From the NCBI RefSeq assembly GCF_037996825.1, contig NZ_JBBNAC010000001.1, positions 3,596,001-3,660,000 on the forward strand: a DNA stretch of 64,000 nucleotides. Reading direction: 5' to 3'. Shown in pieces: positions 1 to 64,000 of the stretch. Numbering within the stretch: position 1 is the first letter of the stretch; each line of letters starts with the position of its first letter. This DNA is from Bdellovibrio sp. BCCA (lineage in GTDB: Bacteria; Bdellovibrionota; Bdellovibrionia; Bdellovibrionales; Bdellovibrionaceae). Both the position numbers and the translations under genes were made by a program. The notes beneath the pieces are model-generated. The model saw nothing but the letters and a program-made list of their open reading frames with translations. It had not been told where the DNA came from and searched no databases.

Positions 1-18
1 TCTTGAGCCGTTATGAAC

Positions 19-552
19 TTAAACTTTTTTTGCGAATTGCACATCTAAAGAAATCGAAACGTCGTCACCGACAAGTACGCCGCCTGCTTCCAGAGCCGCA
101 TTCCACGTTAAACCAAAATCTTTGCGTTTGATTTTAGTCGTTGCTGAAATACCAATCTTTGTATTTCCATAAGGGTCTTTCATTTCTGCCGAAGGACCTT
201 CGACATCAAGAACGACTTCTTTCGTCACTCCGTGAATTGTTAAGTCACCTGTCACTTTAAGATCATCACCATCTCTTTCGATCTTTTTAGATTTGAAACC
301 GATGGTTGGATATTTTTCGATATCAAAGAAGTCGGCACTTTTTAAGTGACCGTCACGTTGAGCTTCACGAGTGTTGATGCTAGCGGCATCAATTGTCGCC
401 TCAACGGAAGATTTTGTGATATCGGAAGGATCGTACTGAAGTGTGCCAGAAAGCTTTTCAAAGCCACCGTGAACCTTTGCGATCATCATGTGTTTAACAG
501 AAAAGTTTGCGCTCGAGTGAGCCGAATCAATTTGCCAGGTAGTCATAGACAT
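19..552 (-). CDS. YceI family lipocalin-like protein, cytoplasmic form
   Basis: The 177-residue protein starts MSMTTWQIDSAHSSANFSVK, the opening of the YceI family (the W-x-I-D-x-x-H-S pattern), and fits a single YceI beta-barrel of usual length. YceI proteins bind isoprenoid-like or other amphiphilic ligands; the ligand here is unknown. There is no signal peptide, unlike E. coli YceI, so a cytoplasmic location is inferred. An upstream in-frame TTG would add four residues, but GGAGG lies five bases before ATG 552, so that ATG is chosen. It is transcribed away from its neighbour at 674, with about 120 bases between them. Confidence 0.88.
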   Translation of the reverse strand: MSMTTWQIDSAHSSANFSVKHMMIAKVHGGFEKLSGTLQYDPSDITKSSVEATIDAASINTREAQRDGHLKSADFFDIEKYPTIGFKSKKIERDGDDLKVTGDLTIHGVTKEVVLDVEGPSAEMKDPYGNTKIGISATTKIKRKDFGLTWNAALEAGGVLVGDDVSISLDVQFAKKV

Positions 553-673
553 ATGTTCCTCCAAGGAAACGTGTTATCGATGAACCTAGAATCGCACGGT
601 TTTAATTGTTGCAAAAGGACACAAGAATGCAAAACATTGTTGCAATTTTGTATCCAAGCATAAGAAGCCCTTA

Positions 674-1426
674 TTAAGTATTGGAAGCCGCGATACGACT
701 GCGGACTTTGGCATAAAATGGGACAGTGTATTTGCAGATAATGTGTACAATGTCAGTCCAACGAATATCCGCGATGCAGGCTAGCTCCACGCCTTCGTGG
801 TAACGAGGATTTTTCTCAAGGAAATAACGAACGTCAGCGCTTGAAAGATCACGTGTCGTTGGCACTGCCATCTGATCCTTGACTCGGCCTAAAGACTTTC
901 CAAAATCAATCAATGAAGTTTCTGATTTATAATAGCCGCTGAATTTTCCGTTGTAGAACGTATGCTTCACTGACGCGAGATCCGCAGGAATGGCTCCTTC
1001 CAACGATGGATAGGAGCGTGGAAAATTTCGACGCATCAACATGTAGGTCTTAAACCCCTTGCTGATAAGCATCCAATAAAGTGGAGCAAAAGGATGACGT
1101 AAGCGAGTTAGAAAAAGCACGCGAGTGAATGCAGATTGCAAAGTGCGTGAGCCCCAATAGTCGCTATCAACGACAGTATCCCCAGAATAAATTACGCGAC
1201 CGCCCTCAGGAAGTTCACGAATCAAGATCGTGCTAAAACCAAATAAAAATGGTTCAGAAGATTTGCTTCGATCCCAAAGCATAATGACGCTGGTTTTTTC
1301 TGAAAGATCAGAATTAAAACGCTCAAACTCCACGTCGAAATAATACTTACCGAAAAGATCGAACATGCGTCGACGAAGAGTGGAATCAATTTGTGATACA
1401 GGAAGCAACGTATAACTCAAATCCAT
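674..1426 (-). CDS. GNAT/acyltransferase-like hypothetical protein
   Basis: This is a 250-residue soluble protein without signal peptide. I do not recognise a named family. Its middle (about residues 60-115) has a strand-rich stretch ending in YSGDTVVDSDYWG and then a helix. That resembles the strand 4, turn and helix of GNAT N-acyltransferases, but the classic acetyl-CoA loop is not clear. A similar pattern (YLGDLRMGFDRKG) occurs in the protein encoded at 6919-8046. A GTG 19 codons upstream has no ribosome site; ATG 1426 follows a GATAGG stretch at reasonable distance. The gene is divergent from the 1528-8655 cluster, with about 100 bases between starts, so it may share its control. Confidence 0.6.
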   Translation of the reverse strand: MDLSYTLLPVSQIDSTLRRRMFDLFGKYYFDVEFERFNSDLSEKTSVIMLWDRSKSSEPFLFGFSTILIRELPEGGRVIYSGDTVVDSDYWGSRTLQSAFTRVLFLTRLRHPFAPLYWMLISKGFKTYMLMRRNFPRSYPSLEGAIPADLASVKHTFYNGKFSGYYKSETSLIDFGKSLGRVKDQMAVPTTRDLSSADVRYFLEKNPRYHEGVELACIADIRWTDIVHIICKYTVPFYAKVRSRIAASNT

Positions 1427-1527
1427 AAAATACCTATCTTGGATATAATCACCCTGTAATTCCCTTGTAAAGCGACACTTCACCGTGGGAAGCTAATTTA
1501 TCTTATTTTGACATGAGGAACTATTTT

Positions 1528-4326
1528 ATGAGTTCAGAAAAAGCTCTAGCATTCAATATATTCACTCTGCCAGCGGCGCTTGAAAAAATTTACGCAAAAG
1601 CAGATCCGCGCTGGATTATTGCGATAATCTTGGGCTCCTATAATATTTTGGGCTTTACCGTTCTTGGTTTTAATCGTTCCCCCATGCAAATGGTGGTGAC
1701 TTCCATCATGGCCTGTCTGCTGGAACTTCTTTTGTGTTACTGGGTGCAACGCAAATGGGTTTTTCCGTTAAGCGCGCTCATCACAAGTTTTTCGCTAAGT
1801 CTTTTGCTAAACTATTCGCACAGCTATTGGATTTTAACTGTCCCGGTTTTTTTCGCGATCGGTTCAAAATATTTCTTAAGTCTTAATGGCCGACACTTTT
1901 TTAATCCTGCTTTGACGGGTGTTGTGTTCTGTTTGCTCTTTTCAAGCAAATTCATCACGGCGGCTCCAGCGTACCAGTGGACAGGCATTGAAAATCTTTG
2001 GGTCTTTATGACGTTCTTGGGAGTTTTCTTTCTGCTTCCAAAAATCAATCGCCACTGGCTTGTGATTTCTTTCCTTGCAACTTTCACAGCGCAAACGGCA
2101 CTGCGCGCGTTGATCATGCGTCATCATCTTCCCTTTGAAACTCTTTTTCTGGGAACTTTGACGTCGCCTTCATTTATCCTTTTTACGTTCTTTATGATCA
2201 CAGATCCTATGACTTCGCCAAAAACAAAAAAAGATCAGATCATTGTGGGAGCTTCCATTGCTTTGTTGGATTTGATTTTTCATATCTTCCAAAGTTACTA
2301 CACTTTCTTTTTTGCGGGCTTTACAGTCGCGAGCATTCGCTTTTTGTGGTTTCACTATAAAGCTCTTCGCGATGGCGGTGGTTTTGCCGGGTTTAAAAAA
2401 CGCCTCATTGAATATAAATACCCACGCAAGTTCACTGGTTCATTGGTCGCAGCCGCTTTGGTTTTTGGAACTTACAGTGTCGCCTCAAGTCCTGCGCATC
2501 TTTCAAAAGTTTTAAACTGGAAGTTTGATCATATTCCCGAGTCACAAAGCGGTTTGCATTCAGAGTTCGGAAATATTTTTGAACGTGTCGACCCGCGCAT
2601 TCAACACATTGTAAAATGGGTTTTCAGCGTGGGAGACAGCGTCGCCATTGGTGATTTTGATAATGACGGTAAGATGGATATTTTTTTGACGAATATGTTG
2701 AAAAAAGATTCTGAAAGAGCGGCTCTTTATCACAATGAGGGCGGTTTCCGTTTCACTCGCGTTGCTTTGCCTGAAATCACGACAAGATTCACTCACGTGG
2801 AAGACAATGGTATTCCGACAAATGCGCTTTTTGTCGACTATGATAACGACAATGACTTAGATCTTTTTATTTCCGTGGCTTTTGGATCATCCCGCCTGCT
2901 GAAAAATATGCTGACCGAAACCGGCAAGGCCGAATTCGTTGATGTGACGGCGGAAGTAGGTCTTGAGGATTATAATAACTCCATCACAGCAAACTTCTTT
3001 GATTTCAACCGTGATGGACTTTTGGATCTTTATATTGGGAACGTATGGCCGGATCATCTTCCCAATTACAACAAGCCAACGCCACTGAATCTGTTTCACC
3101 TTCCACAAACCGAATATGATGGCGATGAAAGAATGTTCGACTTTATGCACGCAAGCTGGCACTTGGCGAACAATGGCGGTGAAAACGTTGTCTTCGTTCA
3201 AGATAAGAACGGTCACTTTACTAAATTAGATTCCAAAGAAATTGGAATGCCGGAAACTCGTTGGTCTTTGGCTATTGGGACAGCGGATCTCAATCAAGAT
3301 GGATGGACCGACATTTACATCGCAAATGATTTCGGCCCGGATGATTTGTACTTCAATCAAGAAGGAAAAAAACTTTATAACCACAAAGGCACGATGTTTG
3401 GAAGTATCGGCAAGGATACTTACAAAGGCATGAACGCAAGTATTGCTGACGTGAACAATGATGGATTCCTCGACGTGTATGTTTCAAACGTGCACCATGC
3501 TCTGCAAGCAGAAGGTTCTTTGTTGTGGCTTTTCTCTAAAGACAAAAACGGGAACATGGTTATTCAGGATATGGCGACACAATGGGGCGCCTTGAATGAA
3601 GATCGTTTTGGTTGGGGCGCAAGTCTTGAAGACTTCGATAACGACGGTTGGGTGGATATCATCCAAGCCAACGGCATGGTGGATGATACGCCTGACAAAA
3701 AATTCGAGAGCTGTCCTGATTATTGGTACGTGAACGAAAAAGTTGCGCGCAGTGCTCCTAGTTATCATCGCCTGGCTAACAAGTGGGGCGATATTCGCGG
3801 ACGTTGTATTTATGGAAAAGAAAAAAACCGCGTTTACATCAATCAGGGAACGTCTCTTGGAAATAAATTTGTCGACGTCGCGGACCTCGTTGGTTTGACC
3901 GAAGAAACAAACAGCCGCGGTGTTGCTTCGGCGGACTTTGATAATGACGGACGCAGGGATGTTGTGATCACTCACATGTATGCGTCACCTACTCTGGTTC
4001 GAAATGTTTTAAAAGAAGGTGCGAGCACTCCTCACTGGGTGGGTCTGCAGCTTCGCGGTGACGGCAAGACATGCAATACGCGTGCGGTTGGTACACAAGT
4101 TAAAATGCACTATAAAATCAAAGGCCAAGACACCGTGCAAATTAAAGAAGTTCAGCTTGCCACAGGATTTTCTGCACAAAGTGATGAACGACTTCTTTTT
4201 GGCTTGGGCGATTTCGCAGAACCCGTTGAAATTGAAATCACTTGGTGCGGCTTAAGAAAAGAAACGCGCACTTTAGATATTGATAAATATCACCTTATTC
4301 AAATGAGCCCTGTGACGACTCCATGA
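1528..4326 (+). CDS. RnfD/NqrB-like membrane domain fused to FG-GAP repeats and an UnbV domain
   Basis: The protein has 932 residues. Residues about 25-280 form a polytopic membrane domain with two motifs of the NqrB/RnfD family: NGRHFFNPALTGV and FFMITDPMTSP (compare F-x-x-T-D-P-V-T in RnfD). An extra membrane segment follows near 305-320. From about 370 to 830 there are seven FG-GAP/VCBS repeats with calcium-type D-x-D-x-D-G loops, such as DFDNDGKMD, DYDNDNDLD and DFNRDGLLD. The end (about 835-930) matches an ASPIC/UnbV domain, as in CRTAC1-type proteins. I see no clear S-G-A-T flavin-attachment motif. RnfD-type proteins carry electrons through membranes; a redox role is inferred, with the repeats probably periplasmic. 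ATG 1528 is chosen because GAGGAA precedes it. The end overlaps the GH3 gene by ATGA. Confidence 0.8.
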   Translation: MSSEKALAFNIFTLPAALEKIYAKADPRWIIAIILGSYNILGFTVLGFNRSPMQMVVTSIMACLLELLLCYWVQRKWVFPLSALITSFSLSLLLNYSHSYWILTVPVFFAIGSKYFLSLNGRHFFNPALTGVVFCLLFSSKFITAAPAYQWTGIENLWVFMTFLGVFFLLPKINRHWLVISFLATFTAQTALRALIMRHHLPFETLFLGTLTSPSFILFTFFMITDPMTSPKTKKDQIIVGASIALLDLIFHIFQSYYTFFFAGFTVASIRFLWFHYKALRDGGGFAGFKKRLIEYKYPRKFTGSLVAAALVFGTYSVASSPAHLSKVLNWKFDHIPESQSGLHSEFGNIFERVDPRIQHIVKWVFSVGDSVAIGDFDNDGKMDIFLTNMLKKDSERAALYHNEGGFRFTRVALPEITTRFTHVEDNGIPTNALFVDYDNDNDLDLFISVAFGSSRLLKNMLTETGKAEFVDVTAEVGLEDYNNSITANFFDFNRDGLLDLYIGNVWPDHLPNYNKPTPLNLFHLPQTEYDGDERMFDFMHASWHLANNGGENVVFVQDKNGHFTKLDSKEIGMPETRWSLAIGTADLNQDGWTDIYIANDFGPDDLYFNQEGKKLYNHKGTMFGSIGKDTYKGMNASIADVNNDGFLDVYVSNVHHALQAEGSLLWLFSKDKNGNMVIQDMATQWGALNEDRFGWGASLEDFDNDGWVDIIQANGMVDDTPDKKFESCPDYWYVNEKVARSAPSYHRLANKWGDIRGRCIYGKEKNRVYINQGTSLGNKFVDVADLVGLTEETNSRGVASADFDNDGRRDVVITHMYASPTLVRNVLKEGASTPHWVGLQLRGDGKTCNTRAVGTQVKMHYKIKGQDTVQIKEVQLATGFSAQSDERLLFGLGDFAEPVEIEITWCGLRKETRTLDIDKYHLIQMSPVTTP

Positions 4327-5879
4327 GTTTTCTGTCTCAAACGGCTCACGCAGCCATTCAGGTTTATCAAAAGGCCTCTTACAAACGATTTGTAAAAGGT
4401 CTTTCTGAATTAGAGGCCTTGCAGAAACAAAAACTGCAAGACACTTTGTCGTATCTAAAACCCTATTTGGGTTCCCGGGCTGACGTTGCAGGTTACAAAG
4501 AATTTCACGAAAAATTTCCTATCACTTCTTATCACGATTATCGCGAACTTTTTTCTTCAGAGAGAAAAACGAACAATAAAACCTTGCCAGAAGTCGTTCG
4601 TTTTCAACCTACGAGCGGATCTACGGATAACTTAAAGTGGATTCCGTACACACAAGGGCTCTTAAAAGATTTCGATGCAGCGCTGGGGCCTTGGCTTTAT
4701 GATTTTTATTCTTCCTATCCTGAAGTTTTAAGAGGGCCTCACTATTGGTCTCTTTCATGGCTTCCTCAGGATCTGCGTGATGAAGGTGTGAGACTCAATG
4801 ACACCGAACTTTTCCCTGCGTGGAAAAAGTTATTGTTAAAACAAACAATGGCGGTAATGGCACCTGTGGATCTTGCCGGAAGCAGTGAAAGCTCTTTATT
4901 TGCGACGGTTGCATACTTGCTAGATCGCGACGATCTAAGTTTTGCCTCAGTGTGGAGTCCGACCTATTGGCTGACTCTATTAAAGATTTTAGAAACACAT
5001 CAAAAATCTTTAGCGCACTCCCTGATGGAAGGGGAATGGCAAGCTTACGCAAATGAACTTACGATGTTAGAGTGTCCGCACAATCCTGAAAGAGGTCGCG
5101 AGCTTTTGTCTTCCACGAATGCGCAAGAACTTTGGCCTCAATTAAAAGCTTTAAGCTGTTGGACGACGTCGACAAGCTCTGCTTTTGCGAAAGATATCGA
5201 GAATCGTTTTCCGAAACTCAAAGTTATCGGAAAAGGCCTTTGGGCGACGGAAGGTGTTGTAACGATTCCATTTCAAGGTCATTACACTTTGGCTTCTCAA
5301 AGTCACTTCTTTGAATTTGAAGATATCGAATCAAAAGAAATTCTTCCGTCATGGGAGTTACGGATTGGACAAAAAGTCAGTCCGATTCTTACGACCACTG
5401 GCGGATTGATTCGTTATAAAATGCAGGATGTTTTAGAAGTTTCAGGCTTTAATAGAAAAACACCATGTTTAAATTTTTTAGGGCGTGCTGATGGTGTTGA
5501 CATGGTCGGCGAAAAAACCTCAAGCCTTCGCGCTCAAGAAGTTTTATCCGCACTTAGCAAGTTTGCTCCCCATCAGGAATCTTATTTGTTTGCCGTGAAA
5601 GCAGAGACAAATCAGCACTACTGTGCGGTTCTGAGTCGCCAAGGCAATAAAACTCTCGCTGAACTCTCAAAAGAATTGGAAGAATTATTATCAGAATCAT
5701 TTCACTACAAACTCGCCCGCGAATTGCAACAACTAGGGCCGGCTCAGGTGCTGGTGCACGAAAAGGCTCACGAGAAGTACTTACAGCTTCATTTAAATCG
5801 CGGTATGGTATTAGGGAATATTAAAACGGAGTCTTTGCGCCTCATTTCGGAAAAAGAACTCCAGGAGAATTTTTTATGA
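4323..5879 (+). CDS. GH3-family acyl-adenylate/amide synthetase
   Basis: The 518-residue product matches the GH3 (auxin-responsive promoter) family, adenylating enzymes that join a carboxylic acid to an amine through an acyl-AMP. Visible motifs: the ATP loop TSGSTDNLKWIPYT (about 97-110), the AMP motif GLWATEGVV near 305, and GGLIRYKMQDVLEVSGF near 360, which corresponds to the G-L-Y-R-Y-R-x-G-D block. FLGRADGVDMVGEK follows as the hinge to the C-terminal cap. Length is slightly below plant GH3 proteins, as usual in bacteria. It overlaps both neighbours by ATGA and is surely translated with them. The acid and amine substrates cannot be read from sequence. GH3 proteins outside plants are poorly characterised. 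Confidence 0.85.
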   Translation: MSFLSQTAHAAIQVYQKASYKRFVKGLSELEALQKQKLQDTLSYLKPYLGSRADVAGYKEFHEKFPITSYHDYRELFSSERKTNNKTLPEVVRFQPTSGSTDNLKWIPYTQGLLKDFDAALGPWLYDFYSSYPEVLRGPHYWSLSWLPQDLRDEGVRLNDTELFPAWKKLLLKQTMAVMAPVDLAGSSESSLFATVAYLLDRDDLSFASVWSPTYWLTLLKILETHQKSLAHSLMEGEWQAYANELTMLECPHNPERGRELLSSTNAQELWPQLKALSCWTTSTSSAFAKDIENRFPKLKVIGKGLWATEGVVTIPFQGHYTLASQSHFFEFEDIESKEILPSWELRIGQKVSPILTTTGGLIRYKMQDVLEVSGFNRKTPCLNFLGRADGVDMVGEKTSSLRAQEVLSALSKFAPHQESYLFAVKAETNQHYCAVLSRQGNKTLAELSKELEELLSESFHYKLARELQQLGPAQVLVHEKAHEKYLQLHLNRGMVLGNIKTESLRLISEKELQENFL

Positions 5880-6928
5880 TGTTAAGTCTTCGCGAACGAG
5901 ACAAAGCTTTAATCAATAACTGGTACATTGCTTGTCTTTCTAACGAATTGACTTCCAAGGCTGCGCTGAAGCGAGTGATTTACGACACGCCTCTTGCTCT
6001 TTTTAGAGATCCTCAAGGAAAACCTACGGCTCTTTTAGATCGCTGTGTGCATCGCGGGGCCCAGCTTTCGCTTGGATATTGCGATGAAGGACACTTACGC
6101 TGTCCTTATCACGGCTGGCGCTACGACTCGCAAGGTGTCGTGAATGAAATCCCTTCTGAAGGAAAAGGTGAATGCAAAGGCCGCCATCAACAACGATCTT
6201 ATCCAACCATTGAACAAGATGGAGCGATTTGGGTGTGGATGGGAGAAGGCCCTCCTAAAACGGAAACTCCTCCTTGGCGTTTTCCCAATTATGGGGAAAG
6301 CAAATGGTGTCACTACTACATGATCACGGACTTTGATAACGAAGTGACGAATCTTGTGGAAAATTTCATGGATGTTCCGCACACCGTGTTCGTGCACTCA
6401 GGATGGTTTCGCGATCGTCAGATGACTCACGTTCCAATGACCGTGGATGTGGAAAACGGTCAAGTAAATGTGACTTATCACCAGCCTCAGGACTCCATTG
6501 GATTTACAAGATTCTTGATTAATCCGCTAAATGAAAAAATGACCCACACGGACCGTTTTATTTTTCCGAATATCACGCGTGTGGATTATACATTTGGAAG
6601 TTCTTCCGCGTTTATCATTAACTCTCAGTGCACTCCAGTTTCGACAATGAAGTCCCGGGTGTATACGTACATCGCTTTTAAAACTTTGAATTATGCGTTT
6701 TTGTTAAAACCACTAATGCAGTTTTATACTCGCCAGGTGATCGAACAAGACGTCGAGATCATGAAAAATCAGGGCGATAATTTAAAACTTTTCCCAGATG
6801 TGCCTTTCCGTTCCAGCGAAGCGGATGAATTGCACTTAGCTATTGAAAAAATCCGCCGCTACGGAATTGAAGACAAACCTGAAACTTTCACCTTCGCCAA
6901 GAAAAGTGAGAAGCAGTTTTGGATATAA
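5876..6928 (+). CDS. Rieske non-heme iron oxygenase (PaO/VanA-like)
   Basis: The product has 350 residues. The Rieske [2Fe-2S] site is complete: C57-x-H59 and C76-x2-H79, in CVHRGAQLSLGY and CPYHGW. The catalytic domain shows the mononuclear iron motif ENFMDVPHTVFVH with H169 and H174, and D292 in IEQDVEIMK as the likely third ligand. This is the layout of single-component-type alpha subunits such as PaO, TIC55 and VanA, which hydroxylate or demethylate small aromatic or lipid-like substrates with O2. No ferredoxin or reductase gene is adjacent, so the electron donor is open; the RnfD-like protein of this cluster is a speculative source. ATGA overlap with GH3 upstream, and a 10-base overlap with the next gene. 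Confidence 0.9.
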   Translation: MMLSLRERDKALINNWYIACLSNELTSKAALKRVIYDTPLALFRDPQGKPTALLDRCVHRGAQLSLGYCDEGHLRCPYHGWRYDSQGVVNEIPSEGKGECKGRHQQRSYPTIEQDGAIWVWMGEGPPKTETPPWRFPNYGESKWCHYYMITDFDNEVTNLVENFMDVPHTVFVHSGWFRDRQMTHVPMTVDVENGQVNVTYHQPQDSIGFTRFLINPLNEKMTHTDRFIFPNITRVDYTFGSSSAFIINSQCTPVSTMKSRVYTYIAFKTLNYAFLLKPLMQFYTRQVIEQDVEIMKNQGDNLKLFPDVPFRSSEADELHLAIEKIRRYGIEDKPETFTFAKKSEKQFWI

Positions 6929-8046
6929 GTGAATTTTTAAAGTCTCATTCTGGCGTCACCGTTGCGACAGAGAAAGACAACCAGGAAATTTTAAACTTTT
7001 TTAGCCAAACGCAGATTCAAGGGCGCGGGTTAAATATTGTTTATGATCGGACTCCAGATTTTTTCGCGTTTTTAAAAATTCACTCTCCACGCCTCTTGGT
7101 TCTTATCTATCGAGGTGTGGCTGGCGACATTCAGGGCGTTGCCACTATGCTTTTTCGAAAAGGCTACGTAGATGGAAAGGTCTCTGAGGTTTGTTACCTA
7201 GGTGATCTACGCATGGGATTTGATCGCAAAGGCGCCGTTCTTTGGCGAAAAATCTATGGGGAATTTTTTGCCCGCAAAAGTGAAATTGATCAACTGAAAG
7301 ACGTCGAACTTTTTTATACGTGCTTAATTGACGACAATGAACTTTCTCAGCGAAGTCTTGCGCGCAATAAAAAATCAGGATTTGCGTATCATCGCGTCTG
7401 TCCTTATTCGATGGTGGCCTTGATGATGAAAAAGCCCGGCTTACCGACTTCGCCGACGGAACACGAAGTGACCGATGATCCTTCACTTGAAACCTTGATC
7501 GACTTTTATAAGAAGAATGAAGACTCCACGACGGCGGGATATTTGTATTCCCAAGAGATTCCCGAACGTCTGAATAAATGGCCACAGCTTTCAAAAAAAG
7601 ACTTTTTGATTGTCCGCTATGAAGGCCGCGTCGTGGCTGCTTGTGCTTTATGGTCGCCGCGCGAATGTAAGCGCATCCTTCTCACAAGGGTTCCCTTTCA
7701 TCTTCGCGCCGTTTTTTCTTTCTTGCGTGTTCTAAGTTTTGGAAAGTTTCAATTTGCGGGAGAATTAAAGGTTCTTTACGTCACTCATCTTCTTTTTGAT
7801 CAAAAACTTTCCCAAGACGAAAAAGTAAAAATCTTTAAAGAAGTTTTAAAAGAAGCGTGGAAAGTTCGCGAGAAAAAAGGTTATCATTTCTTAAGTTTCT
7901 GCGACTTTAAAGAGGTGTCCTTAAAAGCAGCGGCGGATTCTTTCATCACAAATGACGTGGCCATGGCCATCCATGAAGTGATGGGAAGTGAAGACGAAGC
8001 TCCTACAAGTAAAAAGGACTACGGCTTTGAAATGGCATTAGTGTAA
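6919..8046 (+). CDS. GNAT-like N-acyltransferase domain protein
   Basis: This 375-residue soluble protein begins at TTG 6919, inside the end of the Rieske gene. A weak GAG-containing site precedes it, and the overlap argues for coupled translation. Residues about 45-115 look like a GNAT fold: GDIQGVATMLFRKGYVDGK, then YLGDLRMGFDRKG before a helix. A second region (about 175-350) may be another acyltransferase-like half (FLIVRYEGRVVAACALWSP). The GNAT assignment rests on pattern and predicted fold, not on an exact motif. In a cluster with a GH3 synthetase, an acyl-transfer role is reasonable, but substrates are unknown. Confidence 0.62.
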   Translation: MDISEFLKSHSGVTVATEKDNQEILNFFSQTQIQGRGLNIVYDRTPDFFAFLKIHSPRLLVLIYRGVAGDIQGVATMLFRKGYVDGKVSEVCYLGDLRMGFDRKGAVLWRKIYGEFFARKSEIDQLKDVELFYTCLIDDNELSQRSLARNKKSGFAYHRVCPYSMVALMMKKPGLPTSPTEHEVTDDPSLETLIDFYKKNEDSTTAGYLYSQEIPERLNKWPQLSKKDFLIVRYEGRVVAACALWSPRECKRILLTRVPFHLRAVFSFLRVLSFGKFQFAGELKVLYVTHLLFDQKLSQDEKVKIFKEVLKEAWKVREKKGYHFLSFCDFKEVSLKAAADSFITNDVAMAIHEVMGSEDEAPTSKKDYGFEMALV

Positions 8047-8055
8047 GGGGCACAA

Positions 8056-8655
8056 ATGGCTTTTTTGTTTCCAGTATTGTTGGTCGTTCAATTTTTATGT
8101 TCGATATGGTTTTACTACAAACAAAACAAAGGGGCTTTCGTTGGCGGTCCCATCAGTTGGCCCAAAGCTGTGTGGCTTTATCATGCGATCTTTTCTTGGT
8201 TCTTAGTGCCCTTAGTGTATTTGTCTCTTCCAGATTTGCATATCTCTTTGAAAATTTTGATCGGTTTGCATGCTCTTATTTGGTGGATTCGTGGGCCTTT
8301 AGAACTTGTGATGATTTATAAGTTCTTTAACTGGACACCTCGTTACGGAATCACTCATGACGTTTTTCATGTGATTTTGTTATTCGCTGGAATGGTGGCA
8401 ACTGCAAAACTTTGGCCGGAAAACATGACAAACTGGATGGCGTTCATTTATTGTGCAGTCACGGTGTTAATGTTGTGTTTTGAAATCAGCTTTGCCGCTT
8501 TATTCTTAGATGTCCGTGGAAACGAAGACTGCCGAATTTATTACGCGGCCGATGAACCGAAATGGAAATTCATCAACTGGCTCACGAAAGTAGGACTGGC
8601 ATTCGGTGTTGGCCATGCAATCATTCAGGCTATTCTCGCGATCGCATATCTTTAA
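8056..8655 (+). CDS. Polytopic inner-membrane protein of unknown function
   Basis: The 199 residues contain about six hydrophobic segments. Polar residues sit between them: an H in LYHAIFSWF, a pair in THDVFHVILL, and an acidic stretch FLDVRGNEDCRIYYAADEPK before the last membrane segment. I do not recognise the family. Histidines in or near membrane helices would fit a lipid-active or metal/heme-binding membrane enzyme, but this is only a hint. It lies ten bases after the GNAT-like gene, with GGGGC before the ATG. It closes the cluster and is followed by a strong terminator. Confidence 0.7.
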   Translation: MAFLFPVLLVVQFLCSIWFYYKQNKGAFVGGPISWPKAVWLYHAIFSWFLVPLVYLSLPDLHISLKILIGLHALIWWIRGPLELVMIYKFFNWTPRYGITHDVFHVILLFAGMVATAKLWPENMTNWMAFIYCAVTVLMLCFEISFAALFLDVRGNEDCRIYYAADEPKWKFINWLTKVGLAFGVGHAIIQAILAIAYL

Positions 8656-8661
8656 AAAAAG

Positions 8662-8690
8662 AAAAGGAGTGATTTCTCACTCCTTTTTCT
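8662..8690. terminator. Bidirectional hairpin terminator
   Basis: AAAAGGAGTGA pairs with TCACTCCTTTT around the loop TTTC, an 11-base perfect stem. It is flanked by A-runs on the left and T-runs on the right, so it can end transcription from both the cluster (+) and the AhpD-like gene (-). Confidence 0.85.
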
Positions 8691-8702
8691 GACTTCCAAC
8701 CT

Positions 8703-9239
8703 TTATTTAAACTGATAGCCAGTTTGTGCAATTCTGCGACCGATATCATGATAAACCGGTGTCGCGTCTGGAGTTGTCGCGCGAAGACCGTCAACGTAGC
8801 GATTGTACATGCAGAAAGCCGCAGCGATCAAAACAGTGTCATGGATCTCAATATCCGTCGCACCTTGAGCTTTTGCATTTTTAATCATCTCTTCAGAAAC
8901 TCCCAAAGCTTGTTTTTGCACTTGGCCCGCAATCTTCAGCAAAGATTTAAGTTTGTTTGAAATCGGTGCTGTTTCAAAATTCGTCTTCACTTGCTCAACA
9001 AGATCAAAATTGTCCTCAAGTAGAACACCCGCAATAGCAGAATGAGAACGCGTGCAGAATTGGCAGTTGTTAAGATTCGAAACGTAAGAGGCAATCATCT
9101 CACGCTCTCCACGGCTCAAAGAAGAAGGACCAACCAACAAAGTTTCTGCAAGCTCATTCAGAGGCTTTGCAGTTTCAGGTCTAAAACCCATCAATCCAAT
9201 AATACCAGGCATGTCGTTATTAAGTTGAATATGAGGCAT
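8703..9239 (-). CDS. AhpD-like carboxymuconolactone decarboxylase family protein
   Basis: The 178-residue protein has the alkylhydroperoxidase AhpD core: NCQFCTRSHSAIA gives C-x2-C-x3-H, the redox-active pair and proton relay of that family. It resembles the 'peroxidase-related' group of about 180 residues, in which E-R-E-M-I and the CxxC helix are typical. A role in peroxide or thiol redox defence is inferred; no AhpC is nearby. The open frame extends 57 codons upstream, but AAGGGAG lies just before ATG 9239 and conserved sequence starts there. It is divergent from the secreted protein gene at 9331. Confidence 0.87.
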   Translation of the reverse strand: MPHIQLNNDMPGIIGLMGFRPETAKPLNELAETLLVGPSSLSRGEREMIASYVSNLNNCQFCTRSHSAIAGVLLEDNFDLVEQVKTNFETAPISNKLKSLLKIAGQVQKQALGVSEEMIKNAKAQGATDIEIHDTVLIAAAFCMYNRYVDGLRATTPDATPVYHDIGRRIAQTGYQFK

Positions 9240-9330
9240 AAAACTCCCTTCAGTTTCAAAAAGGCTATGGCTGTTTTTCAGTCGAAGCAATCTCATTTTA
9301 AGACGTGAAGAGTCTTGAGATTTTATCTTG

Positions 9331-10236
9331 ATGCGCCGATATATTTTTATGCTGTCTGCATTTTGGTTCGTTCTTTTAAGCAGCTTCTCTTTCGCGCAAG
9401 TCGATTGCAAATCATCCGCATCGACATCGTCGCTGACCTATTCTGCTTCAGAAATAAAAAGTATCACGAACGTCGCAATGATGGACGCACTTCAACACAA
9501 TGGTTTTTCCAACATCTCAGTCAAAGAAATTAAAAACTTTAGTGAATCCGTAGGCGGCAAAAAGCCCGAATTGGTTTTAGATATCAGCGCGATGATTCTT
9601 GAAGACAGCGGCTGGAGTGAAGAAGAAGCGATGAACGCCTATAAAAGTGCCAGCAAAATTCTTGGTGTATGCGGCATCGGTTTTGGAAATATCAAACTGG
9701 TGAAAGCAAAATACAAACAAAGCGCTTTCAGATATAAATTCATACCTCAATGCAAAAGAGAAAGAGGAAAACTCTTTACATGCAAACCCGGCATTGAAGA
9801 AAGCAAAGGCACGTCGGCCGAACTCGCAGTAGCAAGCTTTCCGATGGGCCGCCCAGCCATTCACATGGCTGCACCCGACACATCAGAATGGGCCGCAGGC
9901 TGGAGCACTTATAGCAAGAATGGTTTAACTCCGCTTACGATCAGACCACCGATTACAAATGAAGAACAAAAAAATTTAGACTTTTACAATCAAACGCTTC
10001 ACAGCTCTCTAGTCAGCAAAACCAACGAGGCCTATGATCGAACACTCTCACACGAAATAGCCCACCAACTCATAGGAAGCTGCGGAGACGAATCCCCAAA
10101 ACCACAACACCACCACGGCCTAGGCGGACTGATGAGCGCCACAGAAACAAGTAAAGAAGCCAAAGACCTCTGCCCCCTCCTAAGAAAAAGCAGTCTATTA
10201 AGAAAAGGCCCATATAAGACGAGCTTATGGATTTAG
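9331..10236 (+). CDS. Secreted HEXXH putative zinc metalloprotease
   Basis: The protein has 301 residues with an N-terminal signal peptide ending near SFAQVDCKS. Near residue 240, SHEIAHQLIGSCGDE contains the gluzincin/metzincin-type H-E-x-x-H zinc motif, with a histidine cluster (KPQHHHGLGG) shortly after that may supply a third ligand. I cannot place it in a known peptidase family. Export plus a zinc motif suggests an envelope or secreted protease, as is common in predatory bacteria. ATG 9331 is used; TTG immediately before it is an in-frame alternative with no better ribosome site. Confidence 0.75.
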   Translation: MRRYIFMLSAFWFVLLSSFSFAQVDCKSSASTSSLTYSASEIKSITNVAMMDALQHNGFSNISVKEIKNFSESVGGKKPELVLDISAMILEDSGWSEEEAMNAYKSASKILGVCGIGFGNIKLVKAKYKQSAFRYKFIPQCKRERGKLFTCKPGIEESKGTSAELAVASFPMGRPAIHMAAPDTSEWAAGWSTYSKNGLTPLTIRPPITNEEQKNLDFYNQTLHSSLVSKTNEAYDRTLSHEIAHQLIGSCGDESPKPQHHHGLGGLMSATETSKEAKDLCPLLRKSSLLRKGPYKTSLWI

Positions 10237-10305
10237 AAATTTTGAGAATTTTAGATTAAGAGTTTTAGAGTATTGTTCTTAGCGAGAGTTTTTGACTGCC
10301 CCAGT

Positions 10306-10380
10306 TAATTGGGTAGATCCTAATTGGGTAGATCCTTGGGTAGATCCTAATTGGGTAGATCCATTGGGTAGATCCGATCC
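10306..10380. repeat. Short tandem repeat with core TTGGGTAGATCC, five copies
   Basis: Copies begin at 10306, 10321, 10336, 10348 and 10363. Three are the full 15-base unit TAATTGGGTAGATCC, one is 12 bases (lacking TAA) and one is 13 bases (lacking TA). The array sits between the metalloprotease stop and a terminator, in non-coding sequence. A trailing GATCC may be a remnant of a sixth copy. It has no spacers and is not a CRISPR array. Confidence 0.95.
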
Positions 10381-10399
10381 CAGACGGTACAAATAAAAA

Positions 10400-10424
10400 A
10401 ACCGCCAGAAGGCGGTGTTTTTAT
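10400..10424. terminator. Bidirectional hairpin terminator next to tRNA-Val
   Basis: ACCGCC-AGAA-GGCGGT is flanked by an A-run on the left and GTTTTTATT on the right. It ends the tRNA-Val transcript on the minus strand two bases beyond the encoded CCA, and can also stop plus-strand transcription from the metalloprotease gene. Confidence 0.85.
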
Positions 10425-10425
10425 T

Positions 10426-10501
10426 TGGTAGGGAATGCCGGATTCGAACCGACGACATCCACCTTGTAAGGGTGGCGCTCTACCAACTGAGCTAATTCCC
10501 T
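10426..10501 (-). tRNA. tRNA-Val (anticodon TAC)
   Basis: The 76-base cloverleaf reads on the minus strand. Acceptor AGGGAAT pairs with ATTCCCT, D arm GCTC-AGTTGGTA-GAGC, anticodon arm CCACC-CTTACAA-GGTGG with anticodon TAC, T arm GTCGG-TTCGAAT-CCGGC, discriminator A and an encoded CCA. All stems pair, with one G-U in the T stem. It decodes GUA and probably further GUN codons by wobble. Confidence 0.97.
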
Positions 10502-10508
10502 ATTCGTT

Positions 10509-10540
10509 CGGAAGGTCCATTTTTTAGCGTGGTCCTTCCG
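10509..10540 (-). other. Hairpin just upstream of tRNA-Val
   Basis: CGGAAGGTCCA and TGGTCCTTCCG form an 11-base stem with one mismatch and a 10-base loop. In the minus-strand transcript it ends seven bases before the tRNA 5' end. It has no following U-run on that strand, so it is not a simple terminator for the gene at 10568; it could mark a processing site or leader. Confidence 0.6.
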
Positions 10541-10567
10541 ATCTTGCAATCTCTTTTTTCAAAAATA

Positions 10568-11125
10568 TTACTTTTTTATATCTTCCATGCACACTCTTTG
10601 AGTTAAGTGCGCTGAAATCTTCACGATTTGCATGTGAACCATCTCATCCGCAGCCTTATTATCAAGAGCGCCCATTGAAAGAACCATCACACCTTGAGTT
10701 GGGACGTTGCCCTTCAGTGGTGTAATTGGTGAATCTTTCTCGTTAAATGCCGTCAATTGAACACGGTATGTAGTACCCGCTCGGCTGGTCATTTGCGCCA
10801 AAACCTTTTGGTTGCGCTCTAAGCCCACGCCTGTTGCTAACATCTTACAAGTGTCTCCGTCGAATTGCTTTACTTGCAATTGGCGGATGCCTGTTGCTTT
10901 TTGACGAACCACTTTCAAAGCGAAGTAAGAAGTGAAGTCCCCTTGTTCCACTTTCCACAAGCCTTGAATATCTGTCCATGGGAATGGCTGAGCCAATGTC
11001 CACGGCCAAGGAACCGGACGATTATCGCTCGCCGGAATGATGTGCTCGTCATCAGCCGCACGAGCGCCCACTGACAGAGTCAGGCTTGTAAAAATCAATG
11101 TTGCCATCAAGATGTTGCGTAACAT
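10568..11125 (-). CDS. Secreted protein of unknown function
   Basis: The 185-residue protein has a clear signal peptide (MLRNILMATLIFTSLTLSVG, cleavage after ARA). The mature part opens with a Pro/Trp-rich stretch (PVPWPWTLAQPFPW) and continues WTDIQGLWKVEQGDF and alternating strands, suggesting a small beta-barrel or lipocalin-like fold. The two cysteines (about residues 92 and 179) might form a disulfide. I do not recognise the family. AGGGGGGATTC precedes the ATG. It starts only nine bases after the stop of the TPR regulator, so the two are likely one operon. Confidence 0.75.
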   Translation of the reverse strand: MLRNILMATLIFTSLTLSVGARAADDEHIIPASDNRPVPWPWTLAQPFPWTDIQGLWKVEQGDFTSYFALKVVRQKATGIRQLQVKQFDGDTCKMLATGVGLERNQKVLAQMTSRAGTTYRVQLTAFNEKDSPITPLKGNVPTQGVMVLSMGALDNKAADEMVHMQIVKISAHLTQRVCMEDIKK

Positions 11126-11134
11126 GAATCCCCC

Positions 11135-12238
11135 CTAGTGCTCGAAATGAACTCGAGCCGCTTTATTCATGTAGTATCCGTTTTTAGCTCTAAAAATATA
11201 TTTTGGTTTCTCGTAATCCGGTTCAATGAGTTTACGAAGACGTTTGATCGTCACGTAAATCTTATTGTCGTGGATCGCGGGATCGTAAGGTTGCTTCCAT
11301 ACGTTCTCAACCAAATACTCTTTCGAGTAAATTTGGCCCTGATTCTGAACGAACAAACGCAAAAGGTCGAGAAGAATGAACTGATTTTTGAAATCAATGC
11401 GACCCAATTTTCTCTCTGTGACCGCATGATTACCTTCGTCAAAAATCAAATCATAACTTGTCTGAGGTTCTGCACCGATTTTCGATGCGTAGAAGTCAGC
11501 AATCTTACTAAGTCTTACATGATTTTCTGTGTCGATAGATTTTTGTGCGAGTGACAAATACACGCGCGCTAAATCTTTATCACCCATCTCGAAGTAAACG
11601 TCTCCAAGTTGGATCATCAAATAAGAAGCCATCACCACGTTGCGAGTTTCTTTAAGCGCATCGTAAGCTTTCCAAAGAACCGTCACCGCTTCTTCGTACT
11701 TTTTCATTTGCGCCAAGATATTTCCGTTTAGGATCAGCGAAGAAATTCTAAGTTCTGGAAGATTGTAAACCTGGAAGAAAACTTCAAGATTGTAGATCTC
11801 TTTCAATGCATCTGCGTAGCGAGCCATCGATGGGCTTGAGTAAACCATCGCAAGACCGAAGATCGCGTTGCAAATATCTTCTTTGTTGTCAGAGGCAAGA
11901 GCGATAGCAAGAGCCTTTTGAACGTAATCCAAAGAGACGTCTTGTTGTCCTTTGTAGAAAGCACAGATAGCGAGCGTGTAATAAGTTTTGGAGTTGAGTT
12001 CAAAGCCTTCTTTAAGAACTAGATCTTGGAGTTTTTCTTTTGTGAGATTGATTTCTTCAAACTGTTCGCGCTCTGCATAGATACGCAAAAGAATGTTCAA
12101 GCACTTCAAGTATTGAGAGAAATTTTTCTCAGCAAAGTATCCCTGAGACGCATCGTTGAGATGCGTGATCGCGGAGGTGAATTCTCCCCGATCGGAATAT
12201 AACTTGCCGAGCTCAAAGGCACGATCTAGTTGGCTCAT
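11135..12238 (-). CDS. TPR regulator with C-terminal OmpR-type winged helix
   Basis: In 367 residues, about 1-255 are helical TPR-like repeats and about 270-355 are an OmpR/PhoB-type DNA-binding domain (LLDLLRLFVQNQGQIYSKEY, then HDNKIYVTIKRLRKLIEPD, then YIFRAKNGYYM as the wing). There is no receiver domain. SARP/AfsR proteins have the DNA-binding domain first; here the order is reversed, with the TPR part first. It probably senses a partner protein or peptide and controls nearby genes. It is divergent from the lipoprotein gene at 12511 across a 272-base region containing an inverted repeat. ATG 12238 has only a distant GGAG. Confidence 0.82.
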   Translation of the reverse strand: MSQLDRAFELGKLYSDRGEFTSAITHLNDASQGYFAEKNFSQYLKCLNILLRIYAEREQFEEINLTKEKLQDLVLKEGFELNSKTYYTLAICAFYKGQQDVSLDYVQKALAIALASDNKEDICNAIFGLAMVYSSPSMARYADALKEIYNLEVFFQVYNLPELRISSLILNGNILAQMKKYEEAVTVLWKAYDALKETRNVVMASYLMIQLGDVYFEMGDKDLARVYLSLAQKSIDTENHVRLSKIADFYASKIGAEPQTSYDLIFDEGNHAVTERKLGRIDFKNQFILLDLLRLFVQNQGQIYSKEYLVENVWKQPYDPAIHDNKIYVTIKRLRKLIEPDYEKPKYIFRAKNGYYMNKAARVHFEH

Positions 12239-12429
12239 AAGTTCTTAAAACTCCAAAACAAAATCTAAATTACTCGCTGGGGTACAGGTTTTTACAGATT
12301 GTCAGGATTTCGTCAATGTAAGACGCGAACATTTGCACAAAAACTGTGCATAGTGAGAATTGATTTCAGTAATTTAATAAAGTGCGCTCACTGGGCGTCA
12401 CTTAACGCGCGGAGCCTTTGGTCCAAGTT

Positions 12430-12448
12430 TAATAAGTCCGGCTTATTA
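12430..12448. promoter_or_regulatory. Perfect inverted repeat between divergent genes
   Basis: TAATAAG-TCCGG-CTTATTA is a 7-base perfect dyad 62 bases before the lipoprotein start and 190 bases before the regulator start. A second dyad AGTCC-N9-GGACT overlaps it. Placement suggests an operator, possibly for the adjacent TPR/winged-helix regulator; this is inference. Confidence 0.45.
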
Positions 12449-12510
12449 GGACTCTGAAAGACGTTAAAAGACTGTCAAAATAAACCGTATAACACTCACA
12501 AGGACAACGG

Positions 12511-13596
12511 ATGGGTCATCTGCGTTTTTTCATCATGTGTTTTACAGCAGTTACTTTGCTGTCGTGTTCTCCTAAGGAAGAAGAAAAAACACAAAAGCCA
12601 GATAATCAAACGGCAGAGCAGCCGACTCCGATTCCAACTCCTGCGCCAATCCCGACACCGGCTCCATCTCCGGCGCCGGGTCCAGTTCCTGCCCCTACTC
12701 CAACTCCGCAACCCGAGCCGTCTCCAGTACCACGACCATCACCAGAACCTGCGCCGCCAACGCCAACGCCAACGCCAACGCCAACGCCTGTGCCGCAGCC
12801 TCCGGTGGCTTTGAATTGTCCTGTGAATTTCGAAAAGGTGGAGGCAAATCTCTCTCTGAAAACAGAGGCGTTTTGTATCGCAAAATTTGAAATGAAAAAA
12901 GTGAACGGCCTTGCTTCTTCGGCGCCATCAGGAAAACCGTGGCTCGCTGGAAAAACCGCAGCGACAGAAGCTTGTGCTAATCTTGGAAACGGCTATCGAC
13001 TTCCAACGAACTACGAATGGAATGCAGCCGCTTTAGAAATTTACAACAACAAACTCAATTGGACAGGAAAAGGTCACGGAGACGGAACTCTCTACACTGG
13101 TTTCTACAGTGCATGGAGTGAACCCGTTGAGATCAAAGACGTTAACGACCCTTACGATAGCACCGGCGCAAAAAAAGGGATCGAGCGACGCACGTTCTAT
13201 CTTGCAAGCGGCAATGTTATTTGGGATTTCGGTGGCAACGCTTGGGAATGGGTCTCTGACACTATTTACGGAAACTCATACACGCCGGACCTTTCAAGTC
13301 CTTATGGTCGCAATTATCACAACAACAATTGGGATATAAAACCCGGCTCTCCGCAACTTTTTGATTTCACTGGAATGAGCAGCGTTCCTAAAAACGATGT
13401 CTATCTTGGAAACTTATTCGGCGGAAGTTCGGGCAAAGTCATTCGTGGCGGAGCTGTTTGCATCCACTCTAAAGGAGTCACTGGAATTTTCGCCGCAAAC
13501 ATTGGCGACATTACGGCCGATGATCTTCAAGCCCCGGCATCGTGGAATCTCAAAATGAACAACATTGGATTTCGCTGTGTCTATCAACCGCGATAA
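12511..13596 (+). CDS. Lipoprotein with proline-rich stalk and FGE/SUMF1-like domain
   Basis: The protein has 361 residues. A lipobox (VTLLSC, Cys19) marks it as a lipoprotein. Residues about 35-100 are a Pro/Ala/Thr-rich stalk (PTPIPTPAP and similar). The rest is a formylglycine-generating-enzyme-like domain: [30 protein letters not shown] and NNIGFRCV. The catalytic cysteine pair of true FGE is not evident; only the cysteine in GGAVC lies near that place. So it is probably a structural or ligand-binding member of the fold, shown on the cell surface or in the periplasm. AAGGA precedes the ATG by six bases. Divergent from the TPR regulator at 12238. Confidence 0.85.
12757..12786 (+). repeat. 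CCAACG hexamer microsatellite in the proline-rich stalk
   Basis: Five exact tandem copies of CCAACG lie within the stalk coding region and encode part of the alternating Pro-Thr run. Copy-number change would alter stalk length without shifting the frame. Confidence 0.9.
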
Positions 13597-13744
13597 GGAT
13601 CTTTTAACAAAAAATTGATCTCATTTAAGTAGCTGATATTTTCCAACAATTTCCTCACCCGCCCAAAAGATAAACAAATAATTTAAAGTTTATTCTGTTG
13701 CCCGCCGAAAAAATATCACAGGTCTAAAGTAGAGGAGGCCCCGA

Positions 13745-14209
13745 GTGCAATTCGTGAACAAGTTGATGTTGTTAGTATCGGTTTTCGGCTTAAGCGCATG
13801 CGCAACGATCGTCAAATCAGACAAGATTCCCGTCAAGTTTGTCGGAGGACTTGAAAGAGGCGAGACAAAAATCAGTTTGCCTGATGGGCAGTACACAGCA
13901 CTGAATGGAAGAACCACAGTGTTAGTGAGTCGCTCCAAAGAAGACATTCCTATCACCGTGACATGCAATCAACAAACACGCGAAGGTGTGATTAAAACTG
14001 AATACGATGCAACCGCGGGTATTCTTGGAAATATTGTTTTCGGTGGAATCATCGGAATGGGTATTGATGCTTACAATGACAAGACTTACGATCCACCAGA
14101 AATTTATAACGTAGCTCCACTGTGTTCGACGGATAAACCCGTTGATAACATTGCAGAGAGTTCCGATCTCCCACGCCGACCTAGTTCGATCACGCGCAAT
14201 AAGTATTGA
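13745..14209 (+). CDS. Small lipoprotein with glycine-rich membrane-like segment
   Basis: The protein has 154 residues, GTG start after GGAGG. Lipobox GLSAC places Cys19 as the lipidated residue. The middle holds GILGNIVFGGIIGMGIDAYN, a glycine-rich hydrophobic stretch seen in several families of small bacterial lipoproteins, followed by a Tyr/Pro-rich tail and a basic C-terminus. Function unknown. It stands alone between the FGE-like lipoprotein and lon, and has its own terminator. Confidence 0.78.
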   Translation: MQFVNKLMLLVSVFGLSACATIVKSDKIPVKFVGGLERGETKISLPDGQYTALNGRTTVLVSRSKEDIPITVTCNQQTREGVIKTEYDATAGILGNIVFGGIIGMGIDAYNDKTYDPPEIYNVAPLCSTDKPVDNIAESSDLPRRPSSITRNKY

Positions 14210-14228
14210 TGAATCAAAATACAAAAAG

Positions 14229-14255
14229 AAAAGGCCCTCTTATCGAGGGCCTTTT
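14229..14255. terminator. Bidirectional terminator between lipoprotein gene and lon
   Basis: AAAAGGCCCTC and GAGGGCCTTTT form an 11-base perfect stem around TTATC. A and T runs on both sides let it serve the lipoprotein gene (+) and lon (-). Confidence 0.88.
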
Positions 14256-14297
14256 AAGTTTAATGCACTATTGCCAGAAAAAAGAAGCAGGCACCTT

Positions 14298-16790
14298 TTA
14301 GTGGTGATGGATGGCTTGGCCTGTGTATTGGGCTTTGATACCGAATTCGCGCTCTTTTTGAACTTTGAAAAGTTCTTTTGGCGATTTGATATCCAAAGCG
14401 TTGATCAATACTTGGTCTACATGATCCACCAAGATCACTTTAAGATCTTTCATCACTTCCTTAGGGATGTCCTTGAGATCTTTTTCGTTCTCTTTAGGAC
14501 AGATGATCATCTTAATGCCACCGCGGTGAGCGGCTAGGATCTTCTCTTTCAAGCCACCGATTGCCATCACACGGCCACGAAGAGAAATCTCACCTGTCAT
14601 CGCTACTGTGCGCTTCACAGGAATCTTCATGATCGCAGAAACAATCGAAGTCGTCAGAGCAATACCTGCAGAAGGACCGTCCTTAGGAACCGCACCCTCG
14701 GGCAAGTGGATGTGCACGTCGATGTTTGAGAAGTATTCTTTGTCCAAACCAAACAAAGGACCTCTTGAACGAACGTAGCTCATCGCTGCTGCACAAGACT
14801 CTTTCATCACATCACCAAGTTGGCCCGTGACTGTGAATTTACCTTTACCAGGCACCACACTCACTTCGACAGCAAGAAGGTCACCGCCCACTTCCGTCCA
14901 AGCCATACCGTTCGTCAGACCGATTTCGTTTTCCGTCTCAATCACGCCGAACTTGAATTTGTGAGGACCCAACAACTCAACAAGTTTTTGCGGAGTGACC
15001 ACATAGCCTGCTGGTTTTGCTGTTGTCTTCGCTGCTGTTTTCGCGCCTTTTTTAGAAGCGGACTTTTTATCGCCCTTCGCTTCTGCTTTAAAGTTCTCAA
15101 CAGCTTCGCCCATCACGATCTCTTTAGCGACCTTACGGCACACATTGGCCATTTGTCTTTCCAAGTTACGAACGCCGGCTTCTTTCGTGTAGTAACGAAT
15201 GATGTCGCGGATCGTTTCGTCTTTGATCGTGACTTTATAATCTTTCAATCCATGGTTTTCCAATTGCTTCGGAACCAAGTAGTTCTTCGCAATGTGGAAT
15301 TTTTCCTGCTCAATGTAACCTTCAAGATTGATGATCTCCATACGATCCAACAATGGACGTGGGATTGTATGCAATGAGTTCGCCGTTGCGATAAACATCA
15401 CTTTTGAAAGGTCGTATTCCAACTCCAAGTAGTGATCTTGGAAGTTGTTGTTTTGTTCAGGATCAAGCACCTCAAGCATCGCTGCTGCTGGGTCACCACG
15501 GAAATCGTTGGCCATCTTGTCGATCTCATCGAGAAGAACAAGTGGATTTCCTTTATCTACTTTACGAAGCGCTTGCAGGATTTTACCTGGCATCGCACCG
15601 ACGTATGTTTTTCTGTGACCGCGGATCTCAGCTTCGTCACGCACGCCACCCAAAGAGATGCGCGCAAAAGGACGATTCAAAGATTCAGCGATTGATCTTG
15701 CAAGAGATGTCTTACCAACCCCTGGAGGACCTGCCAAACAAAGGATAGGACCCTTCATGTCTTTCGAAATTGAAAGAACGGCAAGGTATTCAAGGATACG
15801 GTCTTTAACTTTCTCAAGACCCCAGTGATCATCATCGAGGATGCGCTGAGCGTTCTTAAGATCGTGTTTCTCTTCATTGTAATCGTACCAAGGAAGTGAA
15901 AGAACCCAGTCGATGTAGTTACGAACCACAGTCGCTTCCGCTGACATTGGTGACATCATTTTGAGTTTTTTAATCTCTTTCATCACCTTGTCTTTAGCTT
16001 CTTGGGACATTTTCTTAGCTTTACACTTCACCTCAAGATCCTGAAGTTCTGCTTGGTAATCGTCTTTCTCACCAAGTTCTTTCTGGATCGCCTGCATTTG
16101 TTCGTTGAGGTAGTACTCTTTTTGAGAGCGTTCCATTTGCTTCTTCACGCGAGTACGAATCTTCTTTTCCACTTCAAGAATTTCGATCTCACCTGTCATC
16201 AAGTTGAGCAAATGTTCCAAACGTTTTGAAGGATCAACGATCTCCAACACCGCTTGTTTGTCTTCAAGTTTCAAATTGAGTTGCGCAACAATAATATCCG
16301 CAAGTTCACCAGGATTTTCGATAGTCGATACACGCATCAAAATTTCTGGTGGAATTCGCTTATTAAGTTTTACGTAAGTCTCAAAAGTCGACTTGACGGA
16401 GCGAACCAAAGCTTGGGCCTCAACGATGTTCGTTGGGTCTTCATCCAAGGCCTCGCAAGAAACCATAAAGAAGTTGTCGTTGTTTAAGAAATTCTTAATC
16501 TTTACACGACGTTTGCCTTCTACTAAAACTTTCACAGTTCCATCAGGCAGGCGTAATAGCTGAATGATGGTGCCCACGGTTCCGATAGCAAAGATGTCTT
16601 TAGGTTCGGGATTGTTTGTCTTAGCGTCTTTTTGAGCCGCCAAAACGATATCTGTCTGTTTGCTCATCGCTTCTTCAAGAGCGTTGATACTCTTTTCGCG
16701 ACCTACAAACAATGGCATCATCATATGTGGAAAAATGATGAGGTCTCTTAGGGGCAAAAGTGGTAGTTGTTGTACTTTTCCCTCGCTCAT
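14298..16790 (-). CDS. lon: ATP-dependent Lon protease
   Basis: The 830-residue protein has the full Lon layout. The N-terminal substrate domain begins [20 protein letters not shown]. The AAA+ module has Walker A GPPGVGKT (about 354-361) and Walker [12 protein letters not shown]. The C-terminal peptidase has the Ser-Lys dyad in [11 protein letters not shown] (Ser about 706) and [15 protein letters not shown] (Lys about 748). Lon degrades misfolded and regulatory proteins in the cytoplasm. Between the AAA lid and peptidase there is an Ala/Lys-rich insert ([19 protein letters not shown]) not typical of Lon. ATG 16790 is chosen because GGAGAGG precedes it; an upstream in-frame start would add 16 residues. 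Confidence 0.97.
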
Positions 16791-16822
16791 ATCCTCTCCC
16801 TCCCTGTGGGTTAACGAGCTTA

Positions 16823-16841
16823 CTTGTGCATAGGACACAAG
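16823..16841 (-). promoter_or_regulatory. Inverted repeat in the lon leader
   Basis: CTTGTG-N7-CACAAG is a perfect 6-base dyad centred about 42 bases upstream of the lon start. It could be an operator or a leader hairpin. It does not match the CIRCE element. The rest of the 296-base region shared with the divergent kinase gene shows no clear further signal. Confidence 0.35.
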
Positions 16842-17086
16842 CCGGATCTGCGTCGGTTAAATATCCTTATCCAACCTTCGCTGTTCCTACTAATAAGCTT
16901 AACTATGTGTTCGATTACTGGGAAGTAAATATATTTGGAAAAAAAAGAGTTCTGGTCCTTGCCACGAGTCCAAATTGCTCACATTTTGGGCATCATTAAA
17001 GAGCCTAATGTTACTCGAAAATTATTCTTATTTGCGTCGGATTTTGAGAATCTTTCCTAATTGTAATTCCCGGGAGTCAGATTTTC

Positions 17087-18652
17087 GTGCCCTTTTTGTC
17101 CAAATTGTTCGATAAGTGCACTGTGACACCTAGAGATCCCAGACGCTGGTTCCGCAGAAATTCTCTCTCTCTAAAGCTTCTCATTGCGACATGGGCCGTG
17201 AGTTCTTTTGCCACGCTTATTTTAACGGCGTTTCAGCTCCTTATGGACTACCAGCGTGACTTCGACAAACTACAAAATAACTTCGCCATTATTAAAAATT
17301 CCTACCTCGACTCCATGGCCGAACACTTGTGGTCTTATGACACTAGACTGCTAGAAATCCAGCTCGATGGTCTTAGCCGTTTGCAGGGTGTTAGCTACCT
17401 TCGTCTTGTGGCAGATAACAAAACGATCTACGAATCCGGGAAATCCGATCCGACTGAAGAGAGCCACAAACGCTTTGATATTTACCACAAAAATACGAAC
17501 GAAATTCTAGGAACTCTGGACGTGGAGTTGGATGTTCGTTCTTTGCGCCAAAAATATTTCCAGGAAGCGATTTGGATTTTCATCCGTCAAGCGGCGAAAA
17601 CCATGGTCGTCGTGTTCTTCTTGTACTTCATTTTCAATCAGATTCTGGTCATTCACATCCAGCATATTGCTCAGTACTTAAAAAGCAATCGAGGAAGGGC
17701 CAACGAAGATTTGCAACTGCATCGACCGCACCATCGTGGAGAAGACGAATTGGATGTTCTCGTTGCCTCCATCAACACCTTCCGTTCGGAGCTTTTAGAA
17801 GCCAACCAAAAATTGGAATCTTTAAACCAGGCTCTTGAACAAAAAGTCACGGATCGCACGCGTCAGTTGACGACGAAAAATGAAAGTCTTGAAAAGGCCA
17901 TGTTGCAGATCAAACGCATGCAAGCGACCTTGGTGGCCCAGGAACGTCTGGCTTCTTTGGGAAGTCTCACTGCCAGTGTGGCGCATGAGATCCGCAATCC
18001 GTTGAACTTTGTTTTGAATTTCAGTGAGCTTTTAACGGACTCAGAAAATCTGGAAGAAGTAAAAGAAATCAGCCGTGTTGTCTTAAAACACAGTCAACGC
18101 ATTGACCAAATTGTGCGCTCTATGCAGATCCTTTCAGGTTATGATAGTGATGTTTTGGAAAGCACGGATATCAACGAGATTCTTAAACGCGCTTATCAGG
18201 AAACAATCTCCACACGCGCTTTGGGTTCAAGTTATGTTCCGCCAAAGGTTACTTACCGTTTGAGTGATAATGTCGTGGCCCCTGTCTATGCAACGTCCCT
18301 CTTGCGTGCGCTTTCGAATATTGTGGACAATGCCATTCACGCTTTAGAGAAAAAAGTTATCACCAATAAAAACTTCGAGCCTGAGTTGACACTGTCCACG
18401 GCCGTGCGCGGAGACATGGCGGAAATCACTATTCGTGACAATGGTGTCGGCATACCAGCTATTTTGGGTGAAAAAATCTTTGATCCATTTTTAACAACAA
18501 AGGCCGCAGGAGAAGGGGCTGGTCTGGGTCTGACTGTTGCTTTTAATATTGCCCAAAAACATGGAGGCACTTTAAAGTATACAAGTGAGTTCGGCCAATG
18601 GACTGAGTTTGTCATGGCTTTACCACTTGTACATGAGAGACCAAATCCATGA
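17087..18652 (+). CDS. Sensor histidine kinase with HAMP domain
   Basis: The protein has 521 residues, GTG start. A first membrane segment lies at about residues 28-48, a periplasmic sensor region to about 160, and a second membrane segment near 165-190. A HAMP linker, a coiled coil and the HisKA helix follow, with phosphorylated His300 in SVAHEIRNPLNF. The ATPase domain has N-box NIVDNAIHALEKK, G1 DNGVGIP and G2 GAGLGLTVAFN. The signal sensed is unknown. Its stop overlaps the start of the receiver protein by ATGA, so the two form a pair. A GGGAG lies about 12 bases before GTG 17087; the start is moderately sure. Confidence 0.93.
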   Translation: MPFLSKLFDKCTVTPRDPRRWFRRNSLSLKLLIATWAVSSFATLILTAFQLLMDYQRDFDKLQNNFAIIKNSYLDSMAEHLWSYDTRLLEIQLDGLSRLQGVSYLRLVADNKTIYESGKSDPTEESHKRFDIYHKNTNEILGTLDVELDVRSLRQKYFQEAIWIFIRQAAKTMVVVFFLYFIFNQILVIHIQHIAQYLKSNRGRANEDLQLHRPHHRGEDELDVLVASINTFRSELLEANQKLESLNQALEQKVTDRTRQLTTKNESLEKAMLQIKRMQATLVAQERLASLGSLTASVAHEIRNPLNFVLNFSELLTDSENLEEVKEISRVVLKHSQRIDQIVRSMQILSGYDSDVLESTDINEILKRAYQETISTRALGSSYVPPKVTYRLSDNVVAPVYATSLLRALSNIVDNAIHALEKKVITNKNFEPELTLSTAVRGDMAEITIRDNGVGIPAILGEKIFDPFLTTKAAGEGAGLGLTVAFNIAQKHGGTLKYTSEFGQWTEFVMALPLVHERPNP

Positions 18653-19047
18653 TTCATATTGTGATCGTTGATGATGAGGCAGACACTCATCTTTTATACA
18701 AACTGAAGTTCAAAAAGCTTTTTGCCAACTCAGGCGATTTGAATCTGGTGTCTTTTTTGAACGCTCCTGATTGTTTGCGCTATTTAGAGCGCAAAGATAT
18801 TCCGCCCGTTGATTTGATTCTTTCCGATATCAACATGCCTGACATGGATGGATTTGAACTTCTTCAAAAAGTTCATGAGATGAATGCCAATATTCCATTT
18901 TATATGGTCAGCGCTTATGAATCTCCGGAGTTTCGCCTTAAAGCCGACAGCCTCGGGGCCACACGCTTTTTAAGCAAGCCCGTCGACTTCCATTTGCTGG
19001 GCGATATGCTTCGCAAAGATCTTTCTTTGCCACCAGCCAGTCTTTAA
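18649..19047 (+). CDS. CheY-like single-domain response regulator
   Basis: The 132-residue protein is a lone receiver domain. It has the acidic pocket IVDDEAD, the phospho-acceptor Asp60 in LILSDINMPDMDG, the Thr/Ser switch in MVSAYE and the conserved Lys in FLSKPVD. With no output domain it probably acts by binding a partner or within a phosphorelay. It is translationally coupled to the kinase upstream. Its stop codon shares bases with the stop of the facing NarL-type regulator. Confidence 0.94.
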   Translation: MIHIVIVDDEADTHLLYKLKFKKLFANSGDLNLVSFLNAPDCLRYLERKDIPPVDLILSDINMPDMDGFELLQKVHEMNANIPFYMVSAYESPEFRLKADSLGATRFLSKPVDFHLLGDMLRKDLSLPPASL

Positions 19048-19655
19048 GTTTCAGCTAGGTTTTTAAGGGCCCACACGGTGATTTCGACAGAAGTGGAGCA
19101 GTTCAACTTTTCCATGATGTTCGCCTTGTGAGTTTTTACTGTGTGGTCTGTACAACCCAGTACGCTTGCAACCTCTTTATTAGTTTTACCTGTAGCGATC
19201 AGTTTAACGACTTCAAGCTCTCTGCGAGTTAAAACTTCGGCAGGATTGGGGGCATTCATGACTTCTTGTAACGAGGGGCAAATATAGCTTGTGCCTTTTT
19301 GAAAATGTTCAAAGGCTGCCTTCATTTCATCTTTGGTATTCAGTTTTGAAATAAATATTTTTACGCCCAAGTTTCTGTAACGCTGCAAAGTGGTTCTGTC
19401 TTGCGTTTGTGTGACAAGAATATAGCGAAGACCCAAAGCGGATGCGCGCACTTTTTCTATCACATCGATACCGGTACCGCCTTTTAAAGTGTGATCTAGA
19501 AACACGATTTGCGGTGATAAGGCTAGAATTTTTTCGACCGCTGAGGATACATCGGAAGCTTCCCCAATAATTTCACATTGCGGAATCACTTCCTGAAAGG
19601 CCATTCGCATGCCATCGCGTGTAAGCGGATGGTCTTCAACAATAAAACATCTCAT
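19044..19655 (-). CDS. NarL/LuxR-type response regulator
   Basis: The 203-residue protein has a receiver domain starting MRCFIVEDHPLTRDGM with Asp54 in IVFLDHTLKGG. A LuxR-type helix-turn-helix follows (LTRRELEVVKLIATGKTNKE, then HTVKTHKANIMEKL). It is a DNA-binding transcription factor phosphorylated by a kinase, most likely the product of the gene just upstream (19697-21406). ATG 19655 is chosen since the receiver fold begins there; an in-frame TTG 12 codons earlier lies five bases after the kinase stop and is possible. The two stop codons at 19044-19047 overlap with the facing gene. Confidence 0.92.
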   Translation of the reverse strand: MRCFIVEDHPLTRDGMRMAFQEVIPQCEIIGEASDVSSAVEKILALSPQIVFLDHTLKGGTGIDVIEKVRASALGLRYILVTQTQDRTTLQRYRNLGVKIFISKLNTKDEMKAAFEHFQKGTSYICPSLQEVMNAPNPAEVLTRRELEVVKLIATGKTNKEVASVLGCTDHTVKTHKANIMEKLNCSTSVEITVWALKNLAET

Positions 19656-19696
19656 AAAAACTAGGTTCTCGGTTGTTAGAAAAAGAGTCAAACACT

Positions 19697-21406
19697 CTAT
19701 GCAAGAACTTCTGCAGGAAAGCGCAGATGAACACGAGTTCCCTTAGAAACTTCCGATTCGATATGCAAATGTCCTTTGATCTCTTTAATAAAATTCATAG
19801 TAAAGTGCATGCCGACGCCGAAACCCTCTTGCGCTTCACGCTCTTGGTTTGTGCCAGAGACAAGACGCTCTACCGCTTCCGGCGTCATCCCCACTCCCCA
19901 ATCCTGAACAAGGATCTCAATCCACTTTTCGCGATGATGACAGGTGAGCTGGACTTTTCCTTCAGCATGACTAAACTTAATCGCGTTCGATAAAACATTT
20001 CTAAAGATCGCTTCTAGAATATTTTTTGTTCCCCAAACATGCACGTCCCCTTCGGGAAATGAAGTTTCAACATGGATATTCTTACTGATCACCTGGGCAG
20101 AAAGCTGACGGATCGAAGACTCCACGATGGGTTTTAAACTAATGCGTTTGGTTTCTTTGTCTTCTTTGTTCCAAGCCAAAACATTTTGCAATAACGTCAA
20201 GGAAGCGGAACTCGCATCAATAAGACGATCCACGTATGTTTTGTATTCCGCAGAGTCCGGCTTCATGTGCCGCATGCCCGTAAGAAGTGTGTGCACACTT
20301 CCCAAGGAGCCTGACATATCATGGGAAAGAACGGCGTGAATTCTTTTGTTGAAGTCTGTGAGATGTTTTAGAACAAGATTGCTTTCTTCCAAATCTTTAT
20401 TCAATTGCACAATGTCGCTGATGTTATTTAGGACATAAACTGAGCTGTGAGATTCCCCGCCTTGAGTGGCGAGTTCATAGTGAAAGACCTGATAGACTTT
20501 ATCTTGTGTTGTTAGATTTCCGGAGTTCCGCGAAAGCTCTCGAAGCTCTGAGTTATTTTTTAGAGGCCGGCCTTGATCCGAAGGCTTTAAGGAGAAAAGA
20601 TCTCTGGCTGCTTTATTGGCGTCCCACAGCTCCCCATGCGGGGACAGTGTCACAACCGGGTTTGGGAGATTTTCAATCACTCTTTCTTGCGCTAAAGATT
20701 TTATATCAAGAAATTCCAATCGCGTGACCGCAAAATAAATGATTAAACAAAAGACCCAGAATCCACCTACAGAGACTTGTTTCGCGATAGGATTTGGCGA
20801 AATGTACATACCCCAAAGATCCAGACTCGTAGAGAGTACACTTCCCAGTAAGAAATAAATCGCGTATTTGCGACGCAGGCCCTTGGCACAAATGGCGTTG
20901 TGAATGTAAATGACGTTGAGAAGAAGAATGCCCAGAGAGCCGTGAATAAAATTTATCGAAATCAAAGGACCTAAGCTGTAGCTCAAAAGACCTTTGTAGC
21001 CGGGAAACTCCTGAAAGTTATAGAAAACCAGATGCTCCGCAAAAGAAAATCCCAGAATACTTGCCATATTTCCGAGGATCGTGATTGCCGGAATGATAAA
21101 GAGAAGAACAAAATATCTTTTATATCTTTCCCAGAAAGGCCGGTAAAACACCATCACGATGGTCACAATGCCCATCGACACGACCGTTGGCAAAATCAAC
21201 TGTCGCATCCGTGTCAACAGCACACGCGTTTCAAAATCATCTGTGACAAAAATACTTAAAACCAAAAACGCCCACAAAGCGTGAATGATTTGAGTTACCA
21301 ATAAAAAGCCGTGCACCGTCGAACGCCTGTAAGGCCACAACAACACCGACAAAACGGTGCATAGAACACATGTTATAAGAATACCTAAAATGACAAAAGA
21401 AAACAT
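19697..21406 (-). CDS. Histidine kinase with seven-helix membrane sensor and PAS-like domain
   Basis: The protein has 569 residues. The first 235 form about seven membrane helices, as in the 7TM N-terminal sensor of some kinases. A PAS-like domain follows (IENLPNPVVTLSPHGELWDA, about 244-335). The HisKA motif is HAVLSHDMSGSLGS with His362. The ATPase has NVLSNAIKFSH, VQDWGVGM and GFGVGMHFT. It probably phosphorylates the NarL-type regulator downstream, 41 bases away. There is no Shine-Dalgarno site before ATG 21406, and the start codon lies in a perfect inverted repeat. The upstream small secreted gene ends only 36 bases away and is probably cotranscribed. Confidence 0.92.
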   Translation of the reverse strand: MFSFVILGILITCVLCTVLSVLLWPYRRSTVHGFLLVTQIIHALWAFLVLSIFVTDDFETRVLLTRMRQLILPTVVSMGIVTIVMVFYRPFWERYKRYFVLLFIIPAITILGNMASILGFSFAEHLVFYNFQEFPGYKGLLSYSLGPLISINFIHGSLGILLLNVIYIHNAICAKGLRRKYAIYFLLGSVLSTSLDLWGMYISPNPIAKQVSVGGFWVFCLIIYFAVTRLEFLDIKSLAQERVIENLPNPVVTLSPHGELWDANKAARDLFSLKPSDQGRPLKNNSELRELSRNSGNLTTQDKVYQVFHYELATQGGESHSSVYVLNNISDIVQLNKDLEESNLVLKHLTDFNKRIHAVLSHDMSGSLGSVHTLLTGMRHMKPDSAEYKTYVDRLIDASSASLTLLQNVLAWNKEDKETKRISLKPIVESSIRQLSAQVISKNIHVETSFPEGDVHVWGTKNILEAIFRNVLSNAIKFSHAEGKVQLTCHHREKWIEILVQDWGVGMTPEAVERLVSGTNQEREAQEGFGVGMHFTMNFIKEIKGHLHIESEVSKGTRVHLRFPAEVLA

Positions 21407-21426
21407 GGTGACGTGATTTCACCATG
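21404..21426 (-). promoter_or_regulatory. Inverted repeat covering the kinase start codon
   Basis: CATGGTGA-N7-TCACCATG is a perfect 8-base dyad. In the minus-strand transcript the kinase ATG lies in the 3' arm, so the stem would hide the start codon. No ribosome-binding site is visible nearby. It could instead be a protein operator within the short gap. Confidence 0.55.
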
Positions 21427-21442
21427 TCAAAGACGCAGATGT

Positions 21443-21655
21443 CTAGCGATTGCGCACCAAAAGTTTCACATCGTCACGACATTCACATTCCGTTTTCAAT
21501 CCGTCGCCAGCCTCTGAATTTTGGCAGTACTTCTGCATTTTCTCTTCGCAAGAGATTTTTGCAGTTCGGTTTGATTGCGCTAAAACTTCGATGGAAAAAA
21601 TAAAACCAAGAGCCAAAGACAGAGTCAGCATGGCAGCAATGACTTGCTCCTTCAT
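21443..21655 (-). CDS. Small secreted cysteine-containing protein
   Basis: The 70-residue protein has a signal peptide (about residues 1-26, ending EVLAQ). The mature part of about 44 residues has four cysteines (ISCEEK, KYCQNS, TECECR) and a basic end, suggesting one or two disulfides in the periplasm. Family unknown. A strong G-rich ribosome site (GGGGGGAGT) precedes ATG. It lies directly upstream of the seven-helix kinase and might take part in its signalling; that is inference from position only. Confidence 0.7.
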   Translation of the reverse strand: MKEQVIAAMLTLSLALGFIFSIEVLAQSNRTAKISCEEKMQKYCQNSEAGDGLKTECECRDDVKLLVRNR

Positions 21656-21853
21656 ACTCCCCCCCGCTTGAAAGAGAGTTTATGAAGGAGCTTTTTAAGT
21701 ATAAATAAGATTTCCAAAGCTCTGTGCTTTTACAAATTTTCGAGCGTAAACTGTGTAAGAGTTTCTCTGTTTATTAAACTAATCTCATCATCTTCGCACA
21801 CTCGTAACGAAGGCAGAGAAATTCTCCTGCAAAGATGAACTTTAGGAGGAGCT

Positions 21854-22327
21854 GTGTCGGGCTTACGTTGGATTGCCATTGCTGAAGCACTTAAAGGTCT
21901 TTTCGTCCTTTTTGGCGGCTTGGGCCTGCTGGAATATCTTCATCTCCATCTTCAACATATCGGAAATATTTTAACCGCGAACATTGGATTAAATCCGGAG
22001 CATCACTATTCTAAAGCGCTGCTGCAAATTCTTTGGGGCGTGAACAATAAAACCATTTTACTTTTAGCGGTGGGTATCGTCGTTTACTCGGTCCTGCGTT
22101 TTGCGGAAGCGTATGGCCTGTGGTATGAGCGCACCTGGGCCCGCTGGCTGGGCATTATTTCTGGTGGGGTTTACCTGCCCTATGAGTTTTATGAACTCTT
22201 TCATCGCTTCTCGTGGATAAAAATGGGGATAACGATTGTGAATATCGGAGTCGTTATTTATCTCGCAATGAATCGCGATCGTTTTTCCACCAAAGAAGAA
22301 AAAAATGCTTACGACATTCCGAAATAA
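21854..22327 (+). CDS. DUF2127 family membrane protein
   Basis: The 157-residue protein (GTG start, TAGGAGGAG before it) has four hydrophobic segments and the DUF2127 pattern: LRWIAIAEALKGLFVLFGGL at the start, RFAEAYGLWYERTWARWLGI in the middle and YLPYEFYELFHRFSW near the end. The function of the family is unknown. It is a single-gene unit with its own terminator. The charged pairs in the helices (RFAEAYGLW, PYEFYE) are family-typical. Confidence 0.85.
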   Translation: MSGLRWIAIAEALKGLFVLFGGLGLLEYLHLHLQHIGNILTANIGLNPEHHYSKALLQILWGVNNKTILLLAVGIVVYSVLRFAEAYGLWYERTWARWLGIISGGVYLPYEFYELFHRFSWIKMGITIVNIGVVIYLAMNRDRFSTKEEKNAYDIPK

Positions 22328-22357
22328 AAAGAGGACTGGTTTTGCCAGCCCTCTTTT
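22327..22357. terminator. Bidirectional terminator between DUF2127 gene and clpX
   Basis: AAAAGAGG-a-CTGG pairs with CCAG-c-CCTCTTTT around TTTTG, with one A-C mismatch. Flanking A and T runs allow use by both converging genes. Confidence 0.85.
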
Positions 22358-22381
22358 CTTTTCAAATTTTGTTTTAGGATC

Positions 22382-23674
22382 CTACGCAGAAGATTTCTTT
22401 TTTGCTTCTTCTTCAGCTTGGATTTCTTCGTCCGTTTTGTAAACCAACATTGGCTGTGCGCCGTCGTTGATCACGTTTTCATCGATTACAACTTCCTTCA
22501 CGTTTGATTTTGAAGGAATGTCGTACATGATATCCAGCATCGCCGTTTCAAGAACACCGCGAAGACCGCGGGCACCTGTTTTACGTTTCAAAGCCATTTG
22601 TGCTACTGCACGAAGAGCTTTGTCTGTAAACTTCAACTCAACACCTTCAAAGCTGAAAAGCTTTTGGTATTGTTTTGTGATGGCATTTTTTGGTCTTACC
22701 AAGATGTCCATCAACGCTTCTTCATCAAGAGGCGCAAGAACTGCAATCGCCGGCAAACGACCGATAAACTCCGGAATCAAACCGAATTTAGAAAGGTCAT
22801 CTGGCTCCACTTTCGCAAGAAGGTTGGAGCTCTTCTCCACTTCCTCTGACGTGCGGATGTCCGCTGCGATACCCATTGTTTTATTTGAAGTTCTGTTTTC
22901 GATGATCTTATCAAGACCTACGAACGCACCACCCACGATGAACAAAATATTTGTTGTATCAACTTGGATGAATTCTTGTTGCGGATGTTTACGACCGCCT
23001 TTCGGAGGAAGATTCGCCACCGTGCCTTCAAGAATTTTTAGAAGTGCTTGCTGAACACCCTCACCACTCACGTCGCGAGTGATTGATGGGTTTTCCGACT
23101 TACGAGAAATCTTGTCGATCTCATCCACGTAGATCACGCCACGCTGTGCTTTTTCTACGTCGTAGTCTGAAGCTTGCAAAAGATTTAATACTACGTTTTC
23201 AACGTCTTCACCGACATAACCGGCTTCCGTCAAAGTCGTCGCATCGGCCATTGCAAATGGCACGTTCAAAATCTTAGCAATTGTTTGTGCTAACAACGTT
23301 TTACCGGAACCCGTTGGTCCGATAAGCAAGATATTGGATTTTTGCATCTCAACGTCGTTGGCTTTTTTACCATTGGAAATCGCGTTCACGCGCTTGTAGT
23401 GATTGTGAACCGCAACAGCCAAAGTTTTCTTCGCCTGCACTTGGCCGATCACGTAATCATCAAGATAAGTTTTGATGTCAGACGGTTTCGGAACTTTGAA
23501 CGTTCCTTTGACCGCTGTCTCGCGCTCTTTTTCCTCGTCAATGATGTCATTGCAAAGGTCGATACACTCATCACAAATGTAAACGCCAGGACCCGCAATC
23601 AGCTTCTTGACTTCTTTTTGGCCTTTGCCGCAGAAGCTGCATCTCAATGCGCCGTTAGTATCTTTAGTCGTCAT
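22382..23674 (-). CDS. clpX: ATP-dependent Clp protease ATP-binding subunit ClpX
   Basis: The 430-residue AAA+ unfoldase feeds substrates to ClpP. The N-terminal zinc domain has C12, C15, C34 and C37 ([10 protein letters not shown] and [10 protein letters not shown]). Walker A is IGPTGSGKT, Walker B is [10 protein letters not shown]. The ClpP-docking loop (I/L-G-F type) is expected in the region after [20 protein letters not shown], where IGF is replaced in part by KFGL; ISR-type pore residues are present in usual order. It lies six bases after clpP, with GGATAAC before ATG, and is cotranscribed with it. Confidence 0.98.
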
Positions 23675-23680
23675 TGGTTG

Positions 23681-24319
23681 TTATCCTTTTTTCGCTTTAC
23701 GAGATTCAACAACGTGATCAAGCAATCCGAATTCTTTAGCTTGGTAAGGGTCCATAAAGTTATCCCTTTCCATCTGATCTCTCAAGAAATCATAAGGTCT
23801 GCCTGTGTGCGTTTCATAAATGCGAGTGAGTTTTTCTTTTGTCTTGAGCAACTCTTTCGCATGAATTTCGATATCAGTGACTTGACCTGACAAACCGCCT
23901 CCAGAAAGAAGAGGTTGGTGGATCATGATGCGCGTGTTCGGAAGGCTGTAACGCTTTCCTTTTGTTCCCGCTGTGAGCAAAAGTGAACCCATACTTGCCG
24001 CCATACCCATGCAGTATGTAGCCACATCGCATTTTACGAATTGCATAATATCGTAGATCGCAAGACCCGCAGAAACACTACCACCTGGAGAGTTGATATA
24101 GAGATGGATATCTTTTTCTGGATTATCCACTTCAAGGAAAAGGAACTGCGCGATAATCGCGTTTGCAACCTCGTCCGTCACCGCTGATCCAAGGATCACG
24201 ATACGGTCTTTTAAAAGGCGGGAGTAGATGTCGTATGATCTTTCACCCTTTGAGGTCTGCTCTATGACGTATGGAATGAGTGCCACTGCTGTCTCCTGTG
24301 GTTGTGATTGAGGTGTCAT
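23681..24319 (-). CDS. clpP: ATP-dependent Clp protease proteolytic subunit ClpP
   Basis: The 212-residue serine protease carries the ClpP triad: Ser109 in [10 protein letters not shown], His134 in RIMIHQPL, and an Asp near 186 in MERDNFMDP. The oxyanion GG (INSPGGSV) is intact. The first 20 residues (to about VIEQ) correspond to the propeptide and the [20 protein letters not shown] axial loop. It forms the double-ring chamber with ClpX. The gene starts opposite pepA, separated by 117 bases. Trigger factor, often next to clpP in bacteria, is 9.7 kb away here. Confidence 0.98.
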
Positions 24320-24436
24320 TCTGTGCTACCTATCGGAATACTTAGACAAGACTTTATCAAAAAGCCTTTGACCCGTAAAACTGCTGTGCTACATCTATTA
24401 ACGTTTCACAAAACCGAATCATATTAAGGGGTTCAT

Positions 24437-25936
24437 ATGGCTTTCAACTTGCTCAACAAAGACATCGAAACACTGACTTGCCCGGCTTTGGTCGTGTTTT
24501 CTAAGTCATCTTCTCAAAAAGATAAGCTCGCAAAAGTGACTCATTCTGAGCTCAACAAAAAACTAGCTGCTTGTTTGGAAGAAAAATCGATCACTGGAAA
24601 ACACCAAGAAGCTGTTACTTTCCGTGAAATGAATTACAAAGGCTTCCGTCATGTGATCGTTGTTGGTCTGGGCAAAGAAAATCAGATTGATCATGAAAGC
24701 GTTCGTCAATCTGTAGCAACAGCTTTCGAAGCGGTTAAAGCTTTGGGAGTGAAAGAAGCGGCCTTGCACTTTGATGGCATCACTTCTTCTAAAAAAGACG
24801 CCGCTGATTTCACAAAAGCCACTGTTGAAGGTTTGATCCTGACTTCATACGTATTCAACGAATTGATGTCCGGTAAAAAAGAAGAAAAAGAAATCGACGT
24901 TCACATCGTGACTAAATTGGCTGCTGACAAAGCTGTTAAAGCCGCTTTCAACGAAGGTGTGATCCTTGCGACTTGCACAAACTTCTCTCGTCGTTTGGGT
25001 GATATGCCAGGCAACTTGATGACGCCAACAATTCTTGCAGACTCTGCAGTTGATGCTGCAAAAGGCACAGGCCTTAAAGTGACTGTTTGGGATAAAGCAC
25101 GCATTAAGAAAGAACGCATGGGCGGTCTTTTGGGCGTATCAAATGGTTCTGCCCAAGAACCACGTTTCATCATCATGGAATACAAAGGAGCTGCGGCTTC
25201 TAAAAAGCCAGTGGTGTTCGTAGGTAAAGGTCTGACTTTCGACTGCGGTGGTATCTCTATTAAGCCTTCTGCAGGTATGGAAGAAATGAAATTCGATATG
25301 TGCGGTGGCGCGAACGTGATCGGCACATTGCTTGCGATCGCGAAATTGAAATTAAAAATCAATGCTGTGGGTCTTGTTGCTTCTACTGAAAATCTTGTAG
25401 GTCCTGCAGCGACGAAGCCAGGCGATGTTCACACAGCTCGTAACGGCAAAACGTTCGAAGTGAACAACACAGATGCTGAAGGTCGTTTGATCTTGGCAGA
25501 TGCACTTTCATACGCAACAGAGCTTGAACCACAAGTGATTGTTGATGCTGCGACTTTGACAGGTGCGATGGTTGTTGCTCTTGGCAATACACACACAGGT
25601 TACTTCACTCGCAATTCCGCTTTGAAAAACAAAGTTGAAAAAGCCGCTGTTGAATCTGGTGAGTGGGTATGGAACATGCCACTTGTCGACTTCCACGTAA
25701 AAGATATGAAAGGCACTTACGCTGATCTTTCGAACATCTCTGCGGGTAAAGGTGCGGGCTCTGCAACAGCAGCAGCATTCCTTGAGCAATTCGTGGGCGA
25801 AGGCATTCCTTGGGCCCACTTTGATATCGCAGGCACTGGCTGGGCTGTTGGAAATCGTCTTCCATACTGCACGAAAAAAGGTGCTTCTGGTGTGATGGTG
25901 CGTACATTCGTGGAACTCGCGAAACAACACGCCTAA
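24437..25936 (+). CDS. pepA: Leucyl aminopeptidase (M17)
   Basis: The 499-residue protein belongs to the M17 family of two-metal aminopeptidases, cytosolic hexamers that remove N-terminal residues from peptides, often products of Clp or Lon. The metal-binding block VGKGLTFDCGGISIKPS and the signature NTDAEGRL (344-351) are intact. The N-terminal domain (about 1-170) is the usual variable part. AAGGGG precedes ATG. It is divergent from clpP, a sensible pairing in peptide turnover. Its transcript meets a hairpin terminator that overlaps the next gene's ribosome site. Confidence 0.96.
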   Translation: MAFNLLNKDIETLTCPALVVFSKSSSQKDKLAKVTHSELNKKLAACLEEKSITGKHQEAVTFREMNYKGFRHVIVVGLGKENQIDHESVRQSVATAFEAVKALGVKEAALHFDGITSSKKDAADFTKATVEGLILTSYVFNELMSGKKEEKEIDVHIVTKLAADKAVKAAFNEGVILATCTNFSRRLGDMPGNLMTPTILADSAVDAAKGTGLKVTVWDKARIKKERMGGLLGVSNGSAQEPRFIIMEYKGAAASKKPVVFVGKGLTFDCGGISIKPSAGMEEMKFDMCGGANVIGTLLAIAKLKLKINAVGLVASTENLVGPAATKPGDVHTARNGKTFEVNNTDAEGRLILADALSYATELEPQVIVDAATLTGAMVVALGNTHTGYFTRNSALKNKVEKAAVESGEWVWNMPLVDFHVKDMKGTYADLSNISAGKGAGSATAAAFLEQFVGEGIPWAHFDIAGTGWAVGNRLPYCTKKGASGVMVRTFVELAKQHA

Positions 25937-25965
25937 TCATTTTTTGCAATAATTGATAAACAAAG

Positions 25966-26003
25966 AAACCCTCTTGAATTATAAAATTCTTGAGGGTTTT
26001 TTT
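25966..26003 (+). terminator. Terminator hairpin overlapping the carbonic anhydrase RBS
   Basis: AAACCCTC pairs with GAGGGTTT, and after a TT/TT mismatch GAATT pairs with AATTC around the loop ATAA. A run of seven T follows and ends at base 26003, directly before ATG 26004. The GAGGG of the 3' arm is also the only Shine-Dalgarno for the carbonic anhydrase gene. The element therefore reads as a pepA terminator and as a structure hiding a ribosome site. Confidence 0.8.
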
Positions 26004-26639
26004 ATGTCTGATGAAGTTAAAAAGCTAGTCGACGGATTTCATAGTTTCAGAAATAAATACTTTGTAAAAGACACGGATCTTTTCGATCACCTCAGAACCG
26101 ATGGGCAGGCACCGAAAACGCTGATTATCGGCTGCAGTGACTCTCGTGTTGATCCTGCACTTTTAACTCAAGCAAATCCTGGTGATATTTTTGTGATCCG
26201 CAACGTGGCCAATCTCGTGCCTCCTTATGAAGAAGGCGGCGGATTCCACGGGGTCAGTTCCGCGATTGAATTTGCCGTTAAAAATCTAAAAGTAGAAAAC
26301 ATCATTGTTCTTGGTCATGAACAATGTGGCGGCATCCACGCGCTTTTGACTGGTACCCATGACAACAGCTCACAAAGTTTCATCGGTTCTTGGGTGAAAA
26401 TTGCGGCGGAAGCTCGTACTGAAGTTTTACGTGAAATCCCCAATGCGCCACTCAAAGAACAACTGAATTCATGTGCGAAAAAAGCCGTTTTGATTTCTAT
26501 GGAAAATCTTATGAGCTTCCCGTTCATTGAAGAACGAATGAAAGCTCATGAATTGAAAATTTACGGTTGGTTTTTCCAGCTCGAAGGAGGAAAACTCCTT
26601 GAGTTCAGTTACGAACAAAGAAAGTTCGTTGAGATTTAA
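26004..26639 (+). CDS. Beta-class carbonic anhydrase
   Basis: The 211-residue enzyme interconverts CO2 and bicarbonate. Zinc ligands are visible: Cys44 with Asp46 and Arg48 in IIGCSDSRVD, and His105 and Cys108 in VLGHEQCGG. The core VIRNVANLVPP is typical. The open frame extends to a TTG at 25953, but that stretch is the terminator hairpin; ATG 26004 with GAGGG nine bases before it is chosen. No bicarbonate transporter is adjacent. It converges with the gene ending at 26643, leaving three bases. Confidence 0.95.
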   Translation: MSDEVKKLVDGFHSFRNKYFVKDTDLFDHLRTDGQAPKTLIIGCSDSRVDPALLTQANPGDIFVIRNVANLVPPYEEGGGFHGVSSAIEFAVKNLKVENIIVLGHEQCGGIHALLTGTHDNSSQSFIGSWVKIAAEARTEVLREIPNAPLKEQLNSCAKKAVLISMENLMSFPFIEERMKAHELKIYGWFFQLEGGKLLEFSYEQRKFVEI

Positions 26640-26642
26640 TTT

Positions 26643-27275
26643 CTAAAAATTAAGAACCATGGGGTGGCCGAGGTATCGTGCCACTTCATCGCTTTCAATC
26701 ACCAAAGCTTCCGAATCTTTTTCATTCACAAGCTTCACGGATTTTAGCAACCAAGTGCGCGGCCACTCTTCAGGAAGATTCGTAAAACGAACGGTAACAG
26801 CCGAGCCTTCGTTAAATTGAAATTCACCGTCGCCAGGGCGCTCGCCCACGATCTTTGCAACTGGTAAAAACAGCGGATTGATTTTCGCCATGTCTGCAGA
26901 AAATTGACAGCGACCCTCGATTTCCATCACAGGCTTGTCACCCGCGACAGAAACACCTTCAGCTTCAAAAGACAAAGCGACTTTTCCAAACTCTTGGCAA
27001 GCTAATTTCTTTTCGCCGTTTTGATTTACGAAAACAAAGTGACCTAAGCCGATCCCAGCGCCGCCCGAAGTTTTGCGCAGCTCAAGACCCGAAAGCAGGC
27101 GTTGTTTGACAGCTTCATGAAGTTTTTCACCACGCAGGTGTGAGAAGTCGAACGTGTTTTTAATCGCAGCAGGATCGCGATTCACTTGATATTCATCTGT
27201 TGTGTAGTTGATGACGGAATAACCAAAGACAAAACACAAAGCAAAAAGACAAAACACTCCGTAGAATTTTCTCAT
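26643..27275 (-). CDS. Membrane-anchored or secreted protein of unknown function
   Basis: The 210-residue protein has an N-terminal hydrophobic segment (MRKFYGVFCLFALCFVFGYS) that may be an uncleaved anchor or a signal peptide. The rest is soluble and strand-rich, with a Gly-rich turn (TSGGAGIGLGHFVFVN). The two mature cysteines (ACQEF and GRCQF) could pair. Family not recognised. It runs alone, divergent from the TIGR02147 regulator, with 258 bases between starts in which I see only the promoter listed separately. Confidence 0.7.
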   Translation of the reverse strand: MRKFYGVFCLFALCFVFGYSVINYTTDEYQVNRDPAAIKNTFDFSHLRGEKLHEAVKQRLLSGLELRKTSGGAGIGLGHFVFVNQNGEKKLACQEFGKVALSFEAEGVSVAGDKPVMEIEGRCQFSADMAKINPLFLPVAKIVGERPGDGEFQFNEGSAVTVRFTNLPEEWPRTWLLKSVKLVNEKDSEALVIESDEVARYLGHPMVLNF

Positions 27276-27495
27276 AAACTGTAGGTCCCTCTTTCATGTA
27301 GATTAACATGCGAGCATAGAGGGTCTCGCATTTTCTCGTTGGTTCTAGGCATAAGTCTTAGTGAAATTGGCTTTAGTCGGGCCTTTTAAGCCAGATTTCT
27401 TGTGTAATTTTTTCTGCAAGCTCTTAAATTTCAGTCACAATTACCGGTAATTTTCAATAGGAGCCGACCTCTAATTCCCCAAGGTTATTAAGCCT

Positions 27496-27523
27496 TTGAC
27501 TCTCTTCGCGGGTTCGCCATAAA
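27496..27523 (+). promoter_or_regulatory. Sigma-70-like promoter giving a near-leaderless transcript
   Basis: TTGACT (27496) and CATAAA (27518) are separated by 16 bases. Transcription would start near 27530, four bases before ATG 27534, which has no Shine-Dalgarno. The CTTTGAC stretch also occurs before pepA. Confidence 0.4.
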
Positions 27524-27533
27524 AATCCTCGTT

Positions 27534-28283
27534 ATGAACAAAACCTCAGAATTTTTATTAAATGAATATCAGCGTCGTCGCTCTTACAATCCTGCGCTTA
27601 CGAATGCTCAGTTCGCAAAAGTCTTGGGTATTCCTTCCAGCCGATTAAGTGACTACATCAACGGTCGTCGCATCATGACGGTCAGTATTGGTCGTCAAGT
27701 CATCAAAGGTTTGGGATTAGCTGATAATGATTTTGAACATTTAAAAAGTTTGATCGAATTCGATAAAAGAAAACTCAAAACTCTTTTACCCGAAGTTCAA
27801 CTTAAAGAGGACGAGTTCGCCGTGATCTGTGACTGGTATCATTTCGCGATTCTTGCGTTGGTTCCGGTAAAAACTTTCCAACCTTCTCCAGCGTGGATTG
27901 CAGACCGTTTGAATATTCCCGTGGAAGTCGCTTCCGCTGCTATTGAAAGACTTTGCCGCCTTGGCTTACTTAACATTGAGAACGGCAAATTCATCGTCAC
28001 GCAAAAACAACTTGAGACGACACACAATATTCCTTCGGAGTCTTTACGTCGCTCTCACAAACAATCCTTGGTGCAAGTGCTCGACAATATGGACCGCATT
28101 CCTTTGGAATTGCGTGACGTGACCTCGATCACTTTCCCGATGAATAGAAAAAAGATTCCTGAGGCGAAACGTTTGATTAAAACTTTCCGTCGTAAGATGG
28201 CGACTCTTATGACTCAAGGACCGAAGACCGACGTTTATAATTTGAACGTGCAGCTCTTTCCGGTGACGAAGGTGCAAAAATGA
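27534..28283 (+). CDS. TIGR02147/DUF4423-type transcriptional regulator
   Basis: The 249-residue protein has an N-terminal helix-turn-helix (TNAQFAKVLGIPSSRLSDYI), then a long helical region and a winged-helix-like segment (PSPAWIADRLNIPVEVASAA, RLGLLNIENGKFIVTQ). The C-terminal RDVTSITFPMNRKKIPEAK is typical of the TIGR02147 family known from Fibrobacter and Bdellovibrio. These genes commonly sit before a secreted-protein gene, as here: the two overlap by ATGA. It probably regulates its own operon. No ribosome site precedes the ATG, consistent with a leaderless message. Confidence 0.85.
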   Translation: MNKTSEFLLNEYQRRRSYNPALTNAQFAKVLGIPSSRLSDYINGRRIMTVSIGRQVIKGLGLADNDFEHLKSLIEFDKRKLKTLLPEVQLKEDEFAVICDWYHFAILALVPVKTFQPSPAWIADRLNIPVEVASAAIERLCRLGLLNIENGKFIVTQKQLETTHNIPSESLRRSHKQSLVQVLDNMDRIPLELRDVTSITFPMNRKKIPEAKRLIKTFRRKMATLMTQGPKTDVYNLNVQLFPVTKVQK

Positions 28284-29539
28284 AATCATTAGTTTTTCTA
28301 TCAGCATTTGTTCTTTCTTCTGTGGCACTAGCTAACAACTGGTATGACCGTGGCAACGCGGGTTTTGCAATCCTCTGTGCGGGAGGCGTGAAAGCTCAAA
28401 CTTTGGATCTCTATGAAGTTTCTGAACGTCATGGTTTGGTGGCGTCTTATTCAAACAAATCTTCGGCTGTGGAAAAAGCCGTGGATTTATTGTCGCGCTT
28501 AAATTCTTTAGATCCTGCTCGCGCAAAGATGTACCGTTTATGGGCTCAGGACTTTATGGGTTCTGCGACGTTTGTGGCTGCCGCAAATGAGTTTGTGAAA
28601 ACTCCGGATGCAGGCCTTGTGACATTGCCGACGGATTGCAAGCTAGAGCAAGCGGTCTTCCAACGAAACCCGTCGATCTTGAATAAGTCTCGTTACATCG
28701 TGAATAGCACTTTGTGGAATAAACTTGATGCTGACAACCAAGCAGCTTTGATTGTTCATGAAGTAATCTACCGTGAATTCATGAACAGCCTCGCGTTTGA
28801 GGTAACATCGGAAAGAATCCGCGCGTTTAATTCGTTTATTCATGCAGATGGTTTAAAAACTTTGTCTGCGCAAGAATACTTGGCTTTGCTTCAAGAACTT
28901 CATTTTACGAATTACGAATATAAAGGTCTGAATCTAGCTTTGGGGTACACAGACACAAAAGGTGCATGGAACAACAGCATTCTTGTTTTTGAAAATGGCA
29001 ATGTAGTGAGAGCTTCTTTGTCGGGCCGTCATCCTTTTGAACGCTCGTATTTCAAATTTTATTGCGACGACACTGCGACAACGCCTGAGCTTGGAACTGT
29101 GACATTAAATTCCGAAGGTCTTTTGATTTCTTTACGCGTGAATTCTGATTTCGTTCAAAAGAATGAATGCGCGCTTCCTTTCATTCCTTATGAAAGTGCA
29201 AAAGGCCAGTTCATAATTAGCGGAACTTCTTGGGAGTTTGATGCCAACGAAAAGCCTGTCACGGTGAAAGGCGCTTTGTCGACCGCAGAGCAGTTTCAAC
29301 TCAACTATGCCGGAACAAACTACGTTCTTGCTTGGGACCCGTTTAAGCCCGTGACAGTGGAAACTCAATTTACTTTTGATAAAGAGATGAACTTGCGCAA
29401 GATCGCTTTAGGTGGCGCGGCTTGCAGAAGTCCGTTGAATCAAAGCGTGATATTTACTCCAAGAAACTTTTCGTCCGACAGTGTTGTTTCCCTAGATGAA
29501 AACGGAGTTATGACTTCGGAACTAGGCCTTTGCTTTTAA
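28280..29539 (+). CDS. Secreted protein paired with TIGR02147 regulator
   Basis: The 419-residue protein has a clear signal peptide (MKSLVFLSAFVLSSVALA) and mature start NNWYDRGNAG. An early segment FAILCAGGVKAQTLDLYEVS and a middle motif DADNQAALIVHEVIYREFMN stand out. The latter resembles a metal-binding HE-x-x-Y helix, but it is not HEXXH and no enzyme activity should be assumed. The C-terminal half is strand-rich with paired cysteines. Start overlaps the regulator stop by ATGA. Its end lies in a perfect inverted repeat facing the GshA gene. Confidence 0.78.
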   Translation: MKSLVFLSAFVLSSVALANNWYDRGNAGFAILCAGGVKAQTLDLYEVSERHGLVASYSNKSSAVEKAVDLLSRLNSLDPARAKMYRLWAQDFMGSATFVAAANEFVKTPDAGLVTLPTDCKLEQAVFQRNPSILNKSRYIVNSTLWNKLDADNQAALIVHEVIYREFMNSLAFEVTSERIRAFNSFIHADGLKTLSAQEYLALLQELHFTNYEYKGLNLALGYTDTKGAWNNSILVFENGNVVRASLSGRHPFERSYFKFYCDDTATTPELGTVTLNSEGLLISLRVNSDFVQKNECALPFIPYESAKGQFIISGTSWEFDANEKPVTVKGALSTAEQFQLNYAGTNYVLAWDPFKPVTVETQFTFDKEMNLRKIALGGAACRSPLNQSVIFTPRNFSSDSVVSLDENGVMTSELGLCF

Positions 29540-29547
29540 CAAAGGCC
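29525..29547. terminator. Inverted repeat over the stop codon, between convergent genes
   Basis: GGCCTTTG-CTTTTAA-CAAAGGCC is a perfect 8-base stem whose loop contains the TAA stop. No long U-run follows, so termination strength is uncertain. It lies eight bases from the end of the converging GshA gene. Confidence 0.5.
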
Positions 29548-29554
29548 CTTAAGG

Positions 29555-30808
29555 CTACTTTCCGCAACCGACAGGTTGGTATCCTTTGAAAGTCGCTCCC
29601 AACTCTTGCGCTTCGTGCGCGATGGCTAGCAGTCCTAATTTCGCAGTCCAACCATATACGTTTTCTTGCGGGCATCCTGGAGTATTGATCGCAAGATCCG
29701 ACACACAAAGGCGTTTGTAAACAGCGCCTGGACTGTTCAGACTGTCTGTTGAGCTTTTTTCTGCGTGAGTTCTCAAGAAGCCCCCCGCAAGCTCACAACC
29801 GATCATGTAAATCACCGGCTCAGCACTTGCGCCATCGGCTTGAACAATGGACGGAATGCCTTCTTGAATGATCACTTCTTCCACGTCACGTCCGCCTTTA
29901 GCGGCTTTCATTTTTTTACGTGATTTGTAAGACCATTCTTTGACTTCGGCTCCAGAGCCTACACGAATCACCGCCAAACCATAAGTCCCCGCGTTATTTT
30001 TTACGAACACGAAAGGCTCTTGGTTGATACCGCGTTTTTTATATTCCTCGCGCAGACGATTTAACATTGCATCGACTTTTTCAGCCAAAGCATTACGACT
30101 GTTTTCATCGGCGATGTCGAAATTTTCAAAAAGTTCCGTTTCAACTCGAAGCAAGAAAGGATCAATTTTTGTGATCTCTGCAAATTCATTCACGAGTTGA
30201 TTGTAGTATTTGAAATACGTGCTTTTCTTTCTCTGATACCAACCCAACTCACGCGGAGGATTCATTGGGAATTCCGTCACGGTTTGTGCCCAATCCTCGT
30301 AAGCTTCAGAGAAGTCGTTATTGCTGATGATAATGTCAGGCTTAAATGTTTTTAAAAGTTCACCGTCTTTTAAAGCAGAGTGTACGATGACTTCGTTGCC
30401 TGCGGAGCTTGTGAGTTTTAAAGGCTCTGGCAATTCACGGGGAATGGCCACTTTAACGACGCGATCACTTGCTTCAATCAAATTGCGAATCGTGTGAACG
30501 TTTTCCCAATAGAACGCGTTGTTAGTATGTTCTTCTGTGACAAGCAAAATGTTTTTTACATCAGGGCCGTAGTGCTTAGTGATGTACTTGTTCATCAGGC
30601 CAATCGATGTTTCTTTATCCGTTGGGCAGATATTGTTAAAACCTGCTGGAAAAATATTGGCATCGACATTTGAAATTTTATAACCCGAATCACGAATGTC
30701 GTAGCTTGAGTAAATCGGATAAGAAAGATTTGCCGTCTTTGATGAAAACCACGCGCAAATCTCATTCATATTGGCGAGAGTTTGTTTGTGCAGTATTAGT
30801 TTCGCCAT
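29555..30808 (-). CDS. gshA: Glutamate-cysteine ligase, PF08886 (Acidithiobacillus) type
   Basis: The 417-residue protein matches the GshA class first seen in Acidithiobacillus ferrooxidans (TIGR02049), distinct from the E. coli type. It would make gamma-glutamylcysteine, the first step to glutathione, in the cytoplasm. Typical stretches are YPIYSSYDIRDSGYK, VDANIFPAGFNNIC, NPPRELGWYQRKKSTYF, PFVFVKNNAGTYGLAVI and YGWTAKLGLLAIAHEAQELG. KNNAGTYG has the look of an ATP-grasp-type glycine loop. AAGGAGATACC precedes ATG. No glutathione synthetase gene is seen in the window. It begins 20 bases after the TPR lipoprotein stop and may share its transcript. Confidence 0.88.
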   Translation of the reverse strand: MAKLILHKQTLANMNEICAWFSSKTANLSYPIYSSYDIRDSGYKISNVDANIFPAGFNNICPTDKETSIGLMNKYITKHYGPDVKNILLVTEEHTNNAFYWENVHTIRNLIEASDRVVKVAIPRELPEPLKLTSSAGNEVIVHSALKDGELLKTFKPDIIISNNDFSEAYEDWAQTVTEFPMNPPRELGWYQRKKSTYFKYYNQLVNEFAEITKIDPFLLRVETELFENFDIADENSRNALAEKVDAMLNRLREEYKKRGINQEPFVFVKNNAGTYGLAVIRVGSGAEVKEWSYKSRKKMKAAKGGRDVEEVIIQEGIPSIVQADGASAEPVIYMIGCELAGGFLRTHAEKSSTDSLNSPGAVYKRLCVSDLAINTPGCPQENVYGWTAKLGLLAIAHEAQELGATFKGYQPVGCGK

Positions 30809-30828
30809 AGGTATCTCCTTTGTTCCTC

Positions 30829-31926
30829 TTACAAGTTCGGATCTTCTTCAGGAACAACTTTGGGAGGAAGAGGTATAGAGCGTTTCTTTGTCTGTGGCAA
30901 GCCACGCTTCAGGCTGTTAAGTTTCGCAGATTCTTCCGTGAGACTCATTGTCCCGCCGCTTCCGTAAACTATTTTTTCTGTTTTCTTTCTAACTTCAGAC
31001 AGATACGCAAAGAATGAGTTTTCATAGGAATTCATTTTCTGCCCTGTCATAGGACGATAAAGTTCGGCTTGATCCAGCAGATCAAAAAGATCTCCGCCCA
31101 GGCTGTTCTGCGTCTCGCGATTTTTTGCAGACTCCACTTGAGTATAAAGATCGCGATAAGTTTCTTGAAGCTTACTCAAAGCCCGCGGTGACCAAGCAGA
31201 GTCATTCAACCGCAACGCTTTAATTAAATACACCTGAACAAGCTTTTGGCCCTGAACAAATTCCGAGAAATTATCACTGGAAAGCTGATTCGTGGACACA
31301 GTTCCCATTTGCACGTATGTTTTTGCAAGCCAGTCAGATCTAAGATTGGCGCCTTTTTCTTGTTGAACAATCGAAATGCCTTTTTCAGCTTCATTCAAGT
31401 ACGTGAGTGCTTCGTTTTCTCTGTTCTGACGAGCATACGCCGCTGCCAAACGCGCAGGCACTTCTGCATACGCCACTTCCAGAGGCAAGTGCTCGCCCAT
31501 TCGTCTGGCGTCTAAAAGCGCTGCCACCGTTTTTAAATCATCACCTAATGCTTCATAAGCAAACGACATGCGATACAAAGCAAGCGCTGCGATTTCCGGC
31601 TGATGCTTTAAAGTTTTTAAATAGATGTCGCGATAAAGATCGGCCGCTTCTTGATAACGTCCCAATCCTTCAAGAGATTGAGCTTCTCCAAGGCGAGCTT
31701 GTTGAAAAAAAACAGATTGAGAATGACGACCTTGAAAATCACGGAAAAGAATTCTTGCTTCTTCAAAGCGTGCTTTCTCGAGCACTTTTTCAGCATTCAC
31801 GACTTCAGCTTCCTCGGAAGCCTTCTGCGCACGAATCTGTGCGACTTCTTCTTCACTCATGCGATTTTCAAAAAGGCTGGCACAACCGGAAAGCAAAATC
31901 ACAGAAGCAATTAAGATCCATTTCAT
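30829..31926 (-). CDS. TPR-repeat lipoprotein
   Basis: The 365-residue protein has lipobox VILLSGC (Cys15) and no Asp at +2, so outer-membrane sorting is likely. Residues about 45-260 are TPR-like helix pairs (FEEARILFRDFQGRHS, GRYQEAADLYRDIY, NEALTYLNEAEKG). The C-terminal region has a basic, proline-containing tail (KKRSIPLPPKVVPEEDP). Such proteins scaffold envelope complexes. It overlaps the ArsA-like gene by ATGA, making a three-gene operon with both ATPases; a functional link between an outer lipoprotein and cytoplasmic ATPases is not obvious. Confidence 0.83.
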   Translation of the reverse strand: MKWILIASVILLSGCASLFENRMSEEEVAQIRAQKASEEAEVVNAEKVLEKARFEEARILFRDFQGRHSQSVFFQQARLGEAQSLEGLGRYQEAADLYRDIYLKTLKHQPEIAALALYRMSFAYEALGDDLKTVAALLDARRMGEHLPLEVAYAEVPARLAAAYARQNRENEALTYLNEAEKGISIVQQEKGANLRSDWLAKTYVQMGTVSTNQLSSDNFSEFVQGQKLVQVYLIKALRLNDSAWSPRALSKLQETYRDLYTQVESAKNRETQNSLGGDLFDLLDQAELYRPMTGQKMNSYENSFFAYLSEVRKKTEKIVYGSGGTMSLTEESAKLNSLKRGLPQTKKRSIPLPPKVVPEEDPNL

Positions 31927-33002
31927 GCTTTCTTTTCCCCTTCCACAATCAAATCACTGAGTTCTTCTAAACCCGACAAATCAGAAATGTCTTTCACAAG
32001 GTCAGGAATTCTAAAGACGCGGGCGTCTTTTTTCATATTCGCTTCAAAGCCCTGATACAAAACGTCCCTTTGATTGTAGTAGGACCTCATTTGCGAGTAC
32101 AAGCTCACAAGGTCTTGATGAGCTTTTTCTGACTTCCCTTCCGAACGGAGGTCTAGCCAGTAAGGGAAAACTCTATTCAAAACAACCGTGGTCAGGTGGT
32201 AGCCACCTTTTTTAATTTCTTTTAAAAAGTACTCAGCTTCTTTGAGTTTCGCCTGATCAAAGGACGTCACAAGACAGAAATGCGTTGTGGGAGCCACCAT
32301 CATTCTATGTACGTCCACGGTTCTTTTTAAAAGCTGTTCTTGCCACTGTTCAATGTTGACGAAGAAATCGCCGAGTTCATGAATGAAACCAGAGCCCGTG
32401 AGAGTTTCTAAGATTTTGAGAACCTGTCTTGTTCCCGTTTGCAAAAGCTGCCCGAAGAAACCTGATTTTTTTCCGTCAGGATCACGGAACCACTTCGCAA
32501 CACCTTCATTGAAAAGAGCCGAAAGTTTTTGTGGTGCCTGTAAAAAGTCGATGGCATGTTTTGTTGGTGGCGTATCCAGAATAATCAAATCAAACTCTTG
32601 AGACTCATAGCAAGAGTAGAGTTTTTCTAACGCCGTAAACTCTTGAGAGCCGCTTAAGTTTGTTGAAAGTTGCTGATAAAGGCGGTTTTTATAAATTTTC
32701 TGAACCGCTTCGCTTTTCTTGGCGGCTCTTGCGACAAAGTCATCAAATGTTTTTTTGTGATCAATGACGGAAGCATAAAGCTCGCCTTTGAAATTTTGGC
32801 CTGGAACTTTCGTGATGTCTTTCGTTCCTTCGATCCCCAGGGTTTGCGCAAGACGCTTGGCCGGATCAATCGTGAGAACTAAAACTTTTTTTCCTTCTTT
32901 AGCGGCAAGCACCGCCAAAGATGCCGCCACCGTGGTTTTCCCGACTCCACCGCTTCCTACACAGACAAGAATTTTTATGTTTTCAAAACTGCGGATGCTC
33001 AC
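31923..33002 (-). CDS. ArsA/Get3-like ATPase lacking the signature lysine
   Basis: The 359-residue protein starts at GTG 33002, with GGAGG seven bases before it and a GTGA overlap with the upstream gene. Its P-loop is VGSGGVGKTT: the K-G-G lysine typical of deviant Walker A ATPases is Ser17 here. Switch-like DTPPTKHAIDFLQAP and TIDPAKRLAQTLG are standard ArsA/Get3 features. Known members move anions (ArsA) or tail-anchored proteins (Get3). There is no arsenic gene nearby. With the adjacent paralogue it may form a heterodimer. The first 12 residues of the longer open frame are excluded. Confidence 0.88.
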   Translation of the reverse strand: MSIRSFENIKILVCVGSGGVGKTTVAASLAVLAAKEGKKVLVLTIDPAKRLAQTLGIEGTKDITKVPGQNFKGELYASVIDHKKTFDDFVARAAKKSEAVQKIYKNRLYQQLSTNLSGSQEFTALEKLYSCYESQEFDLIILDTPPTKHAIDFLQAPQKLSALFNEGVAKWFRDPDGKKSGFFGQLLQTGTRQVLKILETLTGSGFIHELGDFFVNIEQWQEQLLKRTVDVHRMMVAPTTHFCLVTSFDQAKLKEAEYFLKEIKKGGYHLTTVVLNRVFPYWLDLRSEGKSEKAHQDLVSLYSQMRSYYNQRDVLYQGFEANMKKDARVFRIPDLVKDISDLSGLEELSDLIVEGEKKA

Positions 33003-33868
33003 TTTAGAACCTCCGCAATTTTTTCTACAAGGCTCCACGGTTTTGTTTCAAAGAATAGAGGAACTGAAAGAATGTTCTCTGTTGTCTTCTGAGCTTTTTC
33101 GCGCATTTCCGTTTGATGAGCCAGTTGATGTTCGATGTAGGCGGCAAATTTGCCAAGGTCTGAGTCTTCGCTTTGCACTTCTTTAAGAGAAGCTTCCGGA
33201 ATATTTGTTTGAACCATTTTGTTAAGAATGAGTTCTGAGGAAATTGAAAACTCGGCCTTTAATCTTTGCACAAGCTCCGTTGCTTCCTTCACTGGAAGTT
33301 CTTCAGGTAAGGTCACGATGTGATATTTGCACAGATCTTCGTTTCGAATGCAGGCATCGATACTACGTGATTGCTCTCCCATCGGACCAAACTGTACGGC
33401 CTGCGCCATTCCTTTAGGAGCTTCAAGAAGCGCGATGAAATGTCCTGTAGCAAACGCATCGACAACCAAACAGTCAAATGGCAAAGGAGGACCGTGTTTG
33501 CGCGGACCACTTGTTACTTTTCCTAAGATGGCCAGTTCTGGCAAGGCCGGTGCCACGTTGATGAAGGCTCTCATCACCGCATTTTCAAAAAATAATTTTG
33601 CCAGACTTTCAACTTTGATGAGATAGCGCGCGTATTCTTGGAGACAGGCGTCTCCGGTCCAGAGTGCCAAAGACAGATTTTCTCGAATGGATGTGGGCTG
33701 AAAACCCACCGAGGGAAGCTCAAAAAAATCCTTAAAAAAGCTCTGATCACCTAGCTCGACGAGCAGGACTTTTTTGCCCTCGCGGCTCTTCTTTAGGGCC
33801 AGGGCTGCGGCGATCACCGACTTTCCCACTCCCCCTTTTCCGGTCACAAAGTGAATCTCTTGCTTCAT
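32999..33868 (-). CDS. ArsA/Get3-like ATPase with intact signature lysine
   Basis: The 289-residue protein opens MKQEIHFVTGKGGVGKSVIA with Lys11 and Lys16 of the deviant Walker A motif. VLLVELGDQ and CLVVDAFATGHFIALLEAPK correspond to switch regions, though the D-x-x-P-x-x-H of the partner is changed to D-A-F-A-T-G-H. It is a paralogue of the next gene and shorter by about 70 residues. It is the first gene of the ATPase-ATPase-TPR lipoprotein run, divergent from tig. Function inferred only: protein targeting or another client-carrying role. Confidence 0.88.
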   Translation of the reverse strand: MKQEIHFVTGKGGVGKSVIAAALALKKSREGKKVLLVELGDQSFFKDFFELPSVGFQPTSIRENLSLALWTGDACLQEYARYLIKVESLAKLFFENAVMRAFINVAPALPELAILGKVTSGPRKHGPPLPFDCLVVDAFATGHFIALLEAPKGMAQAVQFGPMGEQSRSIDACIRNEDLCKYHIVTLPEELPVKEATELVQRLKAEFSISSELILNKMVQTNIPEASLKEVQSEDSDLGKFAAYIEHQLAHQTEMREKAQKTTENILSVPLFFETKPWSLVEKIAEVLK

Positions 33869-33910
33869 AAGTTCTTAGAGTGTCGCTGACCTCTGAAATA
33901 TAGGCATTAC

Positions 33911-33953
33911 GCGCTGCGATAGCGTTGCCTTAAAGCAGCGCATCCTCTACTAT
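33911..33953 (+). promoter_or_regulatory. Promoter of tig with an inverted repeat over the -35 region
   Basis: TTGCCT (33925) and TACTAT (33948) are 17 bases apart and precede the tig ribosome site. GCGCTGC (33911) and GCAGCGC (33935) form a perfect 7-base dyad that embraces the -35 box, a place where a repressor could bind. Confidence 0.45.
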
Positions 33954-33982
33954 CCATCGGTTTTATATTAGGAGAAAAAGAC

Positions 33983-35296
33983 ATGAAATCGAATGTAGAA
34001 AAAGTCTCTAATCTGTCCAGAAAATTGAAAGTCGAAGTTCCTGCAGCTGCAGTTTCCACTGCTTTCCAAAAAATCTTCAATGGCATTCAGAAAGACGTCA
34101 CAATCAAAGGCTTCCGCAAAGGTAAAGCTCCTTTGGCAACAATCAAAAGTCTTTACGGCGACCGCGTAAAACAAGACGTGGTTCAAGACTTGATCCAACA
34201 GCATTACGTAAAAGCTCTTGAAGAGCACAAACTTGAGCCCATCAGCTATCCAGAATTTGAATTCGCTGATCCAGCAGAAAACAAAGATTTTTCTTTCTCT
34301 GCAAACTTTGACATCCGTCCTGAAATCACGTTGAAAAAATACGAAGGTCTTGAAGTTGAAAAAGAGAAAGTGGAATTTGATTCTAAAAAAGTGGATCAAG
34401 TTCTTGAGAACATCCGCGCTTCTCGCGCCACTTTCGAAACTGTGACTGAAGCTCGCGCTGCTAAAATGGGCGACATCGCGGTTGTTGATTTCGAAGGTTT
34501 CATGGGTGGAGCTCCACTTGAAAACGGTTCTGGTAAAAATCACCACCTTGAGCTTGGCGCGAAACAATTCATCGAAGGTTTCGAAGAAGGCATCGTAGGA
34601 ATGAAAGTCGGCGAAACAAAAACGCTTTCTTTGAAATTCCCAGATCCATACCACTCTGCAGATCTTGCTGGTAAACCAGTTGAGTTCAAAGTGACTTTGA
34701 ACGAAATCAAAGCCAAAGTTTTGCCTGAGTTGACTGAAGAATTTATTAAATCTTTGGGCGGCCCTAGCGATCTAGACGCTTTGAAAAAATCTATCGAAGA
34801 AGATTTGAAACAAACTGAGCAAAAACGTGTTGATGACGCTTTCAAAAACCGTCTTTTGAAAACTCTTGTAAAAGAAAACCCAGTTGAAGTTCCGCCTTCT
34901 TTGATGAAAGAACAAAAAGCTTCTTTGATCGAAGATTTCAAAAAGCGTATGGCTGAACAAGGCATGGGCGAAAACGATTTCTCTTCTTACGTTGAGAAAT
35001 GGGATGCTGATTTTGAAAAAACAGCAGCTGAAATGATTCAGTCTTCTTTCCTTGTTGATGCTATCGCAAAGAAACATGATCTTTTCGCTAAAAAAGAAGA
35101 TCTTGATGCGAAGTTTGCTGAGTACGCTCAACAAACACACATCGAAGAATCACGCATTCGTGAGTTCTACGGTCGCCCTGAACAGGCTAGCCGTCTTACT
35201 TACATGATCACAGAAGAGAAAGTGATCGCTTTCTTGAACAAGACTGTGAAAGTTAAAGAAGTTCCAGCAGGTACTTTCAAAGACGAAGCGAACTAA
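33983..35296 (+). CDS. tig: Trigger factor
   Basis: The 437-residue ribosome-bound chaperone and peptidyl-prolyl isomerase has the signature GFRKGKAPLATI near residues 45-55 in the ribosome-binding domain. An FKBP-type domain follows at about 150-245 (GDIAVVDFEGFMGG, FIEGFEEGIVGMKVGETK), then the helical C-terminal cradle. TAGGAG precedes ATG. Codon use is biased to frequent codons, as expected for a highly expressed gene. It is a single-gene unit closed by a strong terminator, not joined to clpP as in many bacteria. Confidence 0.98.
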   Translation: MKSNVEKVSNLSRKLKVEVPAAAVSTAFQKIFNGIQKDVTIKGFRKGKAPLATIKSLYGDRVKQDVVQDLIQQHYVKALEEHKLEPISYPEFEFADPAENKDFSFSANFDIRPEITLKKYEGLEVEKEKVEFDSKKVDQVLENIRASRATFETVTEARAAKMGDIAVVDFEGFMGGAPLENGSGKNHHLELGAKQFIEGFEEGIVGMKVGETKTLSLKFPDPYHSADLAGKPVEFKVTLNEIKAKVLPELTEEFIKSLGGPSDLDALKKSIEEDLKQTEQKRVDDAFKNRLLKTLVKENPVEVPPSLMKEQKASLIEDFKKRMAEQGMGENDFSSYVEKWDADFEKTAAEMIQSSFLVDAIAKKHDLFAKKEDLDAKFAEYAQQTHIEESRIREFYGRPEQASRLTYMITEEKVIAFLNKTVKVKEVPAGTFKDEAN

Positions 35297-35319
35297 GACT
35301 TCTTATAATTGAAGACTTT

Positions 35320-35353
35320 AAAAAGAGCGGCCCACAAGGTCGCTCTTTTTTTA
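35320..35353 (+). terminator. Rho-independent terminator of tig
   Basis: AAAAGAGCG pairs with CGCTCTTTT, with a partly paired inner GC/GG stretch, followed by a long T-run. Confidence 0.88.
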
Positions 35354-35466
35354 TTTAAACCTCCTCACATACTCCTGGCATTTGGTCTAAATGCGTTCTC
35401 TTCGACTACTGTGAAAACAAGGACTTAAGTTACTCTTAAAAGAGGTCCTCAACAGTCGGAGTCAAA

Positions 35467-36309
35467 ATGAAATTTCTGGTTATTTCTGCGCTCGTTCTTG
35501 TCGCTTCATCTTCTTTTGCATTTGAAGCGAATCCCGGTCTTTTGCAAAAGTACTATAAAGGCAGTTTCACTTTTGATGGAACTAAGATTGCCAACAATGA
35601 TTCAGGCACTAGCTTCAACAATAAAGAGCGTTGGGCGAAATCTAAAAACTCTAATGGCCAGTACGATATGAATTGGGGATCTGAAAATATCGAAGGCAGC
35701 GACGTGCTCACGCTGAATGAAACGCTCCAAACAAATCGCGGCAATTCAGGCTCTTCGGTTTTCGCTCGCACTTCAAGCTTCTATAAAAACAAATTAAGAG
35801 CGACGACGACTTGTTATGGTGATGCTTCTGCGGGTTCTGGATTAAGTCCTGCGAAGAACAATTTGAAATGCGTAACGGCGACAAAGCGTTCTTGTGATCG
35901 TTTGATGAAGGCTTACAATGCGGAAGGCGGCAAAAATAAAATGAGTTCTAAAACAGCGGAAAGCTGTATGAACTTTTTAGGAAGCTACGCGAATATGGCG
36001 AAAGCTTTCGGGAATCAATCCTTGCAAGTTGAAAAGCGCCACAATGATGTGATCGAACAAGATCTTAGCCGTTTGAAGGATCATATTAAAAATTCTACGG
36101 GTAACAAGACTTGGAGTTTTACATCTTTAAGTTCCGCAACAACCTCTGAAGAACTTGATAAGACGGCGCAAGAGTTTTCAAACTCGATGGATGGTATCAA
36201 AGCTATCAACGCCGCTGTTCAAGCTTGCGCAGAATCTATTAATGATTTTGACGGTGCATCTAGTGGCTCTCGTGCAAGCTCCAGCACAGCGTCTCCAGGC
36301 GTACGCTAA
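35467..36309 (+). CDS. Secreted protein of unknown function
   Basis: The 280-residue protein has signal peptide MKFLVISALVLVASSSFA. The mature N-terminal half is Asn/Ser-rich and strand-like; the second half is helical with several cysteines (TTCYGDA, LKCVTATKRSCDRL, ESCMNFLG, QACAES). The tail is Ser/Ala-rich (GASSGSRASSSTASPG). Family not recognised. GGAG lies seven bases before ATG. No strong promoter was picked out in the 170-base gap after tig. It is the first of a run of small envelope genes. Confidence 0.75.
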   Translation: MKFLVISALVLVASSSFAFEANPGLLQKYYKGSFTFDGTKIANNDSGTSFNNKERWAKSKNSNGQYDMNWGSENIEGSDVLTLNETLQTNRGNSGSSVFARTSSFYKNKLRATTTCYGDASAGSGLSPAKNNLKCVTATKRSCDRLMKAYNAEGGKNKMSSKTAESCMNFLGSYANMAKAFGNQSLQVEKRHNDVIEQDLSRLKDHIKNSTGNKTWSFTSLSSATTSEELDKTAQEFSNSMDGIKAINAAVQACAESINDFDGASSGSRASSSTASPGVR

Positions 36310-36447
36310 CGCCGTTTGCAGTCTTCTCTGTCTACGAATTGGGCAATGGGTCTTCACATTCATGAAGGCCCATTTTCGTTTATAAGCCATTTGAAGCTAA
36401 GTCCTTTCAGTAGTTTATACGTTTCTCCCCAAGTTCCTTAAATACCG

Positions 36448-36463
36448 TGGCCCGTTCCTTGCT
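36448..36463 (+). promoter_or_regulatory. Sigma-54-type -24/-12 promoter
   Basis: TGGCCC-N5-TTGCT keeps GG and GC ten bases apart, as in the consensus TGGCAC-N5-TTGCA. It lies 49 bases before the start of the small secreted protein at 36512, leaving a normal leader with GGAGG. Confidence 0.55.
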
Positions 36464-36511
36464 CAAAGGACACTGGTTAGAAAAAAACCACTTGGGACTG
36501 TCGGAGGTTTT

Positions 36512-36880
36512 ATGAAAAAGCTTGTTATGATCGCAATCACACTTTTCGGAATGAATGCTCTTGCCGGAGAAACTCTGCGCACGCGCACTTACTGCGTGGA
36601 TGTGTCTGGCAATATGACAAGCCAAGTGGTTCAAGGTGAATCCGGCGTTTTCATCAACGTCGGCGAATCTACAATCTGGCCGCAACTCCAATCTGGAAAA
36701 AAAGTTTTGTACGTCACACAAAAAGGAATCAAAGACCCGACGGCCGCATTGGATCTTGGTGACGGAAAATCTTCAGCCACTTATCTTGAGGTTCCTCAAA
36801 AAGACGGAAGCTCCGTCCGCTGCCACGTCCTTATGGACATGGTTCCAGCGAAAAAAACTTTTTCAATTCTTGTGATGTAA
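36512..36880 (+). CDS. Small secreted protein
   Basis: The 122-residue protein has signal peptide MKKLVMIAITLFGMNALA. The mature 104 residues are strand-rich with two cysteines (RTYCVDVSG and VRCHVLMD) that could form a disulfide across the domain. Family unknown. A strong GGAGG lies five bases before the ATG, and a sigma-54-type promoter precedes it. It appears to be a single-gene unit. Confidence 0.75.
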   Translation: MKKLVMIAITLFGMNALAGETLRTRTYCVDVSGNMTSQVVQGESGVFINVGESTIWPQLQSGKKVLYVTQKGIKDPTAALDLGDGKSSATYLEVPQKDGSSVRCHVLMDMVPAKKTFSILVM

Positions 36881-36955
36881 CTGATTTGAGAGAGTAATCT
36901 TGCCCTTGTTTAAATTTGACATATTCTGTGACTGAAATGCATGATTTTAGTCATT

Positions 36956-37468
36956 ATGTTTAAAGTATTAATCTTAACTCTTTGTATTTTTGCTCTTTCC
37001 GGATGTGCAACAATGGCTACGTCCAATAAATTGTCAGAGTTTAAAAAGGTCGATTGGGAAAAGTCCAATAGACGAGGCATCGAAAAGATTCTTGGCCAAC
37101 CGAACTCAGTTGGAAGTATTCCGAAGACAGATCATGAAGGATTAGTTTATTTATCCCAGGATAAAAAAACTCCGCAACTTCTAGTGATCTATGACGGAAA
37201 AACAGACAAAGTTCTTAGCGTACATTGGTTTGCAGCGAATCCTTCTGAACAGTTGACGTTACAACAAGCCCTCTCTCAGTTTCCAAACATTAAATTCCAG
37301 GAAAAGCCTATTGCAAAAGAAGGCGCCTGGGGACAAGAAATTTCAGCCTATACGGCGAAGGAAGGTCCTCTTTCCATCAACATGAATTCACAAACGCAAA
37401 AGCTTAGTTCAATCTCTTTGCAGTTTGCAAAGGAAGAACCTATTACACGAAAACCAACAAGCCACTAG
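36956..37468 (+). CDS. Lipoprotein, possibly BamE/SmpA-like
   Basis: Starting at ATG 36956 the protein has 170 residues with lipobox FALSGC (Cys17). The early mature part SNRRGIEKILGQPNSVG recalls the G-x-P turn of BamE/SmpA-type small outer-membrane lipoproteins; strands follow. The resemblance is slight. An ATG at 36941 is in frame; neither has a ribosome site. A TTGACA at 36916 with CATGAT 18 bases later would start RNA close to 36952, so the message may be leaderless. It converges on the next gene with six bases between and no terminator. Confidence 0.7.
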   Translation: MFKVLILTLCIFALSGCATMATSNKLSEFKKVDWEKSNRRGIEKILGQPNSVGSIPKTDHEGLVYLSQDKKTPQLLVIYDGKTDKVLSVHWFAANPSEQLTLQQALSQFPNIKFQEKPIAKEGAWGQEISAYTAKEGPLSINMNSQTQKLSSISLQFAKEEPITRKPTSH

Positions 37469-37474
37469 AATGAC

Positions 37475-38041
37475 TTATTGGCAGTTGTGAAATTCTTCGA
37501 AGTATCTTTGGCAGATGGAGTATTGCGAATTGCAGTCAGTCACATCTGTCGAATTGTATTGAGCGGCAGGACATGTGCGGGCAGGTCCGCGTTTAACTAG
37601 TGCTGTGAAATTTCCTTCACCCATGGCTTCGATCAACCTGTTGCCGGAATAAATTCTGTAGCGAATGTTATTCGTGCCATATTCCAACAAAGGCTTTTGG
37701 AAAAGTGTGGAGATCCACAAATTAAAAGCATCACGACTTTTTCCGCGTACGCCATCATATTCAACAATTTTAGAACGTGAAGAACCATCTTCGTGGGAAG
37801 CTGTCAGCTCAATTCTATCAGCACGTGCATCTTGAGGACCTACGAAGTAATCGTAAGCTTGAGGATCTAAAACAACATCACGGCAGGAGTAAACGGCAGA
37901 ACCTGAGCCGTTAAAGCCGTTGCAGAAAACTCGAACTGTGCCTTGAATCGCAGAAGCTGTGAATTCGTTGCCGTGAGAAAAGCCGACATTGGCTTGGGCA
38001 AACGAACAAAATGCCAGAAGCAAAACAACTGTTTTCAACAT
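37475..38041 (-). CDS. Secreted cysteine-containing protein
   Basis: The 188-residue protein has signal peptide MLKTVVLLLAFCSFAQA. The mature part contains VRVFCNGFNGSGSAVYSCRD and a C-terminal cluster of cysteines (ARTCPAAQ, TDCNSQYSICQRYFEEFHNC), suggesting disulfide bonding in the periplasm. Family not recognised. It lies 73 bases downstream of ctpA on the same strand; GAGGGGG stands before ATG, so it may have its own promoter or be read with the division operon. Confidence 0.75.
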   Translation of the reverse strand: MLKTVVLLLAFCSFAQANVGFSHGNEFTASAIQGTVRVFCNGFNGSGSAVYSCRDVVLDPQAYDYFVGPQDARADRIELTASHEDGSSRSKIVEYDGVRGKSRDAFNLWISTLFQKPLLEYGTNNIRYRIYSGNRLIEAMGEGNFTALVKRGPARTCPAAQYNSTDVTDCNSQYSICQRYFEEFHNCQ

Positions 38042-38114
38042 CAGAAAAGGCCCCCTCTGCCTCGCCTTCGTTTTGTGCGGCTAGAGTAGGGCCTCTAATA
38101 GGGAGAATCAATAA

Positions 38115-39491
38115 CTAGCGCGTCAAGACCTTCAATGTGTCCCAGGCCTTCAAGTAGCTAAATGCTTGATATGCTTGGTAATCTGACTTGAATAAACGCT
38201 CTCTTGGAGACAGTTTTTCTTCTTTTTTCGAGCCCACATCTTTCCACCATGCAAGGGCACCCTCTTCGGCTCCTTGTCGTGTGTCAAGCTTCTCTGCGGC
38301 CTTCTCACGATCACCTTTTAAGTGACCTGCGATATCGCCTTCACGAGTTGTTGGAGATTTCACAACGGCTTTTGCAAATGCTTCTGGATCCACATCTTCA
38401 ATTTCAATATCAGGATGGATACCTTCAGCTTGGATCGACACTCCACTTGGAGTGTAGTAACGAGCCACCGTCAGTTTCAAACCGCTGCCATCACCAAGTT
38501 TAATCACGGATTGGACGGAGCCTTTACCGAACGTGCGTTGACCCACGATCAAAGCGCGTTTGTTATCCTGAAGAGCACCGGAAACAATCTCACTCGCACT
38601 CGCTGTGTATTCATTCACAAGAATCACGATTGGGAAGTTCGTGTACTGACCTTTTTTCGTCGCCACTGCCACTTCTTTATCATTCTTATTGCGACCAATT
38701 GTGCTGACGATGGTTCCTTCTTTTAAGAACATGTCACTCACTTTAACGGCTTGATCCAAAAGACCGCCTGGGTTTCTGCGAAGATCGATTAACAAACCAG
38801 CGATTTTGCCTTTTTCTTTTTGATGTTTCTCAATTGTTTTTTGCAAATCTTTGGCTGTGTTTTCGATGAAGCTTGTAACTTTGATATAAGCAAAGCCTTC
38901 ACCCAAATCTGTGTATTTCACGGATTTGATTTTTACACTGCCGCGAACGACTGTGATGTCGCGAGGTTTTTCTTCACCATCACGCACGACACGCAAAACG
39001 ATTTTGCTGCCTTTTTTTCCGCGCATTAACTGAGACGCTTCCACAAGGCTCATGCCTTTTGTGCTTGTCCCGTCAACCGCGATGACTTTGTCACCGGCTT
39101 TAATTCCGGCCTCCCAAGCAGGAGCATCTTCAATTGGAGAAATAATTGTGAGAACTCCGTTTTGGATAGAGATCTCAATACCCAATCCGCCGAACTCGCC
39201 ACTGGTTTCAGTTTCGAAGTCTTTAAAAATATCCGGTGGCATAAAGTTCGTGTGAGGATCAAGTTCACGCAGCATCCCTTTGATGGCGCCGTAAACGAGT
39301 TTCTTCGTATTCACTTCTTCCACATAGTATTGCTGAATGAGATTTAAAACTTTGCTGAAGTTTTGAAGATCCGCATAACGTTCTTGGGCGAAAGCGCGAA
39401 CTTGAAAACCGGATTCCGCCATGATGAAAAGAGTCACCAGCAAGATGGCTCCCAAGATGTAGGTTTTCCAGTAGCGTTTGAGTGATTGCAT
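38115..39491 (-). CDS. ctpA: S41 carboxy-terminal processing protease
   Basis: The 458-residue protein has an N-terminal membrane anchor or signal (about 10-25), then a PDZ domain (GGLGIEISIQNGVLTIISPI, about 100-185). The S41 catalytic core has Ser300 in EYTASASEIVSG and Lys323 in TFGKGSVQ, the Ser-Lys dyad. Such periplasmic proteases trim or degrade envelope proteins, including peptidoglycan hydrolases. It follows envC by four bases, so it belongs to the ftsE-ftsX-envC-ctpA operon. The C-terminal 90 residues are charged and helical. Confidence 0.95.
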   Translation of the reverse strand: MQSLKRYWKTYILGAILLVTLFIMAESGFQVRAFAQERYADLQNFSKVLNLIQQYYVEEVNTKKLVYGAIKGMLRELDPHTNFMPPDIFKDFETETSGEFGGLGIEISIQNGVLTIISPIEDAPAWEAGIKAGDKVIAVDGTSTKGMSLVEASQLMRGKKGSKIVLRVVRDGEEKPRDITVVRGSVKIKSVKYTDLGEGFAYIKVTSFIENTAKDLQKTIEKHQKEKGKIAGLLIDLRRNPGGLLDQAVKVSDMFLKEGTIVSTIGRNKNDKEVAVATKKGQYTNFPIVILVNEYTASASEIVSGALQDNKRALIVGQRTFGKGSVQSVIKLGDGSGLKLTVARYYTPSGVSIQAEGIHPDIEIEDVDPEAFAKAVVKSPTTREGDIAGHLKGDREKAAEKLDTRQGAEEGALAWWKDVGSKKEEKLSPRERLFKSDYQAYQAFSYLKAWDTLKVLTR

Positions 39492-39495
39492 AGTG

Positions 39496-40605
39496 TTAGA
39501 GTCCTTTCATCCACTGCTGCGGGTCGTAGGGTTCTGAAAAATGTCTAATTTCGAAATATAATCCAGGGCTACTTTCCTGAGGAGCTTCACCCACAACCGC
39601 GATGATTTGCGATTGCGTGATCTCGTCCCCGGTACTTACCTTCACTTCTTGAGCGTGGGAATAGACACTGTAGTAGTGATCGCCATGATCAACAATCAAC
39701 GTGGTTCCAAAACCCGGAAGTTCACCAACATAAGAAACTCGACCCTCAAAGATCGATTTGATCGGACTCCCCTTCGCCGCGGAAATAAAAATTCCCTTGT
39801 GAGAAAGAGTATAAGGGTGTTCCTCCCCTTTCATAAGTCCAAATTTTTGCGTGATCACACCTTGCAGAGGATGAGGAAGCTCCCCTTTTTGATCCGCAAA
39901 GGAAGGTTTGAAGAGAAGATCAAAGAGTCCAGCATCCTCGATATTGTACTGCAGGGACTTTTCGCGAAGACCGTTGATCTTGTTCATCGCAAAAAGCTTA
40001 TTCTTACGAATCCCGTCGAGAATTTTGCCTTTAAGGTCCTGCTCACGGCGTAATTGTTTTTCTTGCGCAACGATTTTTAGTTCAACGCCCTTCAGACTTT
40101 CCAAACGGCCCGCCAAAGTTTTTCTTTTGTTTTGCAGGTCCTGAAGGTCGCGGCCGTAGTTTTTGATAAGCTCAAGATCTCGGGAAGCGACGATACCCAT
40201 GATTTTAAGATTTCTTTCTAACGAGGCAGAACTCGTCGAAGAAAAAAGAAAACGCGCCATGGAAGCGCCACCCAGTTTGTAGATCGCACGAAGTCTTTCC
40301 GCCAGCAGAGCTCTTTGTGACTTTGAACGTTGATCCAGATCGTCCACTTTTTGGGTTAAAGTTCGCACGTTGACTTCTAAAAAGGCTCTTTGTTGCGAAA
40401 GCTCCCCTTTTTCCGTCACGATTTTTTTGATTTTTTTATTGAGCTGGTAAAGAGCCGAAAGAACCTGGCGCTGTTTGATCTCGGCATCTTCAATGCGTTT
40501 TTTTTGCGCTTCAAAGTCTTTCGCCAAATTATCAACATCCGTGGCAGCGTGTGCTCCCAAAGACAAAGACAATCCCACAGCTAAAAGACTTTGCATCCAC
40601 TTCAA
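39496..40605 (-). CDS. envC: EnvC-like murein hydrolase activator with degenerate LytM domain
   Basis: The 369-residue protein has signal peptide (MQSLLAVGLSLSLGAHA), then a long coiled coil (about 25-220) and a C-terminal LytM/M23 domain. In the LytM domain HKGIFI replaces the catalytic H-x-G-x-D pattern (Phe for Asp) and YSHAQ replaces H-x-H, so it should not cleave peptidoglycan itself. This matches EnvC, which is held by FtsEX and activates amidases at septation. TTG 40605 is chosen because AGGGG lies seven bases before it and a normal signal peptide results; upstream starts overlap ftsX and place extra residues before the signal. Confidence 0.9.
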   Translation of the reverse strand: MKWMQSLLAVGLSLSLGAHAATDVDNLAKDFEAQKKRIEDAEIKQRQVLSALYQLNKKIKKIVTEKGELSQQRAFLEVNVRTLTQKVDDLDQRSKSQRALLAERLRAIYKLGGASMARFLFSSTSSASLERNLKIMGIVASRDLELIKNYGRDLQDLQNKRKTLAGRLESLKGVELKIVAQEKQLRREQDLKGKILDGIRKNKLFAMNKINGLREKSLQYNIEDAGLFDLLFKPSFADQKGELPHPLQGVITQKFGLMKGEEHPYTLSHKGIFISAAKGSPIKSIFEGRVSYVGELPGFGTTLIVDHGDHYYSVYSHAQEVKVSTGDEITQSQIIAVVGEAPQESSPGLYFEIRHFSEPYDPQQWMKGL

Positions 40606-40609
40606 AGAA

Positions 40610-41503
40610 TTACCCCTGACTTCCGGCATAGCCGTCATTCAAACGACGCACGCACAGATACGAGGCCAAAGCTCCAAGGCATGTCCCACCAATAATAAAT
40701 ACGGCGATCATAAGAGGGCTAATAAACAAAAGATGTTCTCCGATTTGCAGGAAACTTAGCTTCGTCACCAGAAGATTTTTAATTCCGACAAACAAAGTAA
40801 AACAAAGAACCACAGCCAGAGTGGAAGAACCCAATCCCAGGGCCGCCCCTTCCATCATAAAAGGTTTGCGAATCATAGAGGAAGTCGCACCGATCATTTC
40901 CAGCACAACGATTTCTTCTTTACGATTCTGGATGGAGGCACGAATGGCGTTGGAAATCACGAAGAGCGCAGCAATCACAATTACGAAACCCAAAAGCTGC
41001 ATGGTTGTTTGAATGGCTGTGACAAGAGCCGCATATTTTTCAACCCAGTCTTGACCGTAACTCACTTCATCGACGCCTTGAAGTCCTTTGATTTGCGAAG
41101 ACAAACTGCTTAAAACTTGAGTTTGTTCCGCCGCACTTACGTTATCAGCCAGGCGCACTTGAAAACTAGAAGGGATTAGTTTTAGAAGCTCTTCATCTTG
41201 TGCAATATCCGGAGCATAACTGGCTAATTGAGACCGAAAATCTCCTAAAGCTTTTTCTTGAGTGACGAGTTTGATTTCACCCACTTTACCCGTGGCTTTG
41301 ATTTTTTCTTCGATCTCTTGACGACCTTTATCCGAAAGGTCTTGGGAAAGATAGACAGTCATCTGAACGTCTTCACCCCAAAGTGTCAGAAGATTTTTAA
41401 AATTTTGCGATAGAAGCAGCGTCGAACCCATCACAACAAAACAAGCCGTGACGACGACAAGAGTTGAAACTTTCAAAGCCCAGTTTTTTTGTGGAGCTCT
41501 CAT
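40610..41503 (-). CDS. ftsX: Cell division protein FtsX
   Basis: The 297-residue FtsX-family membrane protein has a first membrane helix at about 11-30, a large periplasmic loop (about 35-165) that contacts EnvC-type partners, and three further helices. The C-terminal block ISNAIRASIQNRKEEIVVLE and MIGATSSMIRKPFMMEGAAL is the classic FtsX/MacB-type signature. It pairs with FtsE to turn ATP hydrolysis into periplasmic hydrolase control. It overlaps ftsE by ATGA and stops four bases before envC. Confidence 0.95.
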   Translation of the reverse strand: MRAPQKNWALKVSTLVVVTACFVVMGSTLLLSQNFKNLLTLWGEDVQMTVYLSQDLSDKGRQEIEEKIKATGKVGEIKLVTQEKALGDFRSQLASYAPDIAQDEELLKLIPSSFQVRLADNVSAAEQTQVLSSLSSQIKGLQGVDEVSYGQDWVEKYAALVTAIQTTMQLLGFVIVIAALFVISNAIRASIQNRKEEIVVLEMIGATSSMIRKPFMMEGAALGLGSSTLAVVLCFTLFVGIKNLLVTKLSFLQIGEHLLFISPLMIAVFIIGGTCLGALASYLCVRRLNDGYAGSQG

Positions 41504-42162
41504 TTAGAGTCTCCCACGATCATGCCATCGCGAAGTTCCAGGGTTCTTTTCTTTCTTCTTTTCACCATCTCATGATCGTGAGTTGCAACAAATACCGTCG
41601 TTCCTTGTGCACAGACGCGCTCTAAAAGATCCATGATTTCTTCGCTTAAACGCGGATCTAAATTCCCCGTCGGCTCATCGGCTATCAGAACCCCTGGTTG
41701 ATGAACGATCGCACGAGCGATCGCCGTTCTTTGTTGCTCACCGCCAGAAATATAATCGGGATATTGATCATGTTTGTGAGCCAAGCCCACCTGTTCTAAG
41801 ACTTCATACACACGACGCTGAATTGCAGGAGCACTGTCACCGCGAATTTGCAAAGGCAAAGCAACGTTTTCAAAAATCGTTCTGTCTTTAAGAAGTTTAA
41901 AATCTTGAAAGACAACGCCGATTTTTCGTCTGAAAAGAGGAACCTGAGAATCTTTGATTGAAAGAAGATTGTATCCCGCAACCTGAACATCACCTGACGT
42001 GGCAATATCGTATGCTGAGATCATTTTAAATAGAGTTGTTTTACCTGCGCCACTGGGACCCGTTAGAAAAACGAACTCACCTTTGTCGATCCGCAGATCC
42101 ACATTTTTTAGAGCATGAACCGGGCCGGGATAAGTCTTATAGACATGCGAGAATTCAATCAT
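41500..42162 (-). CDS. ftsE: Cell division ATP-binding protein FtsE
   Basis: The 220-residue ABC ATPase has Walker A GPSGAGKTT (36-43), Q-loop VVFQDFKLLKD, signature ISGGEQQR, Walker B VLIADEPTGNLD and the switch His in ATHDHEMVKR. FVFLTGPSGAGKTTLFKM and RDGMIVGD are usual for FtsE. It heads the operon with ftsX, envC and ctpA and would drive septal peptidoglycan splitting. No terminator is seen between the small gene at 42216 and ftsE. Confidence 0.96.
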   Translation of the reverse strand: MIEFSHVYKTYPGPVHALKNVDLRIDKGEFVFLTGPSGAGKTTLFKMISAYDIATSGDVQVAGYNLLSIKDSQVPLFRRKIGVVFQDFKLLKDRTIFENVALPLQIRGDSAPAIQRRVYEVLEQVGLAHKHDQYPDYISGGEQQRTAIARAIVHQPGVLIADEPTGNLDPRLSEEIMDLLERVCAQGTTVFVATHDHEMVKRRKKRTLELRDGMIVGDSK

Positions 42163-42215
42163 CCTTCTATCTTATGAAAGACCAAGAGAGATGAGTACTC
42201 GCCCGAAGTCGAGTT

Positions 42216-42470
42216 TTAGGGCATTCCCCCTGCCATGAGGGTATCAATGATCGTGGAATGCTGACGACGCAGAGCAAGCTTGATCGCTTCTTCCGTCTGA
42301 GACGAGCCCAAACGCAGAACCGTATCATAGGGAGTTTTGATCGTTTTCATCACAGCGCCGTTACAAAAGATGCGGCTGACCAGAAATGGATTCTGCAATC
42401 CCCAGTCTTCCGTTTGTACGTGATATTTTTGGCCGCGAACCGTGATGTCTGAATTAAAACCTTTTTGCAC
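42216..42470 (-). CDS. Small conserved soluble protein of unknown function
   Basis: The 84-residue protein (GTG start, GAGG ten bases before) reads FNSDITVRGQKYHVQTEDWG, then PFLVSRIFCNGAVMKTIKTP, then a helical end. Similar short proteins with the V-R-G-x-x-x-H-V-Q-T-E-D pattern occur in several delta-type bacteria as hypothetical proteins; I base this on memory of the pattern. No signal peptide. It lies 53 bases upstream of ftsE on the same strand and may be part of its transcript. Confidence 0.7.
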   Translation of the reverse strand: MQKGFNSDITVRGQKYHVQTEDWGLQNPFLVSRIFCNGAVMKTIKTPYDTVLRLGSSQTEEAIKLALRRQHSTIIDTLMAGGMP

Positions 42471-42591
42471 TTTTACAAAACCTCAGTGCTAAAACTTATC
42501 AGAAAATTTGTTCGATCTCACTAAATTTCTCTTGAGGCTCTTACGCAATTGAAACTAAAGTCAATGGGTGTAAATCAAAGGAGATTTAACA

Positions 42592-43305
42592 ATGAGATTG
42601 TTCCAGTATGTTGTTGGTGCGTGTGTAATTTTAAGTTCTCTGTCTGCTTACTCTGCAGAGCCTTTCACGGGAGAAGCTGAAGCCGGTGCTATTATCGTGA
42701 GCGGCAACAATGATTCCGAAAGTTATAATGCGAAAGCAAAGACCGTTTATACTCACGAAAAAAATGTTTACAGCGCATTTGGTCGTTATTTGAAAACGAC
42801 ATCTGCTGGAACTGAAAGCGCTCGTAATTGGGAAATCGGTGCTCGCTACGAAAGAGAATTGACAGACTACCTTGGTGTTTTTGTCGGGCAAAAAGCGGAA
42901 AGTGATATCTTTAACGGCTACATCCAAAGGGATTCAACAGACGCGGGTCTTAAATATTACTTGATCAAGAGCGATGAAATGAACTGGACTGTGGAAGCCG
43001 GTTATCGTTACCAAAAAACTCTTCCTACAGCGGGCGGATCCACTCACGACAACATGGGTCGTTTGTACACAGAGTTTAACAAAGCCTTGGATAAAACTTT
43101 GTCGTTCAAATACTGGGCTGAGTATTTGCCAAACTTTACTGAAACAGATGCCTACCTTGCGAATACAGAAGCTTCTCTGAATATCATGTTGAACTCTGTT
43201 TTCTCTTTGAAGCTTGCTTACTTGTTACAATACCAAAATGTTCCGCCAGCAAGTGGCAAATACACGACAACTACAACTACTATGAACCTTGTTGCAAAGT
43301 TCTAA
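42592..43305 (+). CDS. DUF481 family outer-membrane protein
   Basis: The 237-residue protein has a signal peptide ending near YSAEPF and then beta-strands typical of DUF481 (YdiY-like) outer-membrane barrels: FTGEAEAGAIIVSGNNDSES, VYSAFGRYLKTTSAGTESAR, and terminal TMNLVAKF ending in Phe, the usual C-terminal barrel signal. AAAGGAG precedes ATG. Such proteins form small outer-membrane barrels of unknown cargo. It lies 18 bases before mscL and is likely cotranscribed with it, which would pair an outer-membrane barrel with an osmotic valve. Confidence 0.88.
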   Translation: MRLFQYVVGACVILSSLSAYSAEPFTGEAEAGAIIVSGNNDSESYNAKAKTVYTHEKNVYSAFGRYLKTTSAGTESARNWEIGARYERELTDYLGVFVGQKAESDIFNGYIQRDSTDAGLKYYLIKSDEMNWTVEAGYRYQKTLPTAGGSTHDNMGRLYTEFNKALDKTLSFKYWAEYLPNFTETDAYLANTEASLNIMLNSVFSLKLAYLLQYQNVPPASGKYTTTTTTMNLVAKF

Positions 43306-43323
43306 TAAGAAAGGACGTTTCAC

Positions 43324-43758
43324 ATGTTTAAGGAATTTAAAGCGTTTATCATGCGAGGCAATGTCCTCGATCTGGCAGTCGGTATCATCATCGGAGCGGC
43401 TTTCGGAAAGATCGTTTCTTCTTTCGTTGCTGACGTATTGACTCCGATCATCAGCTTGGGTCTTGGCAAAGTTGATTTCTCAAACCTGTTCGTTGCATTG
43501 AATGGTGAAAGTTACGCTACATTAGACGCAGCAAAAAAAGCAGGTGCAGCGACTGTGAACTACGGTCTTTTCATCAATGCTGTGATTGATTTTCTGATCG
43601 TGGCTTTCGCTATCTTCATGATCGTGCGCATGGCGAATAAGTTCAAAAAAGAGGACGTTCCACCACCACCAAATACAAAAGAATGCCCAGAGTGTCTTTC
43701 GACGATTCCTTTGAAAGCCCGCAAGTGCTCTCAATGTGGAAGTGCTCAAGCTGTTTAA
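43324..43758 (+). CDS. mscL: Large-conductance mechanosensitive channel MscL
   Basis: The 144-residue protein starts [20 protein letters not shown], the MscL amphipathic helix, followed by the pore helix [20 protein letters not shown] and a second helix ([20 protein letters not shown]). The C-terminus carries a CxxC...CxxC zinc-ribbon-like tail ([20 protein letters not shown]), a variant seen in many MscL proteins. It opens under high membrane tension to release solutes. A long-stem terminator follows. Confidence 0.97.
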
Positions 43759-43779
43759 TTAAAAATTGACAGATATTTT

Positions 43780-43814
43780 AAAGAGCCCAAGAGAACATCT
43801 TGGGCTCTTTTCTT
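43780..43814 (+). terminator. Rho-independent terminator of mscL
   Basis: AAAGAGCCCAAGA pairs with TCTTGGGCTCTTT around GAACA, a 13-base perfect stem followed by TCTTTT. Confidence 0.92.
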
Positions 43815-43882
43815 TTATATAATAGATAGAAACTCTTCGTCTCACTTTGATACGTAAACCTTTTGGGCGCACCTGCCGATAA

Positions 43883-43899
43883 TTGGTACTGCTATTGCA
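43883..43899 (+). promoter_or_regulatory. Sigma-54-type -24/-12 promoter
   Basis: TTGGTAC-N5-TTGCA differs from the consensus TTGGCAC-N5-TTGCA by one base and keeps GG-N10-GC spacing. RNA would start near 43911, ahead of GGGAGGA and ATG 43929 of the coiled-coil protein. Confidence 0.65.
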
Positions 43900-43928
43900 T
43901 CATCTATTTTCATCGGGGAGGAACTCAA

Positions 43929-45359
43929 ATGAATAAGATTTCAGGCAAAACCAACAAAACAGTTGTCAAAATCTTTATCAACATCCTAGTAAGCGCGGCG
44001 CTGCTTCCTCACTATAGTGCTTTCGCGGCGGACAAAGCGACCCTTGCAGTAACAGCAGCAAGCAATCCTGATGCGGCTAAAGCTGTTGCTGACGCACTTA
44101 AAGAAGATCGCGAGGCTGCAGCCAAAGACAAAGAAGCTCAGCTTTGCAAACAAGCCACAGACAAAATCGACGAAGCGACTCGCAAAATCGGTGAAGCTTG
44201 TAGAAAAGCGGGAATGTCAGGAAGCTCTAATTGCGTTTCTAAAGCTCGCAGTTGTGCTGACGAATCTGGAACGGATTCATTTGATACTGTCGGCGCTTTT
44301 GCCACAGTTCTTGGTGTTCCTGCAGGAGCTGCGGCTGGGATCGGCTCAGCCTGCCCACAAATGAACGGTCGCGATTATTTCGCTGAAAAAGACAAAATCC
44401 AGAAAGAAATCAAAGATACAGAAAAGGAATTGGCGGAGTTGAACGACGACAAAGCCAATCTTCAGGATGACTACAATAAAGAGATGCAAAAAATCCAGGA
44501 GACTTTAACGAAGGCTCAGGAAGACTACAAAAAGAAAGAGTCTGAGCTTGATCAAGAAGAGCGCGAGCGCATCGCTGAGTTCAACAACAGTCAAAACCAA
44601 GCTAAAGAATCTATGCGTAAAAAAGGATCTGAGATCTTAAACTTGCGCGGTCAGTTGACTCAACTTCAACGCGACAAAGCTCGTTCTTTAAATTTGATGT
44701 CTGAAAGTGCGGGGAAACGTAAGTGCGTCTCTGATTTGGCTAAAATGAAAGCTGATTATGAAAAAATGTATTCTAGCTCAGCCGTTTCAAGCTCCAATCA
44801 TATTGCTCAAGCTAAAAAGAAAAAGCAGGAGATGATTGATTTCTATAACACTTGCATGAACGACTTCAATCAACAGCGCATTGCTTTGAACGAACAAACT
44901 CGCCAGAAGCAAGAAGACTTGGATAAGCAAATTCGCGATGCACAATCTTCTTTGGACGAGATTCAAAACAGCCTAACATTGGCAAATAACCAGCTTGATG
45001 AAATGAAACAGGCCACTGTTAAAAAGAAAACGGACGCTCTTCAAAGCGTTATCGATTTGGGCACGCGTTCACAACAACAAATGCAAGCGGCTTATACAAA
45101 ACTTCAAGAGAACTTAAAAACTTTGGCTGCGAAACAAGCAAGTTTGCAAGCAGCACTTAATCGCGCCAATCAAGCTCTTATGACCTTAGGTCCTGCTCCT
45201 AAGTCAAAGAGTTCAGAGTATACTCCGGGTGATGCTTCCGGTGAGATCGATGCACAAATCAGTGTCATTGAACGCGCGAAGTATGGTCTTCCTGCAAGTT
45301 GCAACGACACGGTTTCAAAAGCCGTGAAAGAAGCTCAAAAAACTTACGGAACGAAGTAA
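43929..45359 (+). CDS. Large secreted coiled-coil protein
   Basis: The 476-residue protein has a signal peptide (about 1-36, ending AFAADK), Ala-rich helix, a cysteine-containing globular part at about 70-150 (ARSCADESG, GIGSACPQMNG), then a long heptad-rich coiled coil (about 155-430) with EKELAELNDDKANLQDDYNK-like Lys/Glu/Gln repeats. It is likely a periplasmic or surface fibre or spacer; no enzyme motif is seen. GGGAGGA before ATG 43929 fixes the start; the longer open frame upstream runs through the sigma-54 promoter and is rejected. Confidence 0.82.
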   Translation: MNKISGKTNKTVVKIFINILVSAALLPHYSAFAADKATLAVTAASNPDAAKAVADALKEDREAAAKDKEAQLCKQATDKIDEATRKIGEACRKAGMSGSSNCVSKARSCADESGTDSFDTVGAFATVLGVPAGAAAGIGSACPQMNGRDYFAEKDKIQKEIKDTEKELAELNDDKANLQDDYNKEMQKIQETLTKAQEDYKKKESELDQEERERIAEFNNSQNQAKESMRKKGSEILNLRGQLTQLQRDKARSLNLMSESAGKRKCVSDLAKMKADYEKMYSSSAVSSSNHIAQAKKKKQEMIDFYNTCMNDFNQQRIALNEQTRQKQEDLDKQIRDAQSSLDEIQNSLTLANNQLDEMKQATVKKKTDALQSVIDLGTRSQQQMQAAYTKLQENLKTLAAKQASLQAALNRANQALMTLGPAPKSKSSEYTPGDASGEIDAQISVIERAKYGLPASCNDTVSKAVKEAQKTYGTK

Positions 45360-45420
45360 GAGGAACCCAGCCTAAGGCCTAGTATAGATAGTAGACCCTA
45401 CCCAATCACACTGTTAGAAT

Positions 45421-45443
45421 GGGGGCTTATTAAAGGAGCCCCC
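45421..45443 (+). promoter_or_regulatory. RBS-masking hairpin before PBP1A
   Basis: GGGGGCT-TATTAAAGG-AGCCCCC forms a 7-base GC-rich stem whose loop and 3' arm contain the Shine-Dalgarno AAAGGAG, with GTG start five bases after the stem. No U-run follows, so it is not a terminator. It would limit translation when folded. Confidence 0.55.
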
Positions 45444-45447
45444 GCCT

Positions 45448-48126
45448 GTGTTAAAGAAGATCTTACTGTTTATCGTCGCTCTTGGTCTTATTGGAATTCT
45501 CAGTCTTTATTTGATCGTTAAGTCTGTCCAATCAGGTCTTCCACAACTCATCACCGTTAAAGATTACGAACCACTTCTTGTGAGCCAAGTTTTTGATCGC
45601 AATGGCAAACGCATCGGTGAGTTTTTGCGTGAAAGAAGAACACTGGTTGCTTACGACAAAATTCCTAAAAACCTAGTGAATGCTTTCTTGGCGGCCGAAG
45701 ACGATCAGTTCTTCCAACACAAAGGCATCAATCCTCAAGCGATCTTCCGTGCGGCTCTTGCAAACTTGCGCGCAGGACGTTCAGTGCAAGGGGGATCAAC
45801 GATCACTCAGCAGGTTGCAAAGACTTTACTTCTTTCTTCAGAAAAAACTTTGACACGTAAATTGCGCGATATCTTGCTTGCTCTAGAGATGGAAAAAAAC
45901 TTAAGCAAAGAAGATATTTTGTATCTTTACTTGAACCAGATTTATTTTGGTCAAGGTGCGCACGGTATCGAACAAGCAGCACAAGTTTATTATCGTAAAT
46001 CGGTCAGTAAATTAACTTTGCCTGAAATGGCAATTCTTGCAGGTTTGCCGCAAGCACCAAGCGGTTATAGCCCTGTTCGCAATCCTTTAAGAGCCAAAGA
46101 AAGACAGATGTACGTGCTTCGTCGTATGGCTGATGTGGGCTATATCTCTAAAGCCGAAGCAGAAGTTGCGATCAAAGAACCTGTGAAAGTTTACGTGCGT
46201 GAGAACTACGAAGAGTATGCTCCGTTCTTCTTAGAAACAGTTCGCCAGCTTCTCGTAGCGCAACTGGGTGAAGACATGGTTTTGGATAAAGGTCTTCGCA
46301 TCTACACAAGCTTGGATCTGGATAAACAATTGGCAGCGCAAGAGTCCGTGCTTGCAGGTCTTAAAGCTTTGGATAAGCGCCAAGGTTATCGTGGCCCTTT
46401 AAAAAATCTTTCAGAGGCTGACGATATTGCAGAGTTCTTAAAAGAAAATCAGAAGAAACTGATTTCTGACTTCACTCCTGAAAGAACCATTCTTCCGGAC
46501 GGAAAATTCGCTGACATTGTTCCAACAAAAAATGCGAAAGACTCAAAAGAGCATCCTCTTCTTCCTCCGTACATCAAGATCAATGACACTGTTCAAGGTG
46601 TTGTGACGAATGTGGATGATGCTTCGGGATTGGTTTATATCTCTTTGCCTGAAACACAAGGTTTGATTGATATCGAAACAATGACTTGGGCACGTAAGCC
46701 TGACACAGAAGCCCGCTTCGATCTAGCCGCGATCAAAAAACCTTCGGAAGCGTTAAAAAAAGGTGACGTGATTTTAGTTAAAGTCGTGGCTGACAAGTTT
46801 TCTTCGAATCGTTTGGCGAATGCCGCAAAGAAAAAAACTCCGACGCAAGCCTTGCCTGATTTCTCCAAATTCCTAGCATTGGAATTGGATCAAGAGCCGC
46901 AAGTCGAAGGTGCTTTGATTTCATTTGATCAAAGCTCGCAAGACATCGTGGCTATGGTGGGTGGCGCAAGTTTTGGAAAATCCGAATTCAATCGCGCCAT
47001 CCAAGCTCCCCGTCAAACCGGTTCAGCGTTTAAGGCCATTGTTTATGCATCGGCTTTAGACAAGGGCTACAATCCTGCGACACCGATTATGGATGCGCCG
47101 ATTGTTTATGAAGAAGGCGGCAATGCGGATGATTCCGAAGGACAAGGCGATCCGAAAGTTTGGAAGCCTTCAAATCACTCGAAGAGTTTCGGTGGAGACA
47201 TTCTTTTCCGCAATGCTCTTGTGAAGTCTTTGAATATTCCAACAGTCAAAATTATCGAAGACGTGGGTGTACCTTGGGCAACAGAGTATGCAAGACGTTT
47301 AGGAATTTATTCCCCGCTGAATCCTGATTTTACATTGGCCCTTGGATCCAGCAGCGTGACTTTGTATGAAATGACAAAAGTATTTGCGGAGTTCGGGCGA
47401 CTTGGAAAGCGCATTTCTCCGCTTCTTATTCACAAGGTTGAAGATGCGAATGGAAAAGTTTTAATTCAAAACGTTTCTTTGGATACACGCTTTGATAAAG
47501 AAATCAAAACTATCTCAGATGATTTTGAAACTCGTCGTAAAGCGTATTTAGAAATGGTGAATGACCCTGCGAAACTCGAAGAGCTTCAGAAGAAGGATCC
47601 GAAACATGCAAAATTGGACGATAAAATTTTCTTCCAAGATGCAGATCAATTGATCCGTCCAACAACGGCATATGTGATGACGACATTGCTGAAAGGTGTT
47701 GTCGAAGATCCAGGTGGAACCGGAGGACGTGCTCGCGCTGTCGGTCGCGAAGTTGCTGGTAAAACAGGAACGACGAACAACTACTTTGACGCGTGGTTTA
47801 TCGGTTACAGCCCGCAAATTGCCACAGGCGTTTGGGTGGGTTTTGACAAAGAAAAAAGTATTGGTAAGGGCGAGGTCGGTGGACGTGCGGCGTTACCTAT
47901 TTGGGTCGATTACATGAAAGCGGCTCACGACGGACTGCCTCAGATGACTTTCCCAGTGCCGGAAGGAATCGTGTTTGCTAATATCGACGCCGACACTGGC
48001 AAACTCGCTTCAGCTGCGACGAAGAAAATCATTCGTCAGGCCTTTGTTGAAGGAACAGAACCTACAGCTTCTTCAAATAAGGCCGAAGAAGCCACAGACT
48101 TTTACAAACAGGATTTATCAGAATGA
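45448..48126 (+). CDS. Penicillin-binding protein 1A, bifunctional
   Basis: The 892-residue class A PBP (GTG start) has a membrane anchor at about 4-24. The GT51 glycosyltransferase has catalytic Glu84 in AAEDDQFFQHKGIN, GGSTITQQVAK and YLNQIYFGQGAHGIEQAA. An OB-like insert lies near 370-410 (INDTVQGVVTNVDDASGLVY). The transpeptidase has Ser526 in TGSAFK, S594-L-N and K772-T-G. It polymerises and cross-links peptidoglycan at the outer face of the inner membrane. Its stop overlaps uvrA by ATGA. A hairpin over the ribosome site suggests translational control. Confidence 0.96.
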   Translation: MLKKILLFIVALGLIGILSLYLIVKSVQSGLPQLITVKDYEPLLVSQVFDRNGKRIGEFLRERRTLVAYDKIPKNLVNAFLAAEDDQFFQHKGINPQAIFRAALANLRAGRSVQGGSTITQQVAKTLLLSSEKTLTRKLRDILLALEMEKNLSKEDILYLYLNQIYFGQGAHGIEQAAQVYYRKSVSKLTLPEMAILAGLPQAPSGYSPVRNPLRAKERQMYVLRRMADVGYISKAEAEVAIKEPVKVYVRENYEEYAPFFLETVRQLLVAQLGEDMVLDKGLRIYTSLDLDKQLAAQESVLAGLKALDKRQGYRGPLKNLSEADDIAEFLKENQKKLISDFTPERTILPDGKFADIVPTKNAKDSKEHPLLPPYIKINDTVQGVVTNVDDASGLVYISLPETQGLIDIETMTWARKPDTEARFDLAAIKKPSEALKKGDVILVKVVADKFSSNRLANAAKKKTPTQALPDFSKFLALELDQEPQVEGALISFDQSSQDIVAMVGGASFGKSEFNRAIQAPRQTGSAFKAIVYASALDKGYNPATPIMDAPIVYEEGGNADDSEGQGDPKVWKPSNHSKSFGGDILFRNALVKSLNIPTVKIIEDVGVPWATEYARRLGIYSPLNPDFTLALGSSSVTLYEMTKVFAEFGRLGKRISPLLIHKVEDANGKVLIQNVSLDTRFDKEIKTISDDFETRRKAYLEMVNDPAKLEELQKKDPKHAKLDDKIFFQDADQLIRPTTAYVMTTLLKGVVEDPGGTGGRARAVGREVAGKTGTTNNYFDAWFIGYSPQIATGVWVGFDKEKSIGKGEVGGRAALPIWVDYMKAAHDGLPQMTFPVPEGIVFANIDADTGKLASAATKKIIRQAFVEGTEPTASSNKAEEATDFYKQDLSE

Positions 48127-51050
48127 AAGATATTCACCTCTGGGGGGTGAAACAAAACAATTTAAAAAACATTGAGGTCAAAATTCCCGTCGGATCTATG
48201 ACGGTGATTTGCGGCCCCAGTGGTTCAGGTAAGTCATCGCTTGCCTTCGAGACTCTTTTTGCCGAAGGCCAGCGCCGCTTTATTGAAAGCATGTCCAACT
48301 ATGCTCGTCAGTTTCTGAACAAAGCCCCAAAGCCTGACATTGAAGGCATCAATAATATTCCTCCGGCGATTTCAATTGAGCAAAAAAATACGGTGAAGAG
48401 TTCTCGCTCTACGGTGGGAACGACAACTGAGATCATTGACTATCTTCGTTTGCTCTATGAAAAAATCGGTAAATCTTACTGCCCGATTCATCACTGCCCC
48501 ACGGAAAAAGAAAGTGTCACTGAAGCCACAGACAAAGTGATTAAAAGTTTTTCTGGCAAGCGCGGTTACATTCTTGTGGAGATCACCGAAGAAGGCCGTG
48601 TCGCTCAAGGTAAGAAACTGCATTCGCTCCTTTTGCAAGATGGATATTTGCGTATCTATGTTCCAAAAGTGGCGGAGGTAAAAGCTCCGGCAAAGGCGAC
48701 CAAAAAAGCTGCTGGCAAAAAAACTTCAAAAAAAGAAACTGTTGAAGTCGTTCCAACAAATCCTGGTGGTGTGACCCAAGAAGAAATGGGTACCGTACTT
48801 GAGATTGGTGATGCAGCAGCAATTAAAAAAGGTCTTCCGAAAGAAACGTTTTATCTAGTTATTGACCGTATGAGCTTTAACGAAGATGAACGTGGTCGTA
48901 TTGCCGATTCTCTAACTCAAGCGTATGAAGCGAGTATCAAATACAATACAACTCTGGTCACTCGCAGAGCGACGATCCTCACAACAGAAGGTCAACGCCT
49001 GCAAGTCAGTGAAGAGGCTTCGTGTCCTGTTTGCGGTTACACTCCACCGCCATTGAGTTCTCGTCTTTTTAGTTTTAATTCACCGATTGGCGCTTGTCCT
49101 ACTTGTAAAGGCTTCGGAAATATTTTGGATATTGACGAAGAAAAAGTAATCCCGAATCCGAATCTCAGTTTGGCTCAAGGTGCTTTAAGTCCTTTCTGGA
49201 TGCCCAGTGCTTCGCATGAGAAAAAACAACTTCTGGCGTATTGCAAGAAAGCGAAGATCGACGTTCATACTCCATGGAAAGATCTTCCGAAAGAACATCG
49301 CGATACGATTTGGAACGGCAATAAAGAATTTTTCGGCGTGCGAGGGCTTTTTGAATATTTGGATCAAATCAAATACAAAATGCACGTGCGTGTATTCATC
49401 TCGCGTTTCCGCAGTCCTTTCTTGTGTCCAACTTGTAAGGGTGCTCGTTTGCGCAATGAAGCCAATCACGTTTTGATTGCAAGTTCCAACATCAACGATC
49501 TTTCCTCCGTGACGATTGAAGAACTTCATGGCTTTTTCCAAAAGTTAGAAGTGACGCCTCATCAGCAGGAAGTGGCTGGTGAAGTTTTAAAACAAATCCG
49601 TTCGCGCTTAGAATTTTTAATGCGTGTTGGGGTTCATTACTTGTCACTGAACCGTGAAACCAGAACTCTCTCTGGCGGTGAATACCAGCGTTTGATTTTG
49701 GCAAATCAATTAGGCATGGGCTTATCACAAGCCTTGTATGTTCTTGATGAGCCGACCGTGGGTTTGCATCCTCGCGATAATGATCGACTGATTTCAATTC
49801 TTAAAGATCTTAAAGAACTTGGAAATACCCTTGTGATCGTAGAACACGATCATGACGTGATTAAATCCAGTGAGCATATCATTGAGATGGGTCCAGGATC
49901 TGGATATCTCGGTGGAGAAGTCGTTTACTCTGGAACGACTGAAAATTTTTATAACTACGAAAAATCAAACACAGTTCCTTACTTAAAACCTTCTAAGCAC
50001 AATGCTCCTTTACGCACGATTCGTCCTGTGGACGTTGAAACTTATAAGGTGAAACTGGAGCTTAAAGGTGCGAAAGGTCACAACTTAAAAAATCTGGATG
50101 TGACAATTCCACTTAATCGTTTGGTGACAGTGACTGGAGTCAGCGGTTCAGGAAAATCGACTTTGATTTCAAAAACCCTGTACCCGGCTTTGGCGCGCGC
50201 TCTGGATTTGGAATATCTTCCGGCACAAGATTATGCCGCCCTTGAAGGTGTTGAGCATATTAAAAATGTGCTTCTGATTGACCAGTCTCCGATTGGAAAA
50301 TCAGCGCGCAGTTCGCCGATTACTTACTTAAAAGCCTTCGATGCCATCCGCTCGATCATGGCGACAACTCAGGAAGCGCAGGCTCGTGGTTATACTCCTG
50401 GAACATTCAGCTTGAATGTCGATGGAGGTCGTTGCCCTGCTTGCAAAGGAACGGGTTATGAAGAAATCGATATGATGTTCATGGATAACGTTGTGATTCC
50501 ATGTGATGTCTGCGATGGAAAAAAATACCGTCCTGAGATTCTTGAGATTCAGTATAAAAATAAAAATATTCATGAAATTCTTTCGATGACTGTGAATGAA
50601 GCTATGAACTTTTTCGTGGCTCATCCGAACATCCGTAAGCCTTTAAGCGTTCTTAAAGAAGTAGGCCTGGATTATCTGCAATTAGGTCAGCCAGCCAACT
50701 CTTTAAGCGGTGGTGAGTCTCAGCGCCTTAAAATCGCTAAGGAGCTTTCTCAGGTTCAACAGAAATCGACTTTGTACATCCTGGATGAACCGACAACGGG
50801 GCTTCATTTCCGCGAAGTGGACCTTTTAATGAAGGTTCTAAACAAGCTCATTGAAACTGGCGGCAGTGTCGTCGTGGTAGAGCATAATCTCGATGTGATT
50901 CGCAGTTCCGATTATATTATTGACCTCGGGCCAGAAGCGGGTAAAAAAGGCGGAAACATCGTGGCCGTGGGCTCTCCGAGTGACGTTATGAAGGTCAAAA
51001 AGAGTCTGACGGGTCAGTACTTAAAACGCTATATCGACGGGACCGCCTAG
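48123..51050 (+). CDS. uvrA: Excinuclease ABC subunit UvrA
   Basis: The 975-residue protein has two ABC halves. First half: Walker A GPSGSGKSS (31-39), zinc module CPVCGYTPPP/GACPTCKG, signature LSGGEYQR and Walker B LYVLDEPTVGLH. Second half: GVSGSGKST, zinc module RCPACKGTG/CDVCDGKK, LSGGESQR, YILDEPTTGLHF and VVEHNLDVI. Length includes the UvrB-binding insert, so it is more like UvrA1 than the short UvrA2. UvrA finds DNA damage and loads UvrB. A Lys/Ala-rich insert (PAKATKKAAGKKTSKKET) near residue 185 is unusual. Some core stretches diverge from E. coli UvrA, so a paralogue elsewhere in the genome is possible. Confidence 0.9.
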   Translation: MKDIHLWGVKQNNLKNIEVKIPVGSMTVICGPSGSGKSSLAFETLFAEGQRRFIESMSNYARQFLNKAPKPDIEGINNIPPAISIEQKNTVKSSRSTVGTTTEIIDYLRLLYEKIGKSYCPIHHCPTEKESVTEATDKVIKSFSGKRGYILVEITEEGRVAQGKKLHSLLLQDGYLRIYVPKVAEVKAPAKATKKAAGKKTSKKETVEVVPTNPGGVTQEEMGTVLEIGDAAAIKKGLPKETFYLVIDRMSFNEDERGRIADSLTQAYEASIKYNTTLVTRRATILTTEGQRLQVSEEASCPVCGYTPPPLSSRLFSFNSPIGACPTCKGFGNILDIDEEKVIPNPNLSLAQGALSPFWMPSASHEKKQLLAYCKKAKIDVHTPWKDLPKEHRDTIWNGNKEFFGVRGLFEYLDQIKYKMHVRVFISRFRSPFLCPTCKGARLRNEANHVLIASSNINDLSSVTIEELHGFFQKLEVTPHQQEVAGEVLKQIRSRLEFLMRVGVHYLSLNRETRTLSGGEYQRLILANQLGMGLSQALYVLDEPTVGLHPRDNDRLISILKDLKELGNTLVIVEHDHDVIKSSEHIIEMGPGSGYLGGEVVYSGTTENFYNYEKSNTVPYLKPSKHNAPLRTIRPVDVETYKVKLELKGAKGHNLKNLDVTIPLNRLVTVTGVSGSGKSTLISKTLYPALARALDLEYLPAQDYAALEGVEHIKNVLLIDQSPIGKSARSSPITYLKAFDAIRSIMATTQEAQARGYTPGTFSLNVDGGRCPACKGTGYEEIDMMFMDNVVIPCDVCDGKKYRPEILEIQYKNKNIHEILSMTVNEAMNFFVAHPNIRKPLSVLKEVGLDYLQLGQPANSLSGGESQRLKIAKELSQVQQKSTLYILDEPTTGLHFREVDLLMKVLNKLIETGGSVVVVEHNLDVIRSSDYIIDLGPEAGKKGGNIVAVGSPSDVMKVKKSLTGQYLKRYIDGTA

Positions 51051-51071
51051 TCCCCGTTAGACGGAAGTAGA

Positions 51072-52790
51072 ATGCTACCAGAGATTAAAAAGCTAGTTGC
51101 AGAATTAAAACCTCACAAAAGCCGAATCAGCGTTGTCGCTGTCACTGGAATTGTAAATGCACTAGCTACAGCTCGTTTGGCATTCCTATCCAAAGTTCTT
51201 TTTGATGCTCTTTCAGCAAACAATCAACAAGAGTTGATGAAACAAGTTCCTATCGTTATTGGTCTTGGTTTTATTCAGGCTTTGGCGCGTTACTATCACA
51301 TCTACAACATGAACTTCGTTGCTGAAAGTGTCGTATCAACGATTCGTGAAAAGCTTCAATACAAGTTCATGCGTTTAAATCTTTCTTTCCACAACAACTA
51401 CGCGGCAGGTTCCGGTGGATTGATCAGTCGTATCTTGAACGATATTAAAATCATTCAAGACGGCCTTCGTGTTGTCGCTGATATTTTCCTTTATCCGCTT
51501 TTGTTAGTGGGTCTTATTGCCAACTTGATCATCATTGACTGGAAATTGACTCTGGCGGTTCTTGTGATTGCGCCATTGATCGGAGTTGTTCTTAAGTCGA
51601 TTGCTCGCAGTATGCGTAAGTATATTCCTCAAGAGCGTGAAGTCTTGGAGTACATGACTTCAACGATTAAAGAAAGTCTGGATGGCGTTCGTATTATTCA
51701 ATCCTTCAATCTTGAAAAGGATATGAATAAACGCCTGGTTGATGAAACAAACAAGTATCTCGACATTCGCAAAACAATTTACAAACGCCAGGAAGCTGCG
51801 GGTCCTGCAACAGAGTTCATCGCCACAGCGATTGTTCCTTTGATTCTTCTTTATAACAGCTATGAGATTGCAGCCGGACGCGGAACTGCGGGTAACTTTA
51901 TTGGATTCGTGGCTTCACTTTTGATGGTGAATGCGCCGATTAAGAAAATCCAAGAAGCTTATGTTCGCATCCAAGAAGTCGTAATCTCAATTCGTCGTAT
52001 TTTTGATATCATCGAAAATCCGTCGGAAGTTCGTGAAACTGCGAACCCTGTTCCTTTCCCAAAAAATTGGAAAAAGATCACTTATAGAAACGTCACATTC
52101 AGCTACGGCAAGGACACAATCCTTAAGAACGTGAATCTTGAAATCAACCGTGGTGAAGTCGTCGCCCTTGTGGGCGCCAGCGGCAGTGGTAAGTCAACGA
52201 TCGTGAATTTGTTAGAAAGATTCTTCGACGCGACTTCTGGTGAAATTTTATTTGATGACGTGAACATCTTAGACATGGATCTTAAAGATCTTCGTCGCAA
52301 TATTGCTCTTGTCACTCAAGACGTGTTCCTTTTCAGTGATACGATTGAAAAGAACATTTGGGCTGGCGACTACACACGGGATCGCGCCAAAGTTGTGGAT
52401 ATGGCAAAATTGGCCAATGCCCATGACTTTATTATGAAAATGCCAGCGAACTATCAAAGCCGCGTTGGCGACCGCGGAAGCCTACTTTCCGGTGGTGAAA
52501 AACAACGTGTGAGCATTGCGCGCGCGATGTTTAAAGATGCTCCCCTGCTGATCCTGGATGAAGCGACAAGTGCTCTCGATACAGCGAGCGAAATCGAAGT
52601 TCAAAAAGGGATCGATCATTTGATGGAAGGTCGTACAGCCCTCGTTGTAGCGCATAGACTTTCGACAATCCAAAAGGCCGACAAAATCGTTGTCCTTAAA
52701 AACGGAGAAATTGCTGAGATCGGCAACCACGAAAACTTGCTCAATCAGCAAGGTGAGTACTTCCGTTTCCACAGCCTTCAACATACCTAA
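51072..52790 (+). CDS. ABC exporter, MsbA-like fused permease and ATPase
   Basis: The 572-residue half-transporter has about six membrane helices (about 15-305) and an ATPase domain (about 335-570): Walker A GASGSGKST, Q-loop LVTQDVFLFSDT, signature LLSGGEKQRVSIARA, Walker B LLILDEATSALD and switch VVAHRLST. This matches lipid A or multidrug flippases such as MsbA, working as homodimers in the inner membrane. The substrate cannot be read. It begins 21 bases after uvrA with GGAAG before ATG, so it may be part of the PBP1A-uvrA run. Confidence 0.92.
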   Translation: MLPEIKKLVAELKPHKSRISVVAVTGIVNALATARLAFLSKVLFDALSANNQQELMKQVPIVIGLGFIQALARYYHIYNMNFVAESVVSTIREKLQYKFMRLNLSFHNNYAAGSGGLISRILNDIKIIQDGLRVVADIFLYPLLLVGLIANLIIIDWKLTLAVLVIAPLIGVVLKSIARSMRKYIPQEREVLEYMTSTIKESLDGVRIIQSFNLEKDMNKRLVDETNKYLDIRKTIYKRQEAAGPATEFIATAIVPLILLYNSYEIAAGRGTAGNFIGFVASLLMVNAPIKKIQEAYVRIQEVVISIRRIFDIIENPSEVRETANPVPFPKNWKKITYRNVTFSYGKDTILKNVNLEINRGEVVALVGASGSGKSTIVNLLERFFDATSGEILFDDVNILDMDLKDLRRNIALVTQDVFLFSDTIEKNIWAGDYTRDRAKVVDMAKLANAHDFIMKMPANYQSRVGDRGSLLSGGEKQRVSIARAMFKDAPLLILDEATSALDTASEIEVQKGIDHLMEGRTALVVAHRLSTIQKADKIVVLKNGEIAEIGNHENLLNQQGEYFRFHSLQHT

Positions 52791-52993
52791 GAACTGCAAA
52801 CAGTTTCGACGAAATGGCGTCGGAACTCTTCGACATCACATTAGAATACACGAACAATTTGTATTAGTCTGAGACATGCGTACACGTCTTAAGTCTAGGT
52901 TTGCACGCTTTTTAGACAGTCTTCTAAAGTTCGTCTACTTTCTTGACGATAAAAGAATCGACACTTTTTACGTTCACTGAAAGGAACTGATTT

Positions 52994-54550
52994 ATGATTA
53001 ATTGGGATGAGTTTGAACATATACATGTGATCAACAAGCTCAAACAAATTCTCAGCGCGTGGTGGAACATTGACGTTGTCTTCACGGACGAGCGTGGAAT
53101 GTTGAAAGGATATGATTCTGATAAAATCACATTCAACAACCCAGCTATCAACGCTCTTGTTAAAAAAGAAGCGGGACAAGCAAGCATTGCCGAGCTTGTA
53201 ACTAAATCACTTGATGATCTTCGCACTTCACAAAATCGTTTCAGCCTTCGCAAATGGGACATGGTGGGTTTTGACGTTGGTGTCTTCCCTATCATGATCG
53301 AAAATGACTGCGTAGGAACTGTTGTTGCTATGGGCTTCTTCCGTGAAGCGAACTTCACAGCTCGCATGAGCGAAATCCGTGAGCGCTTAGCCGCTTTCGG
53401 TATGTCCGGCGAAGTGATTGAAAAATGTTTGGGCAAATTGAAATTCTTGGACGATCAAGAACGCGCGCACTTCAATGAGCTTTGCGAACTTGTGGCTCAA
53501 GAGATCGTGACTCTTCACTTGGAAATCTCTTCTCGTGAAGACCGCATCAAAGAATTGAACAAAGAACTTGGCAATCGTTTCAAGTACGACAACATGATTG
53601 GTAAATCTAAACCAATGCAATCGTTGTACGCTCTTCTTGATAAAATCAAAGGTGCGGATTCAACAGTTCTTGTCCAAGGGGAAAACGGTACAGGTAAAGA
53701 GTTGATTGCAAAATCAATCCACTACAACTCCAACCGTAAAGACAAACCTTTCGTTATCCAAAACTGTTCTGCATTCAATGACAACCTTTTGGAATCAGAA
53801 CTTTTTGGTCACGTGAAAGGATCGTTCACAGGCGCCTTGAAAGACAAAAAAGGTCTTTTCGAGATGGCTGACAAAGGAACTTTCTTCCTCGATGAGATCG
53901 GGGATACGTCTCCACAAATGCAAGTCAAACTTCTTCGCGTATTGCAAGAAGGTACGTTCATGCCAGTCGGTGCGACAGAGTCTAGAAAAGTAGACGTGCG
54001 TATCGTAGCGGCGACAAACCGCAACCTCAAAGAGATGGTTGAGCAAGGTACGTTCCGTGAAGACTTGTACTACCGTTTGAACGTTATCAATATCCGTGTT
54101 CCGCCTCTTCGTGAGCGTAAAGAAGATATTCCATTCCTAGTGGATTTCTTCTTAAATAAAATCCACGATCAACAAGGTGGACCAAAACGCCAAATCACAA
54201 AACGTGCTTTGGAAAAGTTGTACGACTATCCATGGCCAGGTAACGTTCGTGAATTGCAAAATGAAATCGAAAGACTTTGTGTTCTTTCCGGCGACGAAAC
54301 AAAATTGATGGCAGAACTTCTTTCTCCAAAAGTTTTGGAAGCAGGCGAAAAGAACAAAGTTCAAGGTTCTCGTTTGCAAGGTAAGTTGAAAGACGCGTTG
54401 GAAGATCTTGAGCGCGAAATGATCCGCGAAGGTCTGCGCCGCACAGGTTGGAACAAATCCAAACTTGCCAAAGAGCTTGGTATCAGCCGCGCGGGTCTTA
54501 TCATGAAAGTTGAAAAATACGGTCTTGATAAGCGTAAGCTTGCTAGATAA
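52994..54550 (+). CDS. Sigma-54-dependent transcriptional activator
   Basis: The 518-residue NtrC-family protein has an N-terminal sensory domain of about 195 residues that is not a receiver; its shape (KWDMVGFDVGVFPIMIENDC, VGTVVAMGFF) recalls PocR/GAF-like ligand domains. The AAA+ core has Walker A GENGTGKE (229-236), the sigma-54 contact loop GSFTGA (276-281, Ser for the usual Ala) and Walker B GTFFLDEIGDT. The Fis-type helix-turn-helix ends the protein (NKSKLAKELGISRAGLIMKV). It opens sigma-54 promoters; the three such sites in this window are candidate targets. AAGGAA precedes ATG. Confidence 0.95.
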   Translation: MINWDEFEHIHVINKLKQILSAWWNIDVVFTDERGMLKGYDSDKITFNNPAINALVKKEAGQASIAELVTKSLDDLRTSQNRFSLRKWDMVGFDVGVFPIMIENDCVGTVVAMGFFREANFTARMSEIRERLAAFGMSGEVIEKCLGKLKFLDDQERAHFNELCELVAQEIVTLHLEISSREDRIKELNKELGNRFKYDNMIGKSKPMQSLYALLDKIKGADSTVLVQGENGTGKELIAKSIHYNSNRKDKPFVIQNCSAFNDNLLESELFGHVKGSFTGALKDKKGLFEMADKGTFFLDEIGDTSPQMQVKLLRVLQEGTFMPVGATESRKVDVRIVAATNRNLKEMVEQGTFREDLYYRLNVINIRVPPLRERKEDIPFLVDFFLNKIHDQQGGPKRQITKRALEKLYDYPWPGNVRELQNEIERLCVLSGDETKLMAELLSPKVLEAGEKNKVQGSRLQGKLKDALEDLEREMIREGLRRTGWNKSKLAKELGISRAGLIMKVEKYGLDKRKLAR

Positions 54551-54575
54551 CAGCCAAATATAAAAACAAAACCAG

Positions 54576-54606
54576 AAAGCACGAGTCGAAAGATTCGTGC
54601 TTTTTT
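54576..54606 (+). terminator. Rho-independent terminator of the sigma-54 activator gene
   Basis: AAAGCACGA pairs with TCGTGCTTT, nine bases, around a 10-base loop with inner TC/GA pairs, then TTT. Confidence 0.85.
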
Positions 54607-54688
54607 ATTGTCCTCGGTGACCACGATTTTAGTGATGGTCAAAAAAATTCTTCTCTCCTACAATAAGAATCTTCAAGGAGTTCGTTCT

Positions 54689-55627
54689 ATGAAGGTTCAA
54701 ATTCAACGCAGTATCAATATTGAAAAGCCACAACAGACCGTCTTCAATATCATTGCCGATCTTAAGCAATGGAATACTTGGTCCCCGTGGATGCAAAGTG
54801 AACCTACCGCCAAAACTCAATCTTCGGGAATTTCAGGGCAAGTAGGACAAACACAATCTTGGGAAGGCGAGGTCATCGGCTCAGGTCGCATGACGATTGT
54901 TGATCTTCAGAAAAATCAGTTGATGAAAATGAATTTGGAATTCTTCACGCCGTGGAAAAGTTTTGCTGAAGCGATCTTTGACGTAAAAGAAGTTTCGCCT
55001 CAACAATGCAAAGTCACTTGGACGATGAATTCAAATCTTCCGTGGTTCATGTTCGCTTTTAAAAACATGATGGCAGCCTACATCGGCAATGATTTTGAGC
55101 GCGGCCTAAAAATGTTGAAAGAATATGCTGAAACCGGTTCTGTGGTTTCTCGCTCTATCTATCAAGGAGAAAAAGAACTCCCTGGCTTTCAAGTTATCGG
55201 CAGAAAAACGACCAGTAAGATTTCGGATTTAGGAACGACGATTCGTGCTGATTTCGAGGACTTGAATAAGCGCCTTCAAAGTGGCGAGCTTACTCCTCCT
55301 GATGGCATCGTGACTTTAAGTCACAAGCACGACATTCCTCACGGCACTTCGACTTTTACGGCGGGATATCTTTATAAATCGAATCAGCATCCAAAGATTC
55401 CTAAAGACTTTGAAGTCACACAAGTTCCAAATCACAAAGCACTTGTCGTTGATTACTATGGTCCTTATCGCAACATCGGAAATCCATGGTCCATGATCGT
55501 GAGTTATCAGCGCGGTAAGAAAAAGAAAGTCGCAAAGAGCATCCCTATGTATGAACTTTATAAAACGATGCCTGATGGGCGGCCTGAAAAAGATATTCAC
55601 ACGCAAATCACTTTACCTATTAAATAG
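54689..55627 (+). CDS. SRPBCC domain fused to GyrI-like effector-binding domain
   Basis: The 312-residue protein starts at ATG 54689, after AAGGAG. Residues about 1-150 form a START/SRPBCC ligand-binding fold (INIEKPQQTVFNIIADLKQW, NTWSPWM). Residues about 165-312 are a GyrI-like (AraC effector-binding) domain: ELPGFQVIGRKTT, HKALVVDYYGPYRNIG, SIPMYELYKTMPDG and the end ITLPIK. Such fusions bind small hydrophobic molecules; no DNA-binding part is present. The long upstream extension of the open frame lies in the terminator and is rejected. Confidence 0.88.
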   Translation: MKVQIQRSINIEKPQQTVFNIIADLKQWNTWSPWMQSEPTAKTQSSGISGQVGQTQSWEGEVIGSGRMTIVDLQKNQLMKMNLEFFTPWKSFAEAIFDVKEVSPQQCKVTWTMNSNLPWFMFAFKNMMAAYIGNDFERGLKMLKEYAETGSVVSRSIYQGEKELPGFQVIGRKTTSKISDLGTTIRADFEDLNKRLQSGELTPPDGIVTLSHKHDIPHGTSTFTAGYLYKSNQHPKIPKDFEVTQVPNHKALVVDYYGPYRNIGNPWSMIVSYQRGKKKKVAKSIPMYELYKTMPDGRPEKDIHTQITLPIK

Positions 55628-55652
55628 TGGGTGCCCTTTTGGGCTCCCCACC
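55627..55652 (+). terminator. GC-rich hairpin after the SRPBCC gene
   Basis: GTGGG-t-GCCC and GGGC-tc-CCCAC pair around TTTT, starting at the stop codon. No U-run follows, so it may be a weak terminator or an RNA-stabilising stem. Confidence 0.5.
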
Positions 55653-55777
55653 CTAAAGAAATTACCGATGTGATCGAAATTTAGCGGTTTTTTACGGGGT
55701 CCAGAAGAGATCATTTTTTAAACACGCAACACGCTTAACCTCCCTAAATCACATGACAATCCCTAGGGCGACAAATC

Positions 55778-55794
55778 TTGGCACTACTCTTGTA
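55778..55794 (+). promoter_or_regulatory. Sigma-54-type -24/-12 promoter
   Basis: TTGGCAC-N5-TTGTA has a perfect -24 element and T for C in the -12 GC, with GG-N10-GT spacing. RNA would start near 55806, just ahead of GGGGA and ATG 55829. A CCCTAGGG palindrome lies 9 bases upstream of it, at 55761. Confidence 0.6.
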
Positions 55795-55828
55795 TTAAGA
55801 GTCTGTGTGTTAAGGGGATACGTGGTTT

Positions 55829-56701
55829 ATGCAGAACTCAACATTGGATAGCTCATTCGTAAATCGACTGAAGCAAATTCTCGCCAGCCGCTATGGGAAG
55901 GGTTTACAGATTCGTCAATTGATGGATCTGGCAGAGCTTGGAACTTCAGAAGATGCTTTCACGCGGGGGCGTGATCTTCACATTCCGATCCGCGTGAACG
56001 GATCTATTTTGGGAACTGCTGTTGTGCCTTCTGCTGATGATCTCAATGCAGAAAAACGCCAAGGGGTGACTCAACTTGTGCGCATGGTTTTAGAGCCAGC
56101 GATGTACAAATGGTATTTGGATCAAAAAGAAGCCAACCTGGTCGAACTCAACCGTGCTCAATTGAACTTAGATAATGTTCGTTTGTTCGGTGAAGAGCCT
56201 CTTCCATCTATTGATGATATTTTGAACGACAATCTTGAGGTCCTCAACGAAAGTCCAGAGACCGAATTGATTTCTCATCTAATTCATCTTGAAGGACGCT
56301 CTGAAAACACCAACAAAAAAGTGGCTTTGCAACTTCACGAGTTGACCGGTCGTTGGGCTTTCGTCCCGTTTAACGATATTAAAGGCCAATTGCACTCAGC
56401 CCAAGACATCGCAAAAATGGGCGCAATGACCATCTTCGTAGAGAATGTTGAAAATCTAAATCCTGCGGAGCAAGAGCTTCTAATGGATTACATTGCAGAA
56501 GAACGCTCTACAGACGAACCTCTTTTGATTACAAGCTCTTTGAAGAATCTTGATGAACTAGGTAAGTCGACTTTGAATTCAAATTTAGTCGACGAACTTT
56601 CTGTGAATTGTTTTGAGGTCGATCGTGCTCCTTTAACGACGCAAGGTCTTAAAGAAGTATTGGAGTTGTTCTTTATGAAAGACTCACCCATCGACGCTTA
56701 A
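55829..56701 (+). CDS. Degenerate AAA+/sigma-54-activator-like protein without DNA-binding domain
   Basis: The 290-residue soluble protein is hard to place. About 1-110 look GAF-like (LHIPIRVNGSILGTAVVPSA). About 145-285 resemble the core of NtrC-type AAA+ domains without the active residues: IHLEGRSENTNKKVALQLHE stands where Walker A would be, but no GxxGxGK is present. AKMGAMTIFVENVENLNPAE stands where G-T-L-F-L-D-E occurs, with V-E-N in place of D-E. There is no GAFTGA loop and no helix-turn-helix. It may be an inactive partner or anti-activator. It has its own sigma-54-type promoter. Confidence 0.68.
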   Translation: MQNSTLDSSFVNRLKQILASRYGKGLQIRQLMDLAELGTSEDAFTRGRDLHIPIRVNGSILGTAVVPSADDLNAEKRQGVTQLVRMVLEPAMYKWYLDQKEANLVELNRAQLNLDNVRLFGEEPLPSIDDILNDNLEVLNESPETELISHLIHLEGRSENTNKKVALQLHELTGRWAFVPFNDIKGQLHSAQDIAKMGAMTIFVENVENLNPAEQELLMDYIAEERSTDEPLLITSSLKNLDELGKSTLNSNLVDELSVNCFEVDRAPLTTQGLKEVLELFFMKDSPIDA

Positions 56702-56748
56702 ATGTTTAATCCTTGAAAATAACATGAGTGTCTGTGAGAATTTTTCTT

Positions 56749-57768
56749 ATGGTCACTCATGATGAATTTTTAAATCCATTTCTTACTCGCTCATTAAACT
56801 CCAACGCTTACAAAGTTTTTTCTTTGGCCGGAGACGCTTCCAACCGTCGCTACTATCGCGTCGTTTTGGATCATCAATCTTGGGTTTTGATGCGCTGGGA
56901 ACCATTCCAACCTGAAAATTATCCGTTTCTAAGCGTTCTGAATCACTTTGCTAAGAACGGTGTTCATGTGCCGCAAGTGATTGCGATGTCTCCAGAAGAG
57001 GGCTTGGTTTTACTTGAGGATCTTGGCGACCTCACTTTAGAAAGAAAATTCTGGGAAAGCCAAAATCAAGAAGCGGCCACTGAGTTCTATCAAATGGCCG
57101 TTGATGAAATCGTTAAAATTCATCATCCGGCGACTTTGGATCAATCTGACTGCACTGCTTTTAAGATTAAATTTGATACTGAAAAATTCATGTGGGAAAT
57201 GAACTACGGAAAAGACAATTTGCTTTCCGGAATTTTGAAGTTTCAATTTAGCGATGCTTTAAACAAAGAAATGGCCAATATCTTTTTGGATATTTGCTCT
57301 CGCTTGGACAAAGAACCGAAACGCATTGCTCACCGTGATTATCACTCTCGCAATTTGATGATCAAACTGGATCAGATGAGCGTGATTGATTTCCAGGATG
57401 CGCGTTTGGGACCGATTCAGTACGATCTTGTCAGTCTTATGCGCGACTCTTATGTCGACATGAACGATGCAATGGCAAAAAACCTGATCAATTACTATTT
57501 GGAAAAATCTAAGCAGTATTTGCCTAAAGATTTCTCTCGCGAACACTTTGACCGTGTTTATGAACTGCAGTCTATCCAACGCTGTTTTAAAGCTTGCGGA
57601 AGTTTTGCCAGCTTTTATCATCTCCGTGAAGACCGTCGTTATTTAAAATATCTTTCAGGAACTCTTCGTCGAGTGATGAAGGCAATCAACGAATTCCCAG
57701 AGTATAAAACTTTTGCGGATGTCTTGATTGATTCAGGTGCTCTTGAAAGAAAGTACGAATCTTTATGA
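56749..57768 (+). CDS. AmgK-like sugar kinase (aminoglycoside phosphotransferase fold)
   Basis: The 339-residue protein has the APH kinase fold: an early loop LAGDASNRRYYRV, LLEDLGDLTLE, catalytic HRDYHSRNLM with Asp197, and VIDFQDARLGPIQYDLVSLM with the metal-binding Asp. This matches AmgK, which phosphorylates MurNAc or GlcNAc at C1 in cell-wall recycling. The next gene, a nucleotidyltransferase with ATGA overlap, stands where MurU would be. ATG 56749 is chosen; an in-frame GTG at 56728 would add seven residues, and neither start has a strong ribosome site. Substrate inferred from context. Confidence 0.8.
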   Translation: MVTHDEFLNPFLTRSLNSNAYKVFSLAGDASNRRYYRVVLDHQSWVLMRWEPFQPENYPFLSVLNHFAKNGVHVPQVIAMSPEEGLVLLEDLGDLTLERKFWESQNQEAATEFYQMAVDEIVKIHHPATLDQSDCTAFKIKFDTEKFMWEMNYGKDNLLSGILKFQFSDALNKEMANIFLDICSRLDKEPKRIAHRDYHSRNLMIKLDQMSVIDFQDARLGPIQYDLVSLMRDSYVDMNDAMAKNLINYYLEKSKQYLPKDFSREHFDRVYELQSIQRCFKACGSFASFYHLREDRRYLKYLSGTLRRVMKAINEFPEYKTFADVLIDSGALERKYESL

Positions 57769-58760
57769 ATGTAATGCTTCTGGCGGCAGGCGAAGGCACA
57801 CGTCTTCGCCCTTACACTGAGATTCTTCCTAAGCCGGCCATTCCTTTTTTAACAGTGCCCCTTGCAGCTCATTCGTTAAGTGTCTTACGTGGTAACACGA
57901 TTAATAAACTTGTCGTTAACACTTATCACCTTCCCAAAAAAATCCACGAACTTTTCCACACACTTCCTCACAAAGCACAAAGTCTGCATTTCTCTGATGA
58001 AGTGGGACAAATTTTAGGAAGTGGTGGTGGACTGGGAAATGCTCGCAAACATTTTATCGGTGGCGGCGATTTCGTCATGATGAATGCGGATGAAGTGATT
58101 CTTCCTAAAGATCCTCAAGTTTTAAAAAAGGCTTTTGAACACCACAAGCGAACGGGGGCCTTGGCGACAATCTTAGTTATGGATGATCCTCGCGTGGGAA
58201 CACAGTTTGGCGGAGTTTGGGCTGATCCGCAGAATAAAGTTCTTGGTTTTGGAAAATCCTCGATTCCCGGTGCACAAAAGGGTTGGCACTTTGTGGGTGT
58301 GCAAATTCTTTCTGAAAAAGTTTTTGATTATATTCCGCTCAGTGGTGAGTCAAATATTTTATATGACGCTTTAGTAGCTGGAATTAAAAACGGAGATCTC
58401 GTTCAGGCTTTTCCTTTTGAATGCAGTTGGTTTGAAACAGGAAATCCAAGGGACTTTCTTGAGGCTTCTGAGAAATGCTCTCAGTATCTTGTAAACCCTC
58501 AAGCCTCTTTTCAGAAAGAAGCCTTGCAAGCAACGCTCAAAGACTTTGCTCCTGAATCCGTTGAAGCAAGAAAGCAGGCTTCTGCGCACCTTGTGATTTC
58601 TAAAAGTTCACAGATTGATAATTCTGCACAAGTAGAAGGTTTGCTTGTATGTGGAAAGGGAAGTGTTATCGGCGCAAATGCACGTTTAAAGAACGTGATT
58701 GTCGGCGCCGGTGTTGCGATTCCCGCAAACACCGAAGCCTCAGATAAAATGTTTTTGTAG
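57765..58760 (+). CDS. Sugar-phosphate nucleotidyltransferase, MurU-like
   Basis: The 331-residue protein has the pyrophosphorylase start VMLLAAGEGTRLRPYTEILP with PKPAIPF, and FVMMNADEVI as the metal-binding Asp site. The C-terminal 60 residues are hexapeptide-like turns (SAQVEGLLVCGKGSVIGANA) of a left-handed helix, absent from the roughly 220-residue MurU of Pseudomonas. It could therefore be a GDP-mannose or UDP-sugar pyrophosphorylase-type enzyme; with the AmgK-like kinase a MurNAc-1-phosphate uridylyltransferase role is favoured but not proven. The gene overlaps the kinase by ATGA and ends near a convergent terminator. Confidence 0.78.
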   Translation: MNVMLLAAGEGTRLRPYTEILPKPAIPFLTVPLAAHSLSVLRGNTINKLVVNTYHLPKKIHELFHTLPHKAQSLHFSDEVGQILGSGGGLGNARKHFIGGGDFVMMNADEVILPKDPQVLKKAFEHHKRTGALATILVMDDPRVGTQFGGVWADPQNKVLGFGKSSIPGAQKGWHFVGVQILSEKVFDYIPLSGESNILYDALVAGIKNGDLVQAFPFECSWFETGNPRDFLEASEKCSQYLVNPQASFQKEALQATLKDFAPESVEARKQASAHLVISKSSQIDNSAQVEGLLVCGKGSVIGANARLKNVIVGAGVAIPANTEASDKMFL

Positions 58761-58766
58761 AAGAGA

Positions 58767-58792
58767 GGAAAAAGGTACCTGGTACCTTTTCC
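58767..58792. terminator. Convergent terminator containing twin GGTACC palindromes
   Basis: GGAAAAAGGTACC-T-GGTACCTTTTCC forms a stem of A/T and GGTA/TACC pairs around CCTGG. Flanking T and A stretches fit use by both converging genes. Confidence 0.75.
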
Positions 58793-59755
58793 TTATTTTT
58801 GTAGAGCTAGCTCTGCATCAGTGTAGAAAGACTCTTGGCTTTCTTTCACTTTATATCGACGAGTCATCATTAAGAAGATACTGTCAGCAGCGACACCGAT
58901 AGGCTCACCATTGTAGTTCTTCTGCATACCCGCAAGACTTGAAGGATCACGATCAATACCAATTGGAGCAACCGCAGGGCCACCCGCTGCCACTCCTGCT
59001 CCTGATTCATCAGAAGAACCGACGCCAGCTCCAGCGCCGCCGCCACCGCCGCCTTCTTCGTAACCACTAGCTGCCGTAAGCGCGCCCAATTTCATTTTTT
59101 CTGCTTTTGCTGCAGCTCTTTTTTGAATCTCTTCATAAGTAGCTACCGCACCTGCAATAGCGCCACTTGAAAATCCTGCCGCTGCCATAGCTCCTTCAGA
59201 AGCGAAGTCTGATGGTTTATAGGATTTTCCGTCGGGAGTTGTGATCTTCCCTAACTTCGCATCAAGAATTCCGGCGTCTTGAAGTTTTTTGATATTCGAA
59301 CCCATGGCTTTTACACTCGGGTCTTTATTAATAGGATTGTTCGGATCGTTGATGCCTGATCCGTAGTCGTAAGGACTGTCACCGTAACCATTCGATTGAT
59401 AACCTGTTAAACCTGCAGCTCCGGCTGTTTTTCCGTGCTGACCACTTTGCAGCATCGAAAGAATTCCTAAACCCGCAAGCATTGCTGCCGTCCCGTATTG
59501 CTGAGCTGCTGCAGCTGCCGCAGACATTGCAAACATCATCGCACCTGCCATCGCTTGTTGGCCGGCGGCTCCTTTATTTGCGCTCGCAGTTTGATCGGCA
59601 CCTTGTTTTACGGAAGCACCATTTTGTGAAGAACCACTTGTTTCAACACCTTTAGATGAATTCCCCGTTGTCGTTGTCGTGCCTGCAGCGAATAACACTG
59701 AAGGCTGTAAGGCCATTAGCAAAGCGACAGTGTATTTGATAATCGACTTCGTCAT
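58793..59755 (-). CDS. Secreted Ala/Gly-rich protein
   Basis: The 320-residue protein has a signal peptide (about 1-24, ending LFAAG). The mature N-terminal part is Thr/Ser/Gly-rich. A hydrophobic Ala stretch (AMAGAMMFAMSAAAAAAQQY) and another (GTAAMLAGLGILSMLQSG) follow. The C-terminal half has a Gly-run (YEEGGGGGGAGAGVGSSDES). Low complexity makes homology hard to judge. It starts 11 bases after the stop of the gene at 59767, with AAGGGGCG before ATG, so the three genes from 63640 down form one unit. Probably an envelope or surface component. Confidence 0.75.
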   Translation of the reverse strand: MTKSIIKYTVALLMALQPSVLFAAGTTTTTGNSSKGVETSGSSQNGASVKQGADQTASANKGAAGQQAMAGAMMFAMSAAAAAAQQYGTAAMLAGLGILSMLQSGQHGKTAGAAGLTGYQSNGYGDSPYDYGSGINDPNNPINKDPSVKAMGSNIKKLQDAGILDAKLGKITTPDGKSYKPSDFASEGAMAAAGFSSGAIAGAVATYEEIQKRAAAKAEKMKLGALTAASGYEEGGGGGGAGAGVGSSDESGAGVAAGGPAVAPIGIDRDPSSLAGMQKNYNGEPIGVAADSIFLMMTRRYKVKESQESFYTDAELALQK

Positions 59756-59766
59756 AACTTCGCCCC

Positions 59767-61281
59767 TTAATTATTCAACAAAGTGTTTTTGTTATCACGG
59801 TAGCGCTCTTTCACTTTTTCCCAGTTCGACTTGCCACCTTGTCCAGTGACTTCTTTCGTCCACGCTTGTTGACCCGCAGCTTTGTTCGGGTCTTTTGCTC
59901 CGCCAGGAAGATATGCGCGGTATTTTTCACTGCTGCTACCGCCACCATAAGCGCCCCAAGAACCGCCGCCGCCACCGCCGCCAGTTCCACCTAGGATATT
60001 TGTATCAAGACCTTTTTTACCTGCAGATTCTTCACCGCGACCGCCAGCTCCGCCACCGGAACCGCCGCCACTGCCACCAAGGCCCGCACCGCCGCCTGTT
60101 GGAGCACCAATACCACCACCATCAGCACTGCTAGGATTTCTTTCGCCCAACTGCATGCCGCCATCGCCACCACCTAGATTAGGTGTGCCCGCTGAAGCAA
60201 CGACATTGGATTTATCCGTAGCACCTGTTGCCACCTGACTACCCGCTGAGTTTTCGCCAACACCTGCAAGTCCTGTCGAGCAACCCGCAGTTCTTGGATT
60301 TTTAAAACAGATACATTGTGGTGACTGAGGATTTTTACAAAGACATTCTTCCGTCTGTGCTTTGGCAGGATCCGAACACACGTCTGCCACTTGAGGAGTC
60401 GTGCTACCATTGGATTCCTCTTCACACTTTTTACCTTGATTGATCGAGTTCAAAAGTGAAGCAATACCCGCGAGACCTGAAGTTAGAAGCTGGGCATATT
60501 TTTCCGTGCACAGTTTCGCTTTACCAGCCATGCTTTCTTCTTGTCCGGGAACCAATTCTTTGGCCGCTGCTGAATCTAGAGATCCTAAAGCAGCATTGTA
60601 TGCCTTAGCCGCTCCAGGGCACGCAGTATCGTTAGGGTCCGGACAAGTCGCTAGTCCTGACTTTGCCTTTTGCATTTTTTCAAGGCCCTTCCTTGCACCA
60701 ACACAAGAAAGACCACAACCTGCTTTCATAGTTCCACAAGCCGCTGTATAAGCAGTCATTGCCGCCTTAGCAATATCCATTGCATTTGCAAAACCACTAC
60801 ATTGATCTTTTACTGCTGCCCCACCTAATGTAGACAAGATTGTATTAAGAGTCGTGATACCCGTTAAAATGTTAGGACTTAAATGTTCCAAACATGCATT
60901 AGCTGCCCCAGCGTGTCTCGAAACACAGCTTTCTTTCGTCGGTTTGTATTCAGCGTACTCTTTGGTAATTACTTCAAATGTCGGCGTTACCATAGTTGCC
61001 GACATTCCTTTAGCTTGTTTCAATGAGTTAATCGCATTGTCCATAGGAGCATCATCAAGCTTCTTTCCAGAGCTATCGTTGCCGGTAGGACCACCCTTAG
61101 AAGTGTCAAGGCCTGCTGGCGCGCCACCGCCTGGATCACTCGCGATGTTTGCGTCTTTCGGCGCATTGACTACTTCCCCACCTTTACCATCTTTATCTTG
61201 GGCAAAGACATGAATTGGAGATAAGGAAAAAGAAATGACTGTCAACGCAAGCGTGAGTTGTTTAGAAATGACCCTAATCAT
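59767..61281 (-). CDS. Secreted Cys-rich and Gly-rich protein
   Basis: The 504-residue protein starts at ATG 61281, GGGGAATC before it; an earlier in-frame start adds seven residues ahead of the signal and is rejected. Signal peptide ends near HVFAQDKDG. Residues about 110-280 are helical with many cysteines (CGTMKAGCGLSCVGARKGLE, CPDPNDTACPGAAKA). A short dense Cys region follows (ECLCKNPQSPQCICFKNP), then a long Gly/Ser-rich low-complexity part (about 340-460). The look is of a disulfide-bonded extracellular or periplasmic structural protein. It sits between a TadG-like gene and another secreted gene, so a pilus or surface role is inferred. Confidence 0.76.
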   Translation of the reverse strand: MIRVISKQLTLALTVISFSLSPIHVFAQDKDGKGGEVVNAPKDANIASDPGGGAPAGLDTSKGGPTGNDSSGKKLDDAPMDNAINSLKQAKGMSATMVTPTFEVITKEYAEYKPTKESCVSRHAGAANACLEHLSPNILTGITTLNTILSTLGGAAVKDQCSGFANAMDIAKAAMTAYTAACGTMKAGCGLSCVGARKGLEKMQKAKSGLATCPDPNDTACPGAAKAYNAALGSLDSAAAKELVPGQEESMAGKAKLCTEKYAQLLTSGLAGIASLLNSINQGKKCEEESNGSTTPQVADVCSDPAKAQTEECLCKNPQSPQCICFKNPRTAGCSTGLAGVGENSAGSQVATGATDKSNVVASAGTPNLGGGDGGMQLGERNPSSADGGGIGAPTGGGAGLGGSGGGSGGGAGGRGEESAGKKGLDTNILGGTGGGGGGGSWGAYGGGSSSEKYRAYLPGGAKDPNKAAGQQAWTKEVTGQGGKSNWEKVKERYRDNKNTLLNN

Positions 61282-61341
61282 AAAGATTCCCCTATGTCTC
61301 ACTTTTCGGACAAAAGTCGACGGGTCTTGAATAATATTTTT

Positions 61342-61360
61342 GCGTCTCGAAATGAGACGC
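61342..61360. other. Hairpin between TadG-like and Cys-rich secreted genes
   Basis: GCGTCTC-GAAAT-GAGACGC is a perfect 7-base stem. On the transcribed minus strand it is followed by A's, not U's, so it is not a usual terminator. It may protect or mark a processing site of the polycistronic RNA. Confidence 0.5.
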
Positions 61361-61375
61361 TCTAGAAGGAATAAA

Positions 61376-63640
61376 TTAGAATTCGTTGTCAGGAGGAGGC
61401 GGATTGAGAAGAGTTCCGTTCACACCATCACCACCGATGTTGCGAATTTCTGATCTTAGGTAATCCGAAGAAATTAGTTTTACAGAATAGCCAACAGAGC
61501 CGCCCATAACACAATTTCCCGATGTCGGGACTTCAACATCCGTATTAGGATTTCCTGAATTCGCGCCTTTTGGATAAGTTTTGCATTTCCCGAATTTGTT
61601 CGTATCCAAACTATAATCCATCAAACTTTGCGGAGCCCATCCCGTTAAAGCGTGCTCCCATTGTTTAGAGATATAAGTCAGTTTCGATTCAATATCGACA
61701 AAGTTGCGAAGATGACCACTGTTCTTCACGACAGTGTATTGATCTTTCACGCTAAATTCATCATAGTTCACGCCGCCGACTTTACCGCCGCCCTTGTGAG
61801 TGCCAAGATCTCCCAAAAATTCTCTCGAACCTAAAGCTGGAGGACCTTGAGTGTAATAACCTGCGCCGGGTCCTTTCAGGAACCCGTCTTTGATGCGCTT
61901 ATAGTAAGTTTGATAAAAGTTTGGTTGGATTGAGTAATAAGCAAAATCAAACGCGTCAGGCAAAACGGCGCTCATTTCTAAATCGCGCATTCCCGATGGA
62001 GTATTCTTTCCGGAATCCCACGCCATAATATCTTGTGTGTCATCCTTGCGATAAAAGTTAAATGGCAAGTGTCTCCAGTGTTCAAAGTTAGGAGCTGAGT
62101 CGCCGTAATAAACGCCGTTAGGATCTGGAATAGGAGGATTGTAATTGTTTGAGCCTTGCCACAAAGGATCGAGCTTATAAACTGCTTGTCCATATTGGAA
62201 TAAAGCACGTCTACTTTTCAACCCCCACTGATCGCCAATAAAACGACTGTAGTTTGCTGCGCGAGATGGATCGGCCGGATCTCCGATATTTCCGACATCA
62301 ATAACTCTCGGTGGGATATTAGGATCCAGCTGACTTGATCTTGCCAACTGATCCGAACCTTTGCTCGGAACTTGTTTTGATCGCCAAGTTCTACCAACCC
62401 ATGGACCAATTCGTCCCCCGAAGGGTTTATAAAATGCTCGCGCTTTTAGCGTCACAGCTCCAAATGGAGAAAATGGAATATTCGGCTGCGTTGTAGCGGA
62501 CACTCCGACATAAGCCATACAATAAGGATTTTTTTCGACACCAACTGAGAAATTATAAGGACTTTCTAATGGTGGTGCAGCAACACGAATAAACTCGGCA
62601 ATCTCATCGATCTCTGAGGCGAAAATAGTATTTTTATAGTGCGTCGGCTTATTGTCTTTTTGCAGCATCATCTTTTTCGGACGAATCGTATTAGAAGCGC
62701 CTTCGCAGACAGTATCTACATAGACAAAACCCGGAGCAATTTTTATCGGAACCAACCACTTCGGTGGAGCACCGGACTGAACACCAGATTTATTGCAGTT
62801 TGGATTTCCAAGAGAATTATAAATTTCGAAAGTTTCATTCTTCTTCATGGAATCAAGATTCGCGGAAGTCAGATTGTTGAAGAGCGTCTTTTTGATTCCT
62901 TCACGGACACTTTGACCATCAATATCATAAAAGTCAGCTTTAGGGTCATCGGGGCTCATTGCTCTTGCGAGATAGTTGATGAACTCCATACGGCTGGCTT
63001 GGTCAATATTATAGCCAACTACAAAGCTACCTAAAATTTTATAATTGAACGAGCCAAAGTCTCTGCAACGCTCAAAGGCTTTACTTCGCATTTGTTCAGA
63101 CAATGTTCGAACAGATCTACTCACGTTAGGTAAGTCGATGAAAACAGGAGGCGGAGTGAAAATTTTAATTCCGCTGAGGTTCTTCAGTGATTTACAAGTA
63201 TTCTCTTCGGGCGGCATTGGCTTGAAAGGGATATACGTGATGCAGAATGCAGGGGCATTATAAAAATCTTCCGCCGACATATTGATGCCGTCCTCATCAC
63301 TTCCCTTGAGGCCTCTTGTCACTTTATCAAATGGATGTTCCTCGAAATCCCCGGCACTCCCCAACATGCGGTAACGCCACGTTAACAACTTCCAGCTTTG
63401 ACGGATTTGATAATTGGTATGAGCAATGACGTTCATGCCTTCAGCTTGTTTCATCGCTCCGTAGTAAGCGGCAAGATCCACCGAGTTTTGCAGATTGATT
63501 TTGTGATGCACGAGCAAACCGACATTGATAACCATCGCAAAAAATAAAAACAAAATTTGGAAAATCAAAGCGATGAAAAGAGCGACTTGCCCTTTGCGGT
63601 TGTTAAGATTCTGCGTAAATGTGCTTCGTTTGTTTAACAT
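61376..63640 (-). CDS. TadG-like pilus/surface protein
   Basis: The 754-residue protein opens LNNRKGQVALFIALIFQILF, the short basic stretch, G-Q and single hydrophobic helix (about 18-42) of Tad/TadG-type N-termini, then INLQNSVDLAAYYGAMKQAE, which is typical of these families (compare Q-x-A-x-D-A-A-A-L-A-G-A). The remaining 690 residues are an exported domain rich in Tyr, Pro and Asn with several cysteine pairs; I see no von Willebrand motif. No Tad ATPase or prepilin lies in the window, but the neighbours are surface-like secreted proteins. No strong ribosome site is seen. It is divergent from the partial gene at 63763. Confidence 0.78.
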   Translation of the reverse strand: MLNKRSTFTQNLNNRKGQVALFIALIFQILFLFFAMVINVGLLVHHKINLQNSVDLAAYYGAMKQAEGMNVIAHTNYQIRQSWKLLTWRYRMLGSAGDFEEHPFDKVTRGLKGSDEDGINMSAEDFYNAPAFCITYIPFKPMPPEENTCKSLKNLSGIKIFTPPPVFIDLPNVSRSVRTLSEQMRSKAFERCRDFGSFNYKILGSFVVGYNIDQASRMEFINYLARAMSPDDPKADFYDIDGQSVREGIKKTLFNNLTSANLDSMKKNETFEIYNSLGNPNCNKSGVQSGAPPKWLVPIKIAPGFVYVDTVCEGASNTIRPKKMMLQKDNKPTHYKNTIFASEIDEIAEFIRVAAPPLESPYNFSVGVEKNPYCMAYVGVSATTQPNIPFSPFGAVTLKARAFYKPFGGRIGPWVGRTWRSKQVPSKGSDQLARSSQLDPNIPPRVIDVGNIGDPADPSRAANYSRFIGDQWGLKSRRALFQYGQAVYKLDPLWQGSNNYNPPIPDPNGVYYGDSAPNFEHWRHLPFNFYRKDDTQDIMAWDSGKNTPSGMRDLEMSAVLPDAFDFAYYSIQPNFYQTYYKRIKDGFLKGPGAGYYTQGPPALGSREFLGDLGTHKGGGKVGGVNYDEFSVKDQYTVVKNSGHLRNFVDIESKLTYISKQWEHALTGWAPQSLMDYSLDTNKFGKCKTYPKGANSGNPNTDVEVPTSGNCVMGGSVGYSVKLISSDYLRSEIRNIGGDGVNGTLLNPPPPDNEF

Positions 63641-63762
63641 CTGTGTTTAAACATTCTCTCGTAGGATTGCTCTTGAGGCAACAACTCGACCTCTAAAACT
63701 TTGACTTGTTCTATAGTGAGATGACAGACTTTTGGACATAGTTCTACGAAGGGAACTCGACG

Positions 63763-64000
63763 ATGGTCCGATTCATGCTCGCCTTGCTTATCAGTTTTTC
63801 CGTATTGAGAGCTTCAAACGCTCAGGCGGATATTTTGTTTGAGGGATATTCGAAAATTCTCTCTGGAGAGCAACACATTGGTTACGTCATCAGCCGTTAT
63901 GAATTTGACGCTAAGAAAAAACAATTCATCTCTACTTATTTCCTGAAAACCGGAAAGGGCCCCACTGAAGTCACTGAGAGCTTGAAGGCTTACGCTGACG
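63763..64000 (+). CDS. Secreted protein, cut by the window end
   Basis: From ATG 63763 the frame stays open to the last base, 79 codons so far. GAAGGGAAC precedes the ATG. The start MVRFMLALLISFSVLRASNA is a signal peptide with likely cleavage after NAQA. The mature start ILFEGYSKILSGEQHIGYVI, followed by strands and FLKTGKGPTEVTESLKAYAD, suggests a periplasmic beta-rich protein. Family not identified. It is divergent from the TadG-like gene with about 120 bases between. Confidence 0.75.
   Translation, partial: MVRFMLALLISFSVLRASNAQADILFEGYSKILSGEQHIGYVISRYEFDAKKKQFISTYFLKTGKGPTEVTESLKAYAD

Follow-up and report, generated by a model that had tools for sequence, protein, structure and literature searches.

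We identified a six-gene core, comprising a GNAT acyltransferase, an UnbU-UnbV fusion protein, a GH3 acyl-acid amido synthetase, a Rieske oxygenase, an N-myristoyltransferase (NMT)-like double-GNAT protein and a polytopic membrane protein, which is clustered and co-inherited across bacterial phyla. We consider it reasonably likely that this core belongs to a biosynthetic cluster in which a fatty-acyl chain is desaturated, oxidised, amidated by the GH3 synthetase, the NMT-like enzyme and the GNAT, and then exported. The product is probably a heavily oxidised fatty-acyl amide.

Layout of the locus

Five of the core genes run consecutively near the start of the window (the whole 64,000-nucleotide stretch analysed). 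The features of the region are as follows.

19-564, minus strand: YceI-like lipid-binding protein (PF04264, E 7e-56)
674-1483, minus strand: sixth core gene, single-domain GNAT acyltransferase (AF2 model, fold match, operon membership elsewhere)
1528-4326, plus strand: gene 1, RnfD/NqrB-like membrane half with FG-GAP repeats and UnbV_ASPIC (Pfam, PDB profile relatives)
4323-5879, plus strand: gene 2, GH3 acyl-acid amido synthetase with N-terminal, central and C-terminal domains (Pfam, conserved adenylation motifs)
5876-6928, plus strand: gene 3, Rieske non-haem iron oxygenase (Rieske and VanA_C domains; ligands invariant)
6919-8046, plus strand: gene 4, double-GNAT acyltransferase of N-myristoyltransferase fold with a fixed C-terminus (AF2 model, structure comparison)
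8056-8655, plus strand: gene 5, conserved polytopic membrane protein without a named family
8662-8687, no strand: hairpin, likely a bidirectional terminator, between gene 5 and 8703-9410
8703-9410, minus strand: carboxymuconolactone decarboxylase/AhpD-like protein, also near the cluster in two relatives (L047, L048)

The coordinates confirm the tight packing described in the sequence-only reading, with overlaps of 4, 4 and 10 bases followed by a 9-base gap, all on the plus strand. Gene 1 may start at 1528 or 1513; the former is favoured because AGGA directly precedes it. Gene 4 starts with TTG. The terminator proposed for the cluster end is present as an 11-pair stem at 8662-8687, directly after gene 5, common to gene 5 and the convergent gene at 8703-9410. 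From the packing we infer that the five genes are co-transcribed, and their description as one unit is borne out at the functional level by the cross-genome co-location and co-inheritance reported below. The convergent gene is a probable accessory gene, and its open reading frame was probably called with an overlong start.

Conservation and co-inheritance of the core

We scanned for gene 1 in one genome per species across 84,980 species, which yielded 149 relatives, and kept the best 80 of these 149 loci (43-56% identity). Partner genes were counted at 43 loci from other genomes, drawn from the best 80 of 149 and having 8 kb or more of flanking sequence on both sides. At least three of the five partners were present at 36 of the 43 loci, which belong to many phyla; all five occurred at 17, and two or fewer at 7. 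By partner, GH3 was found at 37 loci, the Rieske oxygenase at 36, the GNAT at 31, gene 5 at 29 and gene 4 at 26. Eight loci whose UnbU/UnbV relatives are all distant served as a control, and none of the partners was present there. The check that had been proposed for the five-gene grouping, a search for co-occurrence in other genomes, did not refute it: the genes are not generally scattered in relatives.

The order of the core genes varies from locus to locus, and partners are missing at some. Four loci (L120, L125, L127 and L133) carry a compact operon that runs Rieske, membrane protein, GNAT, GH3, NMT-like protein, gene 1. The GH3 gene is not always in the cluster, because the cores of two genomes (G047 and G056) lack it and these genomes hold only a distant GH3 elsewhere. 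The accessory genes also vary, and include desaturases, radical SAM, P450, AurF-like and SnoaL-like proteins, a glycosyltransferase, and MATE and RND transporters.

Co-inheritance was assessed in 154 genomes of the phylum, with p values that ignore relatedness. The GNAT was found in 30 of the 154 genomes, and every one of the 13 that carry gene 1 belongs to these 30 (p 5e-11). Gene 5 occurs in 10 genomes, each of which also carries gene 1 (p 2e-13). The 13 genomes with gene 1 span 12 genera. Within the genus, a close form of gene 1 was present in only 2 of 24 genomes (that of the window and 23 others), and its presence is therefore patchy. The gene 1 tree mostly tracks phyla, with 10 label changes versus 31.9 in shuffles, and a single recent transfer was accordingly dropped as an explanation for the broad distribution. 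One record titled Comamonas sp. KCTC 72670 (L095) groups within Myxococcus in this tree, which indicates either mislabelling or transfer.

Extent of the cluster

The five-gene grouping of the sequence-only reading is sound as far as it goes but incomplete: the gene at 674-1483 belongs to the core, and the cluster runs on about 10 kb upstream of the window. The protein encoded at 674-1483 adopts a GNAT fold (AF2 model pLDDT 91; Foldseek E 7.7e-6), its model giving VIA Z 12.8 to GCN5 and 11.5 to the AHL synthase LasI, and its true start is likely M20, at about 1426. It is divergent here; its family lies within the operon at other loci (L049, L050, L118, L120, L127 and L131), and many further genomes, G047 and G056 among them, share this arrangement.

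In the window genome (G000), the cluster spans contig positions ~3585750 to 3604655. Its upstream half lies outside the window, at positions 7756-17996 of a neighbouring stretch (L170; contig 1, 3578000-3597990), and consists of three tandem fatty-acid desaturases, an MFS protein, a 496-aa protein from a family linked to the cluster, an RND/MMPL-like transporter, a PAP2 phosphatase and, terminating just short of window position 1, a fourth desaturase. Four of the six FA-desaturase matches of the genome and its best RND homologue lie no more than 11 kb from the window start. For every upstream gene except the MFS gene, homologues adjoin the core in other genomes. Proteins matching FA_desaturase can alternatively act on other lipids as hydroxylases or ketolases. 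Apart from ordinary fatty acids, the cluster encodes no evident source of a carbon skeleton. The YceI-like gene at 19-564 sits in the cluster between the upstream desaturase and exporter genes and the core, and its membership is uncertain.

Gene 1 is a fusion of UnbU-like and UnbV-like proteins

Domain analysis of gene 1 revealed NQR2_RnfD_RnfE, FG-GAP and UnbV_ASPIC domains, with a transmembrane region at about 33-262 in the membrane half. The N-terminal half belongs to the Pfam superfamily PF03116 (68.3 bits, cut-off 27.7) but scores below the curated NCBIfam rnfD model (50 bits versus a cut-off of 207). The C-terminal half matches PF13517 (127.9 bits) and PF07593 (44.8 bits), with FG-GAP and UnbV_ASPIC present. 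The solved relatives follow the same division, RnfD for the N-terminal half and CRTAC1 (9etn, E 1.6e-10) for the C-terminal half. The stretch between the two aligned blocks is ~23 positions long in the profile of gene 1 and ~93 residues long in E. coli RsxD, and the covalent-FMN threonine segment (S/T-x-A-T; GISQAT in RsxD) falls within the ~70 residues that are missing and is absent from gene 1.

The two halves correspond to the protein kinds that go by the names UnbU and UnbV in enediyne biosynthesis; the RnfD-like half joined to the UnbV/FG-GAP half therefore makes gene 1 a fusion of UnbU-like and UnbV-like proteins. The earlier label of an RnfD-like fusion was right about the fusion, but the partner half is UnbV/FG-GAP and the flavin segment of RnfD is lacking.

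Unfused UnbU/UnbV pairs adjoin an iterative KS-AT-ACP-KR-DH synthase at two loci of the same phylum, L061 967-13912 (two pairs) and L059 1-10737. These loci, from relatives of the same order, resemble an enediyne cassette outside actinomycetes; no phosphopantetheinyl transferase domain was recognised in their PKS. At a locus of the same genus (L058 8589-11850), UnbV, UnbU and a fatty-acid desaturase form one overlapping run. The placement of such pairs beside a PKS or a desaturase fits action on unsaturated chains. By analogy with the enediyne cassette, which makes diynes, we hypothesise that gene 1 may form alkynes here; its step is the least certain of the mechanism.

GH3 synthetase and Rieske oxygenase

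Gene 2 is, from its sequence, a complete GH3 enzyme, for which ATP-dependent amide formation is predicted. All three GH3 domains exceed their cut-off of 23.6 bits (PF03321, 87.7; PF23571, 61.9; PF23572, 29.3), and the adenylation residues G99, K105, T309, E310, R364, D369 and K398 are invariant in 44 of 44 sequences. A second GH3 gene in the window genome (contig 1, 1883648-1887479) adjoins an RND-like transporter homologue and possibly marks a second acyl-amide locus.

Gene 3 contains the CxH and CPYHGW motifs, D-x2-H-x4-H and the later Asp of a 2-His-1-Asp site, and its ligands (C57, H59, C76, H79, D166, H169, H174, D292) are kept in 43/43 homologues. It falls under every curated NCBIfam cut-off. 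The best match, the 4beta-methylsterol monooxygenase SdmA (E 2e-22), covers the N-terminal half only and scores 79.7 bits versus the cut-off of 600 for this sterol C-4 monooxygenase equivalog; the top-ranked solved relatives are dicamba, saxitoxin-pathway and methylxanthine enzymes. Full GH3 and Rieske domains with intact active-site residues support the proposal of amide-forming and O2-dependent lipid or acyl chemistry, as predicted activities. Two related clusters that lack the UnbU-UnbV fusion (L054 4701-15028 and L055 1755-11892) contain three Rieske oxygenases, GH3, the GNAT, an SDR and ferritin-like or AurF-like proteins.

An acyltransferase of N-myristoyltransferase fold and a membrane protein

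Gene 4 has no Pfam match at E 0.1. PDB profile searches found no match for the GNAT and membrane families and nothing above chance level for gene 4; fold comparison was needed. The AF2 model of gene 4 (pLDDT 92.6) aligns with N-myristoyltransferase over its full length (Z 21.3, rmsd 4.2, 319 residues aligned, 7% identity), with two GNAT domains in the NMT arrangement. The protein had been described as GNAT-like; its fold is more precisely the double-GNAT fold of NMT.

In the same comparison, the last residue of gene 4 aligns with the last residue of NMT, and in 40/40 sequences the C-terminus lies exactly four residues past a conserved E/D. In human NMT1 the catalytic base is the C-terminal carboxylate, although NMT1 withstands the loss of two residues because a glutamate takes over (PMC7048800). 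By this analogy the gene 4 enzyme would most likely take its own C-terminal carboxylate as base. The idea that all cluster proteins share a fixed C-terminus was dropped: only gene 4 and, nearly, the Rieske protein show a fixed end, and the ends of the other core families are loose. A gene 4 paralogue in the window genome (L158; contig 1, 1496517-1497602) is present in nearly all Bdellovibrionales searched; its family is of the same kind as gene 4, belongs to the core genome and has a constant short C-terminal end, EPFFxL.

Gene 5 has no Pfam match and retrieved no named family in profile searches. GG, K, W and R residues are invariant in 32 homologues.

Proposed pathway and alternatives

Both the product and each reaction are inferred: the desaturases, the Rieske enzyme and the exporter point to oxidised lipid chemistry, and the GH3 together with two acyltransferases points to amide formation. 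In the proposed pathway, the desaturases would desaturate a fatty-acyl chain in the membrane. The UnbU-UnbV fusion would carry out a further membrane-bound dehydrogenation or a related change of the unsaturated chain, a step modelled on the supposed role of its relatives in enediyne assembly, and the Rieske enzyme would insert oxygen or bring about another oxidative change. Transfer of acyl groups from CoA or ACP onto an amine would fall to the NMT-like enzyme and the GNAT; GH3 would adenylate a free carboxyl end and couple it with an amino acid or amine. Export of the product would be the task of the RND-like protein. A bolder version of this pathway, which we offer as a tentative possibility, is that the clusters define a new and widespread natural-product class: acetylenic or highly unsaturated fatty-acyl amides made without PKS, NRPS or a dedicated carrier protein, in which a stand-alone UnbU-UnbV fusion performs enediyne-type dehydrogenation on ordinary fatty-acyl chains and a bacterial NMT-fold enzyme amidates with its own C-terminus as base.

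The SdmA match of gene 3, the YceI-like protein adjoining the core and the P450 found in some clusters would also suit a terpenoid or sterol-like lipid in place of a fatty-acyl chain. The Rieske enzyme would then act on a ring or methyl group, the desaturase-family proteins would be hydroxylases or ketolases, and the GH3 and GNATs would amidate the resulting acid. The partial, far sub-threshold nature of that match and the different ranking of the solved Rieske relatives count against such a substrate, as does the fact that no terpene cyclase was seen among the annotated neighbours, and we regard it as unlikely. Somewhat less improbable, yet still not favoured, is that gene 1 serves as an Rnf-like electron-transfer module feeding the Rieske oxygenase and the desaturases, rather than as an acyl-chain enzyme. 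The homology of its N-terminal half to RnfD/NqrB is consistent with that role, and the core showed neither a reductase nor a ferredoxin gene. However, the covalent-FMN segment of RnfD has no counterpart in gene 1, the five-gene run contains no other Rnf subunit genes, and the C-terminal half is CRTAC1-like, a domain in which we know of no redox motif.

The fold and fixed C-terminus of gene 4 match those of N-myristoyltransferase, which uses myristoyl-CoA to acylate peptide N-termini at Gly/Lys. This raises the question of whether the NMT-like protein, together with the GNAT, acylates the N-terminus of a peptide or protein while the remaining enzymes make an unusual acyl donor. Yet the fold does not fix the acceptor, and an unsystematic look at the core operons noticed no conserved small peptide gene; we consider this improbable, on a par with the terpenoid or sterol substrate. 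Coincidental packing of unrelated genes would agree with the variable gene order and the loci without partners, but it is contradicted by the cross-phylum co-localisation and co-inheritance and is extremely improbable. We favour the oxidation and amidation of a fatty-acyl chain.

Relation to known systems

The enediyne PKS cassette consists of E10/E/E5/E4/E3 (PMC5181780). Like that cassette, the present cluster contains an RnfD-like membrane protein and an FG-GAP/UnbV protein, here fused, but it has no PKS in or near it. Ketosynthase matches in the window genome lie only at ~1907, 1740 and 1977 kb, in ORFs of 392-463 aa. To our knowledge, the enediyne cassette does not include GH3, Rieske or acyltransferase partners.

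Bacterial polyyne clusters of the caryoynencin and collimomycin type bring several fatty-acid desaturases together with an adenylating enzyme, as does the present cluster, which differs in its GH3, UnbU-UnbV fusion and GNATs. A motif scan of small ORFs found no carrier protein, and no fatty-acyl-AMP ligase was recognised among the genes scanned. Gene 2 shares three domains and the adenylation residues with plant GH3 enzymes (GH3.15, GH3.12, JAR1) but is remote in sequence and lies in a bacterial cluster. Gene 3 shares the Rieske ligands and the 2-His-1-Asp site with the monooxygenases DdmC, SxtT and SdmA, from which its sub-threshold NCBIfam scores set it apart. Gene 4 resembles eukaryotic N-myristoyltransferase in its full-length double-GNAT fold and in a strictly conserved C-terminus at the same place, but is a barely similar bacterial protein in a biosynthetic cluster.

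Each enzyme class is already known. Full-text searches found no paper describing this core, which is weak evidence since subscription papers were mostly outside their coverage; in this mostly open-access literature, the earlier statement that no described pathway has this gene set stands. In the literature searched we found no description of the core as a whole, of an UnbU-UnbV fusion free of a PKS, or of the bacterial NMT-fold acyltransferase that the core contains.

The core is maintained across several phyla; Myxococcota, Alysiella (Neisseriaceae), Saprospiraceae and predatory Bdellovibrionota are among its carriers. This maintenance points to a family of metabolites that the usual cluster-finding tools would probably miss, since the core showed no PKS, NRPS or terpene synthase. 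The cluster also appears, from structural modelling, to supply a bacterial enzyme of N-myristoyltransferase fold. Here the UnbU/UnbV pair, long of uncertain function in enediyne assembly, is isolated in a testable, PKS-free setting.
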